Assembly (NCBI RefSeq): GCF_037101375.1
Contig: NZ_AP029019.1
Coordinates: forward strand, 3,205,001-3,269,000
DNA length: 64,000 nucleotides
Direction: 5' to 3'
DNA from: Acidovorax sp. DW039
Lineage (GTDB): Bacteria; Pseudomonadota; Gammaproteobacteria; Burkholderiales; Burkholderiaceae_C
A program made the position numbers and the translations under genes. Below the pieces are notes generated by a model. It did no database searches and was not told the DNA's origin. It saw only the letters and a program-made list of their open reading frames with translations. Positions 1 to 64,000 of this stretch are shown piece by piece (the stretch's first letter is position 1; every line of letters starts with the position of its first letter).

Positions 1-66
1 AGCCATAACGGCTCGCTGTACCGCCTGCAGGCCACCAAGCTGGGCAAATTGATTCTGACCAAATGA
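1..66 (+). CDS. hemP: Hemin uptake protein HemP, C-terminal fragment
   Basis: The window opens inside a reading frame whose last 21 residues include SLYRLQATKLGKLILTK and a TGA stop. The ending G-K-L-I-L-T-K is the hallmark C-terminus of the small HemP family, which is usually found next to haem or iron uptake genes. Only the tail is present, so the start and the operon context lie outside the window. The assignment rests on the terminal motif alone, but that motif is distinctive. A hairpin with a T-run follows directly. Confidence 0.75.
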   Translation, partial: SHNGSLYRLQATKLGKLILTK

Positions 67-80
67 GTTTCATCGTGGGG

Positions 81-120
81 CGACTCCCGGACTCCTAAGC
101 AGTCCGCAAGGGTCGTTTTT
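81..120 (+). terminator. Rho-independent terminator after hemP
   Basis: CGGACT (88-93) pairs with AGTCCG (101-106). The outer CGAC/CCC can pair with GGG/TCG, and a run of five T follows. It sits 15 bp after the hemP stop. Confidence 0.7.
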
Positions 121-193
121 GCCAGCCAACGGTTTATCCCGCGTAGCCAGGCCTCTTTTTTCCCCTGCGATACCCCTTCCTTCTCACCTGCAT

Positions 194-222
194 AAAAAAA
201 CCGGCTCCAGGCCGGTTTTTTT
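194..222. terminator. Bidirectional terminator
   Basis: A perfect hairpin AAAACCGGC-TCCAG-GCCGGTTTT is flanked by an A-run and a T-run, so it can end transcription from hemP on the plus strand and from the leftward gene at 261-668 on the minus strand. Confidence 0.85.
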
Positions 223-260
223 CGTTTAACCGGCGCACTTTCTGGCACCGGAGGCCCTCA

Positions 261-668
261 TCACAGCCCGATGGCAGCAATGCCTGCACGGGCGATCTGG
301 GCGTCTTCCGTAGACTTCACGCCGCTGACGCCGACGGCGCCCAGGCACTGGCCGTCCTTCATGATCGGCACGCCACCTTCCAGCATGCCTTCCAGCGTTG
401 GAGCGCTCAGGAACGAGGTGCGGCCGCCGTTGATCACATCCTCATAGCCCTTGCTCTCGCGGCGGCCCAGGGCCGCTGTGCGGGCCTTGGCGGGCGCGAT
501 GTGGGACGACACTGCCGCCGCACCGTCCAAGCGCTGCAACCACAGCAGATGCCCACCGTCATCAACGATGGCAATGGTCACGGCCCATTGGTTCTTCAGG
601 GCCTCGGCTTCAGCGGCCGCTGCAATCAGCTTGATATCGGCCAATTCCAGCTCGTGTTTGGTCTTCAT
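261..668 (-). CDS. GlcG/HbpS family haem-binding-like protein
   Basis: This 135-residue protein starts MKTKHELELADIK and shows the GlcG/HbpS (PF03928) pattern: an N-terminal helix LADIKLIAAAAEAEA, then TIAIVDDGGHLLWLQRLDGA, a central PAKARTAALG helix, and C-terminal GGVPIMKDGQCLGAVGVSG. Length and motif order fit a complete single-domain member. Family members bind haem or corrinoids or accompany glycolate or propanediol metabolism; the ligand here cannot be told. The ATG at 668 is preceded by AGAAGGTG, a good ribosome-binding site, and longer upstream starts add no family-like sequence. It is monocistronic and ends at the bidirectional terminator. Confidence 0.85.
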   Translation of the reverse strand: MKTKHELELADIKLIAAAAEAEALKNQWAVTIAIVDDGGHLLWLQRLDGAAAVSSHIAPAKARTAALGRRESKGYEDVINGGRTSFLSAPTLEGMLEGGVPIMKDGQCLGAVGVSGVKSTEDAQIARAGIAAIGL

Positions 669-889
669 GGATATGCACCTTCTGTGTGTAAAAAATGAGG
701 TTCCCCGCCTGGCTGAATGCGCAGCGGGCAGACTCCTTGAGCATAGCGGCACGGCGGGCACTGCGCGGCGCACGGGGCTGAAAACGCACTGCAGTCACAA
801 GCCCAACCCCCACTGCAGCGCAGGCTTTGTTGACAGGCTGCGTCAGCCAAGCCTCAATATCTGCTCTGCGGTGCCGATAATCAGAACAC

Positions 890-1249
890 ATGCCAGTCCA
901 ACGCCTCCACCCTGCCCTGTTCAAAGCCGTTGCCCTCTCGGCGGTCATGCTGTTGGCTGGCTGCGAGATCCCCGGTATCTGGCCCGACCCTCGCATTGCG
1001 CAACGGGAAGAAGAATCCAAAGCCATCGGCGGTGCATGCCGCCACGCTCTGCGCGGGCTGGAAGACTGCTACACGCTCAACCCCAAGGCTTCCAAGGCCG
1101 CCGTGTTTGCAGGCTGGAAGGAAATGGACGCGTACATGCGCGAAAACAAGATTGAAGGCGCGCCCTCGGTGATCGAGAAGGCAGAGGCAAAGCCCGAGAA
1201 GAAAAGCGCCTCGGCTGAAGGCAAGGGCTCAAGCAAACAGGGCGGCTGA
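890..1249 (+). CDS. Small lipoprotein of unknown function
   Basis: 119 residues. The N-terminus has a signal peptide with lipobox LLAGC, so the mature protein would be lipidated at Cys25. The mature part is charged, contains two further cysteines (GGACRHALRGLEDCYTLNP) that could form a disulfide, and ends in a Lys/Glu/Ser-rich low-complexity tail. I do not recognise a named family. It stands alone between the divergent gene at 261-668 and the convergent rlmD. The ATG at 890 gives a complete signal peptide; alternative frames in the same DNA lack coding character. Confidence 0.7.
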   Translation: MPVQRLHPALFKAVALSAVMLLAGCEIPGIWPDPRIAQREEESKAIGGACRHALRGLEDCYTLNPKASKAAVFAGWKEMDAYMRENKIEGAPSVIEKAEAKPEKKSASAEGKGSSKQGG

Positions 1250-1382
1250 GGGAGCTGGGCGGCCAGCCCTGGAGGCATGCCGTCACGGCTCGTCGTACCG
1301 CTGGGGTCACGTTTCAAGAATCGCTCGCTCGCCCCATCCGTTTGAAGAGCCCCGGCTGTTGCCGCAGGCTCCAAAACCGGCA

Positions 1383-2846
1383 TCAGTCGCGCTCGAACAC
1401 CGCAATGCTTTCCACATGCGCGGTGTGCGGAAACATATTGACCATGCCTGCCGCCACGCAGCGGTACCCCGCCAGATGCACCAGCAGCCCGGCATCCCGC
1501 GCCAGGGTTGCAGGGTTGCAACTGACGTACACGATGCGTTTGGGCGCTTGCCAGGTGTGGGCCCCTTCGGGCAGAGGGGGGGCATCTTCCGCACCACGGC
1601 GAGCCTGTTCAATGTCTGCCAGAGCCTTGGCCAATGCAAATGCGCCTTCGCGCGGAGGGTCTACCAGCCACTTGTCGGCCTGCCCATCGGCCACCAGCAT
1701 GGCGGGGGTCATCTCAAAGAGGTTTCGCGCTACAAATTCAGTAGCTGCCAGCGCTTTACCACCGGCCCTTTGAGACTGATTTTGCTTGTAATTCTCGCGC
1801 GAGCGAGCCACCAGGGCCTCGCTGCCCTCAATGCCCAGCACCTCACGGGCCTGGGTGGCCAGCGGCAGGGTGAAGTTGCCCAGGCCGCAGAACCAGTCGA
1901 TGACGCGCTCGTGCTTTTGCACATCCAGCAACCGCAAGGCACGTGACACCAGCACACGGTTGATGTGCGGATTGACCTGCGTGAAGTCTGTGGGCTTGAA
2001 GGGCATGGTGATGCCAAAGTCAGGCAACCCATAAGCCAGCTGCGGCCCGCCAGCGTCCAGCAGGTGCACCGTGTCCGGCCCCTTGGGCTGCAGCCACCAC
2101 TGCACCTGGTGCTGCTCTGCGAACGCACGCAGCCGGGCCAGATCGTCGGCCGACAAGGGCTCCAGATGGCGCAACACCAGGGCCGTCACCTCGTCACCAC
2201 AGGCCAGCTCGATTTGCGGACAGGTATCGCGCGCATCCATGCTGGCGATCAGCGCACGCAAGGGCATGAGCATGGCGCTGACGTGGGGCGGCAGCACGGG
2301 GCAAACCTCCATGTCGGCCACATAGCGGCTCTTGCGCTCATGAAAGCCCACCAGCACCACACCCTTTTTGATCACATGGCGCACGGACAAACGGGCGCGA
2401 TACCGGTAACCCCAGGCAGGGCCCTCAATGGGGCGCAGGATGGTCTCAGCCTTGACCTTGCCCAAGTGCCAGAGGTTGTCCTCCAGCGCGCGTTGTTTGA
2501 CGGCCACCTGGGCCCGGCGATCCAGATGCTGCATCTTGCAGCCCCCGCAAGCGCCTGCATGCAGCCCAAAGTGGGGGCAGCCGGGCCGCACACGTTGCGA
2601 CGATTCGCGGTGTATGTCGGTGAGGCTGGCCTGCTCCCAGTTGTTCTTTTTGCGATGGGTGTTAGCACTGACCCATTCAAACGGCAGAGCGCCATCGATG
2701 AACACCACCTTGCCATCCGGCTTGCGGGCGACGCCTTGCGCGTCGAGGTCCATGGATTGAACGGCCAACCAGCCCTCGGGCAGCACGGGCTGGTCGGAAG
2801 TGTCAGGAATTTCAGGTGGGGAGAGTGGTTCTGTCTGTTCGCTCAT
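1383..2846 (-). CDS. rlmD: 23S rRNA (uracil-1939-C5)-methyltransferase RlmD
   Basis: 487 residues, typical RlmD/RumA length. An N-terminal TRAM-like RNA-binding region (about residues 20-75) is followed by a cysteine cluster C90...CGGC103 that would ligate a 4Fe-4S centre. Then come the SAM-binding segment [14 protein letters not shown] and the catalytic cysteine motif [12 protein letters not shown] near the C-terminus, which attacks C6 of the uracil. It methylates U1939 of 23S rRNA using SAM. The ATG at 2846 keeps the whole TRAM region. It is leftward and convergent with the lipoprotein gene at 890-1249. RlmD is favoured over TrmA or RlmC because of the Fe-S cluster, the length and the TRAM domain. 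Confidence 0.93.
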
Positions 2847-2905
2847 CCCCCGATTGTCTCAGGCTCGGCAATGGTCCGGCCCGAGACTGCATCTGCCGCA
2901 GCCTC

Positions 2906-3223
2906 TCAACCGCGGTCTGCGCGACGTGGGCGAGGCGTTGGGGCCGCAGCCGACGCCGCTTGTGTGCGGGTTGGCAGCTTGTTGATGACCACTTCGCAGC
3001 CTTGGGTGTCCAGGGTGAACACCATCTTGCCGCCGGGCGCCACAGTGGGCAATGTCTGGTGCAGAGGGCGGGAAAGGTCCACCGGGATTTCAAACGAGCG
3101 ATAGATCAGCTCGGAGTCTGCCGCATAGATGTAATAACAGGCAGCAGAGGCTGCCGGGCTGAACAGGGCTGCGGCCAGCGTGGCGGCTGCAGCCGCAAAA
3201 GGCGTGTAACGCAGTGCGGACAT
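2906..3223 (-). CDS. Exported protein of unknown function
   Basis: 105 residues starting MSALRYTPFAAAAATLAAALF, with a clear Sec signal peptide cleaved after ASA-A. The mature protein begins ACYYIYAADSELIYRS and contains one more cysteine (DTQGCEVVI), so a single disulfide is possible. The tail is Ala/Pro/Arg-rich. No named family recognised. The start at 3223 is supported by GAGGAGAA just upstream; a longer open frame to 3376 has no signal peptide at its start. It lies upstream of rlmD on the same strand with a gap of about 60 bp, so co-transcription is possible. Confidence 0.75.
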   Translation of the reverse strand: MSALRYTPFAAAAATLAAALFSPAASAACYYIYAADSELIYRSFEIPVDLSRPLHQTLPTVAPGGKMVFTLDTQGCEVVINKLPTRTQAASAAAPTPRPRRADRG

Positions 3224-3380
3224 GTTCTTCTCCTCGTAATCGGCGGTGTGTTGGTGGAGAAGCATTATGCGGGGCACCCCCACAGACGCCCAAACGCAAA
3301 CGTTGCATTCAACACTACTGGAGCCCGGACGAAACAGACCGATACAACATCGTTCCACCCCGGATGGACTCAGCATGCAA

Positions 3381-3863
3381 TCAAATGTTCAAGTGCAAGT
3401 GGCTCGTGTGCTTGACCTCTTCCATGACTGCATAAGTCCGCGTCTCTCGCACGCCCGGCAGCTGCCACAGGACATTGCCCGCAAACACCCGGTAGGCATT
3501 CATGTCGGCTGAGCGCGTCTTGAGCAGGTAATCAAACCCGCCCGCCACCATGTGGCATTCCATGATTTCGGGGTGCACTTGCACGGCGGCTTTGAACTGG
3601 TCAAACACGTTGGGCGTGGTGCGGTCCAGCAGCACCTCCACAAACACCAGCATGCCCGCCCCCAGCTTCAGGGGGTTCAGGCGCGCCTCATAACCCAGGA
3701 TGTACCCCTCCCGCGTGAGCCGCTGCACGCGGGCCAGCACGGCGGTGGGCGACAGCGCCACGGCTTCTGCCAGCTTGAGGTTCGCGATACGGCCATCCTC
3801 CTGCAGGATTGACAGGATCTTTCGGTCAATGCGGTCCAGATCGTTTTCCAACTCATCCCTCAT
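3381..3863 (-). CDS. Lrp/AsnC family transcriptional regulator, probable regulator of putA
   Basis: About 160 residues. An N-terminal winged helix-turn-helix (LDRIDRKILSILQEDGRIANLKLAEAV...SPTAVLARVQRL) is followed by the RAM ligand-binding domain (FVEVLLD...ECHMVAGGFDYLLKTRSADM). The length is standard for Lrp-type regulators, which bind DNA as dimers and higher oligomers and sense amino acids. It is divergent from putA across a 123-bp spacer, and this PutA lacks its own DNA-binding domain, so proline-responsive activation of putA is the likely role; that is inference. I place the start at 3863 (MRDELENDLDRIDRK, the usual family N-terminus); ATG 3890 is an alternative and neither has a clear ribosome-binding site. 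Confidence 0.88.
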   Translation of the reverse strand: MRDELENDLDRIDRKILSILQEDGRIANLKLAEAVALSPTAVLARVQRLTREGYILGYEARLNPLKLGAGMLVFVEVLLDRTTPNVFDQFKAAVQVHPEIMECHMVAGGFDYLLKTRSADMNAYRVFAGNVLWQLPGVRETRTYAVMEEVKHTSHLHLNI

Positions 3864-3986
3864 TAGTGAATTATTCGCAACATACCGCATTTTTCGAATA
3901 TTTATTCACCCCTGATTCATGGAATATTGCCGTCATCACTACGCAGCACGGTGCCGGGCTGCCTCACAACATAGAAAGATCTGGAC
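3864..3986. promoter_or_regulatory. Divergent lrp-like/putA control region with candidate Lrp-type operators
   Basis: This AT-rich spacer stands out in GC-rich DNA and holds three GAAT/ATTC inverted elements: GAATTATTC (3868-3876), GAATATTTATTC (3896-3907) and ATTCATGGAAT (3919-3929). Spaced AT-rich palindromes of this kind are typical Lrp-family sites. The putA start is preceded by AGAAAG. Confidence 0.5.
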
Positions 3987-6900
3987 ATGACTTACACCGC
4001 CACCCCTTCTCTTGGCCCCGGTTCACCTTTCGCACAATTTGCGCCGCGCACTCCGCTGAACCAGCCGCTGCGGGCTGCCATTACCGCAGCCTACCGCCGT
4101 TCCGAACCCGAAGCCCTCGCGCCCTTGCTGGAGCAGGCTCGTTTACCGCAGGAAACGGCAGCGGCAGCGCAGCAACTGGCACTGCGTATTGCCAAGGCCC
4201 TGCGGGAGCGCAAGGCCAGCGCGGGGCGGGCCGGGTTGGTGCAAGGGTTGCTGCAAGAGTTCTCGCTGTCCTCGCAAGAAGGCGTGGCGCTGATGTGTCT
4301 GGCTGAGGCGCTGCTGCGCATTCCCGACAAGGCCACGCGCGACGCGCTGATCCGCGACAAGATCAGCCACGGCCAGTGGGAGGCTCACCTGGGCAAGAGC
4401 CCGTCACTGTTCGTCAACGCCGCAACCTGGGGCCTGCTGCTGACAGGCAAGCTCGTGGCCACGCACAGCGAAGGCAGCCTGGGCGCGTCCCTCAGCCGCC
4501 TCATCGGCAAGGGCGGCGAGCCCCTGATCCGCAAGGGTGTGGACATGGCCATGCGCATGATGGGCGAACAATTTGTGACGGGCGAGACGATTGACGAAGC
4601 CCTGCGCAACGCCCGCACGATGGAGGCCGAGGGCTTCCGCTATTCCTACGACATGCTGGGCGAGGCTGCCCTGACCAGCGAGGACGCTGAACGCTACTAC
4701 GGTTCCTACGAACAGGCGATTCATGCCATTGGCAAAGCATCCAATGGGCGCGGCATCTACGAAGGCCCTGGCATCTCCATCAAGCTCTCGGCCCTGCACC
4801 CTCGCTACAGCCGTGCCCAGTTTGGCCGGGTGATGGAAGAACTCTACCCATTGGTGTTGCGCCTGACCGAGCTGGCCCGGCAATACGACATAGGCCTGAA
4901 CATCGACGCGGAAGAAGCCGACCGGCTGGAACTGTCGCTGGACCTGCTGGAGCGCCTGTGCCACGAGCCCACGCTGGCCGGCTGGAACGGCATTGGCTTC
5001 GTGATCCAGGCCTACCAGAAGCGCTGTCCCTTTGTCATCGACTACGTGGTGGACTTGGCCCGCCGCACCCACCGCCGCCTGATGGTGCGCTTGGTGAAGG
5101 GTGCGTACTGGGACAGCGAAATCAAGCGCGCCCAGGTCGATGGCCTGGAGGATTACCCTGTCTACACCCGCAAGGTGCACACCGACATTTCGTACATCGC
5201 CTGCGCGCGCAAGCTGCTGGCAGCGCCAGAGGCGGTGTACCCGCAATTTGCCACGCACAACGCAGAAACACTGGCCACCATCTACCAACTGGCGGGCAGC
5301 AACTACTACGCGGGGCAGTACGAATTTCAATGTCTGCACGGTATGGGCGAGCCGCTGTATGAACAGGTGGTGGGCGCCATCACCGCGGGCAAGCTGGGAC
5401 GCCCCTGCCGCATCTACGCCCCCGTGGGCACGCACGAAACCCTGCTGGCCTACCTGGTGCGCCGCCTGCTCGAAAACGGCGCCAACACCTCCTTCGTCAA
5501 CCGCATTGCCGACGAAACCATTGCGCTGGATGAACTGGTGAAGAGCCCCGTACAGGTGGTAGACCAGCAAGCCACCCAAGAGGGCTCTGCTGGCCTGCCG
5601 CATCCACGCATCCCCCAGCCCCAGGCGCTGTACGGCGCACAACGCGCCAACTCACGCGGACTGGACCTGTCCAACGAAAACACGCTGACCGAGCTGGCCA
5701 CAGCCCTGCAGGCCACGGCCCACCACCCCTGGCAGGCAGCCCCCATGCTGGCCACTGAAGTAGCCGCAGGCCCCACCCAGCCCGTACGCAACCCAGCTGA
5801 CCACAGCGATGTAGTGGGCCAGGTGCAAGAAGCCACTACCGCCGACGTGGACCAGGCCTTGGCCCACGCCCAGGCCGCTGCAGCCCCCTGGGCCGCTACG
5901 CCGCCCGCCGAGCGCGCAGCCGCCCTGCAGCGCACCTCCGACCTGCTGGAGGCGCGCATACAGCCCCTGCTGGGCCTGCTGATGCGCGAAGCTGGCAAGA
6001 GCGCCAGCAACGCCGTAGCCGAGGTGCGCGAGGCGGTGGACTTCTTACGCTACTACGCCGCGCAAGTGCAAAGTACCTTCGACAACGCCACTCACATCCC
6101 GCTGGGCCCGGTGGCATGCATCAGCCCCTGGAACTTCCCGCTCGCCATCTTCATGGGCCAGGTTGCTGCCGCACTGGCCGCAGGCAACCCCGTGCTCGCT
6201 AAGCCGGCAGAGCAAACCCCGCTGATCGCCGCCGAAGCCGTGCGCCTGCTGTGGCAGGCCGGTGTACCTCGCGCCGCCGTGCAGTTGCTGCCCGGCCAGG
6301 GCGAAACGGTCGGTGCCCGCCTGATTGGCGACGCCCGCGTGATGGGTGTGATGTTCACCGGCTCCACCGAAGTCGCCCGCATCCTGCAGCGCACCGTGGC
6401 CGGCCGCCTCGATGCCGCAGGCCGCCCCATCCCGCTGATTGCCGAAACCGGTGGGCAGAACGCGATGATCGTGGACTCATCCGCGCTAGTGGAACAAGTG
6501 GTGGGCGATGCCGTGTCGTCTGCCTTTGACAGCGCAGGCCAGCGCTGCTCTGCCCTGCGCGTGCTGTGCGTGCAGGAAGAAGCCGCCGACCGCGTGGTGG
6601 AGATGCTGCAAGGCGCCATGGGCGAACTGCGCGTAGGCAACCCCGCCGAGCTGCGCGTGGACGTGGGCCCGGTGATTGATGCGGAGGCCCAGGCAGGCAT
6701 CCAGAAACACATCGACGGCTTCAAGGCCCGGGGCTACCGGGTGTTCCAGCACCCGAACCATGTCGCAGCCACCAGCAATTCGGGCACCTTTGTGCCGCCC
6801 ACGCTGATCGAACTCAAGCACATCGGCGAACTGCAGCGCGAAGTATTCGGCCCGGTGCTGCATCTGGTGCGCTATGCGCGCAATGACCTGGACCGCCTGC

Positions 6901-7763
6901 TCGACCAGATCAATGCCACCGGATACGGGCTGACGCAGGGCCTGCACACCCGCATCGACGAAACCATCGCCCGCGTGGTGAGCCGCGCCCATGCGGGCAA
7001 CGTATATGTCAACCGCAACATGGTCGGTGCGGTGGTGGGGGTGCAGCCTTTTGGAGGCGAAGGCCTGTCGGGCACGGGCCCCAAGGCGGGTGGCCCGCTG
7101 TATCTGCTGCGCCTGCTGTCGCAACGACCTGCCGATGCGCTGGCTCGCACCTTTGCTGAAGCAGACCGCACCACCCCGCCCGATGTCTCTCTGCGTGAGC
7201 GTTTGCTGGCCCCTTCTTCAGTCTTGGCGGCCTTGCAACAGTGGGCGGCCCAACAAGGCCGTTCCTCCCTGTCGCAAGCCTGTGAGCACTTTGCCCGCAC
7301 CACGCAAAGCGGCACGGCACGCACACTGCCGGGCCCTACGGGCGAACGCAACGTCTACACCCTTTGCGCACGCAGCCATGTGCTGTGCCTGGCAGACAAC
7401 GATGCCGATCTGCTGACCCAGACCGCCGCCGTGCTGGCCGTGGGCGGCACCGCGCTGTGGCCTACAGGGCAGGCAAATCTGCACAGCCAGCTACCACCTG
7501 CAGTGCAAGCCCAGGTGGCCCTGCATGACAAAGCCATTGAATCGCCCGCAGTGGCTATGGATGCCGTGCTGCACCAGGGCGACATCGCATCGCTTCAGAC
7601 AGTGTGCAAGGGACTGGCCCAGCGCCCCGGGCCCATCGTGGGGGTGACAACGCTGCCCAAGGGCTCCACCGATATCCCGCTGGAGCGGCTGTTGATGGAA
7701 CGCGCACTGAGCGTCAACACGGCGGCTGCGGGCGGAAATGCCAGCCTGATGACCCTGATGTAA
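3987..7763 (+). CDS. putA: Bifunctional proline dehydrogenase / L-glutamate gamma-semialdehyde dehydrogenase (type B PutA)
   Basis: 1258 residues. The N-terminal half is the FAD-dependent proline dehydrogenase barrel (GISIKLSALHPRY, RLMVRLVKGAYWDSEIKRAQ, THNAETLATI, YEFQCLHGMGE). The second half is the NAD-dependent aldehyde dehydrogenase with SPWNFPLAIF, the ETGGQNAMIV motif and catalytic Cys854 in DSAGQRCSALRV. About 200 more residues form the C-terminal domain seen in long PutA types. It oxidises proline to glutamate, channelling the semialdehyde between sites. The ribbon-helix-helix repressor domain of enterobacterial PutA is absent, so this is the non-regulatory type B and control probably falls to the divergent Lrp-like protein. 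Start at 3987 is preceded by AGAAAG. Confidence 0.96.
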   Translation: MTYTATPSLGPGSPFAQFAPRTPLNQPLRAAITAAYRRSEPEALAPLLEQARLPQETAAAAQQLALRIAKALRERKASAGRAGLVQGLLQEFSLSSQEGVALMCLAEALLRIPDKATRDALIRDKISHGQWEAHLGKSPSLFVNAATWGLLLTGKLVATHSEGSLGASLSRLIGKGGEPLIRKGVDMAMRMMGEQFVTGETIDEALRNARTMEAEGFRYSYDMLGEAALTSEDAERYYGSYEQAIHAIGKASNGRGIYEGPGISIKLSALHPRYSRAQFGRVMEELYPLVLRLTELARQYDIGLNIDAEEADRLELSLDLLERLCHEPTLAGWNGIGFVIQAYQKRCPFVIDYVVDLARRTHRRLMVRLVKGAYWDSEIKRAQVDGLEDYPVYTRKVHTDISYIACARKLLAAPEAVYPQFATHNAETLATIYQLAGSNYYAGQYEFQCLHGMGEPLYEQVVGAITAGKLGRPCRIYAPVGTHETLLAYLVRRLLENGANTSFVNRIADETIALDELVKSPVQVVDQQATQEGSAGLPHPRIPQPQALYGAQRANSRGLDLSNENTLTELATALQATAHHPWQAAPMLATEVAAGPTQPVRNPADHSDVVGQVQEATTADVDQALAHAQAAAAPWAATPPAERAAALQRTSDLLEARIQPLLGLLMREAGKSASNAVAEVREAVDFLRYYAAQVQSTFDNATHIPLGPVACISPWNFPLAIFMGQVAAALAAGNPVLAKPAEQTPLIAAEAVRLLWQAGVPRAAVQLLPGQGETVGARLIGDARVMGVMFTGSTEVARILQRTVAGRLDAAGRPIPLIAETGGQNAMIVDSSALVEQVVGDAVSSAFDSAGQRCSALRVLCVQEEAADRVVEMLQGAMGELRVGNPAELRVDVGPVIDAEAQAGIQKHIDGFKARGYRVFQHPNHVAATSNSGTFVPPTLIELKHIGELQREVFGPVLHLVRYARNDLDRLLDQINATGYGLTQGLHTRIDETIARVVSRAHAGNVYVNRNMVGAVVGVQPFGGEGLSGTGPKAGGPLYLLRLLSQRPADALARTFAEADRTTPPDVSLRERLLAPSSVLAALQQWAAQQGRSSLSQACEHFARTTQSGTARTLPGPTGERNVYTLCARSHVLCLADNDADLLTQTAAVLAVGGTALWPTGQANLHSQLPPAVQAQVALHDKAIESPAVAMDAVLHQGDIASLQTVCKGLAQRPGPIVGVTTLPKGSTDIPLERLLMERALSVNTAAAGGNASLMTLM

Positions 7764-7815
7764 TCTGCAAAAGAGCTTGCGAGCAGCAAACTCTGATGGT
7801 GCGAGAAGAGGGTGG

Positions 7816-8997
7816 CTAGGCGCGTACGATCTCTGCCGCAGGAAACCGAAGCGTGAAACAGGTGCCGCCCTCTTCCCTGTTTCGCACTTGAACCGATCCA
7901 CCCTGTCGCTCGGTCAACGCCCGAACAATGGAAAGGCCCAACCCGAGGCCTTCCCCTGAATGTCCGGGAGCATGCGGGAAACGCTGAAATGGCTCTGCCA
8001 ACAAGGCCGCAGACATGCCAGGGCCGGCATCACTCACACTTAGCACCACCTCGTTGACCGCGGTGTCGAGCAAGACCTCCACCCCCAACCAGCGGCCCTG
8101 TTTGGCATGGCGCAGCGCGTTCTCCAGCAGATTGAAAAGGATCTGCCGCATGCGACCACGATCCGCCTTAATCACAGCAAAATGAGGTGCGGAAGGCAAT
8201 GCAAGCTCAAGCGCCATGTGATGCTGCTCAAGCCGATTGGCGTAACTTGCCATGTCCTCGCGCACCATTTCAACCAGGTCCAGAGGTTCCAGCTGCAGGG
8301 ACAGATATCCTGCCTCGGCCATGGACAGTGTCTGCAGGTCTGCAACCAGCCGTCCAAGATGCTCGACTTGGTCCAGAAGCAACCGAGACTCTGCCGCATC
8401 CACCTGAATGACGCCGTCGCAAATGGCGTGCAGACGCGCCTGCAGTACTGCCAAAGGAGTTCGCAACTCATGAGAGATGGAAGCGGTGGTCGCCTTACGC
8501 TCACGCGCAGTTTTCTCCAGCGCATCAATCATCTGGTTGAAATGGTGAACCATCTCCGCCATCTCGCCCTTGTTGTGCATTGGCTGTGCCCGCATGGTGA
8601 AGTCTCCGGCAGCCACCTTGGTGGCCGCCTCGGCCATGGATGCCAGGGGCAGGGAAATCACCCGAGATACGAAGAAACCGACGCCAAGCCCGATCGGCAG
8701 GCAGATCAACAAACCAAGCGCCAGCGACCACTTTTCACTGAACCAGACGTCACCTCTCCAGTACTCGGCGTAAATGGCCATGGCCCGGGGCCCTTCTTCC
8801 TCGCCCCTGGCCTCCAACTCTTCCAGTTCCGCTCTCACCTCAGCAGGAAGGCTGCGATGAAAGTCTCTCTGCTGAATCTCTGAAAACACCATGACGCTGC
8901 CTGTCAGCAAGGCCATGGTGACCAGCAAGGTTCCTGCTATATGCAGTCCAAAGCGAACCCATATGCGCCCGAGAAACGATGAACGGAGAGGCTTCAT
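7816..8997 (-). CDS. Sensor histidine kinase, BaeS-like
   Basis: 393 residues: TM1 about 17-38, a short periplasmic loop (about 40-88, acidic, EELEARGEEEGP), TM2 about 90-111, a HAMP linker, the dimerisation/phosphoacceptor box SISHELRTPLAVL with His176, and an ATPase domain (N box NLLENALRHA, G boxes SDAGPGM and GEGLGLGLSIV). It would autophosphorylate His176 and pass the phosphate to the regulator encoded 6 bp upstream. The periplasmic loop is too small for a folded sensor domain, so it probably senses membrane or envelope state. The pair faces the export operon at 9964 and is the natural candidate for controlling it (inference). Confidence 0.9.
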   Translation of the reverse strand: MKPLRSSFLGRIWVRFGLHIAGTLLVTMALLTGSVMVFSEIQQRDFHRSLPAEVRAELEELEARGEEEGPRAMAIYAEYWRGDVWFSEKWSLALGLLICLPIGLGVGFFVSRVISLPLASMAEAATKVAAGDFTMRAQPMHNKGEMAEMVHHFNQMIDALEKTARERKATTASISHELRTPLAVLQARLHAICDGVIQVDAAESRLLLDQVEHLGRLVADLQTLSMAEAGYLSLQLEPLDLVEMVREDMASYANRLEQHHMALELALPSAPHFAVIKADRGRMRQILFNLLENALRHAKQGRWLGVEVLLDTAVNEVVLSVSDAGPGMSAALLAEPFQRFPHAPGHSGEGLGLGLSIVRALTERQGGSVQVRNREEGGTCFTLRFPAAEIVRA

Positions 8998-9003
8998 GAA
9001 GGG

Positions 9004-9741
9004 TCAGCTCGCCTCGTTGTACTCGCCGGGCCACAGGCGATACCCCACCCCTCGTACGGTCTCGATCAGATCACCCTGCCCCGCCTGCTGAAGCTTGCGG
9101 CGCAACTTGGACAAGTGGGAGTCAATCACGCGGTCCAGCGCATCACTTTCCGGGAGGCAGTTTTCGATCAGATAGCTGCGAGAAAAACACCGCCGTGGCT
9201 GCGCGGCAAGGCAGGACAGAAGGCGGAACTCCGTCAGGGTCAGTGGCAGCGGCAAAGCACGCCCATCCTCCATGTAGGCCAGTGCCACATGAGCCTGCGG
9301 ATCAATTTCAATGCGCCCAACGCGAATCTTCGCGGTAGCCTTCGCGTCCGGCTGCGGCTGCGAGCGACGCAGCACGGCGCGCACCCGCGCGACCACTTCG
9401 GGGGGACTGAAGGGCTTGACCACATAGTCATCCGCGCCGAGACGCAAGCCCAGCAGCTTGTCAATATCGTCTGCCAGTGCAGTCACCATGATCACCGGTG
9501 TCTGCCCGTCTTCGCGGATGGCACGCAAAACGTCCAATCCATCCATTCCTGGAATATGGATGTCCAGCAAAACCATCTCCGGGCGAAGCTGCCGGAAAAG
9601 CCGCATGGCCTCTACACCATCTGCGCATTGCCGCGCCCGAAATCCAGCGTGCTCCAGATACGCGGTAAGGACACTGGATATGCCCGGCTCATCCTCAACA
9701 ACAAGAACCAGAGGACCGGACGGTGGGGTGGAATTGCTCAT
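9004..9741 (-). CDS. OmpR-family response regulator, BaeR-like
   Basis: 245 residues. The receiver domain has the acidic pair in VVEDEP, phosphoacceptor Asp60 in VLLDIHIPGMDG, and the conserved Lys of YVVKPFSPPEV. The C-terminal winged-helix DNA-binding domain includes LTLTEFRLLSCLAAQPRRCFSRSYLIENC and the ending IDSHLSKLRRKL...GVGYRLWP. It is co-transcribed with the kinase gene downstream (6-bp gap). Divergent placement from the efflux/biosynthesis operon suggests it controls the shared 222-bp spacer. BaeR of Escherichia coli controls efflux genes and this pair is BaeSR-like by domain plan, but orthology cannot be proved here. Confidence 0.92.
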   Translation of the reverse strand: MSNSTPPSGPLVLVVEDEPGISSVLTAYLEHAGFRARQCADGVEAMRLFRQLRPEMVLLDIHIPGMDGLDVLRAIREDGQTPVIMVTALADDIDKLLGLRLGADDYVVKPFSPPEVVARVRAVLRRSQPQPDAKATAKIRVGRIEIDPQAHVALAYMEDGRALPLPLTLTEFRLLSCLAAQPRRCFSRSYLIENCLPESDALDRVIDSHLSKLRRKLQQAGQGDLIETVRGVGYRLWPGEYNEAS

Positions 9742-9963
9742 GAAACACGTACACAGATAAGCAGAGAAGCCGACAGTTGCCGCAGAAAGTCACAAAAACA
9801 AGGGGCCATTATGTACAGGCTACGAGAGGCTTGTCATGTCCCCACGTCTCCACAATTCCTCCATAGAGCATGCACCGGTACGCAAATTTCATCGGCTTGA
9901 ATGGAGGCTCTTGGTCCGCTGGTCACACACCATCGGCTAGCGTCCTAACGAATCGCCCCTCGC
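9742..9963. promoter_or_regulatory. Divergent promoter region between response regulator and export operon
   Basis: 222 bp without a gene between divergently transcribed units; it must hold both promoters and probably the response-regulator binding site. I see no long inverted repeat and no confident -35/-10 pair. The GTG start at 9964 has only a weak upstream Shine-Dalgarno match. Confidence 0.4.
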
Positions 9964-11397
9964 GTGAACCGCATCCATATTTTTACGGCCTCTGTCACCC
10001 TCTGCGTCTTGGCGGCAGGGTGTGCGGCTCCAGGCACAGGCCCCAACGATGCGCGTGCCACTGCCACTGTGCCACCCACCTGGATGCAGCCTGTGGCGGC
10101 CAACGCTCCTGCTGTGGATCTCCACCAATGGTGGAAGAGTTTTAACGACCCCACTCTTGACGCCCTGGTTCAAGAGGCAATACACAGCAACCTCGACCTC
10201 AAGATCAGCTTGAGCCGCCTTCGCGAAGCGAGACTGGAAACCGGCCGAGCCTCCGCACAGTTCAAGCCAGCCTTTAGTGCAAACGCGCGCAATCTGCAGG
10301 ACATCTCGGCAACCGATACCTACTTCCACGCCAGCATCGACATGGTGTGGGAACTGGGTCTGTTTGGTGCTGCACAAAGCACGCGGCAAATCGCGGAAGC
10401 CGCAGCCGCTTATGCAGACGCTGACGTGCAGGGGGTGCGCGTCTCGGTGATTGCCGACGTAGTTCGCAACTACCTTGACCTGCGCTCGGCGCAACGCCAG
10501 CAGGCCCAGTTGGAGCAGCTCGTCGATTCAGCACAACGCTTGGCTGCACTCACGCAGGTGCGGTTGCGCACATGGCAAGGCACCGCAGAAGAGGTGGTTC
10601 AAATCCAGCTACAGGTCGCTCAACTGGGCGCATCCCAGGCGCAGGTAAAACTGGCTGCCAGCAATGCGGCCCAGGCTCTTGCCATTTTGCTCGGGCGCGC
10701 AACACCCGACCCGGCGTGGCTTGAACACCCAACCCATACCTCCGGCCTGCTCGCACCATTCTCACTGCCGCAATTTCCCACAGATCTTCTTCGTACCCGC
10801 CCCGACGTGAAAGCTGCCGAAGCGGACGTCATGCGTGCCGCCGCAGCAGCGGGACTTGCTCGCTCAGAACTCTATCCACGCATCACCTTGGCGGGGTCGT
10901 TCCTCTACTCCTACAACATCACGCGCAACTTCCGCACCAAGACCAACAACGCACCTGCGGTAGGTCCCATCGTGGATATCCCGCTGTTTGACTGGGGCCG
11001 ACGACTGACGCAAGTAGACATCAAAGAGGAAGCGCTCAATGCCTCCTTGATCAGCTACCAGCGCAGCGTCAACCAGGGCGTGGCGGAAACAGAGGGTGCA
11101 CTCGCTGCCATGGCCGCACAACAAGCCCGCGCTCAAGCTTTGGACCAAGCGCTTTCACTGGTGCGGCAGCGCACGCAAGCCACCCAGAAGCAACGACGCC
11201 TCGGCCTTGCCAGTGAGTATGAAGTGCTGGCCCGCCAGCGGGCCGAATGGCAAGCGCAGCAAGAACTGGAGGCAGCACACCACGCTCATGCGCTGGCGTT
11301 TGTTGCACTTTACAAGGCACTGGGCGGAGCCCCGCTGCCTGAGCAAGACGTAGCAGCGCAAACCTCTGCATCCGCTCATGCAAAGGTGGATCAATGA
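9964..11397 (+). CDS. NodT/OprM-type outer-membrane efflux lipoprotein
   Basis: 477 residues starting at GTG (MNRIHIFTASVTLCVLAAGCAAPG). Lipobox LAAGC places lipidation at Cys20. The body carries the tandem OEP repeats of TolC-like factors: PAVDLHQWWKSFNDPTLDALVQEA near the N-terminus, FPTDLLRTRPDVKAAE and GPIVDIPLFDWGRR in the second half, and long coiled-coil helices. It would form the trimeric outer-membrane channel of a tripartite exporter with the permease, ATPase and fusion protein encoded next. The start is fixed by the signal peptide. Its stop overlaps the next start by 4 bp (ATGA), indicating translational coupling. Confidence 0.92.
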   Translation: MNRIHIFTASVTLCVLAAGCAAPGTGPNDARATATVPPTWMQPVAANAPAVDLHQWWKSFNDPTLDALVQEAIHSNLDLKISLSRLREARLETGRASAQFKPAFSANARNLQDISATDTYFHASIDMVWELGLFGAAQSTRQIAEAAAAYADADVQGVRVSVIADVVRNYLDLRSAQRQQAQLEQLVDSAQRLAALTQVRLRTWQGTAEEVVQIQLQVAQLGASQAQVKLAASNAAQALAILLGRATPDPAWLEHPTHTSGLLAPFSLPQFPTDLLRTRPDVKAAEADVMRAAAAAGLARSELYPRITLAGSFLYSYNITRNFRTKTNNAPAVGPIVDIPLFDWGRRLTQVDIKEEALNASLISYQRSVNQGVAETEGALAAMAAQQARAQALDQALSLVRQRTQATQKQRRLGLASEYEVLARQRAEWQAQQELEAAHHAHALAFVALYKALGGAPLPEQDVAAQTSASAHAKVDQ

Positions 11398-12527
11398 TTC
11401 CACTCGCACGCAAGACGCTGATTTATGAATGGCGCCGCTTTGTGCCAGCGGTGTTTGCGGTAGGTTTTTCCGGATTGCTGCTGGTAGTGCAAGCCGCGCT
11501 GGTATTGGGAATTTTTGGCAGCGCTGCCGTTTATGTGAGGGCATCCAGTGCTGACCTGTGGGCAGGTTACCCAGGCACACAGAGCGTGAACTTCGGAAGA
11601 TCCATCAATCCGGATGTGGAGATGCGCTTGCGCATGGACCCTTCCGTGTCGGCTGTAGAGCCCTATTTGTGGGTGGACGGAGACTGGCGAAGTGCCAAGG
11701 CTGGCGCAGGCGGAGTATCCGTCTACCTTTCCGGCATCCGTACAGCAGCGGACGGAATGCTCTTTGCGCGAATTCTGGCTGCATGGCACCGCAATGCCCT
11801 GCGTGAGCCCGGCGCGGTTATCGTGGACAACGCAGATCTGGACACGCTGGGTGTAGAGGTCGGTCAGTCTGCATGGATCAACAACCAGCGCGTGCGAGTC
11901 GTTGCAGCCGTCGATGGCCTGCGCGGTCTCGGCGGAATCAATGTGCTCAGTTCGTTAGACACCGCCCGCGAGATCGGCGGCAACGATCCAGCTAGTGGTA
12001 GCACCTACCTGGTCGCTCGCACTTCAGAAAATGCCGAGGCAACCCAGGCACGCCTGACCCAAAGCCATCATGTCGGCTTTGGTCCCTTCGAGGTGTGGAC
12101 TGCAGAGCAGTTTGCCCGGAGATCACAGCTTTATTGGATGTTTGACACCGGGGCCGGGGTGGCGGTGCTGTTCATGGCCATCGTCGTCTGCATGGTAGGT
12201 ACGGTGGTGACCAGCCAGTCGCTGATGGGAGTGGTCGCGGGCACAGCCAAGGAATACGCCGTACTCAATGCACTTGGGGCCAGCCGCGGTGCTCTGGCGC
12301 GCCTGGTGATTGAGCAAGCGTGCTGGATTGGCGGTCTGGGTCTGGTCCTGGCATCGGTCGCCAGCGCCGTATTGCTCGGCGTTGCCGTGGCCTACGGAGT
12401 GCCAGTGGCGATGAATGCACCAGTGGCTGGTGGCTGCGCCGTGTTGATCGGACTCGTCGCATTGCTCTCCGGAGTATTTGCCATTCGCGCTCTCCTACGT
12501 GCAGATCCCGCGCTCCTTCTGCGATGA
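11394..12527 (+). CDS. ABC transporter permease, FtsX/MacB-like
   Basis: 377 residues with the FtsX-type topology: an N-terminal membrane helix (about 16-44), a long periplasmic segment, then three C-terminal helices (about 255-283, 305-335, 345-370) around GTAKEYAVLNALGASRGALARLVIEQ, the cytoplasmic coupling motif of MacB/LolC/DevC-type permeases. Members are mechanotransmission exporters working with a periplasmic adaptor and TolC-like channel rather than classic translocators. It overlaps the genes on both sides by 4 bp. DevC-like is the closest description. Confidence 0.85.
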   Translation: MIPLARKTLIYEWRRFVPAVFAVGFSGLLLVVQAALVLGIFGSAAVYVRASSADLWAGYPGTQSVNFGRSINPDVEMRLRMDPSVSAVEPYLWVDGDWRSAKAGAGGVSVYLSGIRTAADGMLFARILAAWHRNALREPGAVIVDNADLDTLGVEVGQSAWINNQRVRVVAAVDGLRGLGGINVLSSLDTAREIGGNDPASGSTYLVARTSENAEATQARLTQSHHVGFGPFEVWTAEQFARRSQLYWMFDTGAGVAVLFMAIVVCMVGTVVTSQSLMGVVAGTAKEYAVLNALGASRGALARLVIEQACWIGGLGLVLASVASAVLLGVAVAYGVPVAMNAPVAGGCAVLIGLVALLSGVFAIRALLRADPALLLR

Positions 12528-13276
12528 AAAGCCCTACACACCCCAACGCTGCAGTGGCGGTACCGCCCAGCCTGCAAGCTCTGCAGGTGCACAAGTCTTT
12601 TGTATCTGGACTATTGAAGGTTCCTGTACTACAAGGCTTGACGGTCTCCGTTTACCCAGCAGAGCTGACCCTCATCTCAGGGCCTTCAGGATGTGGAAAG
12701 AGCACCCTGCTGTCTCTTCTGTCTGCCCTGCAAAGCCCGGATGCAGGCAAAACCATGGCGCTGGGAGAGGACCTCGGGAAGCTCCGTACGCGGGACCTGG
12801 AACAATTCAGACTTCACCACACAGGATTCGTTTTTCAGGGCTTCAACCTCTTCCCTGCACTGACAGCGCTGGAGCAGGTGCAGCTACCTCTTGGGTATCT
12901 CGGCATGAGTGCCAAGGAGAGCGAAAAGCGGGCTCAACGCGCACTCGAGGAAGTAGACCTCTCGCACCGAGCCCACATGCGCCCGGCAGAACTCTCGGGA
13001 GGTGAAAAACAGCGAGTGGCGATTGCCCGCGCCATCGCAAAGCAGCCGCAACTGCTGTTTGCCGATGAGCCCACCAGCGCGCTGGATGCTGAGAGCGGTC
13101 AGCGTGTGATCAACATCCTGCACCGCATTGCGCGTACCCATGGCACCACGGTGCTGTGCGTTAGCCACGACCCGCGACTGGTACGACACGCAGATCGCGT
13201 GCTCGGCATGGAAGACGGCGCCATCCGCAGTGACTGGCGTCCGTCCGCCCTTCAAGAAGAAACCAAGATTTCATGA
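12524..13276 (+). CDS. ABC transporter ATP-binding protein, MacB/LolD-like
   Basis: 250 residues with all nucleotide-binding motifs: Walker [11 protein letters not shown]-loop [18 protein letters not shown], signature LSGGEKQR, Walker [13 protein letters not shown] and the switch His in CVSHDPR. The pattern matches the LolD/MacB/DevA ATPases that power FtsX-type permeases. The start at 12524 overlaps the permease stop (ATGA); a longer open frame upstream is permease sequence read out of frame. The 3' end overlaps the adaptor gene by 4 bp. It energises the tripartite exporter. Confidence 0.93.
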
Positions 13277-14196
13277 CTGCAGACATGTTCCATCGACTCA
13301 CCCTCAGCAGCGCATCGCTGCTCACTGCTGCATTGCTGCTGGGTTGTGATGCCCAATCTGCTCAGCCACCTGCAGGTACGGCACCCGCGGCAGCACCCAA
13401 AGCCGCGCACGGCAAAGAAATCGCCATGGCCCGAGGAAAAGTCGAGGTGCAGGGCGGGCTACTTGAGCTTGCTCCGGCCCAGGAAGGGATTGTGCAGACG
13501 CTATCCGTGCGAGAGGGACAGGACGTACAGAGAGGGCAGCTGCTGCTTCGCCTGGAAGATCACACCTCGGTTGCCGACATCGCTGTCGCCGAGTCTGAGC
13601 TGAGCTTGGCACAGGCCAGACACCAAGCCCGCCAGCAAAGGCTGCCATCGCTGCAGCGTCATGCGGCAAGACTGGCTGAAGCCGTGGCAGAAGGAGCTAC
13701 AGAGCCCCAGCGTGCGGAAGAAGCACAGCAAGCGCTCAAAGATGCCGAATCAGAACTGAGCATTTCGCAGGCGGAAATACGCGTGGCCCAAAGCCGCATC
13801 GCACAGATTCGTGCTCAACAAAGCAAGCTGGAACTGCGTGCCCCCGAGGCGGGGAACGTGGTGCGGGTCACCACACATGCGGGCCAGCGAACTACTGCAC
13901 AACCTGCCATCACTCTTTTGCCGCGCCGTCCCCTCATCGTGCGAGCAGAGGTCAACGAGAGTTTTGCCAAACAGGTGCAAGTGGGGACCACGGCCTCGGT
14001 GATCACGGACGGAGACAGCACACCGGTTGCACTACCTGCGGCCAAGGTGGTTCGCATCAGCCCCGTTCTGGGCAATGGCCGCCTCCATGACGATGCGCAG
14101 CGCGGCCCTGTCCGGGTCGTGGAGTGCGTACTGGAGTTCGAACAGTCGCCAGCAGTCCGAGTGGGTCAAAACGTGAGGGTCAGTTTTCATGAATAA
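13273..14196 (+). CDS. HlyD-family periplasmic adaptor (membrane-fusion) lipoprotein
   Basis: 307 residues. Signal peptide with lipobox LLLGC (Cys25). The mature protein has a biotinyl-lipoyl-like half-motif (LELAPAQEGIVQTLSVREGQDVQRGQLLLRLED), a long coiled-coil hairpin (about 105-180, rich in Ala/Gln/Glu), the returning half-motif LELRAPEAGNVVRV, and beta-barrel segments. This is the MacA/DevB adaptor plan linking the inner-membrane ABC transporter to the outer-membrane channel. It overlaps the ATPase gene by 4 bp and the HAD gene by 8 bp. Confidence 0.9.
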   Translation: MTADMFHRLTLSSASLLTAALLLGCDAQSAQPPAGTAPAAAPKAAHGKEIAMARGKVEVQGGLLELAPAQEGIVQTLSVREGQDVQRGQLLLRLEDHTSVADIAVAESELSLAQARHQARQQRLPSLQRHAARLAEAVAEGATEPQRAEEAQQALKDAESELSISQAEIRVAQSRIAQIRAQQSKLELRAPEAGNVVRVTTHAGQRTTAQPAITLLPRRPLIVRAEVNESFAKQVQVGTTASVITDGDSTPVALPAAKVVRISPVLGNGRLHDDAQRGPVRVVECVLEFEQSPAVRVGQNVRVSFHE

Positions 14197-14902
14197 ACAG
14201 ATCAACCTGAGCCTGCGCTCGCCAGCAGTGCCCCCCCGATCAGACATCGGCTGGATGGTGCAGAGCGATTTTGACGGAACTATCAGCAAGGTGGATGTCA
14301 CTGACTCCCTTCTTCAGAAATTCGGCCTGCCTGGCTGGCAAGCCCTGGAAGACGCATGGGAGCGAGGAGAGATTGGTTCACGCGAATGCATGCAGGGCCA
14401 GGTAGCCCTGCTCAACATGGATCGCGATGAACTCCACGCCCACCTCGACACCATCGAGCTGGACCCGCATTTCAGCCACTTCATAGCCGTAGCCGACGAA
14501 CGCGGTATTCCTGTGCAAGTGGTCAGCGACGGGATTGACTATGCCATCCGCTACATATTGCAGCGGCATGGCCTGGGCCATCTCCCGGTGATTGCCAACA
14601 GGCTGGTGCAAACGGGGACTCGCAACTGGCAGCTCCAGTCTCCCTGGGCCAGCGCAGCGTGTGCACGCGCCAGTGGAAATTGCAAATGCGAACGTCTGGC
14701 AGAACAGCAACTGACCCACGGGAAGGTGCTCTACATCGGCGACGGAAGCTCCGATTTCTGTGTGTCTGCCAAAGCAGACTATGTGCTGGCCAAAGACAAG
14801 TTGGTAGACCATTGCGTACGCCACGGAATCGCTCATTCGACGTTCTCGAATTTCTCTGAGGCACTGGCAATGCTGCCCCAGGGCATGGAGCTGGCAGCAT
14901 GA
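14189..14902 (+). CDS. HAD-IB phosphatase, MtnX-like
   Basis: 237 residues of the haloacid dehalogenase superfamily: motif I SDFDGTIS (nucleophile Asp first, general acid Asp second), motif II serine in VVSDGIDY, and motif III GDGSSDFCVSAKADYVLAKD. The cap and size match MtnX and phosphoserine phosphatase-type HAD-IB enzymes, which remove phosphate from small metabolites. A cysteine-rich segment (ASAACARASGNCKCERL) is unusual and may bind a metal. Sitting inside a transport operon with aminotransferases, it likely dephosphorylates a biosynthetic intermediate; the substrate is unknown. Confidence 0.85.
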   Translation: MNKQINLSLRSPAVPPRSDIGWMVQSDFDGTISKVDVTDSLLQKFGLPGWQALEDAWERGEIGSRECMQGQVALLNMDRDELHAHLDTIELDPHFSHFIAVADERGIPVQVVSDGIDYAIRYILQRHGLGHLPVIANRLVQTGTRNWQLQSPWASAACARASGNCKCERLAEQQLTHGKVLYIGDGSSDFCVSAKADYVLAKDKLVDHCVRHGIAHSTFSNFSEALAMLPQGMELAA

Positions 14903-15810
14903 ACGCAACCGCCATGCCCTTCACCTCCACCAGTCTGCGGGAAGATCTGCCCGCGACCGTGAGGTCCGTCGTCACGCTGGAGCATGAATACGTGATGCAC
15001 GGCAGTGGCCCCAATGCCAGTACCGGCATCCTGCTCATCCACGGACTCACAGGTACACCCAATGAAATGCGCTTGCTCGCGAAAGGCTTGCACCGCGAGG
15101 GTTTTACCGTGCTGGCCGTGCAACTGGCAGGCCATTGCGGCACCCAGGAGGACCTGCTCGCCAGCAGCTGGCAAGACTGGCTCACCAGCGTACAGCGCGG
15201 AGCCAGCCAATTGCAGCAGATGACGGGACGACCTGTGGTGGCCTGCGGCCTGTCCATGGGAGCGGTGCTGGCCCTCGCCCTCGCCGAGAACAGCCCACAG
15301 CAGGTAGCGGGTGTCATCGCACTGTCCACCACCTTCCAATATGACGGCTGGAGCATTCCTCTGTACACCCGGTTGTCCTTCCTGCTCCCCCTTTTCAAGG
15401 CATTGGGGATTGGGCGAAACAGCGTGTTCATGGAACAGCCCCCCTACGGTATCAAGGACGTGGCTTTGCGTGAGCGCGTGGTGGCCCAGATGCACTCTGG
15501 TGACAGTGCCGCGGCGGGCCTTCCAGGCAACCCATGGTGGTCAGTGATTGAAATGAAGGCTCTTTCGGCCTTTGTGAGGGAGCACCTCGAAAAGGTGAAA
15601 GCTCCCTGTCTGGTCATACACGCGAGAGAAGACGATATCGCCTCTATTGCCAACGCCCAGGCCATTGTGCATGGCGCGCGCAATGCCCCGGTGGAGTTGG
15701 TACTTCTCAACGACTGCTATCACATGATCACCATTGACCGCGAACGCCGCACGGTGCTGGCTCGCGCGGTGCGGTTTGCACAGAGCCTCAGCGCCAAAGG
15801 GTCTTCATGA
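14899..15810 (+). CDS. Alpha/beta hydrolase, carboxylesterase-like
   Basis: 303 residues. The fold is shown by the oxyanion-loop motif ILLIHGLTGTPNEMR, nucleophile elbow CGLSMGA (Ser in GLSMG), the acid in VIHAREDDIASI and the catalytic His in NDCYHMITIDRE. This layout resembles Est30-type carboxylesterases and monoacylglycerol lipases (serine hydrolases). No signal peptide, so it is cytoplasmic. It overlaps the HAD gene and the next DMT gene by 4 bp each. In this operon it could act as an acyl hydrolase or an acyl/aminoacyl transferase (inference). Confidence 0.87.
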   Translation: MNATAMPFTSTSLREDLPATVRSVVTLEHEYVMHGSGPNASTGILLIHGLTGTPNEMRLLAKGLHREGFTVLAVQLAGHCGTQEDLLASSWQDWLTSVQRGASQLQQMTGRPVVACGLSMGAVLALALAENSPQQVAGVIALSTTFQYDGWSIPLYTRLSFLLPLFKALGIGRNSVFMEQPPYGIKDVALRERVVAQMHSGDSAAAGLPGNPWWSVIEMKALSAFVREHLEKVKAPCLVIHAREDDIASIANAQAIVHGARNAPVELVLLNDCYHMITIDRERRTVLARAVRFAQSLSAKGSS

Positions 15811-16196
15811 TGGCAGGTAGCACGGAGGGCAGCATCACACCGCTGGTTGTGGTGTTGTGGACGATGAACATGCTGGTGGACACAGGAGGACAGCTGGCCT
15901 TCAAGGCTGCAGCGATGACCGATCCACAGGCAGGGAGTGGACTCTCCCGCTGGATCTGGATGGCACAGCGGCCCTGGCTGTGGATCGGAGTGGGCTGCTA
16001 CATCGCAGAGTTTCTGGTGTGGCTGGCCTTCCTGTCCTTGGTACCTTTGTCTGACGGCGTGCTGTTAGGCTCCATCAACATCGTGGCAGTGATGGTGGCA
16101 GGCCGCTTTCTGTTTCACGAGAAGCTTTCGCGCATGCGTGTACTGGGCATTCTGCTGGTCTCTGCAGGGGTAGCTGTCGTGGGCATGAAAGCATGA
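15807..16196 (+). CDS. Half-size DMT (EamA/SMR-like) membrane protein, subunit 1
   Basis: 129 residues with four predicted membrane helices (about 10-30, 50-75, 80-98, 105-127), i.e. half an EamA transporter. The segment LVPLSDGVLLGSINIVAVMVAGRFLFHEKLSRMRVLGILLVSAGVAVVGMK is the canonical DMT second half-repeat with the conserved Glu of FHEKLS. Size and pairing with the next gene recall ArnE/ArnF, which together flip a lipid-linked aminosugar, and SMR heterodimers. It overlaps neighbours by 4 bp on both sides. Confidence 0.83.
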   Translation: MMAGSTEGSITPLVVVLWTMNMLVDTGGQLAFKAAAMTDPQAGSGLSRWIWMAQRPWLWIGVGCYIAEFLVWLAFLSLVPLSDGVLLGSINIVAVMVAGRFLFHEKLSRMRVLGILLVSAGVAVVGMKA

Positions 16197-16606
16197 AGCG
16201 CTTTTATCTATTAGGCTTCTTTGCGCTGGTGGCGTTTGACACGTTGGCCCAGCTCAGTTTCAAGCTGGCCGGTGAGCATGCCCTGCCCTTGGAACTGTCT
16301 GCTGGCTGGCTGTGGCGTGTGTTCGGACAGCCCTGGATTTACGGTGCCTTCATCGGCTACGTGGGGGCCTTCTTTACTTGGATGACACTGCTGGAACACG
16401 CGCCCATCGGTCCTGCGTTTGCAGCCTCGCACCTCGAAGTTGTCTCGGTACTGGCGTTTTCTGCATGGCTTTTCGGAGAACACATTGGCTGGCCCCAGGT
16501 CCTGGGTGCCGTGCTGATCCTGGCAGGAATAGCCTGTCTTGCACGCAGTGAGACGGACCAGGGCGACGAAACCGTACACGCCAAACAATATGGCCATGGG
16601 ACGTGA
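16193..16606 (+). CDS. Half-size DMT (EamA/SMR-like) membrane protein, subunit 2
   Basis: 137 residues, four membrane helices. The conserved DMT element LEHAPIGPAFAASHLEVVSVLAFSAWLFGEHIGWPQVLGAVLILAGIACL is at the C-terminal half, with Glu in FGEHIG. A tail of about 17 polar residues follows. As partner of the preceding gene it probably forms a heterodimer of two four-helix subunits. Charged residues near the membrane (KLAGEHALPLELS, LLEHAP) could take part in recognising an amine or a phosphate-bearing lipid. Its 3' end overlaps the aminotransferase start by about 17 bp. Confidence 0.83.
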   Translation: MKRFYLLGFFALVAFDTLAQLSFKLAGEHALPLELSAGWLWRVFGQPWIYGAFIGYVGAFFTWMTLLEHAPIGPAFAASHLEVVSVLAFSAWLFGEHIGWPQVLGAVLILAGIACLARSETDQGDETVHAKQYGHGT

Positions 16607-17813
16607 AGTCCCACCCACAGCGGGACTGCCACTGGAGATAGCGGATCTGTGGCCCAGACGTGGGCAGGATTTTTCCAGCGCCCTCTCTTCATTCCTGGGT
16701 CTGCCAGAGATGCAACTGGAATGCTCTGGCACGGCAGCACTGGTCATCGCGCTGACGACCTTGGCCAGGCACTCACCAGACCGAACCGAGGTGATCGTCC
16801 CTGCCTATACCTGCCCCTTGGTGGCACTGGCGGTAGCCCACAGCGGTCTGCAACTCCGGCTTTGCGATCTGTCTCCTGATAGTCTGGATCTGGACCCAAC
16901 TCATCTCCAGCGACTTTGCAGCTCCAAGACACTGGCAGTTCTTCCTACCCATCTGGGCGGGCGGGTGGTCGGTGTAGCTGCCGTGCATGCAGCTGCACGG
17001 GCGGTGGGAGCTTGGGTGATTGAAGATGCTGCTCAGGCCTTGGGAGCTCGCATCCACAGCGCCAGCGTGGGCGCGCAAAGCGATATGGTGTTCTTCAGCC
17101 TTGCAGTAGGCAAAGGCCTGAGCATTTATGAGGGCGGCGCTTTGAGCGTAGCCGATCCTTCGTTAAGAAAGGAATGCCAGCAGACTGCCAAAACACTCGC
17201 ACCGTTCAAGCTGGTCTGGGAGCTGCGCCGGTCTTTTGAACTGCTGGCCTACTCCCTTGTTTATCGCCCGACCATGCTACCTTGGGTCTACGGTGCTCCC
17301 TTGCGAAAAGCCCTGGCACAAGGTGACCCAATCACTGCAGCGGGCGATGACTTCTCACCTTCCATCCCCCTGCACAGGGTAGGCCGCTGGCGCAACAGTG
17401 TGGGAGCCCGAGCCTTGGCGCGGCTACCTGCATGGCTTGATGAAGGAAGAACCCGGGCCATGGAGCGCTTGGTGCGGTTGAGCCGCATCCCTGCTGTGAA
17501 AGTAGTGCAAGACAGCACCCATGTGGCTTACGCGGCAGGCACATGGCCGATCATCATGATCTTGCTTCCGAACAGCAGTTTCCGAGATCAGGTGCTCCGC
17601 CAGCTTTGGGGCGCAGGACTCGGCGTTTCACTGCCTTTTGCCCACGCACTGCCAGACTACCCCTGCTATGCCGAACAGGTACCCCATGCAGGTCCTGACG
17701 AGTTACCCAACGCACGCAGCTTTGCTGCCAGGGTCATCGCCATCAGCAATAGCCCTTGGCTGAGCAATACGGACTTCGAGCGCATTTGCGCCACTATTGA
17801 AAACACAGTGTGA
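16590..17813 (+). CDS. DegT/DnrJ/EryC1-type PLP aminotransferase
   Basis: About 407 residues. The family pattern is visible: SGTAALVIALTTLAR (phosphate-binding turn), VIVPAYTCPLVALAVAHSGLQLRLCD, LPTHLGGRVVGV, VIEDAAQALGA (Asp that contacts the pyridine nitrogen) and SLAVGKGLSIYEGGAL carrying the PLP-binding Lys (VGKG). DegT enzymes transaminate keto-sugars or related carbonyls; this one is divergent and the substrate is unknown. ATG 16590 or 16596 are both possible; an upstream in-frame ATG at 16539 lies inside the DMT gene. Last gene of the operon, with 33 bp before the convergent gene. Confidence 0.85.
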   Translation: MAMGREVPPTAGLPLEIADLWPRRGQDFSSALSSFLGLPEMQLECSGTAALVIALTTLARHSPDRTEVIVPAYTCPLVALAVAHSGLQLRLCDLSPDSLDLDPTHLQRLCSSKTLAVLPTHLGGRVVGVAAVHAAARAVGAWVIEDAAQALGARIHSASVGAQSDMVFFSLAVGKGLSIYEGGALSVADPSLRKECQQTAKTLAPFKLVWELRRSFELLAYSLVYRPTMLPWVYGAPLRKALAQGDPITAAGDDFSPSIPLHRVGRWRNSVGARALARLPAWLDEGRTRAMERLVRLSRIPAVKVVQDSTHVAYAAGTWPIIMILLPNSSFRDQVLRQLWGAGLGVSLPFAHALPDYPCYAEQVPHAGPDELPNARSFAARVIAISNSPWLSNTDFERICATIENTV

Positions 17814-17846
17814 GGATAAGCGGCCAACATCGGCTGCGTTTACTCC

Positions 17847-18776
17847 TTAACTGGCCAAGGCGATTTGCTCCAATAGCACCTGATTGAAGGCAGATTGCTG
17901 CGCCTGCCAATCTGGCAACGCGGCACCTACTTGGCTGGTGTCCTGCCCATCACCTGCACTCAACCAGCGCTTCCAGGCTGTCTGGTAACGGTACTCAGAT
18001 ACGTCCCCCGTCACATCACTGCCCACCAGCTGGCCTCTCAATGCCTCCAATATGGCAAAGGCATGATGACTCTCCAGCATGCCCTGGTCCCAATTGGTAC
18101 GGACTACTGCTGGGGAAAACACGTCCTTATCGATGCTGAGGTACGTTCGCTGCCGATGCGCTGAAAGCATGCGAAACACTGCGGCAGTGAGTGCATTGGC
18201 ATCGCTGAATGAGCGGAAGCAGTTACCCAATCCCAGCCATTGCGACCAACGGGTATCGACACCGATGCTCCAGTAGGTCAATCGTCCGGCCTTGAGCGGT
18301 GCAAGGTAGTTCTCCCAGGCGTGGCGGACACTGATATCGCCAGAGGTGATGCCGATGACATGCACATGGGAAACCGCAGGCAACATGACCACCCTGCGTA
18401 CCCAGGAGCCGCAATGCACACCAAACGGAAACCGCATATTGTCGGGATGGTTGTCCAGAACCACCACACGCAAGGGCTGGCGAGATGTATGGCCTACACC
18501 CTCGACACAGCGCGTGACCAGTGGCCAGCTGAGGTGATGGAAGTCCCCACTGCCCATGAAGACTGTGCCATGCTGCTGGAACGCAGGCATGCATTTGTGG
18601 AGGCGTTGCTGAAACAGGCCCATGCGGGCATGACTGCAGCCGAAGCGCACCGCCTCCTGCCATTCTGGCAAGATCAGCCTTACCTCATTGGGTAACGCTC
18701 CTACGGACCCGTCGAGATCCAGCACCACAGGCGGCCTTCCAGCGTCCATCAGCGCTGCTCCAGTTGATCGCGCCAT
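17847..18776 (-). CDS. Arginase-fold (ureohydrolase superfamily) metalloenzyme, divergent
   Basis: 309 residues without an annotated name I can recall. The three binuclear-manganese motifs of the arginase/agmatinase/formiminoglutamase superfamily occur in order: MGSGDFHHLSW (His80/81), LDNHPDN (Asp108, His110, Asp112: the D-x-H-x-D motif) and YLSIDKDVFSP (Asp216, Asp218: the D-x-D motif). Overall similarity to classical arginases is low and the substrate loop differs, so the reaction may be hydrolysis of a guanidino or amidino group or of an acylated amine. It overlaps the acyltransferase gene upstream by 28 bp, so the two are co-translated. The end is convergent with the DegT-type gene. Confidence 0.75.
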   Translation of the reverse strand: MARSTGAALMDAGRPPVVLDLDGSVGALPNEVRLILPEWQEAVRFGCSHARMGLFQQRLHKCMPAFQQHGTVFMGSGDFHHLSWPLVTRCVEGVGHTSRQPLRVVVLDNHPDNMRFPFGVHCGSWVRRVVMLPAVSHVHVIGITSGDISVRHAWENYLAPLKAGRLTYWSIGVDTRWSQWLGLGNCFRSFSDANALTAAVFRMLSAHRQRTYLSIDKDVFSPAVVRTNWDQGMLESHHAFAILEALRGQLVGSDVTGDVSEYRYQTAWKRWLSAGDGQDTSQVGAALPDWQAQQSAFNQVLLEQIALAS

Positions 18777-19816
18777 TGGCGATCACTTTCAAAACGGCTA
18801 GCGAATCGCCTTGCCACTGCTCGCAGCAACGGTTGCCTCACGTAGACCGCGTGGCGTGTGAAAGTAAAGCTGGCCCCCAGACTCCGTTTGACCTCAGGAT
18901 CTGTCCAGCCTGCAACGTAATGGGTCAAACCGTGGTCAATGGCGTACTGCAGGTTCTCCAGCCAGCTCACAAAGTACAGGTTGACCTCGCGGGCCGCTGG
19001 GTAAGACATACCGATGTACTTGTCTACCAGCCGCCCTGCATGCACATAGCAGAGATTCCAACCCAACAACTCCTGCGTATCTACACGGCGGTACTCAAAG
19101 ACGACTCCTTGGCTGGAGGCATCTCGCAGCAAGGCTGCAAAGAAGCTGCGGGTGAGCTTGTCAAAGTGGACCTCGCTCTGCGCGTAAACCCCTTCGTAAA
19201 GGGCATAGTAGCTGTCCACCACATCATCATCCGCAAAGGCAGGCCCTGTGGGCAGGTGATGCACTTGCATGCCGGAGCGGCTGCGCCATTTGCGCCTCAG
19301 GTTTTGTCTTCTGCTGGAAGAAAGTCGCGACAGATATGTGTCGAGATGATCGAAATCTATGGGCACATAAGCCAGCGCCTGCCCCTCCACCAGCACGAAT
19401 CCTTGCGCCTCGCATGCCTGAACCAACGCCTGGGCGTAGGCGTTGTCGCTGTCGCTGAGCATGGGGCACTGCTGCGGAATGTCCTTGATGATGGACAGAA
19501 GGTAGCGCTTGCCCAAAGTCTGGCGCACCGATTCAGCCAACTCCTCTGGCTTGTGGCCCGTGGGGGGAAGTGGTGCATATTCAGTCACCGTGGTCCCGAC
19601 AAACCCTGTAGTCAATCTCAGCCAGCGCGACCAGCGAGCGAACAACGGCAGCTCGGCCAACTTGCTCTTCAGATCTTCATCTGCTGTCGTGAGCAAATCA
19701 AAAGGTGCAATGAACGCTGGTAGGGGCAATCCCCGGAACAAGGAAAACCCTTGTGGTGGATTGCCACCAAAGTGGCCGATCAAGGCGCCCGGTTCGAGCT
19801 GATTTCGCCACTCCAT
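18749..19816 (-). CDS. FemAB/GNAT-like N-acyltransferase
   Basis: 355 residues. The C-terminal two thirds fit the FemAB-like GNAT double fold: RRQNLRRKWRSRSGMQVHHLP, DSYYALYEGVYAQSEVHFDKLTRSFFAALL, LLGWNLCYVHAGRLVDKYIGM, and the closing YVAGWTDPEVKRSLGASFTFTRHAVYVR. The family includes enzymes that attach amino acids or acyl groups to amines. The N-terminal 120 residues are specific to this group. It begins with the ATG that overlaps the upstream aminotransferase stop by one base. Acyl donor and acceptor are unknown; the two aminotransferases nearby suggest an amine acceptor. Confidence 0.72.
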   Translation of the reverse strand: MEWRNQLEPGALIGHFGGNPPQGFSLFRGLPLPAFIAPFDLLTTADEDLKSKLAELPLFARWSRWLRLTTGFVGTTVTEYAPLPPTGHKPEELAESVRQTLGKRYLLSIIKDIPQQCPMLSDSDNAYAQALVQACEAQGFVLVEGQALAYVPIDFDHLDTYLSRLSSSRRQNLRRKWRSRSGMQVHHLPTGPAFADDDVVDSYYALYEGVYAQSEVHFDKLTRSFFAALLRDASSQGVVFEYRRVDTQELLGWNLCYVHAGRLVDKYIGMSYPAAREVNLYFVSWLENLQYAIDHGLTHYVAGWTDPEVKRSLGASFTFTRHAVYVRQPLLRAVARRFASRFESDRQWRDQLEQR

Positions 19817-21192
19817 CAGTGCTGCTTGGCCCGGGTAATCAGTTGGTCCAGCAACACCAGCGCTTCGTCAATTTCAGCGCGGGTGATCATGAGGGAAGGA
19901 GCCAGTGTGATCACGTTCTTGTAATACCCCCCGACATCCAGCACCAAGCCGCGTTTCTGACCTTGGTATTCAAGGTTGCCCTCCAGGCCAATGTCGACCA
20001 TCTTGTCCAGCAATGCACGGTTGGGTGTGAAGCCGTCCTCGGTACAAATTTCTGCGCGCAGCGCCAGGCCAAGGCCGTCTACATCACCGATTTCTTTGTG
20101 GCGCTTTTGCAGTTGCTTGAGGCCATCCAAAAAGTAGGCTCCGCTGGCTCGCACCTGGGCACCGAAGTCGATTTCGTGCGTCATTTTCATGACTTCAAGA
20201 CCCAATGCAGTACCCAGCGGATTGCTGGCGAAAGTGGAGTGGGTGGAGCCCGGAGGGAAGATGGTGGGGTTGATCAGTTCTTCGCGTGCCCACAGACCGG
20301 ACAAGGCATTCAACCCGTTAGTCAATGCTTTGGCAAAAACCAGCACATCGGGCTGTACGCCAAAGTTTTCGATAGACCAGAGCGTGCCGGTGCGCCAGAA
20401 GCCCATCTGAATTTCATCGACCACAAGCAGCAGGCCGTGTTCATCCAGCACCTTCTTCAGACCTTTAAAGAAGTTGGCGGGTGGCACCACATACCCACCC
20501 GTACCCTGAATGGGCTCCACATAAAAAGCCGCGTACTCACACTGGTTGGTCTTGGGGTCCCAGATAGCGTGATATTCGTTCTCGAACTTGCGTGCGAATT
20601 CCTTGATCAGCGATTCCGAATACTCTTCGGCCGTCATACCCTTGGGGCGCCGGAAGGGGTATGGAAAGGGCAGAAACTGTGCGCGATCACCGAAGTGACC
20701 AAAGCGCCGCCGATAGCGGTAGCTGGAAGTAATGCTCGAGGCACCTAGCGTGCGTCCGTGGTAGCCACCTTCAAATGCAAACATCAGGCTTTTGCCACCA
20801 GAGGCATTGCGCACCACCTTGAGCGAATCCTCTATCGCCTGAGCACCGCCCACATTGAAATGCACGCGACCCGGCTTGCCCCACTTGGCCTGGGCATCTT
20901 GCGCAATGAACTTGGCCAGCTCAATCTTGGTGGGGTGGAGATACTGGCTTGCAACCTGCGGCAAGGTCTGCAACTGACGAATCATCACCTCTTCCAGACG
21001 CTTGTTCTTGTAGCCGAAGTTCACGGCCGAGTACCACATCTGCAAGTCAAGATACGGCGTACCTTCTGCATCGAACATGTAGCTACCCTCGCAGCCGTCG
21101 AAGATCTTGGGAGGGTTGACGTAGTGGACGGTATCGCCGAAAGAGCAGTATTTTGCTTCGTCTGCCAGCAGTTGAACGTGATCGTTGCTCAT
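19816..21192 (-). CDS. Class III PLP aminotransferase (aspartate aminotransferase family)
   Basis: 458 residues. Class III landmarks: YLDLQMWYSAVNFGYKNKRLEE, FAFEGGYHGRTLGASSIT (Gly-Gly-Tyr-His phosphate cup), LLVVDEIQMGFWRTGTLWSIENFGVQPDVLVFAKALTNG with the PLP Lys in FAKAL, and THSTFASNPLGTALGLEVM. Members transfer the terminal amino group of omega-amino acids or diamines (ornithine, lysine, diaminobutyrate, GABA). The specific donor cannot be told. The start at 21192 gives the typical N-terminus; upstream extension to 21243 adds no family sequence. First gene of the three-gene leftward operon. Confidence 0.9.
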   Translation of the reverse strand: MSNDHVQLLADEAKYCSFGDTVHYVNPPKIFDGCEGSYMFDAEGTPYLDLQMWYSAVNFGYKNKRLEEVMIRQLQTLPQVASQYLHPTKIELAKFIAQDAQAKWGKPGRVHFNVGGAQAIEDSLKVVRNASGGKSLMFAFEGGYHGRTLGASSITSSYRYRRRFGHFGDRAQFLPFPYPFRRPKGMTAEEYSESLIKEFARKFENEYHAIWDPKTNQCEYAAFYVEPIQGTGGYVVPPANFFKGLKKVLDEHGLLLVVDEIQMGFWRTGTLWSIENFGVQPDVLVFAKALTNGLNALSGLWAREELINPTIFPPGSTHSTFASNPLGTALGLEVMKMTHEIDFGAQVRASGAYFLDGLKQLQKRHKEIGDVDGLGLALRAEICTEDGFTPNRALLDKMVDIGLEGNLEYQGQKRGLVLDVGGYYKNVITLAPSLMITRAEIDEALVLLDQLITRAKQH

Positions 21193-21364
21193 GTCAGAAG
21201 GGACTCCAGGAAGAGATTGCGCACATGCTTGGCGCCCGACCATCCGGGTGACATCACCACATGCACGTGCGAGTCTGCAACCTCAACCTTGATCCAACAT
21301 CGAGCAATTGTGTGGGAATCGTGGAGCAAGCCGCAAAGGTCGCACACCCTTCAGAATTTGTCCC

Positions 21365-22438
21365 TCAGGCCGTCAGTTCCGGCAATGGCAGGTTCAACAA
21401 CAGGTTTTGCGGTTTGAGGCGAACAATGCCCTCTGCATTGGTTGCGAGCCCCAGGTACACAGGCTTTCCGGCTACATCTGCGCGCATCTCTGCCGGGTTC
21501 TCAAACTTCAGGATGAACAGGCTCACCAGCCTGCGCATCCGCTCCTCATCGACTGTCTGGCCCTGGTAGAGGTCGTTCAGGAGAGCGGTGGCCTCCACAT
21601 CCAGCCCCACATGCCAACGCCAGGCGCTGTCGCTGATCTGATGCACGGGCTCGATGTGGACCTGCACGCCCAGCATGTGCTGCACCCAACGCTCCAGCAC
21701 CCGGGACAGCGCTTTGAGACCGGAGCGCGCACGGGTCATTTTCAGGGTCAGCCCATGGCTGAGGTCTTGGGTGAGTTCATGGGTTAAATCCAGCAAGAAG
21801 TGATGGCGATCGCTGGTCTGCCAATACTGTGCAGCGTTGTCAGGCGTCAGCACCTGGACTTGCGCCGTGGGCTGCAGCGCCCCACTCTGCCGCAGCAAGC
21901 GTCCCATCTCGCCCAGCCCCGCCGTATCGTGCAAAAAGTCCAATGCATCACGGTCCCCCGCCAGCATCTGCCCTTCGTGCAAGGTAATGCGCTGCGGGCG
22001 AAACAGCAGCTCCGCAGCACGGGCTTCCAGGGCGTCGGTGCAGCCATCCAGCATGTTGCGCAGCAAGGCATGCACCACGGCATCGATAAAGACCGCGGGC
22101 ACATTCACTGCGCCGCTGCGCATGAGTTGCAGGTAATACGCTTCGAGCGTACCCGCAGCAAGCAGCCCGTCCCTGAATCGCAGAAACACGGCATAGTTTT
22201 CCCGTGCGTCCGCATCCTGCACGGCATCCAGGGCCTGGCGGGGTACTGCCCCCAGCGGCTGCTCCTGAAGTTGCGAATTCAACGCGATTTCTGCCTCGCA
22301 AGACTCGGGCACCAGCGCCAGCTCTGGCCGCGCCAGCAGAAGCCGCACATAGGCCTGCGTTGGAACCAGCCAGCCGCGCTCGTCGCGCCGCAAAAGCGTA
22401 AAGCCACTGTCAGGCCAGAAATCGTGTGTGGGCTGCAT
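21365..22438 (-). CDS. DUF6352 family protein
   Basis: 357 residues. The N-terminus (DFWPDSGFTLLRRDERGWLVPTQAYVRLLLARPELALVPESC) and VHALLRNMLDGCTDALEARAAELLFRPQRITLHEGQMLAGD match what I remember of DUF6352, a cytoplasmic family common in proteobacteria with no assigned function. The rest is mostly helical with hydrophobic patches, no transmembrane segment and no catalytic signature I can name. Start chosen at ATG 22438 (MQPTHDFWP); a TTG four codons upstream is possible. A 172-bp spacer separates it from the aminotransferase operon, so it is probably not part of that pathway. Confidence 0.7.
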   Translation of the reverse strand: MQPTHDFWPDSGFTLLRRDERGWLVPTQAYVRLLLARPELALVPESCEAEIALNSQLQEQPLGAVPRQALDAVQDADARENYAVFLRFRDGLLAAGTLEAYYLQLMRSGAVNVPAVFIDAVVHALLRNMLDGCTDALEARAAELLFRPQRITLHEGQMLAGDRDALDFLHDTAGLGEMGRLLRQSGALQPTAQVQVLTPDNAAQYWQTSDRHHFLLDLTHELTQDLSHGLTLKMTRARSGLKALSRVLERWVQHMLGVQVHIEPVHQISDSAWRWHVGLDVEATALLNDLYQGQTVDEERMRRLVSLFILKFENPAEMRADVAGKPVYLGLATNAEGIVRLKPQNLLLNLPLPELTA

Positions 22439-22551
22439 GCAAGTTACCAATGAAGGTTATCTAGGAAGCTGTTCAAAAAGCGAAGGCTACACCTCCGTGC
22501 TTTCCCCCAGGCCTCTGCGGTTTTGCGCGGGCGGCGGCACAATGGGACTCC

Positions 22552-22962
22552 ATGAGTGCGCTGCCCGCAAAACTTCCCATCCGCACAGAATGCCCGCCCG
22601 GCGCCTGCGTGTGCGACCGCGACGCCCTGCTGCAAAACCCGCAGGGCGACACCCGCGTGCTTTTGCTGACCCGCGAAGAAGAAAAACGGCTGCTGCAGCG
22701 CCTGGAGCAAATCACCAGCCTGGCCGAGTTACGCCGCATGCAAGACCGGATGGAACAGCAGTTGGGCATTCGCCTCACCATTGCCCCCGGCCCGAACGAG
22801 GTGCGGACCCTGCGCGGTATCACCATCCTGGTTCATGAACAACAAGGCCTGTGCCGCAAAACCCGTCAGTCCATCCCTGCGGCCATCAAGCAAAGCCTGG
22901 AACAGCGGCCAGAGATCAGCTACGAACTGCTGGACGAAGGGGGGTTGTTTGGTGGGCAGTAG
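22552..22962 (+). CDS. Conserved small protein of unknown function
   Basis: 136 residues with a cysteine motif near the N-terminus (TECPPGACVCDRDALL), then a helical Arg/Glu-rich middle (REEEKRLLQRLEQITSLAELRRMQDRMEQQLGI) and a short alpha/beta end. The three closely spaced cysteines could bind a metal or Fe-S cluster. I do not recognise the family. Codon use and GC match the core genome. Divergent from DUF6352, followed by a terminator. Confidence 0.65.
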   Translation: MSALPAKLPIRTECPPGACVCDRDALLQNPQGDTRVLLLTREEEKRLLQRLEQITSLAELRRMQDRMEQQLGIRLTIAPGPNEVRTLRGITILVHEQQGLCRKTRQSIPAAIKQSLEQRPEISYELLDEGGLFGGQ

Positions 22963-22993
22963 CTAGCAGCGAGTAAGCCCCATATCACAGGCC

Positions 22994-23026
22994 AAAAAGC
23001 CCATTTCACGAGATCGGGGCTTTTTT
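22994..23026 (+). terminator. Rho-independent terminator
   Basis: AAAAAGCCC pairs with GGGGCTTTTTT across a short loop, 32 bp after the small conserved gene; the T-run is on the plus strand. Confidence 0.8.
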
Positions 23027-23102
23027 AGCTTCGTTGCACTACAAGATGAAATAGATGGCGGCAAATGCGGAGCTATTTTAGAACTGAGTCGCCCGAGGTA
23101 TA

Positions 23103-25046
23103 TCAGCGCAGATTGACTGCATCCAAATCACCAACATCGTTCATGATGGTGAGAACTCCTTGCGCAGAAATCGCCATACTTCCACCCAAAGGGTAGCGCC
23201 AGACAACTTGGTGGGTCGCTAAATCAACTGCCACAGTACTCGACGAAGAACTTACAAAAGCTAAGTTCCTGCTGACGATCACTGCAGTAAATTTCCTATC
23301 ACCCAACCTCTGCGAGGTCCATAACAAATTACCCGTTTTGGGTTCACGTGCCTCGAGCACGCTTCCATTCGCTCCGAACGAATACACGACACCATTGCCA
23401 ACTGCAGGCACGCCTGACGAAGCCAAGCTCATCGCCCAAGCAAGTTTTCGACTCACCAAATCGAAGGCCATCAGGTTTTCGGAAACAACGATTCCCATTT
23501 GGTCGTCGGTTAGTACAACGGGAACGGCGTCATAGGAAGCGCTAAAGTTTGACGCAGAACCAATCGAAAACGCGAGATTTCCGTCGTTCGCCCCGAACGC
23601 TAGCATTCGTTTTTCTGTAGTGTAGGTATAAACAAACCGTCCATCCGTCGAAGGAGTCCACCCCCGCCACACCACGGATGCCGCTCCACCGCTCCATGTA
23701 AAAGCACCGTTCCGGTCATCAAAATTCTTCAGGCTGTCGGAATAAATATAGGCATTTGATCCAAATATGGTTGGAGCTGAATAAGTACCCTGAGCCGAAG
23801 CAATTGGCATTTTATGGATTAATGCACCAGTGAACTGATCAAACACCCATAAAAATGACCCTTCAACTGCAGTTGAAGTCACGTATACGCGTCCATTACC
23901 CACAGCGGGAGAACTCACATTTGAGAAGGAACCTTTTAAATTCACTCTCCAGGCCACATCCCCACGGTCTTCTGACAAAGCAACCAACTCCCAGCCCCCC
24001 CAGGAACCCGGCGTGCCGACCATGAAAATGCGGCCATTATCGATAGCGTTGGATGCGTAAGAACTGAAGTTAAAATCATTCGACTTAAATCTCCAGCGAC
24101 GTGAAAAAACCGCAGGATCGAAGTTAGCTTCAACGAAACCTGTGTGCTTGGCATTGCCTTGATAGGTAGACCAAGCTCCCAAGCCAGGAACAGGCTGCAA
24201 TGGCAGCAAATTTAAGTCAGACTTCACAATAACCGCAAGGGGCACTATCCAAGGAGATCCAGCGACCGGCGATTGACACACGTCAACCGAATCACGACAA
24301 ACCCTCAATTGCAGATTGCTAGTGTGTTTACCTACGGGTAACGCAGAGCCAGCGACAGTTGATAGATTGAAAATATAACGCCCACCTGCAGGCATCATCA
24401 ATTGGCTAGTTGATGCCGCAGTTAACTTCCCTGGATCATAAAAACCTATATTCACTGGCGAATCCAATTCGCCAGTGAATTGAGCCTCAATACTAAAATC
24501 AACCGACTCTTCAGCGTACTTAGTCAAATTAACACTCGGCACAGACAGAGTCATCCGACTCGCAGCTTCAGCCTTAGGTTTAACCTGTATACCCAAAGCA
24601 AGCCTCCATGGGGATCCCGGAAGAGGCTTGGCGCAAGTCACAGGGTCGTCTTCACAAACGCGCACCTCCAGGCTAGTGTTGTGCCTTCCAACCTCAAGAT
24701 TCGCTGCTGTATTCAATACGGCCCGATAACTCAGTTGCGACAAGGCAAAGACATTTACCCGCGTGGTAATCAATCCATTCTTATCGATAATTGCCACGTT
24801 AAAAGGCGTTTCGAATGTTTTGCTGGAATAAGCAGTAACCGATACAGGAACACTCTCACCTTCGTACTGACTGACCTCCAAACTGGCAGGCTCAAACGCT
24901 AACCACGCCCCGTCAGGACTACTCGGTCCAGTGTCAGTACCTCCAGTACCTCCGGTACCTCCAGTGCTTCCACCACTCCCACCACCACACCCAGCCAATA
25001 CGACCAAAAACAAACACGCTGCTACACGACTAAACCAATCTTTCAT
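23103..25046 (-). CDS. Lipoprotein with PQQ-like beta-propeller domain
   Basis: 647 residues. Signal peptide with lipobox VLAGC, then a Gly/Ser/Thr-rich linker encoded by short tandem DNA repeats. Two similar beta-sandwich segments follow (about 40-160 and 165-275, each with a variant of RVCEDDPVTCAKPLPGSPWRL), which look like an internal duplication of an Ig-like module with a disulfide. The C-terminal 350 residues are a PQQ-like propeller (VYVTSTAVEGSFLWVFDQFTGALIH, GNGVVYSFGANGSVLEAREPKTGNLLW). Base composition is clearly more AT-rich than its neighbours, suggesting horizontal acquisition outside the guaA island proper. Start 25046 has a G-run just upstream. Confidence 0.75.
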   Translation of the reverse strand: MKDWFSRVAACLFLVVLAGCGGGSGGSTGGTGGTGGTDTGPSSPDGAWLAFEPASLEVSQYEGESVPVSVTAYSSKTFETPFNVAIIDKNGLITTRVNVFALSQLSYRAVLNTAANLEVGRHNTSLEVRVCEDDPVTCAKPLPGSPWRLALGIQVKPKAEAASRMTLSVPSVNLTKYAEESVDFSIEAQFTGELDSPVNIGFYDPGKLTAASTSQLMMPAGGRYIFNLSTVAGSALPVGKHTSNLQLRVCRDSVDVCQSPVAGSPWIVPLAVIVKSDLNLLPLQPVPGLGAWSTYQGNAKHTGFVEANFDPAVFSRRWRFKSNDFNFSSYASNAIDNGRIFMVGTPGSWGGWELVALSEDRGDVAWRVNLKGSFSNVSSPAVGNGRVYVTSTAVEGSFLWVFDQFTGALIHKMPIASAQGTYSAPTIFGSNAYIYSDSLKNFDDRNGAFTWSGGAASVVWRGWTPSTDGRFVYTYTTEKRMLAFGANDGNLAFSIGSASNFSASYDAVPVVLTDDQMGIVVSENLMAFDLVSRKLAWAMSLASSGVPAVGNGVVYSFGANGSVLEAREPKTGNLLWTSQRLGDRKFTAVIVSRNLAFVSSSSSTVAVDLATHQVVWRYPLGGSMAISAQGVLTIMNDVGDLDAVNLR

Positions 25047-25118
25047 GCATCCCCCCATTTATTAGCATTTTGTATCGGATACGCGCACTGGCTGACAGCA
25101 CGCTATCAACGACGGCTC

Positions 25119-25135
25119 ATTCCCACTCAATCGTC
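25119..25135. repeat. Distal attachment site (att repeat of guaA 3' end)
   Basis: ATTCCCACTCAATCGTC, identical to 50265-50281. Read on the minus strand it encodes the guaA ending T-I-E-W-E but here is followed by TGA, whereas at the intact gene it is followed by TAA. The flanks on both sides differ from those at guaA, so the identity stops at the core. Confidence 0.85.
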
Positions 25136-25483
25136 AACGACTTTTTTGCAGGGAACATTTTTGAACACTGTTGCTTCGTGTTGGTCATTCGGGGGTAAGC
25201 AATAAATTCGACGATACCGTCACCAATACCGTCACTGAAATTCGTGGGCTGCTGAGCGAAGACAAGATCATTCATAACCATCCAACACTCTACTTCGCAG
25301 TTTAGCGTGTGACTAGGCTCCAACCATGCACGAGTTCGTACACCTACGGCATCCGCGCTTCTTGGCTGGAGAACACTTCGGACGATCAGAAAAAATTCTG
25401 ATGATTCCGAAGATTGCTTCGGTTTGAGAACAACCGGCATAGGGAGCGTGATCCGGCTTGATGTCACGCCGACGCCATGCCGT
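25136..25483. other. Island edge without a recognisable gene
   Basis: About 350 bp. It holds the distal pair of candidate integrase arm sites and otherwise no convincing coding sequence. An open frame that runs leftward through here and ends in TIEWE is the guaA tail repeat read in frame by chance, not a gene. Confidence 0.6.
25214..25235 (+). promoter_or_regulatory. Candidate integrase arm-type sites, distal end
   Basis: Two direct copies of ATACCGTCAC (25214-25223 and 25226-25235), 12 bp apart, about 80 bp inside the distal att core. The same motif and spacing occur at the guaA end. Confidence 0.55.
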
Positions 25484-26485
25484 TCATTGAGCTTTAAGCA
25501 GATGCCTCTCAACAAACGCTTGAATATCGCTCCGCGTAATGTCCGTGAACTTGTTGCTGCTGCAGATGGGGAATGGGTTGTACTTGTTGAGCGCCCGAGT
25601 GCACACGTTGTCTTCCGCCCGACGACCGACACCTCGGGTTGGCGAGTCCCATGCGTGCGTAGCGCCCTCAAAGTTTGTCCACTTCTCGACGCCCTTGAAT
25701 ACTTTGCCCACGTTGCACTGAGATAGCGGCGTGGCGGTATCTGCACTACCCGTAAACGCAATCACAGGTGCCACATAGTTGCCCAGCGGAGGCGCGTCTT
25801 CCTTGTCCGTACTGCCGCTGGGGGCACGACCAAAAATGGACTCCTTCACGTAGCAGTTGGGGTACAGCGACACACCACCTGCCAGCAACGATCTCACTTC
25901 GCCACTGAGGTTGTGATTGGTGAAAGCTCGCAACACAGTCCACCCTCCTTGACTGTCGCCAATCACGAACGTCTTCTTGGGATCAGCACCTTCGGATTGC
26001 GTGAACCGAGCAGCGGCGATCAGATCAAGCACACGCATGTTTGCCCCAAAGCGAGTCCAACTGAGCCAGTTTTCCGTACGACCCCGTGACCAATACGAAT
26101 CGAGAATCAGGATGTTGGCGTCGAGGTTACGCTTGGCCCACACTGCAGTGTCCAGGTTGCCGGGTGCCACACCATGACCACCATGAACAATGATGATGGT
26201 AGGACGCTCGAACACTCGACCGTTCTGTGCTGTCCAGCTTGAGAACAGCATGCCCTTACCGTCATAAGACGGAACGTTTGCGGCAAACAAGTTGAGCCCG
26301 TTGTTCACCAGTGGCCGCTCCATGTTCCAGCCATGGGACGATGCCGGTGGATGCTGCACGGTGATAGGCGGCTGGTACTTTTCAACAGGGATCACATCGT
26401 CATTTGCATGGCTGGTCATTGAAGCCAAGCCGATAGCCACCACGGCGGTTAGGCGAGAAAGAGCCTTGAGAAATCGTCTGGTCAT
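25484..26485 (-). CDS. Exported alpha/beta hydrolase, dienelactone hydrolase-like
   Basis: 333 residues. Signal peptide MTRRFLKALSRLTAVVAIGLASMTSHA with cleavage before NDD. Hydrolase motifs: IIIVHGGHGVAPG (oxyanion loop), FVIGDSQGGWTVLRA (Ser in GDSQG), AFTGSADTATPL (acid) and FEGATHAWDSP (catalytic His). This matches the dienelactone hydrolase branch; four cysteines in the mature protein suggest disulfides, fitting a periplasmic enzyme. Start at 26485 is chosen because it begins the signal peptide. It lies 28 bp downstream of the lipoprotein gene on the same strand, so they form an operon. Substrate unknown. Confidence 0.83.
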   Translation of the reverse strand: MTRRFLKALSRLTAVVAIGLASMTSHANDDVIPVEKYQPPITVQHPPASSHGWNMERPLVNNGLNLFAANVPSYDGKGMLFSSWTAQNGRVFERPTIIIVHGGHGVAPGNLDTAVWAKRNLDANILILDSYWSRGRTENWLSWTRFGANMRVLDLIAAARFTQSEGADPKKTFVIGDSQGGWTVLRAFTNHNLSGEVRSLLAGGVSLYPNCYVKESIFGRAPSGSTDKEDAPPLGNYVAPVIAFTGSADTATPLSQCNVGKVFKGVEKWTNFEGATHAWDSPTRGVGRRAEDNVCTRALNKYNPFPICSSNKFTDITRSDIQAFVERHLLKAQ

Positions 26486-26513
26486 ATGAATGCTCTTTTT
26501 GTTGGGTGATCCA

Positions 26514-27653
26514 TCAGGGAAGCTGCAGAGGCCGTGAGTCCACACGCATCCCATAGCGATCAAGCTCCTTCGCGCTCATCGCGGACATCGCGTCGATCTG
26601 ACAGCGCAAATCCGCAATACGCTTGCCACTCTGCTCCACCACTACTCCCTTGCGCTCATTTTCACCGTCACCGGCATAAACGACATAGCGATAGTTGCCC
26701 TTGTCGAAGGACAGGAAGTTCACAGCAGTACCGTCTTGACCGACCTGTGAGCCACGCTGGAAAGCTGAAGCCGCACCAGTTCCAGCGCTCGGATACTCCA
26801 TTTCCACTGCGCCTTCCAGCGGTGCTATCCGGTATGTCAACTGCTCATTGCCACCAGCGCGGCCAGTGCACACCGAGGCGCGCTTCTTGCCGGTGGAGCA
26901 CGCAAAGATCGGGGTCTCAGCAGCCGTGCATAGGTGCGGCACGGTCACAGCCGGAGCTGCAGCCGTCACGTTGGCTGGCGGAGTGACTGGCGCGGCAGCG
27001 GGTGCCGTATTCGCAGGCGCTGGCACAGCTGCAGCTGGCGCAGGCTGGGTGACTGGCGAGACCTCGGGTGGAGGCGGCTCCGCAGATTTGGCCGCAGCCG
27101 CTGGCGGAGCTTCACCGGCAATCTTGGCAATCTCCGCTTCGCTCTTGTCGAACACCCGGAGCATCGCCAGATCGTGGAACAACCCCATGAATGCCAAGTG
27201 CCCCGTGAGCTTGACCAGTATCTCTTTGCCGTCTTCGGTTCGCTGGACGATGTAGGTCACATTGCCCTTGACCGTATTGCCATCCAACGCTGCCCCTTGA
27301 GGCTCGTACGTGCCGCGCAGGTGATTGAGCATCCGTTGATCGGTAGGGATAGCGTCTTGCGGCATCACCGCCGTCAGGACCGCTGAGCAGGTCTTCTTCC
27401 CTGTTGATTCGTCGCTTCGAGCGGTCGTGATGGATTCCACCGTGACTTTGGTGTTCTTGCTCGTGATCTGCACGCTGCGCTGACGCTCAGGGCTCATGCT
27501 GGCATGCTCTTTGTCAAAGCTCTGCTGGTAAATCTGCTGCACGAGCGATACCGCTGCCGGATCAGCGCAGGACGGCGCTTTGTCACCGCATGCAGCCAGC
27601 AAAACCACGGACGTTGCCGCCAAGGTCACGGCAGTAGCTCTTTTGGAATTCAT
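26514..27653 (-). CDS. Lipoprotein with Ala/Pro-rich linker, unknown function
   Basis: 379 residues starting MNSKRATAVTLAATSVVLLAACGDK; lipobox LLAAC. The first mature domain (about 25-200) has three cysteines and mixed alpha/beta character. A long Ala/Pro/Val linker (about 205-255) leads to a C-terminal domain (VPHLCTAAETPIFACSTGKKRASVCTG...LADLRCQ) with conserved-looking cysteines that should form disulfides. No named family. AGGAAG upstream fixes the start at 27653. It precedes the exported hydrolase in one operon and is divergent from the XRE regulator. Confidence 0.75.
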   Translation of the reverse strand: MNSKRATAVTLAATSVVLLAACGDKAPSCADPAAVSLVQQIYQQSFDKEHASMSPERQRSVQITSKNTKVTVESITTARSDESTGKKTCSAVLTAVMPQDAIPTDQRMLNHLRGTYEPQGAALDGNTVKGNVTYIVQRTEDGKEILVKLTGHLAFMGLFHDLAMLRVFDKSEAEIAKIAGEAPPAAAAKSAEPPPPEVSPVTQPAPAAAVPAPANTAPAAAPVTPPANVTAAAPAVTVPHLCTAAETPIFACSTGKKRASVCTGRAGGNEQLTYRIAPLEGAVEMEYPSAGTGAASAFQRGSQVGQDGTAVNFLSFDKGNYRYVVYAGDGENERKGVVVEQSGKRIADLRCQIDAMSAMSAKELDRYGMRVDSRPLQLP

Positions 27654-27763
27654 TTTTTCTTCCTGTTGGTTGTAAGAATTTGTGCCTCTCAAGGAACATT
27701 CTGGCATGCAATGTTCCTTATAAGACGTTTCCTCAGCAGGCACATTTCGAGAGCCTGTGGAGC

Positions 27764-28171
27764 ATGTCACGGACTGCTCCACAGAAACAAAGCGCTGCCA
27801 GCGAGACGCCGGTTCAGCGCCGCCGCAAGGTGCGACTCATACCGAATGCCATCACGTTGGCTGTTGGCGAGAACCTACGAAGCTTCCGTGAAGAGCGCGG
27901 CATGACGCAGTTGGAATTGGCAATGAGTGCCGAGGTGGAGCGCACTCGGGTGTCCAAGCTGGAGCTGGGTCTGGTGAATCCGAGTGTTTTGACGCTTGCC
28001 ACCATCTGCCACGTGCTGGACATCACCCTGGCTGATCTGTTCGGCGGTATTCGGCTGGCACATCCGCCCACCACCGAGGGCGGGACACTGCGCCGCGCCA
28101 ATCAAGCCGTGCTCGACAAGAAGCCAGCAGCCAAGCGCACCAAAGTGCCGGGTAAAGCTGCCGCCAAGTAG
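27764..28171 (+). CDS. XRE-family helix-turn-helix regulator
   Basis: About 135 residues. The middle is a Cro/CI HTH: LAVGENLRSFREERGMTQLELAMSAEVERTRVSKLELGLVNPSVLTLATICHVLDITLADLF. The C-terminus is basic (KKPAAKRTKVPGKAAAK), probably extra DNA contact. ATG 27764 directly after GTGGAGC is the preferred start, though an upstream in-frame ATG at 27680 is possible. It is divergent from the lipoprotein-hydrolase operon, with 110 bp between, and probably controls that operon or itself. It ends 17 bp before the convergent FtsZ-C-like gene. Confidence 0.85.
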   Translation: MSRTAPQKQSAASETPVQRRRKVRLIPNAITLAVGENLRSFREERGMTQLELAMSAEVERTRVSKLELGLVNPSVLTLATICHVLDITLADLFGGIRLAHPPTTEGGTLRRANQAVLDKKPAAKRTKVPGKAAAK

Positions 28172-28188
28172 GCTCTGGGCGGATCGTT

Positions 28189-28638
28189 TCAGGCGCTCAC
28201 GACCACTGTCAGTCGCAGCTTGTCCACCAATGCCGGGGCAGGCGCTGCAGCAAACCACAGTTCAGAACAGGCCGGCACTGCGCTATGGAACGCGCTGGAT
28301 ACCACCCTGCACTGATCCAGATGCAAGCCGGAGTAGCCGCGCAGCACCACGATGACAGTCGGTGGGCGTTCTGATGAGGCTTGCTGTGCGGTGGCCTCGA
28401 TGCTGTCATGGAGCATGGTTTGCAGGTCGCAATGATGGCCGGTAACGACATGGCTCCATGTGGACCGCCCCCAACGCGCCATTACCGCGCTCAGATCGCC
28501 CCAGTCCAATGCTGGCATCGCGTCTGGCTCTGTCGCCGCCCACAGATCGTCAAGAACCCATTCCGAGTACACGACCGAAGGAGTTGGCATGCACACCAGA
28601 GCCAGCTTCTGCAAACATTCGCGCCGGTTCAGTGTCAT
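28189..28638 (-). CDS. Protein resembling the FtsZ/tubulin C-terminal domain, without GTPase
   Basis: 149 residues. The second half (DLQTMLHDSIEATAQQ...TVIVVLRGYSGLHLDQCRVVSSAFHS...ELWFAAAPAPALVDKLRLTVVVS) follows the pattern of the FtsZ C-terminal sandwich domain, including the closing D-K-L-R-L-T-V-V-V like FtsZ's D-E-L-R-V-T-V-V-A. The GTP-binding domain is absent. The N-terminus MTLNRRECLQKLALV contains Arg-Arg followed by a short hydrophobic stretch, reminiscent of a twin-arginine signal but weak. It overlaps the peptidase gene upstream by 4 bp. Function unknown; the resemblance is from memory and needs a structural check. Confidence 0.5.
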   Translation of the reverse strand: MTLNRRECLQKLALVCMPTPSVVYSEWVLDDLWAATEPDAMPALDWGDLSAVMARWGRSTWSHVVTGHHCDLQTMLHDSIEATAQQASSERPPTVIVVLRGYSGLHLDQCRVVSSAFHSAVPACSELWFAAAPAPALVDKLRLTVVVSA

Positions 28639-29372
28639 GACGTTCTCCGCACACGTATGGCTGCCAGCAACCGCACTGCCTCGGGTTGCCAAGACTCTGA
28701 CTCGTGCATCCAGATGATCAGCTTCTGCTTGGGCTCTTTGTGCCAGCCAGGCTTGGCACGACGGCTTCCGGGACCGGCATCTGGCAAGCGCAGCCGTGCG
28801 TTATGGGCATGGAAACATGGTTCTGCGCCACCACTGTCTAGTAGCAGAATGCGCTGCGGAAAGTGGCTTTGCCCGACCACCAAACCCTCCACACCCACCG
28901 CGAGAGCCCAGTGCTTAGTGCGGTGATGTTTGACCGAAGCAAAGGCAATGGCAACCAGATCACCCTGCATAAGCCATTTGACGGCGGGAGCATCTACATC
29001 GTGCTCAATGCAATAGCGAGCCGTGAGTTCGAGTGGCAGTCCGAGGCTGTTCACTGCATCCGTCCAATCTTTTGGGTTGATTCCAGTGAAGTAGTACGGG
29101 GACATTGCGGTCCAAACTGCGGCTGCCACACCATGCTTACGCCGCGACATGTCGTGCAGTGCTGATGCCTTGGCCAGTCCAAGAATCACAAGCAGCATCG
29201 CCAGCATGTGAGTCCCGCAAGATGCGTCCAGTACCGATTGCTGCATGAAGACCGGCACCGGCTCTTCGCGCTTTTGTTGAACGGTGAGTGCATGGCCGGT
29301 CTGTAGCGCCGCATGGATGCGCTGAAACGTGTAAGACGGCTCAGCGCGCTTGGATGAGACGGCTTTGGACAT
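28635..29372 (-). CDS. C39/papain-like cysteine peptidase domain protein
   Basis: About 245 residues (start at 29372 after GGATGAG, or 29384). The segment VPVFMQQSVLDASCGTHMLAMLLVILGL has the Q...SCG-x-H-x-L-x-M-L layout of the C39-like catalytic cysteine box. HRTKHWALAVGV supplies the histidine and LLLDSGG a following Asp, the usual order of papain-like peptidases. There is no ABC transporter domain and no signal peptide. It sits in a three-gene operon between the small element-borne protein (1-bp gap) and the FtsZ-C-like protein (4-bp overlap). A processing protease for a neighbouring protein or a defence effector are both possible. Confidence 0.65.
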   Translation of the reverse strand: MSKAVSSKRAEPSYTFQRIHAALQTGHALTVQQKREEPVPVFMQQSVLDASCGTHMLAMLLVILGLAKASALHDMSRRKHGVAAAVWTAMSPYYFTGINPKDWTDAVNSLGLPLELTARYCIEHDVDAPAVKWLMQGDLVAIAFASVKHHRTKHWALAVGVEGLVVGQSHFPQRILLLDSGGAEPCFHAHNARLRLPDAGPGSRRAKPGWHKEPKQKLIIWMHESESWQPEAVRLLAAIRVRRTS

Positions 29373-29373
29373 A

Positions 29374-29763
29374 TCAATACTCATCCGGACGAAGTAGCGT
29401 AGTGACGCTGCGGTCGGCTTCAGTGATGATCCAGAGCGTTGGGAGTGACGAACGCTTGTCTCTGGGCGTTGCTGCGAGTCGCTCTGCATCGACAAGCCGA
29501 TAACAACTCAGAATCCGCAAACGGCGGGTGACGGCGTAGTCGTTTTCTGCGCGGTCTTCCTCGCACAGGTCACCCCAGTCGCCATGAACATGACGGCTGA
29601 CCAGGGCTGCCGCGCTGAAGCCAGTTTCTTGCAGCAGTTCCAAAGCGCCGGGCGTGGCAACGATTTGGCCCAGCGGAAACTTGGCGGTGTTGGAGTAGAT
29701 GATGGTGGCGACGGTAGATGAAGACGAAGCCAGACTTGATGTGGATTCGGGTGTAGTGGTCAT
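29374..29763 (-). CDS. Small conserved protein typical of plasmids and integrative elements
   Basis: 129 residues. After a Ser/Thr-rich start the sequence AKFPLGQIVATPGALELLQETG, VSRHVHGDWGDLCEEDRAENDYAVTRRLRILSCYRL and PTLWIITEADRSVTTLLRPDEY is the signature of a family often found on plasmids and ICEs and sometimes mislabelled as a restriction subunit. Function is not established. The start at 29763 is backed by GGAG eight bases upstream. It is the first gene of the operon with the C39-like peptidase. Confidence 0.8.
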   Translation of the reverse strand: MTTTPESTSSLASSSSTVATIIYSNTAKFPLGQIVATPGALELLQETGFSAAALVSRHVHGDWGDLCEEDRAENDYAVTRRLRILSCYRLVDAERLAATPRDKRSSLPTLWIITEADRSVTTLLRPDEY

Positions 29764-29903
29764 GGGAATCTCCATAGGTAGGGAACAAAACAAAACTGAA
29801 AAACAAACGGGCACGCTTAGTCCTCCGCGAACGATTGGCGGATAGAAGAGAAGCGAGAGAGATCAGCGCGGCTGCAGAACAGCAGCTGGAGAGAGACAGG
29901 GCA

Positions 29904-30674
29904 TCAGCGAGAGGCCATCAACGAAACTTGCGCTTGGCAGAGCGCGGTCAGCAGATCAGAGTCCGAGGCGTATGGCTGCTCGATCCAGTCTGCAAACTGG
30001 TCGGTGGCCAACAGCCAGCAGCTGAGCACAGATGGCATCGCACCATCGGCATCACCCCCATCCAGCAAGCCCCAGGCGTGCAACCGGCGCGATGCCACAG
30101 CATCTCGGATAGCGTCCGCCGGCATCTCGCACAACAGCGCCATCACATGGCAGGCATGTGTGGCGTCACGGAATGGGATGACTGGCAAGATCGCACCGCC
30201 GAAGCGCCGAATGCAGTAGGACCACCGTAGCCACTGGGACTCAAATAGCGTGAAGTTAAGCAGCCGCGCAAGCGTGTCCAGATTCGTACCAATGCATGAC
30301 TCTGCTGGTAGTGGTGATGGCTCCAAGGCAGCCAGCCGAGCAGCCACGATTACCGGGTCCGTCGGGATCGAAAAATCAACGTCTCGACCGTCTCCATCCA
30401 CCATCAAAAAATCCGGCATGTCACCATCGAATATGGGTTGCTTTCCACATCCAAGTTCGCGCCAGCATCTCTGTTCGATACCGCGACTTTCTCGAATCAA
30501 GTCTTTGCCGTCTAACAAGCGAGGCAGAACCACCCCAATGCGATGCAGCAGGCGAACCATGTGATAGCGGCGATAGACTGCATTGCATGGAACATGGGCT
30601 ACTTCCTGGAGATCGTAAGCATCAAGTCTGCTTACACGCCTCGCCACCGCACCTATAGGAAGGTTACTGATCAT
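29904..30674 (-). CDS. Unrecognised protein, possibly the N-terminal remnant of an AAA ATPase
   Basis: 256 residues. The central part (CIGTNLDTLARLLNFTLFESQWLRWSYCIRRFGGAI, then CEMPADAIRDAVASRRLHAWGLLD) resembles the helical N-terminal region that precedes the ATPase core in some large bacterial AAA proteins. No Walker motifs follow and the frame stops soon after. That would make it a truncated relic; alternatively it is a complete protein of a family I do not know. The start at 30674 has only a weak GGTGA upstream. It is on the same strand as, and 140 bp upstream of, the small element-borne gene. Confidence 0.45.
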   Translation of the reverse strand: MISNLPIGAVARRVSRLDAYDLQEVAHVPCNAVYRRYHMVRLLHRIGVVLPRLLDGKDLIRESRGIEQRCWRELGCGKQPIFDGDMPDFLMVDGDGRDVDFSIPTDPVIVAARLAALEPSPLPAESCIGTNLDTLARLLNFTLFESQWLRWSYCIRRFGGAILPVIPFRDATHACHVMALLCEMPADAIRDAVASRRLHAWGLLDGGDADGAMPSVLSCWLLATDQFADWIEQPYASDSDLLTALCQAQVSLMASR

Positions 30675-31071
30675 GGGTCACCAGGGACGGAACACACCTG
30701 TACATCTATTCAGCCACCACGTAAACCGATCAATAGCAGCATGGACCGACGTACACGAGAATCACAGACTGACTAACAGTCAGTTGAAGAGAACGTTGAC
30801 GGTCTGTGTGATGACACTTCGTGCGCCAGAATTGTCAAAAAAAGTGGTCAAAATCGCCGCAAATAGCGTAAGCTCGCCAGAATCTGCATTATATCGAAAT
30901 ATGACCATATTTCATATCATACATCATTCTCAATATAAAGACATGCAATTTTGGCACACAAAAGCGATTTATCATGGTTTCAAATTGATAGACAAAGACT
31001 AGAATTATAAATTGCGAGATCTCTCGCTCAAGAGAAATTTAGCACTACCGAATTTCAGGAGTAATAGACAG
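30675..31071. promoter_or_regulatory. AT-rich divergent control region with inverted repeat
   Basis: About 400 bp between the leftward gene at 29904 and the rightward helicase operon. It is markedly AT-rich. A perfect inverted repeat ACTGACT-AAC-AGTCAGT lies at 30768-30784 and could be an operator. AGGAG at 31057-31061 is the ribosome-binding site of the helicase. Confidence 0.45.
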
Positions 31072-33147
31072 ATGCCCTTGCAAGTTTTGCCGAAGGAATC
31101 CGCAATGCGCGCTGACGCGTCGGCTCGACAGATAATCGAATATCTGCAGATTGAGCAAGAGCAGTTGGGCTTGCAAGATTCGGTAGTCTTTTACAACTTT
31201 CCTCTCTTCCGAGAAGAAGAGAAGTTGCTTGTAGCAGAGCTTGTTGTTGCTAGTCCGAAACATGGCGTCGCCCTTATATCCACAGCGCCGAATGGAATCA
31301 GCACCGACACACAGCGCCTCGACGGCGCCTTCAATCAGATCTTTGCTCGATTAATTAAGTATCCACGCCTTCGGATAGGCCGTGCAAAACTGAAATTTCA
31401 AGTAGATGCGTTCGTTTGGGTTCCCGAAGGCCCTTCGAGTGAAGACGTAGTTGTGGGTCTTCAGCAACTGCACCAACGTTTTGATGGGCTTATTGGAGAT
31501 GAGCTTGAATCGGAAGCGTACGAGGAAATGCTCTCTGTTCTTGATGGGTCAAAAGCGCTAACTCGAGCAAAGGAAAGGAAGACCGACTCGTTCCCTAGCA
31601 CTTCCCGGATTGCCACTATCGCCAGCTTGGAAGAGGAGATTCGTCGCTTTGACCGAGATCAGCGCGTCGCCTACATGACTGAGGTCGCCGGTCTACAGCG
31701 GATCCGGGGCTTGGCGGGCTCTGGCAAAACTGTTGTGTTGGCATTGAAAGCAGCTCTAACTGCGATCCGCGAGCCAGACGCAAAAATCGCAGTCACCTTC
31801 TACACGAAGAGCCTGTACCAGCATATCCGTCAGCTGATTACTCGCTTTTATCGAATGCACGAAGACAGAGATCCTGACTGGACCCGTTTGCAAGTACTTC
31901 ATGCATGGGGAGGTGCGAGTGCCGATGGTTTCTACTACAAGGCTGCACAAAGGTTCGGTCATCAACCGATCAGTTACGGACAAGCCGTGAATGCATCGCG
32001 TCAGCAGCCCTTTGGCTACGTGTGTGAAAGGCTGCTATCAGATCCGGCAGTTGAGCCAGTTTACGATTATGTATTTGTAGATGAAGCTCAGGACTTTCCC
32101 CCATCGTTCATGCAGCTTGCCTTAAGACTTGCACGCGAAGAAAAGTTGGTCATTGCCTACGATGCATTTCAGACAATCTTTGATGTTGAGGTGCCGACTG
32201 CCGCCAACTTGTTTGCAATTCCTGCCGATGGTAGCGGAGATCTTGTCTTTGACGAGGACATCATCCTTCACAAATGCTACAGGAACCCACGCGAGATACT
32301 AGTATGCGCTCACGCAATTGGTTTTGGCATATACGGAAAAAGAATCGCTCAAATTCTTGAGTCGGCTGATCACTGGCAAGACTTTGGTTATTCTGTGATC
32401 GGAAATCTTACTCCAGGCGCTCAGACCCAAATTCTGAGACCCGAGGAAAACTCCCCCTCTTCTGTTAGCAAGTCAAACAAAATAGATGACATTATCACAT
32501 GCCATGTCCTTAATGACATGGCAATGGAAGTCACTCATGTTGTTAGTCGAATAGTTGCAGAAGTATCCACTCAAGGCGTTTCCCCTGAAGACATACTAGT
32601 TATATGCGCCGACGACCGAAATGCGGGCTCTTACTTTAAGCTATTGCGAGCCTCTTTACTCGCTGCCGGAATAAAAAGCAATAACCTGCAAGACGACTCG
32701 TACGGCATACGCGATTTTCAGCAAGACGGCGCCGTTACGCTATCAACTATCTACAAGGCAAAAGGAAACGAAGCCTACTCTGTTTATATTGTCGGTATAG
32801 ATGCAATCTTCTACGAACCCTCTCCCAGGGATAGAAATCGTGCATTTACTGCCATGACTCGAGCAAAGGGCTGGCTATATATAACTGGCATTGGGGCATC
32901 AGCGCAACTTTTCGCGAAAGAGCTTCAAGCAGCCAAAGAAAATTTTCCTAATCTGGTCTTCAAATACCCAACCCCTGAAGAGCTTGTTTTCATGAAACGC
33001 GACTTAGTCGAAATTGACCCAGAAGAGGTCGACGATGAAATTGATCGTCTCGGAAAAGGACTTGATCCAGAAGAGATGGAGCGTATCCTACGTAGAAAAC
33101 TCCGCCAGGTGCAAGCACGAAAAAGAATCCAGAAAAGAATTAAATAG
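31072..33147 (+). CDS. SF1 (UvrD/REP-like) helicase with NERD-like N-terminal region
   Basis: 691 residues. Residues about 20-130 (SVVFYNFPLFREEEKLLVAELVVASPKHGVALIST...KFQVDAFVWVPEG) look like a divergent NERD-type nuclease-related domain, but without a clear catalytic lysine. The helicase core has Walker A GLAGSGKTVVL, motif II VFVDEAQDFP, motif III region IAYDAFQTIF, motif V VTLSTIYKAKGNEAYSVYIVG and motif VI AMTRAKGWLYITG. A charged helical tail ends RRKLRQVQARKRIQKRIK. ATG 31072 has AGGAG ten bases upstream; the frame is open further up but has no good start. It is 6 bp from the DUF2290 gene and less GC-rich than core genes. Probably half of a two-gene defence unit. Confidence 0.85.
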   Translation: MPLQVLPKESAMRADASARQIIEYLQIEQEQLGLQDSVVFYNFPLFREEEKLLVAELVVASPKHGVALISTAPNGISTDTQRLDGAFNQIFARLIKYPRLRIGRAKLKFQVDAFVWVPEGPSSEDVVVGLQQLHQRFDGLIGDELESEAYEEMLSVLDGSKALTRAKERKTDSFPSTSRIATIASLEEEIRRFDRDQRVAYMTEVAGLQRIRGLAGSGKTVVLALKAALTAIREPDAKIAVTFYTKSLYQHIRQLITRFYRMHEDRDPDWTRLQVLHAWGGASADGFYYKAAQRFGHQPISYGQAVNASRQQPFGYVCERLLSDPAVEPVYDYVFVDEAQDFPPSFMQLALRLAREEKLVIAYDAFQTIFDVEVPTAANLFAIPADGSGDLVFDEDIILHKCYRNPREILVCAHAIGFGIYGKRIAQILESADHWQDFGYSVIGNLTPGAQTQILRPEENSPSSVSKSNKIDDIITCHVLNDMAMEVTHVVSRIVAEVSTQGVSPEDILVICADDRNAGSYFKLLRASLLAAGIKSNNLQDDSYGIRDFQQDGAVTLSTIYKAKGNEAYSVYIVGIDAIFYEPSPRDRNRAFTAMTRAKGWLYITGIGASAQLFAKELQAAKENFPNLVFKYPTPEELVFMKRDLVEIDPEEVDDEIDRLGKGLDPEEMERILRRKLRQVQARKRIQKRIK

Positions 33148-33153
33148 CGAACA

Positions 33154-33807
33154 ATGTTCAGACAAAACTTACAAGCATTTGCACGTGCGGCAAAGTGGCC
33201 GGTTATGGACTATGGTCTCCCGCATTTTTCCTTGACGCCAGCCATAATTCAACAGCTTAGGGAATTGCCTTATCTTGAACGCTGGAAGACGTCGATAGCA
33301 AATCAGTGGTATCACGTTCGTTTGGAAGACCATTCCTTGTTGACTTTTAGTTCAACTGCAACCTCCGCCTCTTATGCTTACCTGCACTGTCCATTGGACG
33401 CTCCAACCTTTCGTCAATTCGCATTGGACATGGGGCACCAATTTAATGCTGCCGCACGAGCTGAACTGCTCGAAGAATATCAACTGATCATCGACACCGC
33501 CATGCAAAAAGCGAATGTCACTCCGATCCGATACGATTATGACGAAAACGGCTATCGTCGTGGTGTCCATCCAGTTAGCCACATTCACATAGGTCTGGAC
33601 AATCACGTGCGGCTGAGCTCTTCCAAGAGACTCACTCCCACTTCCTTTGCTCTATTTGTAATGCGACAGATGTACCCCGAGTGTTGGGCTCGAGTCCTTG
33701 ATCACCAAGAAGCTGCGCGGCTGCCAAAGGCTATTCGACTCGGCTGTGTGCCACTGCATGAACCCCACTGGCACGAACAGGATCAGGTCGAGTTGCACTT
33801 TGTGTAG
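33154..33807 (+). CDS. DUF2290 family protein
   Basis: 217 residues. The segment RYDYDENGYRRGVHPVSHIHIGLDNHVRLSSSKRLTPTSFALFVMRQMYPECW is what I associate with DUF2290, a family of unknown function found next to helicases in defence-rich regions. Histidines in HPVSHIHIG and the acidic pair in the middle could form a metal or nuclease site, but this is not established. Six bases separate it from the helicase stop, so the two are co-translated. The frame ends before a 250-bp non-coding gap. Confidence 0.72.
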   Translation: MFRQNLQAFARAAKWPVMDYGLPHFSLTPAIIQQLRELPYLERWKTSIANQWYHVRLEDHSLLTFSSTATSASYAYLHCPLDAPTFRQFALDMGHQFNAAARAELLEEYQLIIDTAMQKANVTPIRYDYDENGYRRGVHPVSHIHIGLDNHVRLSSSKRLTPTSFALFVMRQMYPECWARVLDHQEAARLPKAIRLGCVPLHEPHWHEQDQVELHFV

Positions 33808-34056
33808 AGAAGCTCTACTTCTCGCAGTAAACAGCTGCGGCGTGCATCGGCCGTCGGGGATTGATTCGCTGAGGCTTTGACCCGCGTTTCAGGTACGTAG
33901 TTGAACGCGGCTACTTTGATAGATCGCTCGGTTGAACGGCCCCCCCCCTCACCGAGGGCATGCGCATTCTTCAAGTTGGCCTTCATAGGGCGAGCCAAAT
34001 GCGCCATGCAAACGCCGCTACCATCCCAAGAGAATGAACTGCTGCCCCCACAAAAC
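33808..34056. other. Intergenic region with nine-C tract before the methyltransferase
   Basis: About 250 bp. A run of nine C (33940-33948) is the only striking feature. The methyltransferase frame is open back to 33901, so the tract could be inside a longer N-terminus, but family similarity begins at 34057. Confidence 0.4.
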
Positions 34057-36846
34057 ATGAACGCGGTCGAAATCGAGTCAGCCGTATCAGACCTCGCTGC
34101 CCAGCCCTTTGACGCTGCGGAATTTCCTTACGCCTTCCTTGCTGCCTTCGGTAACAAGGAAACGACCCTCAAACGCCTTCGCACAGGCAACAACAACGCC
34201 TCTGACGTGCCTGGCGGAGTTCTCCTGCGCAACAACATCCACATTGCTGTGTGCGACGCTGGCGCTGTGGGTGAATCGCTCCGCACTCTGCGAGACAGCC
34301 CCGCCACCACCAAGGCCAAAGCCAAGTTCATCTTGGCAACCGATGGTCAGACACTCGAAGCCGAAGAGCTGATCAGCGGTGAGACCATCGCGTGTGCTTT
34401 TGAGGACTTCCCGAACCATTTCGGGTTCCTGTTACCGCTGGCGGGCATCTCCACGATTAAGGAGATCAAGGACAACCCCATCGACGTTCGAGCCACAGGG
34501 CGTCTGAACAAGCTCTACGTTGAATTGCTCCGTGAGAACCCTGACTGGGCCAGGGAAGAACGACGCAGCGACATGAATCACTTCATGGCACGGCTGGTGT
34601 TCTGTTTCTTTGCCGAAGACACGGACATCTTCAACGGCAAAGGCCTGTTCACCCAGACCGTGGACCAGATGAGCGCGAACGACGGAAGCAACACACATCA
34701 GGTGCTGTCTGAAATCTTCCGCGCCATGAACATCAAGGCGACTGAGCGTGCCAACGCCGATCCACGCTTACCGAATTGGGCCAACGGTTTCCCGTATGTG
34801 AACGGAGGCTTGTTTTCAGGCAGCACAGAGGTGCCGCGATTCACGCGCATGGCCCGCACCTACCTGATGCACGCGGGTGCACTGAGCTGGCGCGAAATCA
34901 ATCCCGACATCTTCGGCAGCATGATTCAGGCAGTGGCTGACGACGATGAGCGCGGAGCCCTGGGCATGCACTACACCAGTGTGCCCAACATCTTGAAGGT
35001 GCTGAACCCGCTGTTCTTGGACGATCTGCGCGCAGCACTGGCGGAGGCTGGTGACAACGAACGCAAACTGCTGAACCTGCGCAAGCGCATGGCTCGCATC
35101 CGTGTGTTTGATCCTGCATGTGGGTCGGGGAACTTCTTGGTTATCGCATACAAGCAAATGCGCGAGATCGAGGCAGAGATCAACCGGCGTAGGGGGGAGC
35201 TGCACCTGCGGAGTGAGGTCCCGCTAACCAATTTTCGAGGGATTGAACTGCGTGATTTCCCCGCTGAGATTGCGCGCTTGGCGCTCATCATTGCGGAATT
35301 CCAGTGTGACGTTATTTATCGCGGTCAAAAGGATGCACTGGCAGAGTTTCTGCCACTAGATGCGCAGAACTGGATCGTTTGCGGCAATGCGCTTAGGCTG
35401 GACTGGTTGAGTATCTGCCCACCCACCGGCACAGGGGTAAAGGTGGTTGGGGATGACCTGTTCAACACACCGCTTGATCAAACAGAAATCGACTTCGTTA
35501 ATGAAGGTGGGGAAACATACATCTGTGGTAACCCTCCATATAGAGGTAGTAAGTGGCAGACTGAGGAGCAGAAAGCAGACTTAGCAAATGCTTGGAGCAG
35601 GCATCCTAAACTTGCCAAGACCACAGACTTCGTAACGGGGTGGTTTGCACGATTTTTAGATTATGCAGACAAAGAGCCAACTGCTATTTCAGCTTTCGTG
35701 GCAACCAATAGCGTATGTCAAGGTCAGCAGGCGAGCGATGTCTGGCCTAACGTGTTTGGGCGTGGCTGTGAGATCCGTTTTGCCCACACCTCATTCAAGT
35801 GGAACAACCTCGCCAGCAACAACGCCGCAGTGACGGTGGTGATCGTAGGCTTAGGAAAAAAATCAAACGCTTCCAAATTTCTCTTTGAAAGTGAATTGGT
35901 GAAGCAGTGCTCGGCGATTGGCCCGTACTTACTACCCAACAGTCTTGCATACGTCGAGAAGACTAGTCAGCCTATCGGTGAGCAAGCGCCAATGCTTTTC
36001 GGCAATATGCCACGTGATGGCGGCCATCTTCTGATGGATACAGAAGTCGCGGCGAAGGTTGCAATTGGTGATGTAGTGGCGCAGCGTTTCATCAAGCGTT
36101 TCTGCGGCTCCGAAGAGCTTATCAACGGCAAGCTGCGATATTGCTTCTGGATTGAAGACGAAGCAGTGGAGGAGGCGAAGAAAAGCCACTTTATTGCACA
36201 GTGTCTCAAACTCGTGGCCGAGAATCGCAGTAACTCACCTGCGGAATCTACACGCCAGTTTGCCAAACGTCCTCATCGCTTCGTACAGATTGCAGGGGTT
36301 TCGGAAAAGACAGCGATCATCATTCCCACGGTCTCCTCTGAGACTCGCCCTTATCTTCCCGTTGGTTACTCCACATCAGAAACTATCGTCAGCAACCTCG
36401 CTTTCGCGCTTTACGATGCGCCACTTTGGAACATGGCGCTGATTGCCTCGCGATTGCATTTGGTTTGGATCGGTACGGTCTGCGGCAAGATGAAAACCGA
36501 TTTCCGCTATTCCAACACGTTGGGCTGGAACACCTTCCCAGTGCCGCTTCTCACCGAGCAAAACAAGGCTGACCTAACCCGCTGCGCAGAGGACATCCTG
36601 CTGGCACGTGAAGCTCACTTTCCAGCCACCATCGCCGATCTATACGATCCAGAAACCATGCCGGACAACCTGCGTCATGCCCATGAGCGCAATGACGAAG
36701 TGTTGGAGCGCATCTACATAGGCCGCCGATTCAAGAACGACACGGAGCGGCTGGAAAAGCTGTTCGAGCTGTACACCAAGATGACTGCCGCAGACAAGGC
36801 CAAGCCTGCTGCCAAGGCAACCCGAGGGAGAAAGAAAACCGTATGA
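34057..36846 (+). CDS. N6-adenine DNA methyltransferase of a restriction-modification cassette
   Basis: 929 residues. N-terminal domain (about 1-300) with NHFMARLVFCFFAEDTDIF, a region common to MmeI/YeeA-like enzymes. SAM motif I FDPACGSGNFLVIAYKQ (around residue 352) and catalytic motif IV GNPPYRGSKWQ (Asn492) define a gamma-class adenine methyltransferase. The C-terminal 350 residues, with WIGTVCGKMKTDFRYSNTLGWNTFPVP, resemble the target-recognition region of such enzymes, so specificity is probably built in; no separate specificity subunit is nearby. No nuclease motif is evident in this chain. Start 34057 (MNAVEIESAVSDL) matches the family N-terminus; 34006 is an alternative. It overlaps the helicase gene by 4 bp. 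Confidence 0.88.
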   Translation: MNAVEIESAVSDLAAQPFDAAEFPYAFLAAFGNKETTLKRLRTGNNNASDVPGGVLLRNNIHIAVCDAGAVGESLRTLRDSPATTKAKAKFILATDGQTLEAEELISGETIACAFEDFPNHFGFLLPLAGISTIKEIKDNPIDVRATGRLNKLYVELLRENPDWAREERRSDMNHFMARLVFCFFAEDTDIFNGKGLFTQTVDQMSANDGSNTHQVLSEIFRAMNIKATERANADPRLPNWANGFPYVNGGLFSGSTEVPRFTRMARTYLMHAGALSWREINPDIFGSMIQAVADDDERGALGMHYTSVPNILKVLNPLFLDDLRAALAEAGDNERKLLNLRKRMARIRVFDPACGSGNFLVIAYKQMREIEAEINRRRGELHLRSEVPLTNFRGIELRDFPAEIARLALIIAEFQCDVIYRGQKDALAEFLPLDAQNWIVCGNALRLDWLSICPPTGTGVKVVGDDLFNTPLDQTEIDFVNEGGETYICGNPPYRGSKWQTEEQKADLANAWSRHPKLAKTTDFVTGWFARFLDYADKEPTAISAFVATNSVCQGQQASDVWPNVFGRGCEIRFAHTSFKWNNLASNNAAVTVVIVGLGKKSNASKFLFESELVKQCSAIGPYLLPNSLAYVEKTSQPIGEQAPMLFGNMPRDGGHLLMDTEVAAKVAIGDVVAQRFIKRFCGSEELINGKLRYCFWIEDEAVEEAKKSHFIAQCLKLVAENRSNSPAESTRQFAKRPHRFVQIAGVSEKTAIIIPTVSSETRPYLPVGYSTSETIVSNLAFALYDAPLWNMALIASRLHLVWIGTVCGKMKTDFRYSNTLGWNTFPVPLLTEQNKADLTRCAEDILLAREAHFPATIADLYDPETMPDNLRHAHERNDEVLERIYIGRRFKNDTERLEKLFELYTKMTAADKAKPAAKATRGRKKTV

Positions 36847-38963
36847 GCGATCAAGCAAGCAACCCGACCAATGCGTACACCGTGCCATCGGTGTCCATCA
36901 CCACCGCACGCACTGGGGCGTCGAGCAAAGCCAACGAACTGGGCATGCGTGCCATGCAAGAGCGTGCCTACGCAAAGCGTGGTGAGCAATACCTGCTGAT
37001 CAAGTCTCCCCCGGCATCCGGAAAGTCCCGTGCCCTGATGTTCATTGCTCTGGACAAGCTGAACAACCAGGGTTTGCAGCAGGCCATCGTGGTGGTGCCC
37101 GAGCGCTCCATTGGCGGCAGCTTTGCCGACGAGCCGCTGACCCAGTTCGGCTTTTACTGGGACTGGAAGGTGGCCCCTCAGTGGAACCTGTGCAATGCGC
37201 CAGGCGGGGATGAGCCACGCACGGCCAATTCCAAAGTGGAAGCAGTGCGCCAGTTTTTAGCCAGCGATGACAAGGTGCTGGTCTGCACCCATGCCACCTT
37301 CCGCTTTGCTGTCGAGGAACTGGGCATCAACGCATTCGACAACCGCTTGATCGCGATCGACGAGTTTCACCACGTGTCCAGCAACCCGGACAACAAACTG
37401 GGCAGCCAACTGGGTGCCTTCATTGCCCGTGACAAGGTTCACTTGGTGGCGATGACGGGCTCTTACTTCCGTGGAGACAGTGAGGCCGTGTTGGGTCCGC
37501 AGGACGAATCCCGGTTCGAGACGGTGACGTACACGTACTACGAGCAGCTCAATGGCTACCAGTGGCTCAAATCGCTAGACATCGGTTACTTCTTCTACAC
37601 CGGAACCTATGTCGATGCGGTCAACAAAGTGTTGGACCCAGCACTCAAAACCATCGTTCACATCCCCAACGTGAATGCGCGTGAGAGCTTGAAGGACAAG
37701 CAACGCGAGGTGGACGAGATCATGCACGGCCTGGGTACATGGAAGGGTGTGGACCCCGACACTGGCTTTCACTTGGTCGAATCGCCACAAGGCCGAACCT
37801 TGAAGGTGGCGGACCTTGTTGACGACAGTGATCCGGCGAAGCGCTCTCGCGTACTTTCAGCGCTGAAAGACCCAGCCCACAAAAATGACCGTGACCATGT
37901 GGATGTGATCATCGCGCTGGGCATGGCCAAAGAAGGCTTCGACTGGATTTGGTGTGAGCATGCCTTGACCATCGGCTACCGCAGCAGCCTGACCGAAATC
38001 GTGCAGATCATTGGCCGCGCAACCCGTGACGCCAAAGGCAAAGAGCGGTCACGGTTCACCAACTTGATCGCGGAACCCACCGCAGAGCAATCCGCCGTGG
38101 CTGAGGCTGTGAACGACATGCTCAAAGCCATCTCTGCCAGCCTGCTGATGGAGCAGGTTCTGGCACCCCGCTACGAGTTCACGCCGAAGAACGCGGGTCC
38201 CCAGGACGGCTTCGACTATGGCGACGAAGGTTACAAGGAGGGTGGAAACAACATCGGGGTGAACAAGGACACGGGACAGATTCACTTGGAGATCGCAGGC
38301 CTCACCAAGCCTGAGACGCCGGAGGCCACCCGCATTTGCAAAGAAGACCTGAATGAGGTCGTCACGAGTTTTCTGCAAGACAAGACAGCGCTTGAACGCG
38401 GGCTGTTCGATAAGGAAAACACGCTGCCGGAGGAATTGACCCAACTGCGCATGGGCAAGATTGTGCGCGAGCGTTATCCCGAGCTGAGCGATGCTGATCA
38501 AGAGGCCATCCGTCAACACGCCATTGCCGCAATGAATATCACCCAGCAAGCGAAGTTGGCTTTGGCTCACGCAGATGCCAGCGGCAGTGGCACGGGGCAA
38601 GGAAGCACCGCCCTGATTGATGGCGTGCGCAAGTTCGTCAACGTGAAGGACTTGGACATTGATCTCATCGACCGCATCAACCCGTTTGATGCTGCGTACG
38701 CTGTGCTTGCCAAGGCCATGGATGAGAAGTCATTGCGCCAAGTGCAAGCCGCTATCGCCGCCAAGAAGGTGAGCTTGACGGAAGAAGAGGCGCGTGACCT
38801 CTCCAAACGTGCATTGCAGTTCAAGAACGAGCGTGGCCGCTTGCCGGACATCAACTCTGCCGATGCTTGGGAAAAGCGCATGGCCGAAGGTGTAGCAGCG
38901 TTCGCCCGCTATCGCGCACTCGCAAAATCAGCCCAGGCGCAAGGAGCACAGAGCAATGGCTGA
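36843..38963 (+). CDS. DEAD/DEAH-box helicase of the restriction cassette
   Basis: 706 residues. SF2 motifs: Walker A SPPASGKSRALMF, motif II LIAIDEFHHV, motif III AMTGSYFRGD, motif V-like VIIALGMAKEGFDWIWCEHALT, motif VI EIVQIIGRATRDAKGKERSRF. The C-terminal 250 residues are helical (NEVVTSFLQDKTALERG..., LSKRALQFKNERGRLP) and probably contact partners. It resembles the translocase part of type I and III restriction enzymes but carries no nuclease domain. It overlaps the methyltransferase by 4 bp and the GIY-YIG gene by 8 bp, so the three proteins are made together and likely form one complex. Confidence 0.88.
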   Translation: MSDQASNPTNAYTVPSVSITTARTGASSKANELGMRAMQERAYAKRGEQYLLIKSPPASGKSRALMFIALDKLNNQGLQQAIVVVPERSIGGSFADEPLTQFGFYWDWKVAPQWNLCNAPGGDEPRTANSKVEAVRQFLASDDKVLVCTHATFRFAVEELGINAFDNRLIAIDEFHHVSSNPDNKLGSQLGAFIARDKVHLVAMTGSYFRGDSEAVLGPQDESRFETVTYTYYEQLNGYQWLKSLDIGYFFYTGTYVDAVNKVLDPALKTIVHIPNVNARESLKDKQREVDEIMHGLGTWKGVDPDTGFHLVESPQGRTLKVADLVDDSDPAKRSRVLSALKDPAHKNDRDHVDVIIALGMAKEGFDWIWCEHALTIGYRSSLTEIVQIIGRATRDAKGKERSRFTNLIAEPTAEQSAVAEAVNDMLKAISASLLMEQVLAPRYEFTPKNAGPQDGFDYGDEGYKEGGNNIGVNKDTGQIHLEIAGLTKPETPEATRICKEDLNEVVTSFLQDKTALERGLFDKENTLPEELTQLRMGKIVRERYPELSDADQEAIRQHAIAAMNITQQAKLALAHADASGSGTGQGSTALIDGVRKFVNVKDLDIDLIDRINPFDAAYAVLAKAMDEKSLRQVQAAIAAKKVSLTEEEARDLSKRALQFKNERGRLPDINSADAWEKRMAEGVAAFARYRALAKSAQAQGAQSNG

Positions 38964-40143
38964 TATTGATGATGACGAACTGCTGGATGCACTGGGCGTA
39001 GAGGTAGCGCCGCTCAAAACGTCTAGCCGTACCCCTCGTGAAGAGCGCATCATCGCTGGCTTTGAGGACATTCTGCGGTTTCATCAAACCCATGGCCGAG
39101 CACCCCAGCATGGCGAGGATCGAGACATCTTTGAACGTCTGTATGCCGTTCGGCTGGATCAGCTGCGGAAGTTGCCCGAGGCTCAAACCCTGCTTGCAGA
39201 ACTGGACACCCCCAAGCTGCTCGAAGGCCACGAAATCGCGACAGTAGATGTGGACGCACTCGATGAGGATGCTCTGCTGGCTGAATTGGGAATCGGGGAC
39301 GAGACGGTCGAAGGGGATGACATCACCGTACTGCGGCATGTCCGATCCAGCACGGAGAAACGCGCCGCAGAGGAAGTGGCTGATCGGACAGCGTGTCAGG
39401 ACTTTGAGCGGTTCCACCCCTTGTTCGAGCAAGTGGAGCAAGACCTGCAATCTGGCGTGCGAAAGGCGCTGCGCTTCGGGCGTGATGCCAGCATTGCCGA
39501 TGGCAACTACTTCATCTTGGGTGGTCAGCTCGCCTATGTAGCGGAGGTCGGAGAGACCATCAAAGCACCGAACGGCGAGAACGATGCTCGTCTGCGCGTC
39601 ATCTACTCCAACGGCACAGAGAGCAACCTGCTGCGCCGCTCTTTGCAGCGTGCGCTCTACAAAGACGACACGGGAAGGCGACTCACCGATCCCAACATGG
39701 GACCACTGTTCAGCGACGAAGTGGAGCCAGAGGACATTGAGACAGGCACGATTTACGTCCTGCGCAGCAAATCAGACCACCCGTTCGTGGTGCAGCACCG
39801 TGAGTTGATTCACAAGATTGGGGTGACCGGAGGCAAGGTCGAAACGCGGATCGCGGGTGCCGAGAACCAGCCGACGTACTTGCTGGCAGGTGTGGAAATC
39901 GTTGCCACCTACAAGCTCCACAACGTCAATCGCGTGAAGCTGGAGGGCCTCTTCCATCGGGTGTTCAGCTCTGCTCAACTGGACCTCACCATTGAGGACC
40001 GTTTTGGCAAGCCAGTGAAGCCCCGCGAATGGTTCCTTGTGCCGCTGCACGTGATTGACGAGGTTGTCCAACGGTTGTTTGATGGGACGCTGGCAGGGGT
40101 AACGTATGACGCCTCCGAAGCAAGCCTTAAAGGATGTGATTAG
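38956..40143 (+). CDS. GIY-YIG family nuclease of the restriction cassette
   Basis: 395 residues. An acidic N-terminal arm (MADIDDDELLDALGVEV, similar to later ALDEDALLAELGIGDE) suggests a protein-binding region. The C-terminal 150 residues hold a GIY-YIG-like nuclease of the T5orf172/Mug113 type: TGTIYVLRSKSDH, IHKIGVTGGKVETRIAGA (the Tyr and Arg positions of the fold), then LHNVNRVKLEGLFHRVF with the metal-binding Glu. It is presumably the cutting subunit for the methyltransferase-helicase pair, with an 8-bp overlap to the helicase gene. Composition matches the two genes before it, so the three moved as a unit. Confidence 0.82.
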   Translation: MADIDDDELLDALGVEVAPLKTSSRTPREERIIAGFEDILRFHQTHGRAPQHGEDRDIFERLYAVRLDQLRKLPEAQTLLAELDTPKLLEGHEIATVDVDALDEDALLAELGIGDETVEGDDITVLRHVRSSTEKRAAEEVADRTACQDFERFHPLFEQVEQDLQSGVRKALRFGRDASIADGNYFILGGQLAYVAEVGETIKAPNGENDARLRVIYSNGTESNLLRRSLQRALYKDDTGRRLTDPNMGPLFSDEVEPEDIETGTIYVLRSKSDHPFVVQHRELIHKIGVTGGKVETRIAGAENQPTYLLAGVEIVATYKLHNVNRVKLEGLFHRVFSSAQLDLTIEDRFGKPVKPREWFLVPLHVIDEVVQRLFDGTLAGVTYDASEASLKGCD

Positions 40144-40224
40144 GCCTCTTTTCACAATAGACTCTTTTGCGAACAACAACGCCCCACAAGGAAGTTTATA
40201 GCAAAAGATTAAGGACAGCTCTTA

Positions 40225-41073
40225 ATGCCACACGAACCCAAAAGAGTGTCATCTACAAAACCTTTGCCCGGAAAACGCCCAAGGGACTGGAGCCTGAGAA
40301 ATGCGAACGAAGAGCTTGTTAATGAAATAGCGGAAAGTTGTCGCCAACTCCTATCAGAGAATGGGCTTATTGGAAGTCTGACAAACGCTGTTGAGTACAC
40401 CACCCCTCAACCAGCTCTATATTGGTCATCTCATTCCGATGACCTATTGCTAATAGTCCCTACACATTTCAAAAGTCGAGACGAACTGACATCCGATGAG
40501 ATTGAAGATATTTCAAGAAATGCAACATACTCCTTTCTTAGGAGAATTGTTCTCGCCCGACTGAAGAAACGCTCGATAAGGTATTGCTTTTTGCATATTG
40601 AAAGAACTGATGAAAAATTTGCGCTCTCCATGAGCGGCGAGAGATTACTTGACCTATTCGATGAAATTCTGGCAAGTGATTGGCAAAAAGCAAAGGAGGC
40701 AGCAACGTGGGATGCAATTGAGACACCGAACGAGGTGATTTTGATCAGCAGGCATCGAAGCCTCGGCATCAGTGAAAATCATGAATACAGGTTGCCACTT
40801 CAAAGAATCTCCCCGAAGATTAGGAATGCAACTCTCAGGAAAAAACGATTTCCGCGAATCGCGCCACATGGCCATGTAGTGCGCATCAACGGGAAAAGCG
40901 AATTCATACGGCTCCCCCAAGATCGACACCCTGCGAAAAATCGTATTATCCAAGAATACAAAGGGCTTGCATATTTCCTACACTGCTCCACCTGCAGCAA
41001 TGAAATGCTGGGCTTTCCAGGTGAGAAATTTTGCGCATCGTGTGATGAATCAGCATTGAAATCAAGCGACTAA
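40225..41073 (+). CDS. Unrecognised protein with C-terminal zinc ribbon
   Basis: 282 residues. The C-terminus HCSTCSNEMLGFPGEKFCASCDES has two CxxC pairs and should bind zinc. The N-terminal 130 residues (ELVNEIAESCRQLLSENGLIGSL, DDLLLIVPTHFKSRDELTSDEIEDISRNATYSFLRRIVLARLKKRSIRYCFLHIER) look alpha/beta. I do not recognise the family. AAGGA nine bases before ATG 40225 supports the start. It is clearly more AT-rich than the restriction genes 80 bp upstream, so it probably joined separately, though read-through from the cassette is possible. Confidence 0.6.
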   Translation: MPHEPKRVSSTKPLPGKRPRDWSLRNANEELVNEIAESCRQLLSENGLIGSLTNAVEYTTPQPALYWSSHSDDLLLIVPTHFKSRDELTSDEIEDISRNATYSFLRRIVLARLKKRSIRYCFLHIERTDEKFALSMSGERLLDLFDEILASDWQKAKEAATWDAIETPNEVILISRHRSLGISENHEYRLPLQRISPKIRNATLRKKRFPRIAPHGHVVRINGKSEFIRLPQDRHPAKNRIIQEYKGLAYFLHCSTCSNEMLGFPGEKFCASCDESALKSSD

Positions 41074-41164
41074 ATACTACCCGCTCATAAATTTCCGATT
41101 TAATTTATAATATTGATTCTAGGTAGTGATAAGACGCAGTTAGCGCTAGCCAGATAACCACCAT

Positions 41165-41192
41165 AACGGCCCCATTCGCGGGCCGTTTTTTA
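41165..41192 (+). terminator. Rho-independent terminator
   Basis: AACGGCCC pairs with GGGCCGTT followed by TTTTATTG; it closes the zinc-ribbon gene's transcript just before the recombinase gene. Confidence 0.8.
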
Positions 41193-41223
41193 TTGTTTTT
41201 CCAACCCGTCCATAGGACTCACC

Positions 41224-42225
41224 ATGAAGAAAATTCGCACTCCGCAGGAGGGCGCTGGCGCAGCTTTGTCGGCTCGCAGCACCAACACATCCAACACCAC
41301 ATCGCAAACGCCGCCGGAGAGCGTTCTGAGCGGTTTTTCGGCCATAGCCGAGCAGTTCATAGCGGCCAGCCAGTCAGCGGCTACCAAGCGCGCGTACGCC
41401 TCTGATCTGAAGCATTTTTTTGCCAACGGCGGGAGTGTTCCAGCCAGCCCTGCGGCTCTGGCCGAATACCTGGCCCAGTGCGCGGAAAAATTGTCAGTCG
41501 CCACCTTGGAAAGAAGACTGACCGCGATCCACAAAGCTCACCTCGAAAAGAATCTGGAGTCCCCGGCCCGCAGCGAAACCGTCAAGCGCGTGATGCAGGG
41601 CATTCGCCGAATCCTGGGCACCAAGCAGCGGCAGGTTCAGCCGATGGTCAAGGACGATCTGCTGGCGGCGCTGGTGATGATCGACCGGCAGACGAAGCCC
41701 GTCAAAGCGGCACGGGATCGAGCCTTGCTGCTTGTGGGTTTTGCTTCGGCCATGCGCAGATCGGAGCTTGTGGCTGTGCGAGTGGAGCATCTGACCCACC
41801 TGTCGAATGGCGTGGAGATTTTCTTGCCATCCAGCAAGACCGATCAAGAAGGCCATGGACGCACGGTTTTCATCCCACACGCCAATGGAGACCGCTGCCC
41901 AGTGCGTGCCTTGACGCACTGGCTGGACGTATCGGAAATCAATGAGGGGTTTGTGTTTCGTGCTGTCAGCCGCCATGACCGTGTTGCACGGCGGGGCTTG
42001 TCCGCGCAGTCCGTAGCGCTAGTGGTGAAGGCGTCTGTGGAGCGTGTTGGCGGGGACGCGAAGAAAGTCAGCGGCCATAGCTTGAGGGCTGGCTATTGCA
42101 CAAGCGCAGCGGAGAAAGGTCTGCAGCCATGGCAGATACGTGAGCAAACCGGGCACAAGTCAGACGTGACCTTGGCCAAGTACATCCGCCCTGTCGCGCG
42201 GAGGAAGATTCCGAGTTTGCTGTGA
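41224..42225 (+). CDS. Tyrosine recombinase (site-specific integrase)
   Basis: 333 residues. An N-terminal SAM-like DNA-binding domain (about 40-120: AEQFIAASQSAATKRAYASDLKHFF) is followed by the catalytic domain with Arg in SAMRRSELVAV, the Lys of the beta-hairpin in SSKTDQEGH, HSLRAGYCTSA (His-x-x-Arg box), TGHKS (second His) and the nucleophile in LAKYIRP. All six catalytic positions appear present, so it should be active. It lacks the N-terminal Arm domain typical of tRNA or guaA-targeting integrases and is probably from another element nested in the island, or acts in XerD-like fashion. Confidence 0.9.
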   Translation: MKKIRTPQEGAGAALSARSTNTSNTTSQTPPESVLSGFSAIAEQFIAASQSAATKRAYASDLKHFFANGGSVPASPAALAEYLAQCAEKLSVATLERRLTAIHKAHLEKNLESPARSETVKRVMQGIRRILGTKQRQVQPMVKDDLLAALVMIDRQTKPVKAARDRALLLVGFASAMRRSELVAVRVEHLTHLSNGVEIFLPSSKTDQEGHGRTVFIPHANGDRCPVRALTHWLDVSEINEGFVFRAVSRHDRVARRGLSAQSVALVVKASVERVGGDAKKVSGHSLRAGYCTSAAEKGLQPWQIREQTGHKSDVTLAKYIRPVARRKIPSLL

Positions 42226-42401
42226 TAGATCAATTTCTTACACCCACCAATCATCATGACCGTCGCATTTTGGGTGGTATCAGCGGTCAGCTCGGCACTT
42301 GTTTAATAGCCACCAATGCGGCTTGTCTGTTATCTTTCGTAACGTAGCTTCGGGCTATCCGCCGGGGCGACGATAAACGATCAAGGCTAGGGAGGGCTCC
42401 A

Positions 42402-43406
42402 TTGCCATCGGATTCAGTGCGTCTAAGAAACGAGTTGCGCGTTTGCATGCCGAGTTTAATCATCGACCGTGCCCTTGCACCCTCCGGGCAGCGTGTTGTG
42501 TACTTGGCGAGATTTCAAGATTCCTTGATTCCTGAGGATATGCGCAGAGCAGCGGAGACTGTCGCCAGTCTTGAGGTTCTGGATATTGACGATCCAGATG
42601 ACAGCCCATTCCTATGGGGCTGGGAGTCATGGGGCAACGTCGTCGTCAAGGTGGTGTCTGGTGCAGACACCAACACTATTGCTCGCCTTCAGGCTGAAGT
42701 TGACATCTTGGCAGCGGTCAGGCCAGCCAATTTTCCGAAGCTTCTGTACGCCAACTTGTTCAAAACCAATCCGGAAACCGACGAGCCGCTTGCGGAGCGG
42801 CTCTATGTGACCATCGAAGAATTCATCGAAGGGAACCCGCTTGAGGACATTTGGCAGCATTACTGCGGCGATGAAAAGCGTATCGCTACGCTCGCCCTGG
42901 GAGTTGCAAACGCATTGATGCCACTGTGGGTTCATCCACAACGGTTTGTGCACCGTGACATCAAACCGCCGAACATCCTTGTTCGGCCAAACGGGGAGGT
43001 TGTTGTCATCGACCTAGGCGTGGTCCGTGAGACAGGCGCCAAAGGACTTACGCAAACCGGCTTCGTTGCCCCCCTAACCCCGGGCTATGCTGCTCCAGAG
43101 CAGTTTAGGGACGAACGCGCGCTCATCTGTTTCAAAACGGATTTCTTTGCAATTGGTGTGGTGATGTACCTTCTGGCGTCGGGTATCCATCCATTCCATT
43201 GGGATAACGACATGGACCAGTTAGATGTTCAGATCGCAACTCTAAAACACGATCCCAAGCCGTTAGCTGAACTCGTGCAAGTCTCGCAGTCCTTCTCCGA
43301 TTTCGTAGAGAGAGCCATGAAGAAGGCGCAATTTGAGCGGCAACGCACGCCCAACATTTTTGTTGAGCAACTTGAGGCACTTTGCGGCCTCAACCAGAAC
43401 CATTAA
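42402..43406 (+). CDS. Serine/threonine protein kinase
   Basis: 334 residues, soluble, no transmembrane helix or sensor domain. Kinase motifs: VVVKVVSG (Lys of subdomain II), HRDIKPPNIL (catalytic loop), VVVIDLGVVRE (metal-binding Asp with DLG in place of DFG), APEQF (APE) and TDFFAIGVVMYLLASG. The N-terminal 60 residues are not a canonical glycine-rich loop (PSGQRVVYLARFQD). The start is a TTG at 42402 preceded by GGGAGGG, a very strong ribosome-binding site; ATG 42447 is weaker. It is followed after 14 bp by the unrecognised gene at 43421. Defence kinases of this size occur in islands; the target is unknown. Confidence 0.88.
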   Translation: MPSDSVRLRNELRVCMPSLIIDRALAPSGQRVVYLARFQDSLIPEDMRRAAETVASLEVLDIDDPDDSPFLWGWESWGNVVVKVVSGADTNTIARLQAEVDILAAVRPANFPKLLYANLFKTNPETDEPLAERLYVTIEEFIEGNPLEDIWQHYCGDEKRIATLALGVANALMPLWVHPQRFVHRDIKPPNILVRPNGEVVVIDLGVVRETGAKGLTQTGFVAPLTPGYAAPEQFRDERALICFKTDFFAIGVVMYLLASGIHPFHWDNDMDQLDVQIATLKHDPKPLAELVQVSQSFSDFVERAMKKAQFERQRTPNIFVEQLEALCGLNQNH

Positions 43407-43420
43407 TTAGGAGGAAAGGC

Positions 43421-44569
43421 ATGCCGCTTGGACTGCTCCATCAGGTCGGACACAACGCAAACTGGAACATTGAGTCTTTTCTTAGCGAGCGGTGCGGAGA
43501 CGGACTTGTACTGAGCCCACTTCACCAAGCGCTGCCGACAATCGAAAAGCTCGCTCCTGCGACGCGGGCCGCGTCGCTTTTCGACCCTCAGTTCTATCTG
43601 CCGAATTCCCGCAAGCGAAAGCTGCTGTCCTATCCGTTTTTTCCTGAGCAGGCATCAGGGGGCTTTCAAACCGGGACATTTGCTGAACACTCGTCCCAAG
43701 TCGCGCAGGCCTGTGTGGATTTCCAGATCGACCAGGGCTTTCGCAAGATCGTAGTTCCGACCCGCTTCCTGAAGGAGATGTATCCCGAGTACTTTCAGAT
43801 GCAAGAGGAGTTCTCGGTTAACCCATTTCTTGCCGTTGCTGGCAACAGACCGCTATGCCTGTCGCTCGCTGTCAAGGCAAGCATGATTAGGCATGCCAGC
43901 TGGCGTAGGATGCTCCTTGATTGGATTACTCATTTCCACCAAGTGGACGAGCTCTATCTCATGTACGAGTTTGAGCGAGACACCAAACAGGTACAAGACG
44001 CTGACTTTTTGAGGGAGACCTTGCGGTTTTTCAGGGAGGTGATGGGGACCGGACTACAACTGACGATTGGCTACACGAACACAGAAGGCCTGCTTTACTC
44101 TGTTATCGGTGATCCCAACATCACGATGGGCGCATTTGAGAACACGCGCATCTTCTCGGAAGACAAGTTTGTTGAATCCGACGGTGCTGTACGAGGGCCC
44201 AAAGCGCGTATATATCTGGCTGGACTTTTGAACTGGGTTCAGTTTGAAGATGCCCAACGCATTCGGACACTAGCGCCGGAAATATGGCGACAGGTATATC
44301 ACCCCACTGACTGGGCTGAGAACGCGCTCTCACAGGCGGTGGAGCCTACGTTTAACCAACCTGCGCTTTACAAGCACTATTTCCTCAACATGCAGGCTCA
44401 CGTTAACGAGTTGCGTGCGATGAGCTTGGATGAACGACTGTCAATGCTCAAACGTCGGGTAGCTCATGCACAGCGGATGTATCAGGCGTTAGAGTCTCGC
44501 CTTCCGCTTGAACGACATGGGAGAAACGGCCACCTTGCCTCATGGGCGGAAGCCCTAGAAACGTTCTAG
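43421..44569 (+). CDS. Unrecognised protein co-expressed with the kinase
   Basis: 382 residues with no membrane segment. Recurring hydrophobic strand-helix units (DFQIDQGFRKIVVPTRFLKEMYPEYF, NPFLAVAGNRPLCLSLAV, VDELYLMYEFERD, MGTGLQLTIGYTNTEGLLYSVIGDPNITMGAFENTRIF) suggest a TIM-barrel-like alpha/beta protein. No catalytic motif I can name. AGGAGG just before ATG 43421 gives a strong start; the 14-bp gap after the kinase makes an operon and a kinase-substrate or toxin-partner relation plausible. Its last 15 bp overlap the tail of the convergent nuclease-like gene. Confidence 0.6.
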   Translation: MPLGLLHQVGHNANWNIESFLSERCGDGLVLSPLHQALPTIEKLAPATRAASLFDPQFYLPNSRKRKLLSYPFFPEQASGGFQTGTFAEHSSQVAQACVDFQIDQGFRKIVVPTRFLKEMYPEYFQMQEEFSVNPFLAVAGNRPLCLSLAVKASMIRHASWRRMLLDWITHFHQVDELYLMYEFERDTKQVQDADFLRETLRFFREVMGTGLQLTIGYTNTEGLLYSVIGDPNITMGAFENTRIFSEDKFVESDGAVRGPKARIYLAGLLNWVQFEDAQRIRTLAPEIWRQVYHPTDWAENALSQAVEPTFNQPALYKHYFLNMQAHVNELRAMSLDERLSMLKRRVAHAQRMYQALESRLPLERHGRNGHLASWAEALETF

Positions 44570-45241
44570 TAAAGGCCGCTTTGCCACTACCCGGGCAGCC
44601 AAAACTGCCTGAGCCTGCCATCTTTTGGCGATGCTCATTGGGCCTCCGAAGACAGCGGCTGAGTGGATGTAGAGTCCAGCCTGGCTGTCAACGGACGCCA
44701 AACCTATACCGAGAGACTTGAACCTGCCAATCTGGGCAAGTGCAGGCCGCACATACGCGTGATCGAGAACAACCCAGGATTCATCCGCAAACTGCAAATT
44801 CCTGTATGCCTGTACAAGCACGCGTTTCCACTCGCTGAGCTTGGCCTCAACCGCAATCACCCTTTCAAACGGGAGGGTAGATACTGTTGAAATAGAAAAC
44901 TCCTTAGCAGACCCACATGCAAGGCCAGCAGAGGACAGCTGAGCAAGAACGCGTTGCGCCCCACCGTCAGATGTGCCTAACGCGCTTGCCAGAGCTGCTC
45001 TGGTACTGATCGTTGATCCAACACCATGGCTCAGCAGCACAGCAAGGCGCGGATTGACGCTTGATAGCGCTCTGAGCGCACCCGTGGTCCTTGCAGCTCT
45101 CTTTGCAAGTACGAGGTCGGCGATCCCCACACCTGCGTCTAGCTCCAACTCAACTCGATAGTCACGACGCTGCGCACGCCGAGTGCACGCCACAATGGCT
45201 TTTACCAACTGTTCTTCTGTGTCGAATCCGACGTTCTTCAA
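44555..45241 (-). CDS. Possible PD-(D/E)xK nuclease-fold protein with helix-turn-helix insert
   Basis: 228 residues, probable TTG start with AAGAGG nine bases upstream. Two elements suggest a restriction-nuclease fold: LELDAGVGIADLVLAKRA near the N-terminus and VIAVEAKLSEWKRVLVQAYRNLQFADESWVVLD in the middle, where E-A-K matches the E-x-K of the fold. Between them lies a winged-helix-like stretch (STRAALASALGTSDGGAQRVLAQLSSAGLA). It is convergent with the kinase operon and might belong to the same defence locus. Fold-level inference only. Confidence 0.5.
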   Translation of the reverse strand: MKNVGFDTEEQLVKAIVACTRRAQRRDYRVELELDAGVGIADLVLAKRAARTTGALRALSSVNPRLAVLLSHGVGSTISTRAALASALGTSDGGAQRVLAQLSSAGLACGSAKEFSISTVSTLPFERVIAVEAKLSEWKRVLVQAYRNLQFADESWVVLDHAYVRPALAQIGRFKSLGIGLASVDSQAGLYIHSAAVFGGPMSIAKRWQAQAVLAARVVAKRPLLERF

Positions 45242-45412
45242 ACTGCATACCTCTTGTCATTGGGTCTTGTCTCGATCACAAACTGGGCCTGGGGAGCCAG
45301 ACTGGACCAGAACTATAGCGAAGGCACCCTCGCCTCGTGAGCGTACATGACCGATTGCAACAAGCCATTTTCTGGAATCCGGCAAGAGTCAACGATAGTC
45401 GACGCGTCCCCA

Positions 45413-45835
45413 TCACCCGCCCAAAAACAGCGCGATCCGGTCTGTAGTCCATGTCGCCACCCCAGTGCCGAAGAAGTCTGCGTCCTCTGTCCAGACAGGG
45501 CAGCCAAGCACCATCGCACATGCTAGTACCGGCCAGTCGTCGGCATCACGCATCTCGATCCTGCGCAGGGCTTGCTGCTGCAGCCCCCCGTAAACCTCCA
45601 TATCCATGGGATGAACGATGCGCTCAAGAGCATCGAGGACCAGCATGGCGGGGATGGGATCAACGCCTCGTTTTTTCAGCAGCGCAGGCAGGTACTTCCG
45701 TGCATCTGCATACGCCACATCAGGGGCAAAGAACTTCACGGTATCAGCGTGAGCCTGAATCAGTTCGAGGACACGCGTGCCCAGCACTGCACGGATCAGG
45801 ATGTTGGCATCCAGAACGATTGCCGCGCTGCTCAT
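45413..45835 (-). CDS. PIN-domain toxin (VapC-like)
   Basis: 140 residues. PIN-fold acids are seen in VLDANILIRAV (first Asp), VAYADARKYLPALL, MRDADDWPVLACAMVLGCPVWTEDADFFGTGV (the downstream acidic cluster). PIN toxins are Mg-dependent ribonucleases that cut tRNA or rRNA. The gene overlaps the antitoxin gene by 4 bp (ATGA), the classic antitoxin-first arrangement. Length is standard. Confidence 0.85.
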   Translation of the reverse strand: MSSAAIVLDANILIRAVLGTRVLELIQAHADTVKFFAPDVAYADARKYLPALLKKRGVDPIPAMLVLDALERIVHPMDMEVYGGLQQQALRRIEMRDADDWPVLACAMVLGCPVWTEDADFFGTGVATWTTDRIALFLGG

Positions 45836-46110
45836 TTGGCCCTGGCACTGGTGGCAGGAGCGCTCTTCTTTCGGGCTTTCTTGAAGTCAGCAACTATGTC
45901 CTCTACATCCACACCCTGAGCAGACAGCAGCTTATCGAGTGACTGGCTAGCTTTCTTCAAGGCCACCAAATCCGCCTCGGCCTGGCCGTGCACGGGGATG
46001 AAGTAGCCGACCGTCTGACCGTGACGAGTCACAGCAACAGGGCTGCTGGCCGCGATGTACTCAGCCAAGTCCGCGCGGAACTCGCGGATTCCTACCTTTG
46101 TGGCTTCCAT
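45832..46110 (-). CDS. Phd/YefM-family antitoxin
   Basis: 92 residues. The N-terminal half KVGIREFRADLAEYIAASSPVAVTRHGQTVGYFIPV is the Phd/YefM DNA-binding fold; the C-terminal part is basic and would wrap the toxin. It binds its own promoter: a perfect palindrome containing TGTACA lies 24 bp upstream. Pairs with the PIN toxin downstream (4-bp overlap). Confidence 0.88.
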   Translation of the reverse strand: MEATKVGIREFRADLAEYIAASSPVAVTRHGQTVGYFIPVHGQAEADLVALKKASQSLDKLLSAQGVDVEDIVADFKKARKKSAPATSARAK

Positions 46111-46134
46111 GGCCGAACTCCTTATTTGTGAATC

Positions 46135-46148
46135 AATGTGTACACATT
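46135..46148. promoter_or_regulatory. Palindromic operator of the Phd/PIN operon
   Basis: AATGTGTACACATT, a perfect 14-bp palindrome with the TGTACA core known from YefM/Phd autoregulation, located just upstream of the antitoxin start. Confidence 0.7.
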
Positions 46149-46445
46149 TTAAGCTATGCGATGTAGGCTGTCAAAGTGCATAGGGGTGTTGCTGCGAGAT
46201 GGGCGACGCCAAAGATGTTTAAGCCGCTGGTAACAGCCACCATGTAACCAAAGCATGAGATTTGCTGTGCTGGACGCTGCTGGACTTCAGCCAGAGCCAC
46301 TACCGCTAGCGGGCCAAATTCTGATGTTTGACATGCCGATTGCGGCCACCAAAACGGCCATCAAGCGTACTTTTCTGCTCGGCTGACACAGATGGTGCCG
46401 TGACGGCTCAAAAGCGCTCAAGACGCGAACCAGCCGGTTGATCGC
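46149..46445. other. Gene-free stretch
   Basis: About 300 bp between the antitoxin promoter and the end of the leftward replication-initiator-like gene. No gene, hairpin terminator or repeat stands out. Confidence 0.5.
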
Positions 46446-47528
46446 TCAACGCAAACGATGGCGCTTTTGCTGCTGCTGCTCTGCATGGCTGTCTGGTGGC
46501 TCAAACGCTTCTGGCGGGAACATGCCTGTATCGCGCAGCGCATCGCACGCCTGCTGCCACAGCTCTTCCGGTTTCCACCATGCAGTCTGATGGCTGCGCC
46601 AGAACGCATGCACTTTGCGCGCGTGATCGGTGTGCTTGAATGCCTCCAGAGCAGCTTTGACGCCGTCCTGGCGACACATCGCAAGAAGCGATTTTTCGAC
46701 CAGCGGTTCAAGCTCTGCGCCTCTGGCAGACAGATCGGCAAAGTGGAAGCGGGCAAAGCGGTTGGTCTGCTGTGGCAGCTTCCACAGCGGCAGGCCGCGC
46801 ATCTTCTTGCCGCGCACTTCAACGCGGACGACCTCAGGACCGCCTAGCACTCGCTTCAACTGCTTGATCTTGTTGGCCTTCAGCGGATCATCGTTGAAGC
46901 CGGACGAACCGGACTGGGCAATCGCCAAGATCGCTGCGTGAACAAGCTCTTGCTGCTTGTTGTAGGCGGTTGTCTCGTAGTCACTGCTAACGCTGCCGAA
47001 GTTGTAGCCCTCGATGAAGCCGCCCTTGCCGACGCGCTTTGCCATCACACTCATGCGCTGGCCGTTGTCGTAGCGCACCAGCATCCGGGTCAACGCTGCA
47101 TGGTAGATGTCCACCGCAAAGTGAATGACGTTCAGCAGCGGGCGGTGCATCAAATCGTTGTACTCACGGCGACCGATCAGATCACGCATAACACGATGGA
47201 TTTGCTGGGCGTCGCCATCGGCAAACTTTGCGGGGTTGCACTCAATGCGAATGCTGCCTTTCTGGCGGACGGAGTCAACGGCGCCGATCTGTACCAGCGC
47301 TTTGCCGCCTCCGCCAAGCAAGATGCGGAAATTCTCGCGGTATCTGGACTTCCCAAGATAGGCGCGCTCGCAAACACCAGATTCGATCAGCTTGTTAATA
47401 CGACTCCGCAGATTCTGGAGCAGAGCATCTTGATCAAGGCGATCCACATACCAGGCCAAGATAAATGCCAGACCGTCTACGAGGGGCGGTTGGGGAGTAG
47501 GTTGCATAACAACTGGACGGATTTTCAT
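46446..47528 (-). CDS. Replication-initiation-factor-like protein (Rep_trans type)
   Basis: About 360 residues from MKIRPVVMQPTPQPP. The fold hints are GSIRIECNPAKF, the central LLNVIHFAVDIYHAALTRMLV and YNFGSVSSDYETTAYNKQQEL, the last resembling the Y-x-G-S-x-x-S-D-K-x-x-x-x-Y-D-K segment of Rep_trans rolling-circle initiators, followed by VRVEVRGKKMRGLPLWKL with the acidic metal ligand (R-V-E-V-R). Such proteins nick a double-strand origin. The start is uncertain (47528 preferred, 47576 possible). Non-coding, repeat-bearing DNA lies upstream. Could be an island replication factor or a relic. Confidence 0.6.
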   Translation of the reverse strand: MKIRPVVMQPTPQPPLVDGLAFILAWYVDRLDQDALLQNLRSRINKLIESGVCERAYLGKSRYRENFRILLGGGGKALVQIGAVDSVRQKGSIRIECNPAKFADGDAQQIHRVMRDLIGRREYNDLMHRPLLNVIHFAVDIYHAALTRMLVRYDNGQRMSVMAKRVGKGGFIEGYNFGSVSSDYETTAYNKQQELVHAAILAIAQSGSSGFNDDPLKANKIKQLKRVLGGPEVVRVEVRGKKMRGLPLWKLPQQTNRFARFHFADLSARGAELEPLVEKSLLAMCRQDGVKAALEAFKHTDHARKVHAFWRSHQTAWWKPEELWQQACDALRDTGMFPPEAFEPPDSHAEQQQQKRHRLR

Positions 47529-48120
47529 ATCACTGCTTTCAACACTTGATGGATGGAGCCGATAGCTCTCGGGCATATCGACTGCATCTGCCGCATGGGG
47601 TTGGCGCCGTGCTGGCACTGATCTGAACTTGCCGCCGTAGGCATGCTGCTTCGTGTGAGTGCAATCAGGCGCTGTGCACCATGCTGCTGATGCACAAGTT
47701 ATTTACAGTTTTTGTTTTATGGCTCTGAGTGCAGATGGCTGCTGAAGCCAGTTGCTGCAGTCAGTGGTCAGCGCAGCAAAAGCCGCCTGCAGATGCGCAG
47801 AACGGGGCTGCGCGTTGCGTGTTGCGGCGCGATGACATAGCGTGATTAGCTGCTGCTGGTGGTGAGTAATGTTGGTACAGCTGTTTGTCGCTATAGCTGG
47901 TACTGGTCACACATCTCACATACATCACATAGCTCAATCACACTCTTGTTAGAGCCACTGACAGATGCTCAAACGATCGTAGTGAATCCGGTCAATAACA
48001 CTGGAAAAGTTCACCGTTCATCCACATCCAGAAAATGACCGAATCAAGACTTGATTTGGGGGACATCCCCCCCGAAATATGTGCATATTTACATATTTAG
48101 TCTTCAGGGGAGGCGGTGCC
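47529..48120. other. Repeat-bearing non-coding region, candidate origin
   Basis: About 590 bp without a gene. Iteron-like TCACAYA copies at 47907, 47916 and 47925 (9-bp period) and 47938; perfect inverted repeats AATCAAG-A-CTTGATT (48042-48056) and AAATATGT...ACATATTT (48075-48098); a GGGGG/CCCCC hairpin around 48058-48071. It separates the replication-initiator-like gene from the integrase-like gene. Confidence 0.45.
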
Positions 48121-50052
48121 TCAAGCAAGAAGAATTGCTTGTTTAATCGCATAGAAGCTGGCGCTGCGGTTTTCCGAGCCAGGTGCATGGAACTGTTTTG
48201 TCGGCACGCCACGCGCTCCAGGCACGAGCAAATGTTGTTCACGCAAAGCCTTGAGGGCGATCTGGAGATCGAGTCCCTTACAGACCACATTTTCCAAATA
48301 CGAGGGATACACCAAAAATAGCGCTTCCTTGTTTGAGCGCCCCCTGTACTCATATCCCGCAACCGTCCCCTTGTGCTGTTCATTGAACTGCTGGAACGGC
48401 TTGAACTTATCGCCGCGCTGAGATTGAAAGAACAAGCGCAGATGCTTCATCACGGCCTCTTCGGAAATCGGAAGGCTTTGCTGATAGTCAGCGTGCCACT
48501 GCGCGAAGCTGCGCGCTATGGCTTTCATGACTTGCTCCTTACTCCAACCGACTGCTTGCGCGTCAACTGCCATCAGGCCGGCAAAGGCGAAGAGGACAAA
48601 GTTCTCGCGCATACGATCAGAGACACCGTCCGTTTGGTTGAACGTCAGCCCCTCGGTCAGATGATCACGAAGCTCAGGCGCAAGCTTGGAATATTCGGTA
48701 TGCAAGTGCGGCAACTGCTCCACCAGATGTGCACAGAGAGCTGCGCCTGCATGCCCGTAGCACTCGTTCAGCAGACTGGCAATTGCCTTGGATTTTTCGG
48801 CACCGCTTTCGTACCCACGCACGTTGTCCCAGAGTCCATGTTTGCTATTGACCTTGAGGCTCGGCAAGCGAGCCATTTGACCCTCTTGAACCGTCAGGCC
48901 AGCACTGCGCATGCGAGAAAGCGCAGACACCTCTCCCGCGCTCATGACCATGGAGTAATTGCGCGAAAGCTCTTGCAAGTTAAAGCTTGCAAATTCATCA
49001 CCTCTCGACCTGACAGCCGCAATGCCAACCTCGACGACTCGATTGAGTGTCGCGTTGCTGATGGGAGTATCCATGTCATATCGACCAGGATGCAGAAAAC
49101 GGGAAGCACTGAAGCAAGTCTTGAAGGTCACCAGAATATCGAGCGCTTGATTACTCAGGTAGACAACATGGGGCTTGCCAGTTTTCATGCGCTCTTTAGG
49201 AATCGTCCATGTGGCATTGTCAAAATCGACCTCATCCCAAGTCGCATTCACAAACTCACCCTTGCGAACCATCGTCAGCATGACGAAGCGCAGCGCTAAA
49301 CGCAGCGTTGGCGCCGTGGCAGTGGTTTCTAATGCAGCGAGAAATTGCCGAATTTCAATGGGAGACAGCGCACGATCACGGGCTTTGAATGTTGCAATGT
49401 CACTCGGGCGAATCCCGTCTGCGGGGTTGACCACAACAACGGACTTGTCTTTGGATGCCGCGAATCGGTACACCAGCAGAACGATCTCGCGCACCTGAAC
49501 GGCAGGCGCAGCCGCACCCTTATCCTTGACACTTTCGCAATGCTTCATCAGCATGGCGGGCTTAATTTCGTCGAGTTTGAGCTTTCCGAACGGTCCTTCA
49601 AGATACCGCTTGTAGACCGAGCGACGCATGGCTAATGTGGAATCTGCGAGCCGGGCACCATTTTTCGGATCACTCTTGTCCTCGAAATATCGTTCAGCCC
49701 ATCGGCCAAACGTCAAAGCATCCGCTGCGTCTTGACGACGTTCGGCTTTGGAGCGTGATGGCGACTCGCCCCTTTCCACCAATCGCCGTGCCACGGACAG
49801 CAGTGTCCTGGCTTCGGCCAATGAAACAGTCATGCCGAATTCGAGTGCTTCGGGCTCACGGGGGTGTTTGGCTCCGGCCGTGTCATCGTACTTTCCAATA
49901 GTCAGCGTTTCACGACGACCATTGAGACGATAGTCGTAGCGGAACGACTTGGTGCCGGTGACAGAGACCGTGACGTACATGCCATCACGGTCTGCAACCT
50001 TAAACGACTTTTCGAGCGGGCGCAGCTTGCGCAGTCCGGTATCAGTGAGCAT
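48121..50052 (-). CDS. Chimeric integrase: tyrosine recombinase N-terminal half fused to a DUF927-like C-terminal half
   Basis: 643 residues. Residues 1-100 are the Arm-binding (DUF4102-type) domain, about 110-210 the SAM-like core-binding domain, and 245-300 the start of the catalytic domain with its first Arg (TMVRKGEFVNATWDEVDF, Arg263) and hairpin Lys (KTGKPHVVYLS). At about residue 357, after the normal SNATLNRVV...FASF, the expected H-x-x-R box and Tyr nucleophile do not appear. The chain instead continues with MSAGEVSALSRM...EGQMARLPSL, YGHAGAALCAHLV and FVLFAFAGLMAVDAQAVGWSKEQV, a layout typical of the DUF927 C-terminus. It probably still binds att DNA but should not recombine. It lies 211 bp from guaA. 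Confidence 0.75.
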   Translation of the reverse strand: MLTDTGLRKLRPLEKSFKVADRDGMYVTVSVTGTKSFRYDYRLNGRRETLTIGKYDDTAGAKHPREPEALEFGMTVSLAEARTLLSVARRLVERGESPSRSKAERRQDAADALTFGRWAERYFEDKSDPKNGARLADSTLAMRRSVYKRYLEGPFGKLKLDEIKPAMLMKHCESVKDKGAAAPAVQVREIVLLVYRFAASKDKSVVVVNPADGIRPSDIATFKARDRALSPIEIRQFLAALETTATAPTLRLALRFVMLTMVRKGEFVNATWDEVDFDNATWTIPKERMKTGKPHVVYLSNQALDILVTFKTCFSASRFLHPGRYDMDTPISNATLNRVVEVGIAAVRSRGDEFASFNLQELSRNYSMVMSAGEVSALSRMRSAGLTVQEGQMARLPSLKVNSKHGLWDNVRGYESGAEKSKAIASLLNECYGHAGAALCAHLVEQLPHLHTEYSKLAPELRDHLTEGLTFNQTDGVSDRMRENFVLFAFAGLMAVDAQAVGWSKEQVMKAIARSFAQWHADYQQSLPISEEAVMKHLRLFFQSQRGDKFKPFQQFNEQHKGTVAGYEYRGRSNKEALFLVYPSYLENVVCKGLDLQIALKALREQHLLVPGARGVPTKQFHAPGSENRSASFYAIKQAILLA

Positions 50053-50071
50053 CTTTGCCTGTCTTCAGTTT

Positions 50072-50146
50072 TACCGTCAGAGAGCCTGTCGGTAGTAGAA
50101 AGCAACGCGCTAGAGTCTCACTGTTTTTACCGTCTTGAATACCGTA
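50072..50146 (+). promoter_or_regulatory. Candidate integrase arm-type sites, guaA end
   Basis: TACCGTC at 50072-50078 and 50128-50134, and TACCGTA at 50140-50146; the last two are 12 bp apart, matching the spacing at the distal end. They lie between the integrase start and the guaA-proximal att core. Confidence 0.55.
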
Positions 50147-50262
50147 GAAGTTACCAGCTTTCAGCGCATGGCGCTGGGTCCCACTGGATAAGCAACTATT
50201 TGATTTACAACGAAAAATTTAAGATTCCAGGACGTTGCTGAACGTCACTGGAAAACTATAAA

Positions 50263-51879
50263 TTATTCCCACTCAATCGTCGCTGGTGGCTTGCTGCTCA
50301 CGTCATACGCCACGCGATTGATACCGCGCACTTCATTGATGATCCTGCCAGACACTTTCTTGAGCAACGCATAAGGCAGCTCAGCCCAGTCCGCAGTCAT
50401 GAAGTCGCTGGTCTGCACAGCACGCAGGGCCACCACGTAGTCGTAGGTACGGCCGTCACCCATCACTCCCACACTCTTCACAGGCAGGAACACGGTAAAC
50501 GCTTGGCTGGTCAGGTCATACCAAGTCTTACCTGTGGCCTCATCCTTGAAGTTGCGCAACTCCTCAATGAATATGGCGTCGGCACGGCGCAGCAGATCGG
50601 CGTATTCCTTCTTGACCTCGCCCAGGATACGGACCCCCAAACCAGGTCCTGGGAAGGGGTGGCGGTAGACCATCTCGGGTGGCAAACCCAGGGCCACGCC
50701 CAATTCGCGCACTTCATCCTTGAACAAATCGCGCAGAGGCTCCAGCAGCTTCAGGCCCAGCTGCTCGGGCAGGCCACCCACGTTGTGGTGGCTCTTGATG
50801 GTGACGGCCTTCTTGCTCTTGGCGCCACCGGACTCGATCACGTCGGGATAGATCGTGCCTTGGGCCAAAAAGGTAGCGCCCTTGTGGCCGCCAGTGCCAG
50901 CCTTGAGCTTGGCAGCCTCGGCCTTGAACACATCCACAAACAGGCCACCGATGATCTTGCGCTTTTGCTCGGGCTCGCTCACCCCGGCCAGCTTGCCCAG
51001 GAACAGGTCGCTGGCGTCCACGCGGATGACCTTGGCGTGCAGCTTGCCTTCAAACATGTCCATGACCATGTCACCCTCGTTCAGGCGCAGCAGGCCGTGG
51101 TCCACAAACACGCAGGTGAGCTGGTCACCAATGGCGCGGTGAATGAGCGCGGCAGCCACGGACGAATCCACACCACCCGACAGGCCCAGAATCACTTCTT
51201 CGTCACCGACCTGCTCACGGATTTTCTGAACGGCCTCTTCGATGTAGTCGCCCATGATCCAGTCGGCACGGGTGCCGCAGATGCCCAGCACAAAGCGCTC
51301 CAGCAGCGCCTTGCCCTGCACGGTGTGCGTGACTTCGGGGTGGAACTGCACTGCGTAGTAGCGGCGGCTTTCGTCGGCCATGCCGGCAATGGGGCACGAG
51401 GGCGTGGAGCACATCACCTTGAAGCCCGGGGGCAAGGCGGTGACCTTGTCGCCGTGGCTCATCCACACCTTGAGCATGCCGTGGCCTTCGGCCGTTGCGA
51501 AGTCTTCGATGCCCTTGAGCAGCTCGGTGTGGCCATGGGCGCGCACTTCGGCATAGCCAAACTCACGGGTGTTGGAGCCTTCGACCTTGCCGCCCAGCTG
51601 CTGGGCCATGGTCTGCATGCCGTAGCAGATACCCAGCACGGGGATGCCCAGCTCAAACACGGCGTCAGGAGCCTTGTCGTCCACCTCGTACACGCTGGCG
51701 TGACTGCCAGACAGGATGATGCCCTTGAGCTGACCATCCTTGGCGTAGTCACGAATCCAGTCGCTGGAGACATCGCAGGGGTGCACTTCGCAGTACACAT
51801 GGGCTTCGCGCACGCGACGGGCGATGAGCTGGGTGACTTGCGAGCCGAAATCGAGGATGAGGATTTTCTGGTGTTGCAT
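50263..51879 (-). CDS. guaA: GMP synthase (glutamine-hydrolysing)
   Basis: 538 residues. The N-terminal class I glutamine amidotransferase has VLGICYGMQ (nucleophile Cys) and the FHPEVTHT histidine/glutamate pair. The ATP pyrophosphatase domain has the PP-loop [13 protein letters not shown], and the C-terminal dimerisation domain ends PPATIEWE. It converts XMP to GMP, the last step of guanine nucleotide synthesis. The 3' end is the island attachment site. It follows guaB and a toxin-antitoxin pair on the same strand; the PIN gene stop is 12 bp upstream. Confidence 0.97.
50265..50281. repeat. guaA-proximal attachment site
   Basis: ATTCCCACTCAATCGTC at the very 3' end of guaA (encoding T-I-E-W-E on the minus strand), identical to 25119-25135. 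Insertion here leaves GuaA intact, with its TAA stop in the island-side sequence. Confidence 0.85.
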
Positions 51880-51891
51880 GGTGGTGGTCCG

Positions 51892-52326
51892 TCAGAGGCT
51901 GGAGAGATCAAGAAGTGGGACGCCGCTGCGCTGGGCGGCAGCGATCTGCTGGGGGTCGAAAGTGGCCAGCGGCAGACGCAGCGAGCGCGCCAGCCACAGG
52001 TAGGCGGCATCGAAAGTGGGCAGGCCAGTGTCGAGCGCTACATCCATCACCGCTTTGTGTTGCGCGGGGGCGAGATCGTGCAGCTCCACACGGTGGCGGA
52101 TTGCCTCCAGCACGCTCCACAGACCTTCGACCGATGCGGCAGGGATGCGACCGCTGTGCACGCCACTGCTGATGATGTTGCTACATTCCCATTGCCAGAG
52201 GTTCGGTGCCTGGGGTTCGACCTCGTCGCGGCGGATCAGGGTGTACAGGCGGCGGGTGTGTTCGCTGGCCGTGTCGGGCAGCAGCCAGGCGGCGGTAACG
52301 GAAGCATCGAGCACAAAGGCGGTCAT
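51892..52326 (-). CDS. PIN-domain toxin (VapC-like) between guaB and guaA
   Basis: 144 residues. PIN acids: VLDASVTAAWLLPD (first Asp), WQWECSNII (Glu), TGLPTFDAAYLWLARSLRLPLATFD (downstream Asp residues). The VapC subfamily pattern is clear. It overlaps the antitoxin gene by 4 bp and is 12 bp from guaA, so guaA may be partly co-transcribed with the toxin. Its GC-rich composition matches the core, suggesting long residence. Confidence 0.88.
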   Translation of the reverse strand: MTAFVLDASVTAAWLLPDTASEHTRRLYTLIRRDEVEPQAPNLWQWECSNIISSGVHSGRIPAASVEGLWSVLEAIRHRVELHDLAPAQHKAVMDVALDTGLPTFDAAYLWLARSLRLPLATFDPQQIAAAQRSGVPLLDLSSL

Positions 52327-52613
52327 GCGGTGGCACCACCGTTGCGGCGCAAAGTATCCGGCGCGCCGCCCGCGGGGCGCAAAGTATCGGGAGGGTTCGC
52401 TCTGACTGCAGGGCGAACCGTGGCATGCAGCGCATCGATCTGACCCAGCTCGCGGGCGATCTGCTCGTCGGTGATGACGGGGCGACGGCGCACAGGCAGC
52501 ATGCGCACCACCTCTTTGCCGTGGCGGGTAATGCGCACTTCCTCGCCCTGCTCGACCAACTCGATCAGGGCGGAGAACCGGCTCTTGGCTTCATAGATAC
52601 CGACGGACTGCAT
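52323..52613 (-). CDS. Phd/YefM-family antitoxin
   Basis: 96 residues. MQSVGIYEAKSRFSALIELVEQGEEVRITRHGKEVVRMLPV is the Phd DNA-binding half. The C-terminus contains a short tandem duplication (PPDTLRPAGG then APDTLRRNGG), visible in DNA as repeated GCGCAAAGTATC, which probably extends the toxin-wrapping tail. Upstream lies an array of inverted repeats that should be its operator. 4-bp overlap with the toxin gene. Confidence 0.9.
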   Translation of the reverse strand: MQSVGIYEAKSRFSALIELVEQGEEVRITRHGKEVVRMLPVRRRPVITDEQIARELGQIDALHATVRPAVRANPPDTLRPAGGAPDTLRRNGGATA

Positions 52614-52640
52614 GGAAACGCGGACCCCAAAAAAGAAAAG

Positions 52641-52682
52641 TCTGATCTGAATAATGAATTCAGATCAGACTATATCAGTCTG
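52641..52682. promoter_or_regulatory. Operator array of the guaB-guaA toxin-antitoxin pair
   Basis: Perfect inverted repeat TCTGATCTGAAT (52641-52652) / ATTCAGATCAGA (52658-52669), overlapping a second one CAGACT (52666-52671) / AGTCTG (52677-52682). The AT-rich block is 28 bp upstream of the antitoxin start and looks like a multi-site Phd autoregulatory operator. Confidence 0.65.
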
Positions 52683-52722
52683 ACCAGATTTTTTCAATCA
52701 GGCCAGATAGGATCAACAACGA

Positions 52723-54231
<1,509 letters not shown>

Positions 54232-54347
54232 TCATTTAGAGCTTGCCGACCGCACGTCAACCGTTCATGTCTCAACGTGGCCCGGTCATCTGTAACCAGA
54301 TACGAATGCGGTGACACCACCAAGGGAGCACGGCTAAACTTGGATTC

Positions 54348-54878
54348 ATGAAAATGCACAAGCTTCTCCTGCTGGCTGTGGCCTGCACCTGGGCCCTGGG
54401 CGCTGCCGCCCAGTGGCAATGGATCGACAAGGACGGCCGCAAGGTGTTTAGCGACCGCCCGCCTCCGTCAGACATTCCTGAAAAGAGCATTCTGAAGCAA
54501 CCCTCGGGCGCGGCACGCACTGCCTCATTGCCCGCAAACCCGCCTGCAGCCGGAGACACTCCTGCACCCGCTTCCGCGGCGTCTCAGTCTCAAGCAGGTG
54601 CCAAACCTGCCGCAACGGGCAAGGACAAGGAACTCGAAGAGAAAAAAGCCCAAGCCGAAGCCGCCGAAGCAGCAAAGAAAAAGGCCGAGGACGAAAAGGT
54701 AGCGCGCGCCAAGACAGAAAATTGCACGCGCGCTCGCCAAGCCAAAGCCTCATTGGAAACAGGCCGTCCCATGATGCACAACAACGCCCAAGGGGAGCGT
54801 GTCTACATGGATGAAGCCGCACGTAACGCAGAAATCAAACGTGCTAACGAGGTGATCGCTTCCGACTGCGCACGTTGA
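54348..54878 (+). CDS. DUF4124 domain-containing exported protein
   Basis: 176 residues. Signal peptide MKMHKLLLLAVACTWALGAAAQ, then WQWIDKDGRKVFSDRPPPSDIPEKSI, the DUF4124 motif (W-x-D-x-x-G-x-x-x-x-S-D-x-P-P). An Ala/Pro linker leads to a Lys/Glu/Ala-rich coiled coil (GKDKELEEKKAQAEAAEAAKKKAEDEKVARAKTENC) and a short end with one Cys pair. Periplasmic, function unknown in the family. Divergent from guaB. Confidence 0.85.
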   Translation: MKMHKLLLLAVACTWALGAAAQWQWIDKDGRKVFSDRPPPSDIPEKSILKQPSGAARTASLPANPPAAGDTPAPASAASQSQAGAKPAATGKDKELEEKKAQAEAAEAAKKKAEDEKVARAKTENCTRARQAKASLETGRPMMHNNAQGERVYMDEAARNAEIKRANEVIASDCAR

Positions 54879-54960
54879 ACAACGCCGCAAGCCGCCCAAG
54901 GCTGCAGATACACACGGCGCAGTAATTCGTGCAGACGATGCGAAGCTGCTTGAATGCACA

Positions 54961-55290
54961 TCAGTATCCAGCCTTGGCCCCAGGACGCCTGCTGGCAAAC
55001 AATCCTGTAGCGCGAGCCCCTTGGCGGGCGAATCGCTCTCGCCGAGCCACTTTGGGATCTACGACCAAAGGCCGATAGAGTTCCACCCGATCGCCCTCAC
55101 GCAAAAGCGTGTCCAAAGGCATAACCCTTCCCCACACCCCGCAAGCCAGGTTGGCGTCGTAGCCGCGACCTGCCACATCAGGGTCAAGAACCTGCAATGC
55201 TTGACTCAACACGGTGCCTTCCGGCAAAAGGATCTTGCGCTCTTCCACTTGCCGCGGAGCTACACATTGCACCAAGGTCACACAAATCAT
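54961..55290 (-). CDS. rnfH: RnfH family protein
   Basis: 109 residues from MICVTLVQCVAPRQVEERKILLPEGTVLSQAL, with LACGVWGRVMPLDTLLREGDRVELYRPLVVDPKVARRERF, the ubiquitin-like beta-grasp RnfH (UPF0125) signature. It is 37 bp downstream of ratA on the same strand; ratA-rnfH next to smpB is a conserved arrangement. The basic tail past VARRERF is longer than usual. Start at 55290 gives the family N-terminus. Confidence 0.9.
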   Translation of the reverse strand: MICVTLVQCVAPRQVEERKILLPEGTVLSQALQVLDPDVAGRGYDANLACGVWGRVMPLDTLLREGDRVELYRPLVVDPKVARRERFARQGARATGLFASRRPGAKAGY

Positions 55291-55327
55291 GGTGGGAGCA
55301 TAGCCTGCCCCCCCTCGGCAATCGTTG

Positions 55328-55768
55328 TCACCCATACACCTGCTCCGCACGCTTGACGAATGCATCCACCATCGTGGCAGCAATCCGATCAAAAACCGGC
55401 CCCACCAGAGCCGCCAGGGCTGAGCTGCTGAAACCATAGTGCAGGTGCAACTCCACCTTGCAAGCACGTTGGCTGCCGTCCCCGACCGGCAAAAAGCGCC
55501 AATCCCCCTCCAGCTGGGAAAAGGGGCCTTTGACCAAATGCATCTGCACCCGCTCACCGGGAACATGCGTATTGCGGGTGACAAAAGACTGATGAATACC
55601 CCCCAGGGCAATTCCCACCTCTGCAGTCATGCCACCGTCATTACGCTCCAGCACCTGCGCCCGGTCGCACCAGGGCAGGAATTCGGGATACTTCTCTACC
55701 GCTGTGACCAGCGAGAACATCTCTTGGGGCGAGTACCAGATGAGGACAGACTTTTGAACGGTTTTCAT
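55328..55768 (-). CDS. ratA: RatA/Coq10-like START-domain protein
   Basis: 146 residues from MKTVQKSVLIWYSPQEMFSLVTAVEKYPEFLPWCDRAQVLERN. The polyketide-cyclase/START fold is typical (GPFSQLEGDWRFLP, FDRIAATMVDAFVKRAEQVYG). In E. coli the homologue binds the 50S subunit and blocks 70S association; the family also resembles Coq10. Start at ATG 55768 matches the family. Divergent from smpB and followed by rnfH. Confidence 0.9.
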   Translation of the reverse strand: MKTVQKSVLIWYSPQEMFSLVTAVEKYPEFLPWCDRAQVLERNDGGMTAEVGIALGGIHQSFVTRNTHVPGERVQMHLVKGPFSQLEGDWRFLPVGDGSQRACKVELHLHYGFSSSALAALVGPVFDRIAATMVDAFVKRAEQVYG

Positions 55769-55905
55769 GCAAACAGGGCCCAAGCCAGATACCCGCAGGA
55801 TCACGCGAGAGGCTGAGGCCAGAGGAATTTAGAATCTCCGGTTGGAGACAGCAACAATTGTAGGGAGGCCTTTTATCTTCCGGTTTGCGTCTTATCTAAT
55901 TCCTC

Positions 55906-56379
55906 ATGGCCAAAAAACCCGATCCCTCCTCCCGCATTGCCGACAACAAGAAAGCTGCTTTCAATTACTTCTTTGAGGAGCGCCATGAAGCGGGCATGGT
56001 GCTGCACGGCTGGGAGGTCAAAGCGCTGCGTGAAGGCAAAGTTCAGCTGACAGATGGCTATGTGCTGATTCGCGATGGAGAGCTGTTCTTGCTGGGCTGT
56101 CTGATTCACCCGCTCAAAACCGCGTCCACCCACGTCAATCCCGAGTCCTCGCGCACGAAGAAATTGCTGCTCAAAAAGGACGAGATCAAGCGCCTGATCG
56201 GCAAGGTGGAACAAAAAGGGTACACGCTCGTGCCCCTGAATCTGCACTGGAAAAACGGATTCGTGAAATGCGAAATCGCCCTAGCCAAGGGCAAGGCAGA
56301 GCACGACAAGCGCGACACCATTAAGGACCGCGAAGGCAAGCGCGAAGTGGAACGCGCTATGAAGAGCCGGAATCGCTAA
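55906..56379 (+). CDS. smpB: SsrA-binding protein SmpB
   Basis: 157 residues: [87 protein letters not shown], and the basic C-terminal tail KHDK-type helix ([27 protein letters not shown]). It binds tmRNA and the ribosome in trans-translation. Length and order are standard. Divergent from ratA. I see no tmRNA gene in the window. Confidence 0.97.
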
Positions 56380-56644
56380 GAGGATCAAACCCATCGCGGC
56401 TCCATCAGCTCAAATCCAGGTCGCGGTCGGCATTCATCGGGGCAAAGTAAAAACTCGTCAGGCTCAGTCACACAGGAAGTGCAAAGCACAACGCTATACG
56501 GAGCAGCCTTCCGTCCGTTAGTGTTCTACATCTTCCCACGCGCCGACGAATCGTTGCTGGAACACCCATACTGCAAAGCTCCTCCCACGCTTACCGCAGC
56601 CCAAAGCGCGTAGACGGGTTATAACGCCTTCAATTGCAAACAGA
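56380..56644. other. Intergenic region after smpB
   Basis: About 265 bp without a recognisable gene. No strong terminator was seen after smpB. The DNA becomes more AT-rich towards the radical SAM gene. Confidence 0.4.
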
Positions 56645-56743
56645 ATGTGTAAAGCAATTGGAGTTGCTGGTATCAGTTCGTCTACGCAGACGATCCGATC
56701 CAGAGTCAACAGAGCCTCTGAAGGCTCTAGCAGTAACCCATAA
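56645..56743 (+). CDS. Possible 32-residue ORF upstream of the radical SAM gene
   Basis: ATG to TAA, starting MCKAIGVAGISSST, rich in Ser, Gly and Arg with one Cys. It ends 10 bp before the radical SAM start, which has no ribosome-binding site of its own, so coupling is possible. The ORF has no clear Shine-Dalgarno either and may be chance. A TCGTCT-ACGC-AGACGA hairpin lies inside it. It could be a leader peptide or a modified-peptide precursor; weakly supported. Confidence 0.25.
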   Translation: MCKAIGVAGISSSTQTIRSRVNRASEGSSSNP

Positions 56744-56753
56744 GACTACGCCC

Positions 56754-58553
56754 ATGTCCCAAACGCTAACCCAACAATTCAGGCGCATCCCCCGTTCGGT
56801 CGCCAGATCGGTAAAGTCTTTCGCACCTGAGCTTGCAAAGCACTTCACCGCTGCCTCCTATGAATGGATGGCCGTGAATAGACTACCGGCAGTCGCGATG
56901 GGTGGAGAGAGCCTGATCTTTCCAAAAATGGCCGTAAGCGAAAAGGATGCTTTGCTGCAAATCACACTGCAGCTGAACGGAACACGCTCCGAGCTGGGCC
57001 GCTACCTGTATAGCAAGCTGTACTACATCACCCATCCACAGGCACAGTTCACTGAGGATGCCGTTGTGTGTTTTGAAGTGCGTGAGCGATTCAGCCCCCA
57101 ATGTCTTCAAATTGCATTGCCAGATGCCGCGCTCCGGGAGGCCCGAGCCAGTGGCTACCTGCGGATTCGCATTGATGGACTCCCTTACTCGCAAGGCACA
57201 TGGCAAGTGATGGATCTGCGACTCGTCAGCGAGACACACGACCCAGAACTCACCAAGCACGCACAACGAGTAGCCCATCGGCAATGGGTGCGGGAGCAAG
57301 TCAGGGTCAGCGAATCGGGCCGCCGGGTCAATTTGCCCCACTACCCAGAGTCTGTTTCGATCGAACTGACACCTGTTTGCAATCTGCGCTGCCCCCACTG
57401 CAGTTCTCATGGCATGCCGCATCTGCACAAGCACCATAACTGCAGCCCAGAAATGCCCGTTGAAAACTTTTTACGGCTGGCACAAGAGGCATTTCCACAC
57501 GTCTCGGTGGTGAGCTTGGTGGGCAGGGGTGAACCCACCCTGGCAAGTGACGATCTTTGGAACGCCGTGGTTCAGCAACTGCGGGAGCACGATGTCCGGA
57601 TGAGTTGCGTGACCAACGGCACTCGCGTTAAACAGCGCTTTCATGCGGACTTGATGCCTTGGGTGCATGAGTTGATTTTCTCATTTGACGGCAACACCGC
57701 TGCGACGTTTGAAACGAACCGCGCTGGTGCCAAATTTGAAACCGTTCTTGAGAACCTGCGCTACTACCATGAGTTGAGGAACGCAGTCCCCCTCTCCAGG
57801 CGTCCACAACTCACCATCTCATGGACTCTCAAACGCAACAATGTGGCGGAGGTACCTGATTTTGTGAGGCGTATCGCGGAGTTTGAGCCCGACCTGATTT
57901 CACTCAGACATCTGGTGGTCTTCCAGGATAAGGAACGATCTGAGAGTCTGCTCGATTACCCAGAAGAAGCGAACGCGGCGCTGAGCGAAGCCTATGCGGA
58001 AATGGATCGACTTGGCATCAGGCACGAAAGCCCTCCGCTGATGATGAAGGCCGAGACCAGTTCACAAGCCGTCATCCCCATCCACACGATCTCGTTCAAG
58101 AATAAGAAAGATAGCGCTTCCAATAGCAGTGCGCCCAGTGGCGGTGCACAGCCCTCTTCGCGTCCTCCGACCCTTCCCACACCTCAGCCGCAAACATGGG
58201 ACAGAGAAACATCGATTGCGTTGAGAGAGCCGGAGTGCAATTGGATGCATCGCACCGCAATCATCATGGCGGACGGCGAAGTGATCACCTGCGGGAAGCA
58301 CTACGGAGAACAAGTGGGGCACCTGACGCCGACAAACTCGCTCTGGGATCTTTGGAATGGTCCGCGCATGCATTCATTGCGAGCAGGATTCGGAACACCA
58401 TGCATGTGGGAACAATGCAAAGACTGCTGGTTGCGCGAACTGAAATGGCACTCACAGCGTCAGGCGAAGGATCTCATTGCTCCCTACAGCCTCGACAACA
58501 GCATGGACTACACCGAAGCGGCATGGGACTACCGCAGATACTCTGAGCTTTGA
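56754..58553 (+). CDS. Radical SAM protein with SPASM-like C-terminus
   Basis: 599 residues. The N-terminal 210 residues form an unrecognised domain. The radical SAM core has VSIELTPVCNLRCPHCSSHG (C-x3-C-x2-C binding the 4Fe-4S cluster and SAM), VSLVGRGEPTL, and strands SWTLKRNN. A Ser/Pro-rich linker (about 475-510) leads to a C-terminal segment ECNWMHRTAIIMADGEVITCGKHYGEQVGHL...TPCMWEQCKDCWLRELKW, whose cysteines fit a SPASM-like auxiliary cluster. Such enzymes modify peptides, proteins or carbohydrates. No obvious partner gene is nearby apart from the tiny ORF upstream. Start 56754 (MSQTLTQQFRR) is preferred over the in-frame extension to 56634, which lacks domain-like sequence. Confidence 0.82.
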   Translation: MSQTLTQQFRRIPRSVARSVKSFAPELAKHFTAASYEWMAVNRLPAVAMGGESLIFPKMAVSEKDALLQITLQLNGTRSELGRYLYSKLYYITHPQAQFTEDAVVCFEVRERFSPQCLQIALPDAALREARASGYLRIRIDGLPYSQGTWQVMDLRLVSETHDPELTKHAQRVAHRQWVREQVRVSESGRRVNLPHYPESVSIELTPVCNLRCPHCSSHGMPHLHKHHNCSPEMPVENFLRLAQEAFPHVSVVSLVGRGEPTLASDDLWNAVVQQLREHDVRMSCVTNGTRVKQRFHADLMPWVHELIFSFDGNTAATFETNRAGAKFETVLENLRYYHELRNAVPLSRRPQLTISWTLKRNNVAEVPDFVRRIAEFEPDLISLRHLVVFQDKERSESLLDYPEEANAALSEAYAEMDRLGIRHESPPLMMKAETSSQAVIPIHTISFKNKKDSASNSSAPSGGAQPSSRPPTLPTPQPQTWDRETSIALREPECNWMHRTAIIMADGEVITCGKHYGEQVGHLTPTNSLWDLWNGPRMHSLRAGFGTPCMWEQCKDCWLRELKWHSQRQAKDLIAPYSLDNSMDYTEAAWDYRRYSEL

Positions 58554-58642
58554 ACTCCTCGGGTAGAAAAATAAAGCGAGTCGGGGCGGCATGCAACCGC
58601 CTCAGCCCTTCCCTCTTCTGGAGCTAAGCCGACACTTTCCAT

Positions 58643-59734
58643 TCACCCCAACGCTGCGAGTGGATGAGAATGCGCAGGCCAAGGGCTGGCAAAGAACGGC
58701 GCCACCATATCGGGCGTCACATCTTCGATACGGGCGGGATTCCACTTCGGCGCATGGTCCTTGTCCACCGCCAGTGCGCGGATGCCTTCCACCGTCTCGC
58801 TTTGGCCTGGTCGCAGATAGAAGCAATGGCGCACCATGTCGCGCTCCATGCGCAGGTCGTCGGCCAAGCCCATTCCACGGGCACGGCGGATTTGCTCCAG
58901 CACCACGTGCAACATCAGGGGTGAGCGCTTGCGCAATGTGGCTGCGGTAGTGCGGGCCCAGTCGGTATCGGGAGCCTCCAGTGCAGTGATGATTTCGCCT
59001 ACGGATGGCAGAGAGAAAATGTGGTCGATTTGGGCTCTAGCGCCCGAATGATGAGCGCTGGCAGCTACAAATTTCGAAGCAACAAATGCTTTGATGGCGT
59101 CCGCATCGGCAAAAGTCTGGCCAGCGAGCGCATCCCACACTGCGGCCTGCTGATCTGAGGGCAGGCAGCCGTCCGCCAGACGGTTTTCGATGGCATCACC
59201 GGCACCAATGGTGTCCCCCGTCAGCGCCAGCCATTCGCCCACATGGCCCGGGCAGCGGCTCAAAAAGTAGCCGCCCCCCACGTCTGGAAACAAACCAATC
59301 GCGGTCTCTGGCATGGCCATCTTGGTTCGCTCCGTCACTACACGCAGCGCAGCGCCCTGGCTGATGCCCATACCGCCCCCCATCACGATACCGTCCATGA
59401 AAGCGATGTAGGGCTTGGTGTAGTTGTGGATCAGGTGGTTAAGGGCGTATTCCTCGGTGAAAAAATCTTCCAACTGCGGATTGCCCTGGCTGCCCGCCTG
59501 GTGCAGAAATCGGATGTCGCCTCCCGCGCAGAAGGCACCGAAGGGCCCTTCCTTGTTGCTGCCGCGAATGGCCACCGCCAGCACTTTGTCGTCACTCTGC
59601 CAAGCAAGCAAGGTGGACATCAGTTCTCGCACCATGCCCAGCGACAAGGCATTGAGAGCCCGGGGCCGGTTCAGGGTGATGAACCCGACTTGGCCCCGCA
59701 CTTCCGAGATCACTTCGTTCACTGTCTCCGTCAT
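58643..59734 (-). CDS. 3-hydroxyisobutyryl-CoA hydrolase / enoyl-CoA hydratase family
   Basis: 363 residues. Crotonase fold with the oxyanion-hole segments ALNALSLGMV, FCAGGDIRFLHQ and GIVMGGGMGISQGAALRVVTERTKMAMPETAIGLFPDVGGGYFLSRCPG. The Glu/Asp pattern (PETAIGLFPDVGG) and C-terminal extension with ERDMVRHCF and EGIRALAVDKDHAPKWNP mark the ECH_2/HIBCH branch, which hydrolyses 3-hydroxyisobutyryl-CoA in valine breakdown. Start 59734 is preceded by AAGGAA. It overlaps the DMT gene by 4 bp. Confidence 0.88.
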   Translation of the reverse strand: MTETVNEVISEVRGQVGFITLNRPRALNALSLGMVRELMSTLLAWQSDDKVLAVAIRGSNKEGPFGAFCAGGDIRFLHQAGSQGNPQLEDFFTEEYALNHLIHNYTKPYIAFMDGIVMGGGMGISQGAALRVVTERTKMAMPETAIGLFPDVGGGYFLSRCPGHVGEWLALTGDTIGAGDAIENRLADGCLPSDQQAAVWDALAGQTFADADAIKAFVASKFVAASAHHSGARAQIDHIFSLPSVGEIITALEAPDTDWARTTAATLRKRSPLMLHVVLEQIRRARGMGLADDLRMERDMVRHCFYLRPGQSETVEGIRALAVDKDHAPKWNPARIEDVTPDMVAPFFASPWPAHSHPLAALG

Positions 59735-60606
59735 TGTTGTTCCTTCCAACCAAGTATTTCATTGAGCACCAGGGCTCCGATCACCAAGGCACCCCCAGTC
59801 AGCACGGCGGGCGCGGGTTGCTCTCCCGCACCCGCCCATGCGAGCAGGATGCCAAAGATCACTTCCAGCAGACCCAGCAGCGCCATCTCCGGCGCTTTGA
59901 GCACACGGCCGCAGCGCACCGCCAGCACACAGGGAATGGCCAGCTGGAAGACCCCCAGCAAAGCCAGCAAGAATAAATCATGTGCAGTGGCCTGCAGAGG
60001 AAGCGCCAACGGCAAAGTCACCACCACGGACAGCACCGCGCCCACCAGCACGGCAGGCACCAGATCCACCGCATGCCCATGGCGTTGCGAATGCTGCACC
60101 ACCGTCCAGTTGGCTGCAGCCGCCACCGGGACACACAACGCCACCAATGTGCCCGAGAGGGCTAGGCCCGCCATCTGCGAACCATACATCCAGCCAATGC
60201 CCAGCCCGGCCAGGGCAATCGCGGCCCAGGTGCGCGGGGCGATGTGGTGCCCGATGAAGATGCGGGCAAACAGGGCTGTCAGCAGCGGCCCCGCCGCCAT
60301 GGTGACCAGCACGTTGGCCACGGGCATCAGCATCATGGCCACCATGAAGGCAGTGAACATCACAGCCCAACACAGGCCCGACAACCAAAGCGGTGCCCCA
60401 CCATGCCGCATGGATGCGAACACCGCCCGCCCCTGCAAGGCAGGCAGCATCACCAGCAAGCTGAGCAAGGTGAACAGGCTGCGCCAGAACGTGACTTCAA
60501 AACTGCGGGCCTGCTCCAGGTGGCGTGTCACCACTCCGGCAATGGACCACAACAGGGTCACTACCACCATCAGGAACACGGCACGGGAATGCGTGAGCTT
60601 CGACAT
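59731..60606 (-). CDS. EamA/DMT-family transporter
   Basis: 291 residues, ten predicted membrane helices in two EamA repeats: FLMVVVTLLWSIAGVVTRHLE...FEVTFWRSLFTLLSLLVMLP in the first, ALLGLLEVIFGILLAWAGAGEQP in the second. Family members export amino acids or other small metabolites. Start at 60606 (MSKLTHSRA) or 60612; longer frames run into non-coding DNA. It is upstream of and overlaps the hydrolase by 4 bp, so the two are translationally coupled. Confidence 0.88.
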   Translation of the reverse strand: MSKLTHSRAVFLMVVVTLLWSIAGVVTRHLEQARSFEVTFWRSLFTLLSLLVMLPALQGRAVFASMRHGGAPLWLSGLCWAVMFTAFMVAMMLMPVANVLVTMAAGPLLTALFARIFIGHHIAPRTWAAIALAGLGIGWMYGSQMAGLALSGTLVALCVPVAAAANWTVVQHSQRHGHAVDLVPAVLVGAVLSVVVTLPLALPLQATAHDLFLLALLGVFQLAIPCVLAVRCGRVLKAPEMALLGLLEVIFGILLAWAGAGEQPAPAVLTGGALVIGALVLNEILGWKEQQ

Positions 60607-60663
60607 AAACATCCGGACAGATCGAGCCCATCGAGCGTAAAAAGAACCGATGGGACAAAGAAA

Positions 60664-60689
60664 AAGGGCCTCAGCAACGCTGGGCCCTT
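60664..60689 (-). terminator. Rho-independent terminator after typA
   Basis: AAGGGCC (60664-60670) pairs with GGCCCTT (60683-60689); on the minus strand the hairpin is followed by a TTTTTCTTT tract, ending the rbfA-truB-typA transcript. Confidence 0.75.
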
Positions 60690-60789
60690 CGAATCTGGCG
60701 CACGGAATCCGAGGTTTCAGGCGCATCCTGAAGATGCAACCGCCACTCGCAGTCCGCGTCTGCGCCTATTCACCAACTTCCATCAATGA

Positions 60790-62613
60790 TCAGGAACGGC
60801 CTGCGCGCTTGCGTTCGTTTTCGGTCAGGTGGCGCTTGCGCAGACGCACCGACTTGGGCGTGATTTCGACCAGCTCGTCGTCCTCGATGAACTCGACGCC
60901 GTATTCCAGCGTGAGGTCGATCGGGGGCGTGATCTTGATCGCGTCTTCCTTGCCAGACACGCGGAAGTTGGTGAGCTGCTTGGTACGGGTCGCGTTCACC
61001 ACCAGATCGTTGTCGCGGCTGTGGATACCGACGATCATGCCTTCGTACACGGGGTCGCCAGCCTTTACGAACATGCGGCCACGGTCATCCAGCTTGCCCA
61101 GGGCGTAGGTGAAGATTTCACCGTCGTCCATCGAGATCAGCACACCGTTCTTGCGGCCACCGATATCACCCTTGTGTGGCTCGTAGCCTTCAAAGATGTT
61201 GGAGATCAGGCCAGAACCGCGTGTCAGGTTCAGGAACTCGTTGGTAAAGCCGATCAGGCCACGGGCGGGAATGCGGTACTCCAGACGCACACGACCACGG
61301 CCGTCCGGCTCCATGTTCACCAGCTCGCCCTTGCGCTCACCCAGGGCTTGCATCACGCCACCCTGGTGGCCTTCTTCGATGTCGGCTGTCACCAGTTCGA
61401 TAGGCTCATGCTTGACGCCATCGATGTCCTTGAACACCACGCGGGGCTTGGAGACGGCCAGCTCGTAACCTTCGCGGCGCATGTTTTCCAGCAGGATGGT
61501 CAGGTGCAGTTCACCCCGGCCAGACACTTCGAAAATGCCGTCTTCGTCGGTTTCCTTCACGCGCAGGGCCACGTTGTGCTGCAGTTCTTTTTGCAGACGG
61601 TCCCAGATCTGGCGGCTGGTCACAAACTTGCCTTCACGGCCTGCCAGGGGCGAGGTGTTCACGCAGAAGTTCATGGTCAGCGTGGGCTCGTCCACCTTCA
61701 GCATGGGCAGCGGCGCTGGGTTGACAGGGTCGGTCACAGTCACGCCGATACCGATGTCTTCGATGCCGTTGATCAGCACGATGTCGCCTGGGCCAGCCAG
61801 GGGCGTCTGCATGCGATCCAGGCCCTGGAAGGTCAGCACCTGGTTCACGCGGCCCTTGGTCGTCTTGCCATCCGGCCCTTCCATCACCACCACGTCTTGT
61901 CCGGGCTTGAGTGTGCCCTGGCTGATACGGCCCACGCCGATGCGGCCCACAAACGAGGAGAAGTCCAGCGCGGAAATCTGCAGCTGCAGCGGTGCCTCTG
62001 GGTTACCGGAGTTCGGGGGCACGTGCTTCAGGATGGTGTTGAACAGGGCCGACATGTCGGGGCCCCACTGCTCGCCTGGAGCGCCTTCTTCCAGAGAAGA
62101 CCAGCCGTTGATACCCGAGGCGTACACCACGGGGAAGTCCAGCTGCTCATCCGTGGCACCCAGCTTGTCGAACAGGTCGAACGCTGCGTTCACGACCTTG
62201 TCGGGGTTGGCACCGGGCTTGTCCACCTTGTTCACGACCAAGATGGGGCGCAGGCCCAGGGCCAGGGCCTTCTTGGTCACGAAACGCGTCTGGGGCATGG
62301 GGCCTTCCTGCGCGTCGATCAACAGCACCACGCTGTCGACCATGGACAGGGCACGCTCCACCTCACCGCCAAAGTCCGCGTGACCGGGGGTGTCCACGAT
62401 GTTGATGTGGGTGCCTTCCCAGCTCACGGCGCAGTTCTTGGCCAGGATGGTGATGCCGCGCTCTTTTTCGATGGCGTTGTTGTCCATCACGGTATCGACG
62501 ACCTTTTCGTGGTCGGCAAAGGTGCCGGACTGGCGCAGCAGTTGGTCCACCATGGTCGTCTTGCCATGGTCAACGTGGGCGATGATCGCAATATTGCGGA
62601 TTTGTTTGCTCAT
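60790..62613 (-). CDS. typA: Translational GTPase TypA/BipA
   Basis: 607 residues. G-domain motifs: GHVDHGKTT (G1), the switch region [19 protein letters not shown] (G3) and NKVDKPGA (G4). Elongation-factor-like domains follow, then the BipA-specific C-terminal domain ([32 protein letters not shown]). It binds the 70S ribosome and acts in ribosome assembly and stress adaptation. It ends before the terminator at 60664-60689 and is 23 bp downstream of truB. Confidence 0.97.
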
Positions 62614-62636
62614 AGTGGTTCCAATCTGCCGCTCTT

Positions 62637-63611
62637 TCAGCCTGCGGCGTGCGTACTTTCCAAAATCTGTTGAATCTCCAGAGGGCTCAGGAGCCGGTCA
62701 GGCACCAGTTCCCCACCCACGGTGTGGCCAACACCCAGCAGTGCGCGCGGCTTGTCGCCAAACACCGCCACCGCAGCCGCATCAGGCCAGGGGCCTCGTC
62801 GCCGCATGCCCGAAAGGAATCGGCCTGCATTGTCGCTGTCGAGCGTGACAGTCGTATGCCCTGCAAGCAAGGACTGCACCGGCTCCAGGCAGCGCATGCG
62901 CTCCGCCTCTTCCATGGCCTCCAGCTGCGCCAAAGTCACGCAGCGCTCCACGCCCAGGCCTCCGGTGTCGATACGCCGCAAAAACACCAGATGGGCTCCA
63001 GGTCCGAGCGCCGCGCCCACATCCTCACCCAGGGTACGGATGTAGGTTCCCTTGCTGCAGGTCACTATCATTCTGATAGCTGCCTGCGCTTGATCCGTCT
63101 GCTCCAGGGTCAATTTCAGTGCATGAATGACCACGTCACGCGCAGGTCGCTCCACCTCGATCCCAGCGCGTGCATATTCGTACAGCGCTTTGCCATCTTT
63201 CTTGAGGGCACTGTGCATGGGCGGCACCTGGCGGATAGGCCCGGTGAACTGCTGTTGCACCTGGGCAATGCGCTCCTGCGTCAGAGCCGCCAGATCCACA
63301 GGCCGCCGCTGCAGCACCTCGCCTTCCGCATCACCGGTGGACGTGGTCACCCCCAGCAATGCGACAGCTTCGTAGGTCTTGGGCGCTTCCAGCTGCAGCT
63401 GGCTGAACTTGGTCGCGGCACCAAAGCACAGGGGCAGTACGCCACTGGCCAAAGGGTCAAGGGTGCCGGTGTGCCCCGCTTTTTCAGCGCGCAACAACCA
63501 CTTCACTTTTTGCAAAGCGTCGTTGCTGGACAGGCCCAGCGGTTTGTCGAGCAACAGCACTCCGTGCACCGGGCGCCGCTGCACCCGGATGCGGGGAGCG
63601 CGTTCAGTCAT
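62637..63611 (-). CDS. truB: tRNA pseudouridine-55 synthase TruB
   Basis: 324 residues. [56 protein letters not shown] holds the catalytic Asp in [30 protein letters not shown] and [15 protein letters not shown] are the standard TruB II motifs; a C-terminal PUA-like extension is present. It makes pseudouridine 55 in tRNA T-loops. Overlaps rbfA by 4 bp. Confidence 0.97.
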
Positions 63612-63988
63612 GGTGCGTCGTCGTCTTTTGAACGGGAAGCCACGGCACGCGCAATCAGGGCGTTCATGTCAGCCGCACGTTCGGTGGTGCGGTCAAACAC
63701 GAAATGCAGCGTAGGCACGGTGTGGATGTGCAACCGCTTGAACAAGCCATTGCGCAGGAAACCCGCCGCCTGATTGAGGGCGGCCTGGGTCTCCTCTGGG
63801 TCACCCACGAGCAGGCTGAAAAACACCTTGGCGTGGGCGTAGTCAGGCGTGACCTCCACGCCCTGCAGGGTGACCATGCCCACGCGCGGATCCTTCAGTT
63901 CGCGGGCGATCAGCTCCGTCAGATCGCGCTGGATCTGATCGGCCACCTTGAAGGAACGGTTAGGGGTGGAGGACTTCTTCGCTGCCAT
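63608..63988 (-). CDS. rbfA: Ribosome-binding factor A
   Basis: 126 residues. [53 protein letters not shown] and [27 protein letters not shown] match the RbfA KH-like fold of 30S maturation. It starts at ATG 63988, close to the window edge; infB would be expected upstream, outside the window. It overlaps truB by 4 bp in the conserved rbfA-truB order. Confidence 0.96.
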
Positions 63989-64000
63989 GTCGTCGCTTTT

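Follow-up and report, generated by a model that had tools for sequence, protein, structure and literature searches.

An integrase gene joined in frame to the end of a DUF927 replication gene in a guaA island of Acidovorax

Tyrosine recombinases act through a catalytic set that can be written R..K..HxxR..H/W..Y. The closest described systems to the gene presented here are the P4/CP4-like integrases with an Arm-DNA-bind_3 domain, and the replication helicase/primase proteins of integrated elements that carry the DUF927 domain (PF06048). A profile of the DUF927 family finds, among solved structures, the SaPIBov1 Rep protein (8tch, E 5.7e-22) and the SCCmec Cch helicase (5dgk, E 2e-11) over profile positions 112–371 and 185–364, respectively, which are mostly the ATPase part. 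Fusions involving integrase genes have been described previously: according to the portion of PMC10111431 that is drawn on here, satellite int genes become fused with a fragment of an upstream prophage gene by integration, annotated fusions were curated, and fusions by loss of intervening DNA were also weighed. Among the titles listed for the literature on DUF927 together with integrase, or on guaA islands, none names an int-DUF927 fusion. Here, we focus on such a fusion in Acidovorax sp. DW039, found in a window of 64,000 nucleotides, the whole stretch of DNA that was analysed.

The sequence-only reading of this window described positions 48121 to 50052 as one open frame, in which an ordinary Arm-type integrase continues up to the residues FASF and then switches to the C-terminus of a DUF927 protein. 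The frame is indeed uninterrupted; it lies on the minus strand, running from 50052 down to 48121, and encodes a product of 643 amino acids, termed P0001, with the following parts.

48982..50052, minus strand: residues 1–357, the arm-binding, core-binding and first catalytic part of a tyrosine integrase (Pfam, PHROGs, identity to P0035)
48981..48982, minus strand: the fusion joint, FASF-NLQELSRNY (window DNA and parent alignments)
48121..48981, minus strand: residues 358–643 and the stop codon, the C-terminal part of a DUF927 replication protein, behind PF06048 (identity to P0002, PHROG 1139)

The first half contains the Arm domain PF13356 (residues 2–104, E 1.5e-16), the central domain PF22022 (residues 115–201, above the Pfam cut-off) and a partial PF00589 domain, in which residues 229–309 match profile positions 3–81 of 172; in intact P0035, by comparison, the match to PF00589 extends to position 169 of 172. 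An NCBIfam integrase model matches residues 2–340, far below the model's cut-off. This separate profile search of the integrase half, as proposed by the sequence-only reading, reveals no complete recombinase active site. Searched alone against Pfam, the second half matches no family above cut-off and shows no PF06048; a sub-threshold match to BcrAD_BadFG (E 0.07) was set aside. PHROGs splits the protein in two, assigning residues 1–340 to integrase and residues 348–638 to the end of a DNA primase family (PHROG 1139, profile positions 630–889 of 895).

The kinship of each half was established by searching them separately. Residues 352–643 were compared with 5.8 billion proteins, with candidates limited to about 354–1125 amino acids, and this yielded 34 matches, P0001 itself and 33 others with identities of 22–99%. 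PF06048 is present in all 33 other matches and integrase domains are present in none of them; a homologue with the same junction, for which the earlier reading had proposed a search, is not among the 34, where an integrase is fused to a DUF927 tail in P0001 only. Of 7994 candidates scored in a search with residues 1–370, 4423 matched at E 1e-60, and PF06048 occurs in none of the 119 other matches listed of these 4423. The best other match to the integrase half is P0035, a complete integrase of 443 amino acids, and the best other match to the second half is P0002, a complete DUF927 protein of 617 amino acids. In gap-free pairwise alignments, residues 1–357 of P0001 are identical to residues 1–357 of P0035 at 348 of 357 positions (97.5%), and residues 358–643 are identical to residues 332–617 of P0002 at 282 of 286 positions (98.6%). 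Because two different parents match this closely on either side, the joint is not due to chance, and a fusion of two parent proteins at this point is well supported.

The earlier description of residues 1–357 as an ordinary Arm-type integrase up to FASF is therefore accurate. The switch to DUF927 sequence also stands, at residue 357/358, with one correction: PF06048 spans residues 57–335 of P0002 and P0001 keeps P0002 only from residue 332 on, so that, judged by sequence, what survives is the stretch that follows the PF06048 domain and not the domain itself. Pfam alone misses the kinship because this stretch starts where PF06048 ends; the DUF927 similarity predicted after residue 360 is thus absent from the Pfam search, an outcome that by itself would have refuted the sequence-only reading, but is present in the match to PHROG 1139 and in the 33 relatives with PF06048.

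At the joint, P0035 reads FASF-TVHDLRRTASS and P0002 reads ADTEG-NLQELSRNY. The P0035 motifs HDLRRT, AHEE and GVYNKAEY are all missing from P0001, which agrees with the earlier claim that H-x-x-R and the Tyr nucleophile are gone. RKGEF is retained at residue 263, and the Lys region of the catalytic set is likewise retained in the gap-free alignment with P0035. P0001 has the Arm and core-binding domains of a tyrosine recombinase without the full catalytic set; on its motifs, it has lost the H-x-x-R box, the second His and the Tyr nucleophile, and should therefore not cut DNA. The DUF927 side is lost as far as residue 331 (P0002 numbering), including GSSGTGKT (253–260) and DEIGQ (301–305), which we take to be the Walker A and B motifs of P-loop ATPases. 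PF06048 with both Walker motifs is absent from P0001, and its C-terminal part shares common descent with the family. With the ATPase motor missing, the protein should not unwind DNA, and it is very probably devoid of both recombinase and helicase activity. The joint is flanked on either side, at a distance of less than 30 bases, by the sequence TTGCAAG, soon followed by GCTTT (48940–49000). This TTGCAAG repeat was rejected as the cause of the joint, since a slip would leave one copy and two remain.

Structure prediction, which the sequence-only reading had put forward as a check, is consistent with such a cut. The P0001 model (mean pLDDT 75, pTM only 0.35) is mostly confident for the arm and core-binding parts and for residues from about 450 on, and all but one of residues 360–434 fall below pLDDT 50. 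The corresponding stretch of the P0002 model (pTM 0.62), residues 341–410, has block means of pLDDT 54–94, with residues 323–336 low there too, in a comparison of models that rest on alignments of unequal depth (46 rows for P0001, 15 for P0002). The models suggest that the cut left about 75 residues of ATPase fold disordered. A cut that passes through two folded domains and ignores domain borders is expected of an accident, and not of shuffling at those borders. A Foldseek search with the P0001 model returns lambda integrase and its relatives first; the matches to SaPIBov1 Rep and SCCmec Cch are weak (E 0.01 and 0.03) and presumably run through the second half.

A 17-bp direct repeat delimits an island of about 25 kb, and the fused gene occupies its guaA end. 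The relevant features of this island are as follows.

50263..51879, minus strand: guaA (GMP synthase), the integration target (ORF list; the homologous stretch is annotated guaA in a plasmid match)
50265..50281, minus strand: att core GACGATTGAGTGGGAAT at the guaA 3' end, on the integrase side (repeat comparison)
46446..47618, minus strand: the next gene after the DUF927 remnant, with no family match (a homologue follows the DUF927 gene in L036)
41224..42225, plus strand: a second tyrosine recombinase inside the island (PF00589 19–168 of 172, no Arm domain match)
25119..25135, minus strand: second copy of the 17-bp core, at the far island end (repeat comparison; a similar end with the motif is found in the genome G001, L078 3130–3397)

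The locus has the hallmarks of a guaA island, with the repeat from the guaA 3' end at both ends and the integrase beside guaA; guaA is directly upstream of the fused gene and both are on the minus strand. Copies of the 17-bp core are expected by chance at a level of about 0.0003, assuming equal base frequencies. guaA is present in all 47 genomes of the genus, from which 30 loci were kept; these include the locus described here, leaving 29 others. A gene at positions 21387–22963 of the window is found within 1.5 kb behind guaA in 10 of these 29 loci, and because it adjoins guaA there, the stretch that separates the two in the window has been inserted. Integrase-like DNA is found behind guaA in seven of the 29, and neither feature is found in 12 at that DNA threshold, some of which (for example G011 and G018) have an integrase by protein. 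Between the far core and the conserved flank gene lie 2.2–2.7 kb. Apart from an island end in G001 that matches 25109–25189, the 46 other genomes of the genus contain no match to the 1.5 kb left of position 25109, and this DNA may represent a separate insertion. In one other genome (G015, L047), 29 of 30 bases just behind guaA match the integrase-side edge of the island, and are followed by other sequence and the flank gene; this match is perhaps the scar left by a related island that has since been lost.

The second recombinase has a nearly complete catalytic domain, in which H-S-L-R, G-H and a Tyr were seen by eye, and it may be able to move the island. It is 87% identical to L078 14072–15175, with the flanking DNA unmatched on both sides, and stands as if between two cargo slots. 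Positions 31012–40143 carry candidate defence genes, namely a UvrD-like helicase next to a DUF2290 protein (both PADLOC models), an MmeI-type IIG restriction-methylation enzyme, a DEAD helicase and a T5orf172 protein. Positions 42402–46110 carry a protein kinase matching PD-T4-6 models, a 395-residue protein without a family, and a PIN toxin with a weak Phd-like antitoxin match. Segments in common with the cousin island of G001 are the left end (69% over 268 bases), the internal recombinase, and DNA at 46222–47246 (85%) and 28762–30467 (73%); the cargo between them is not shared. At guaA, G001 carries an undamaged integrase (68%), with a different ORF behind it and the island end on another contig; no DUF927 match is found in this genome at E 1e-20. 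Two G001 contigs (C11 and C23, containing L079 and L078) both end in a similar IS-like stretch and one of them stops inside a homologue of the 46446–47618 gene, so an insertion may split the cousin island.

Whether int and the DUF927 gene shared one element was addressed by examining their neighbours. A contig of a metagenome-assembled Comamonadaceae genome (L036) has a homologue of the 46446–47618 gene behind its DUF927 gene, split into two overlapping frames. A second contig with a DUF927 gene (L037) has no true relative of 46446–47618 by tblastn, so this neighbourhood was seen directly once; L037 also has no relative of P0035 on the 14.9 kb covered. Its DUF927 gene (8606–11785) is near a tRNA-Arg and polA. 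The longest contigs recorded for all listed proteins were also compared for exactly equal size, using 33 DUF927 proteins, 119 integrases and 120 next-gene homologues. DUF927 proteins and next-gene homologues share four such sizes against 0.18 expected, and more than three were never seen in 3000 draws. Integrases and DUF927 proteins share one (8123) against 0.18 expected, at least one being reached in 17% of draws, and integrases and next-gene homologues share two against 0.93 expected, no more than chance. One shared size, 1663, is too short for both genes. DUF927 genes and genes of the 46446–47618 type travel together, and the fusion and the common strand make it likely that the guaA integrase belonged to the same element.

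Unfused parent DNA was sought widely. In genome contigs, none of 24 pattern matches obtained with P0002 was confirmed, and the 15-row alignment A1 led to L036 and L037 out of 445 pattern matches, both distant. In viral contigs, P0002 gave no pattern match and none of 90 was confirmed with A1. Nine others of the 47 genus genomes have matches, at just 23–27% identity; 399 family genomes gave one other match (G358, whose coordinates suggest the same contig as L036), 399 order genomes gave one other match, and 40 plasmid records all fall below 60%.

We consider it probable that P0001 arose by a recent in-frame deletion that fused int to a DUF927 gene, both from one guaA element, and that its product is inactive. 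An element with int and a same-strand DUF927 replication gene would have resided in the guaA 3' end, and a deletion involving hardly any sequence homology, or none, would have joined int codon 357 to DUF927 codon 332. The residues that flank the joint in the parents are Thr after TTT and Gly before AAC; if the parents encoded P0035 and P0002, these codons imply that at most 2 bp were shared, and homology was probably slight. What would remain of the integrase in the product is its arm- and core-binding parts together with the first catalytic Arg. A deletion fusion is supported by two near-identical parents that meet at one codon without gaps and by the independent PHROGs split, and the shared minus strand of guaA, int, the DUF927 piece and the next gene fits a deletion within a single element. 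Counting against it, the searches above found no unfused parent DNA in genomes, viral contigs or plasmids, and the fusion has not been quickly lost: the open frame was kept, as expected of one random joint in three, and P0001 is counted as one identical sequence on 23 contigs. An origin by recombination between two tandem islands at guaA, one contributing int and the other DUF927, would give the same dead fusion; we regard it as unlikely but worth weighing. guaA is a busy site, as the integrase-like DNA at seven other loci attests, the position of the far core means that more than one event may have occurred, G001 pairs its intact integrase with a different ORF, and no contig directly seen carries int and DUF927 together. 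On the other hand, the common strand and gene order fit one element and the two halves stand at about the same distance from their respective parents. An assembly or sequencing artefact is the least credible reading of all: among 60 genomes (the source genome included) no other match listed spans both halves, but the joint lies within a 4.85 Mb contig and 23 contigs are counted for the protein, a number that does not imply independent isolates.

The sequence-only reading had offered two outcomes, a deletion fusion that froze the island or a new two-domain att-binding protein. The fusion is observed, in its two near-identical parents, while its origin by deletion and the freezing of the island are what these observations suggest; the second outcome gained no support. 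A working protein, in which the DNA-binding half of the integrase steers the helical DUF927 tail to att or arm sites as an excision repressor or replication silencer, would have an open frame without stops, an identical sequence on 23 contigs and two end modules that are predicted to fold. Such a protein is nevertheless very improbable, given that this is the sole joint of its kind among the 34 second-half matches, that a predicted disordered ATPase remnant lies between the modules, that the fusion is young by sequence and that it has no diverged relatives to reveal selection. It would be equally surprising if P0001 had been co-opted as a non-catalytic att-site regulator that holds the defence island in place and also blocks the integrases of incoming relatives. 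No diverged copy of the fused gene was found, and age was gauged by comparing residues with unfused relatives (18 other integrases and 15 other DUF927 proteins). P0001 differs from its parents at 13 sites; at nine its residue is shared with at least one sampled relative and at four (31, 175, 452 and 478) it is unique to P0001. With so few private residues, little time has passed since the fusion, and no stop codon has entered the frame.

The deletion fusion thus looks like ordinary island decay by accident and not like a novel type of enzyme. The island retains both att cores and probably cannot excise by means of its own guaA integrase. P0001 may still bind arm or core sites, but such binding would be incidental; if it did attach to att sites, it would naturally inhibit excision. 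P0001 would be a clean and recent example of an integrated element losing its mobility, in which a single joint costs the integrase its active centre and the replication protein its motor, leaving an open frame that would be annotated as an integrase. A Pfam integrase match does not mean that an island is mobile.

In relation to the described systems, P0001 shares its arm, core-binding and first catalytic parts with P4/CP4-like Arm-DNA-bind_3 integrases; it is 97.5% identical to such a protein over 357 residues and 42% identical to the integrase of phage epsilon15, and its arm domain is related to the solved structures 3jtz and 3ju0. In contrast to these integrases, it has no H-x-x-R, second His or Tyr, and its C-terminus is foreign. 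With the DUF927 helicase/primase proteins of integrated elements it shares the C-terminal 286 residues, as represented by P0002, but has neither Walker motif and lacks nearly all of PF06048. Satellite int fusions, as presented in the portion of PMC10111431 considered here, arise at the upstream side by integration, whereas the int of P0001 is cut mid-gene and joined to a replication gene.
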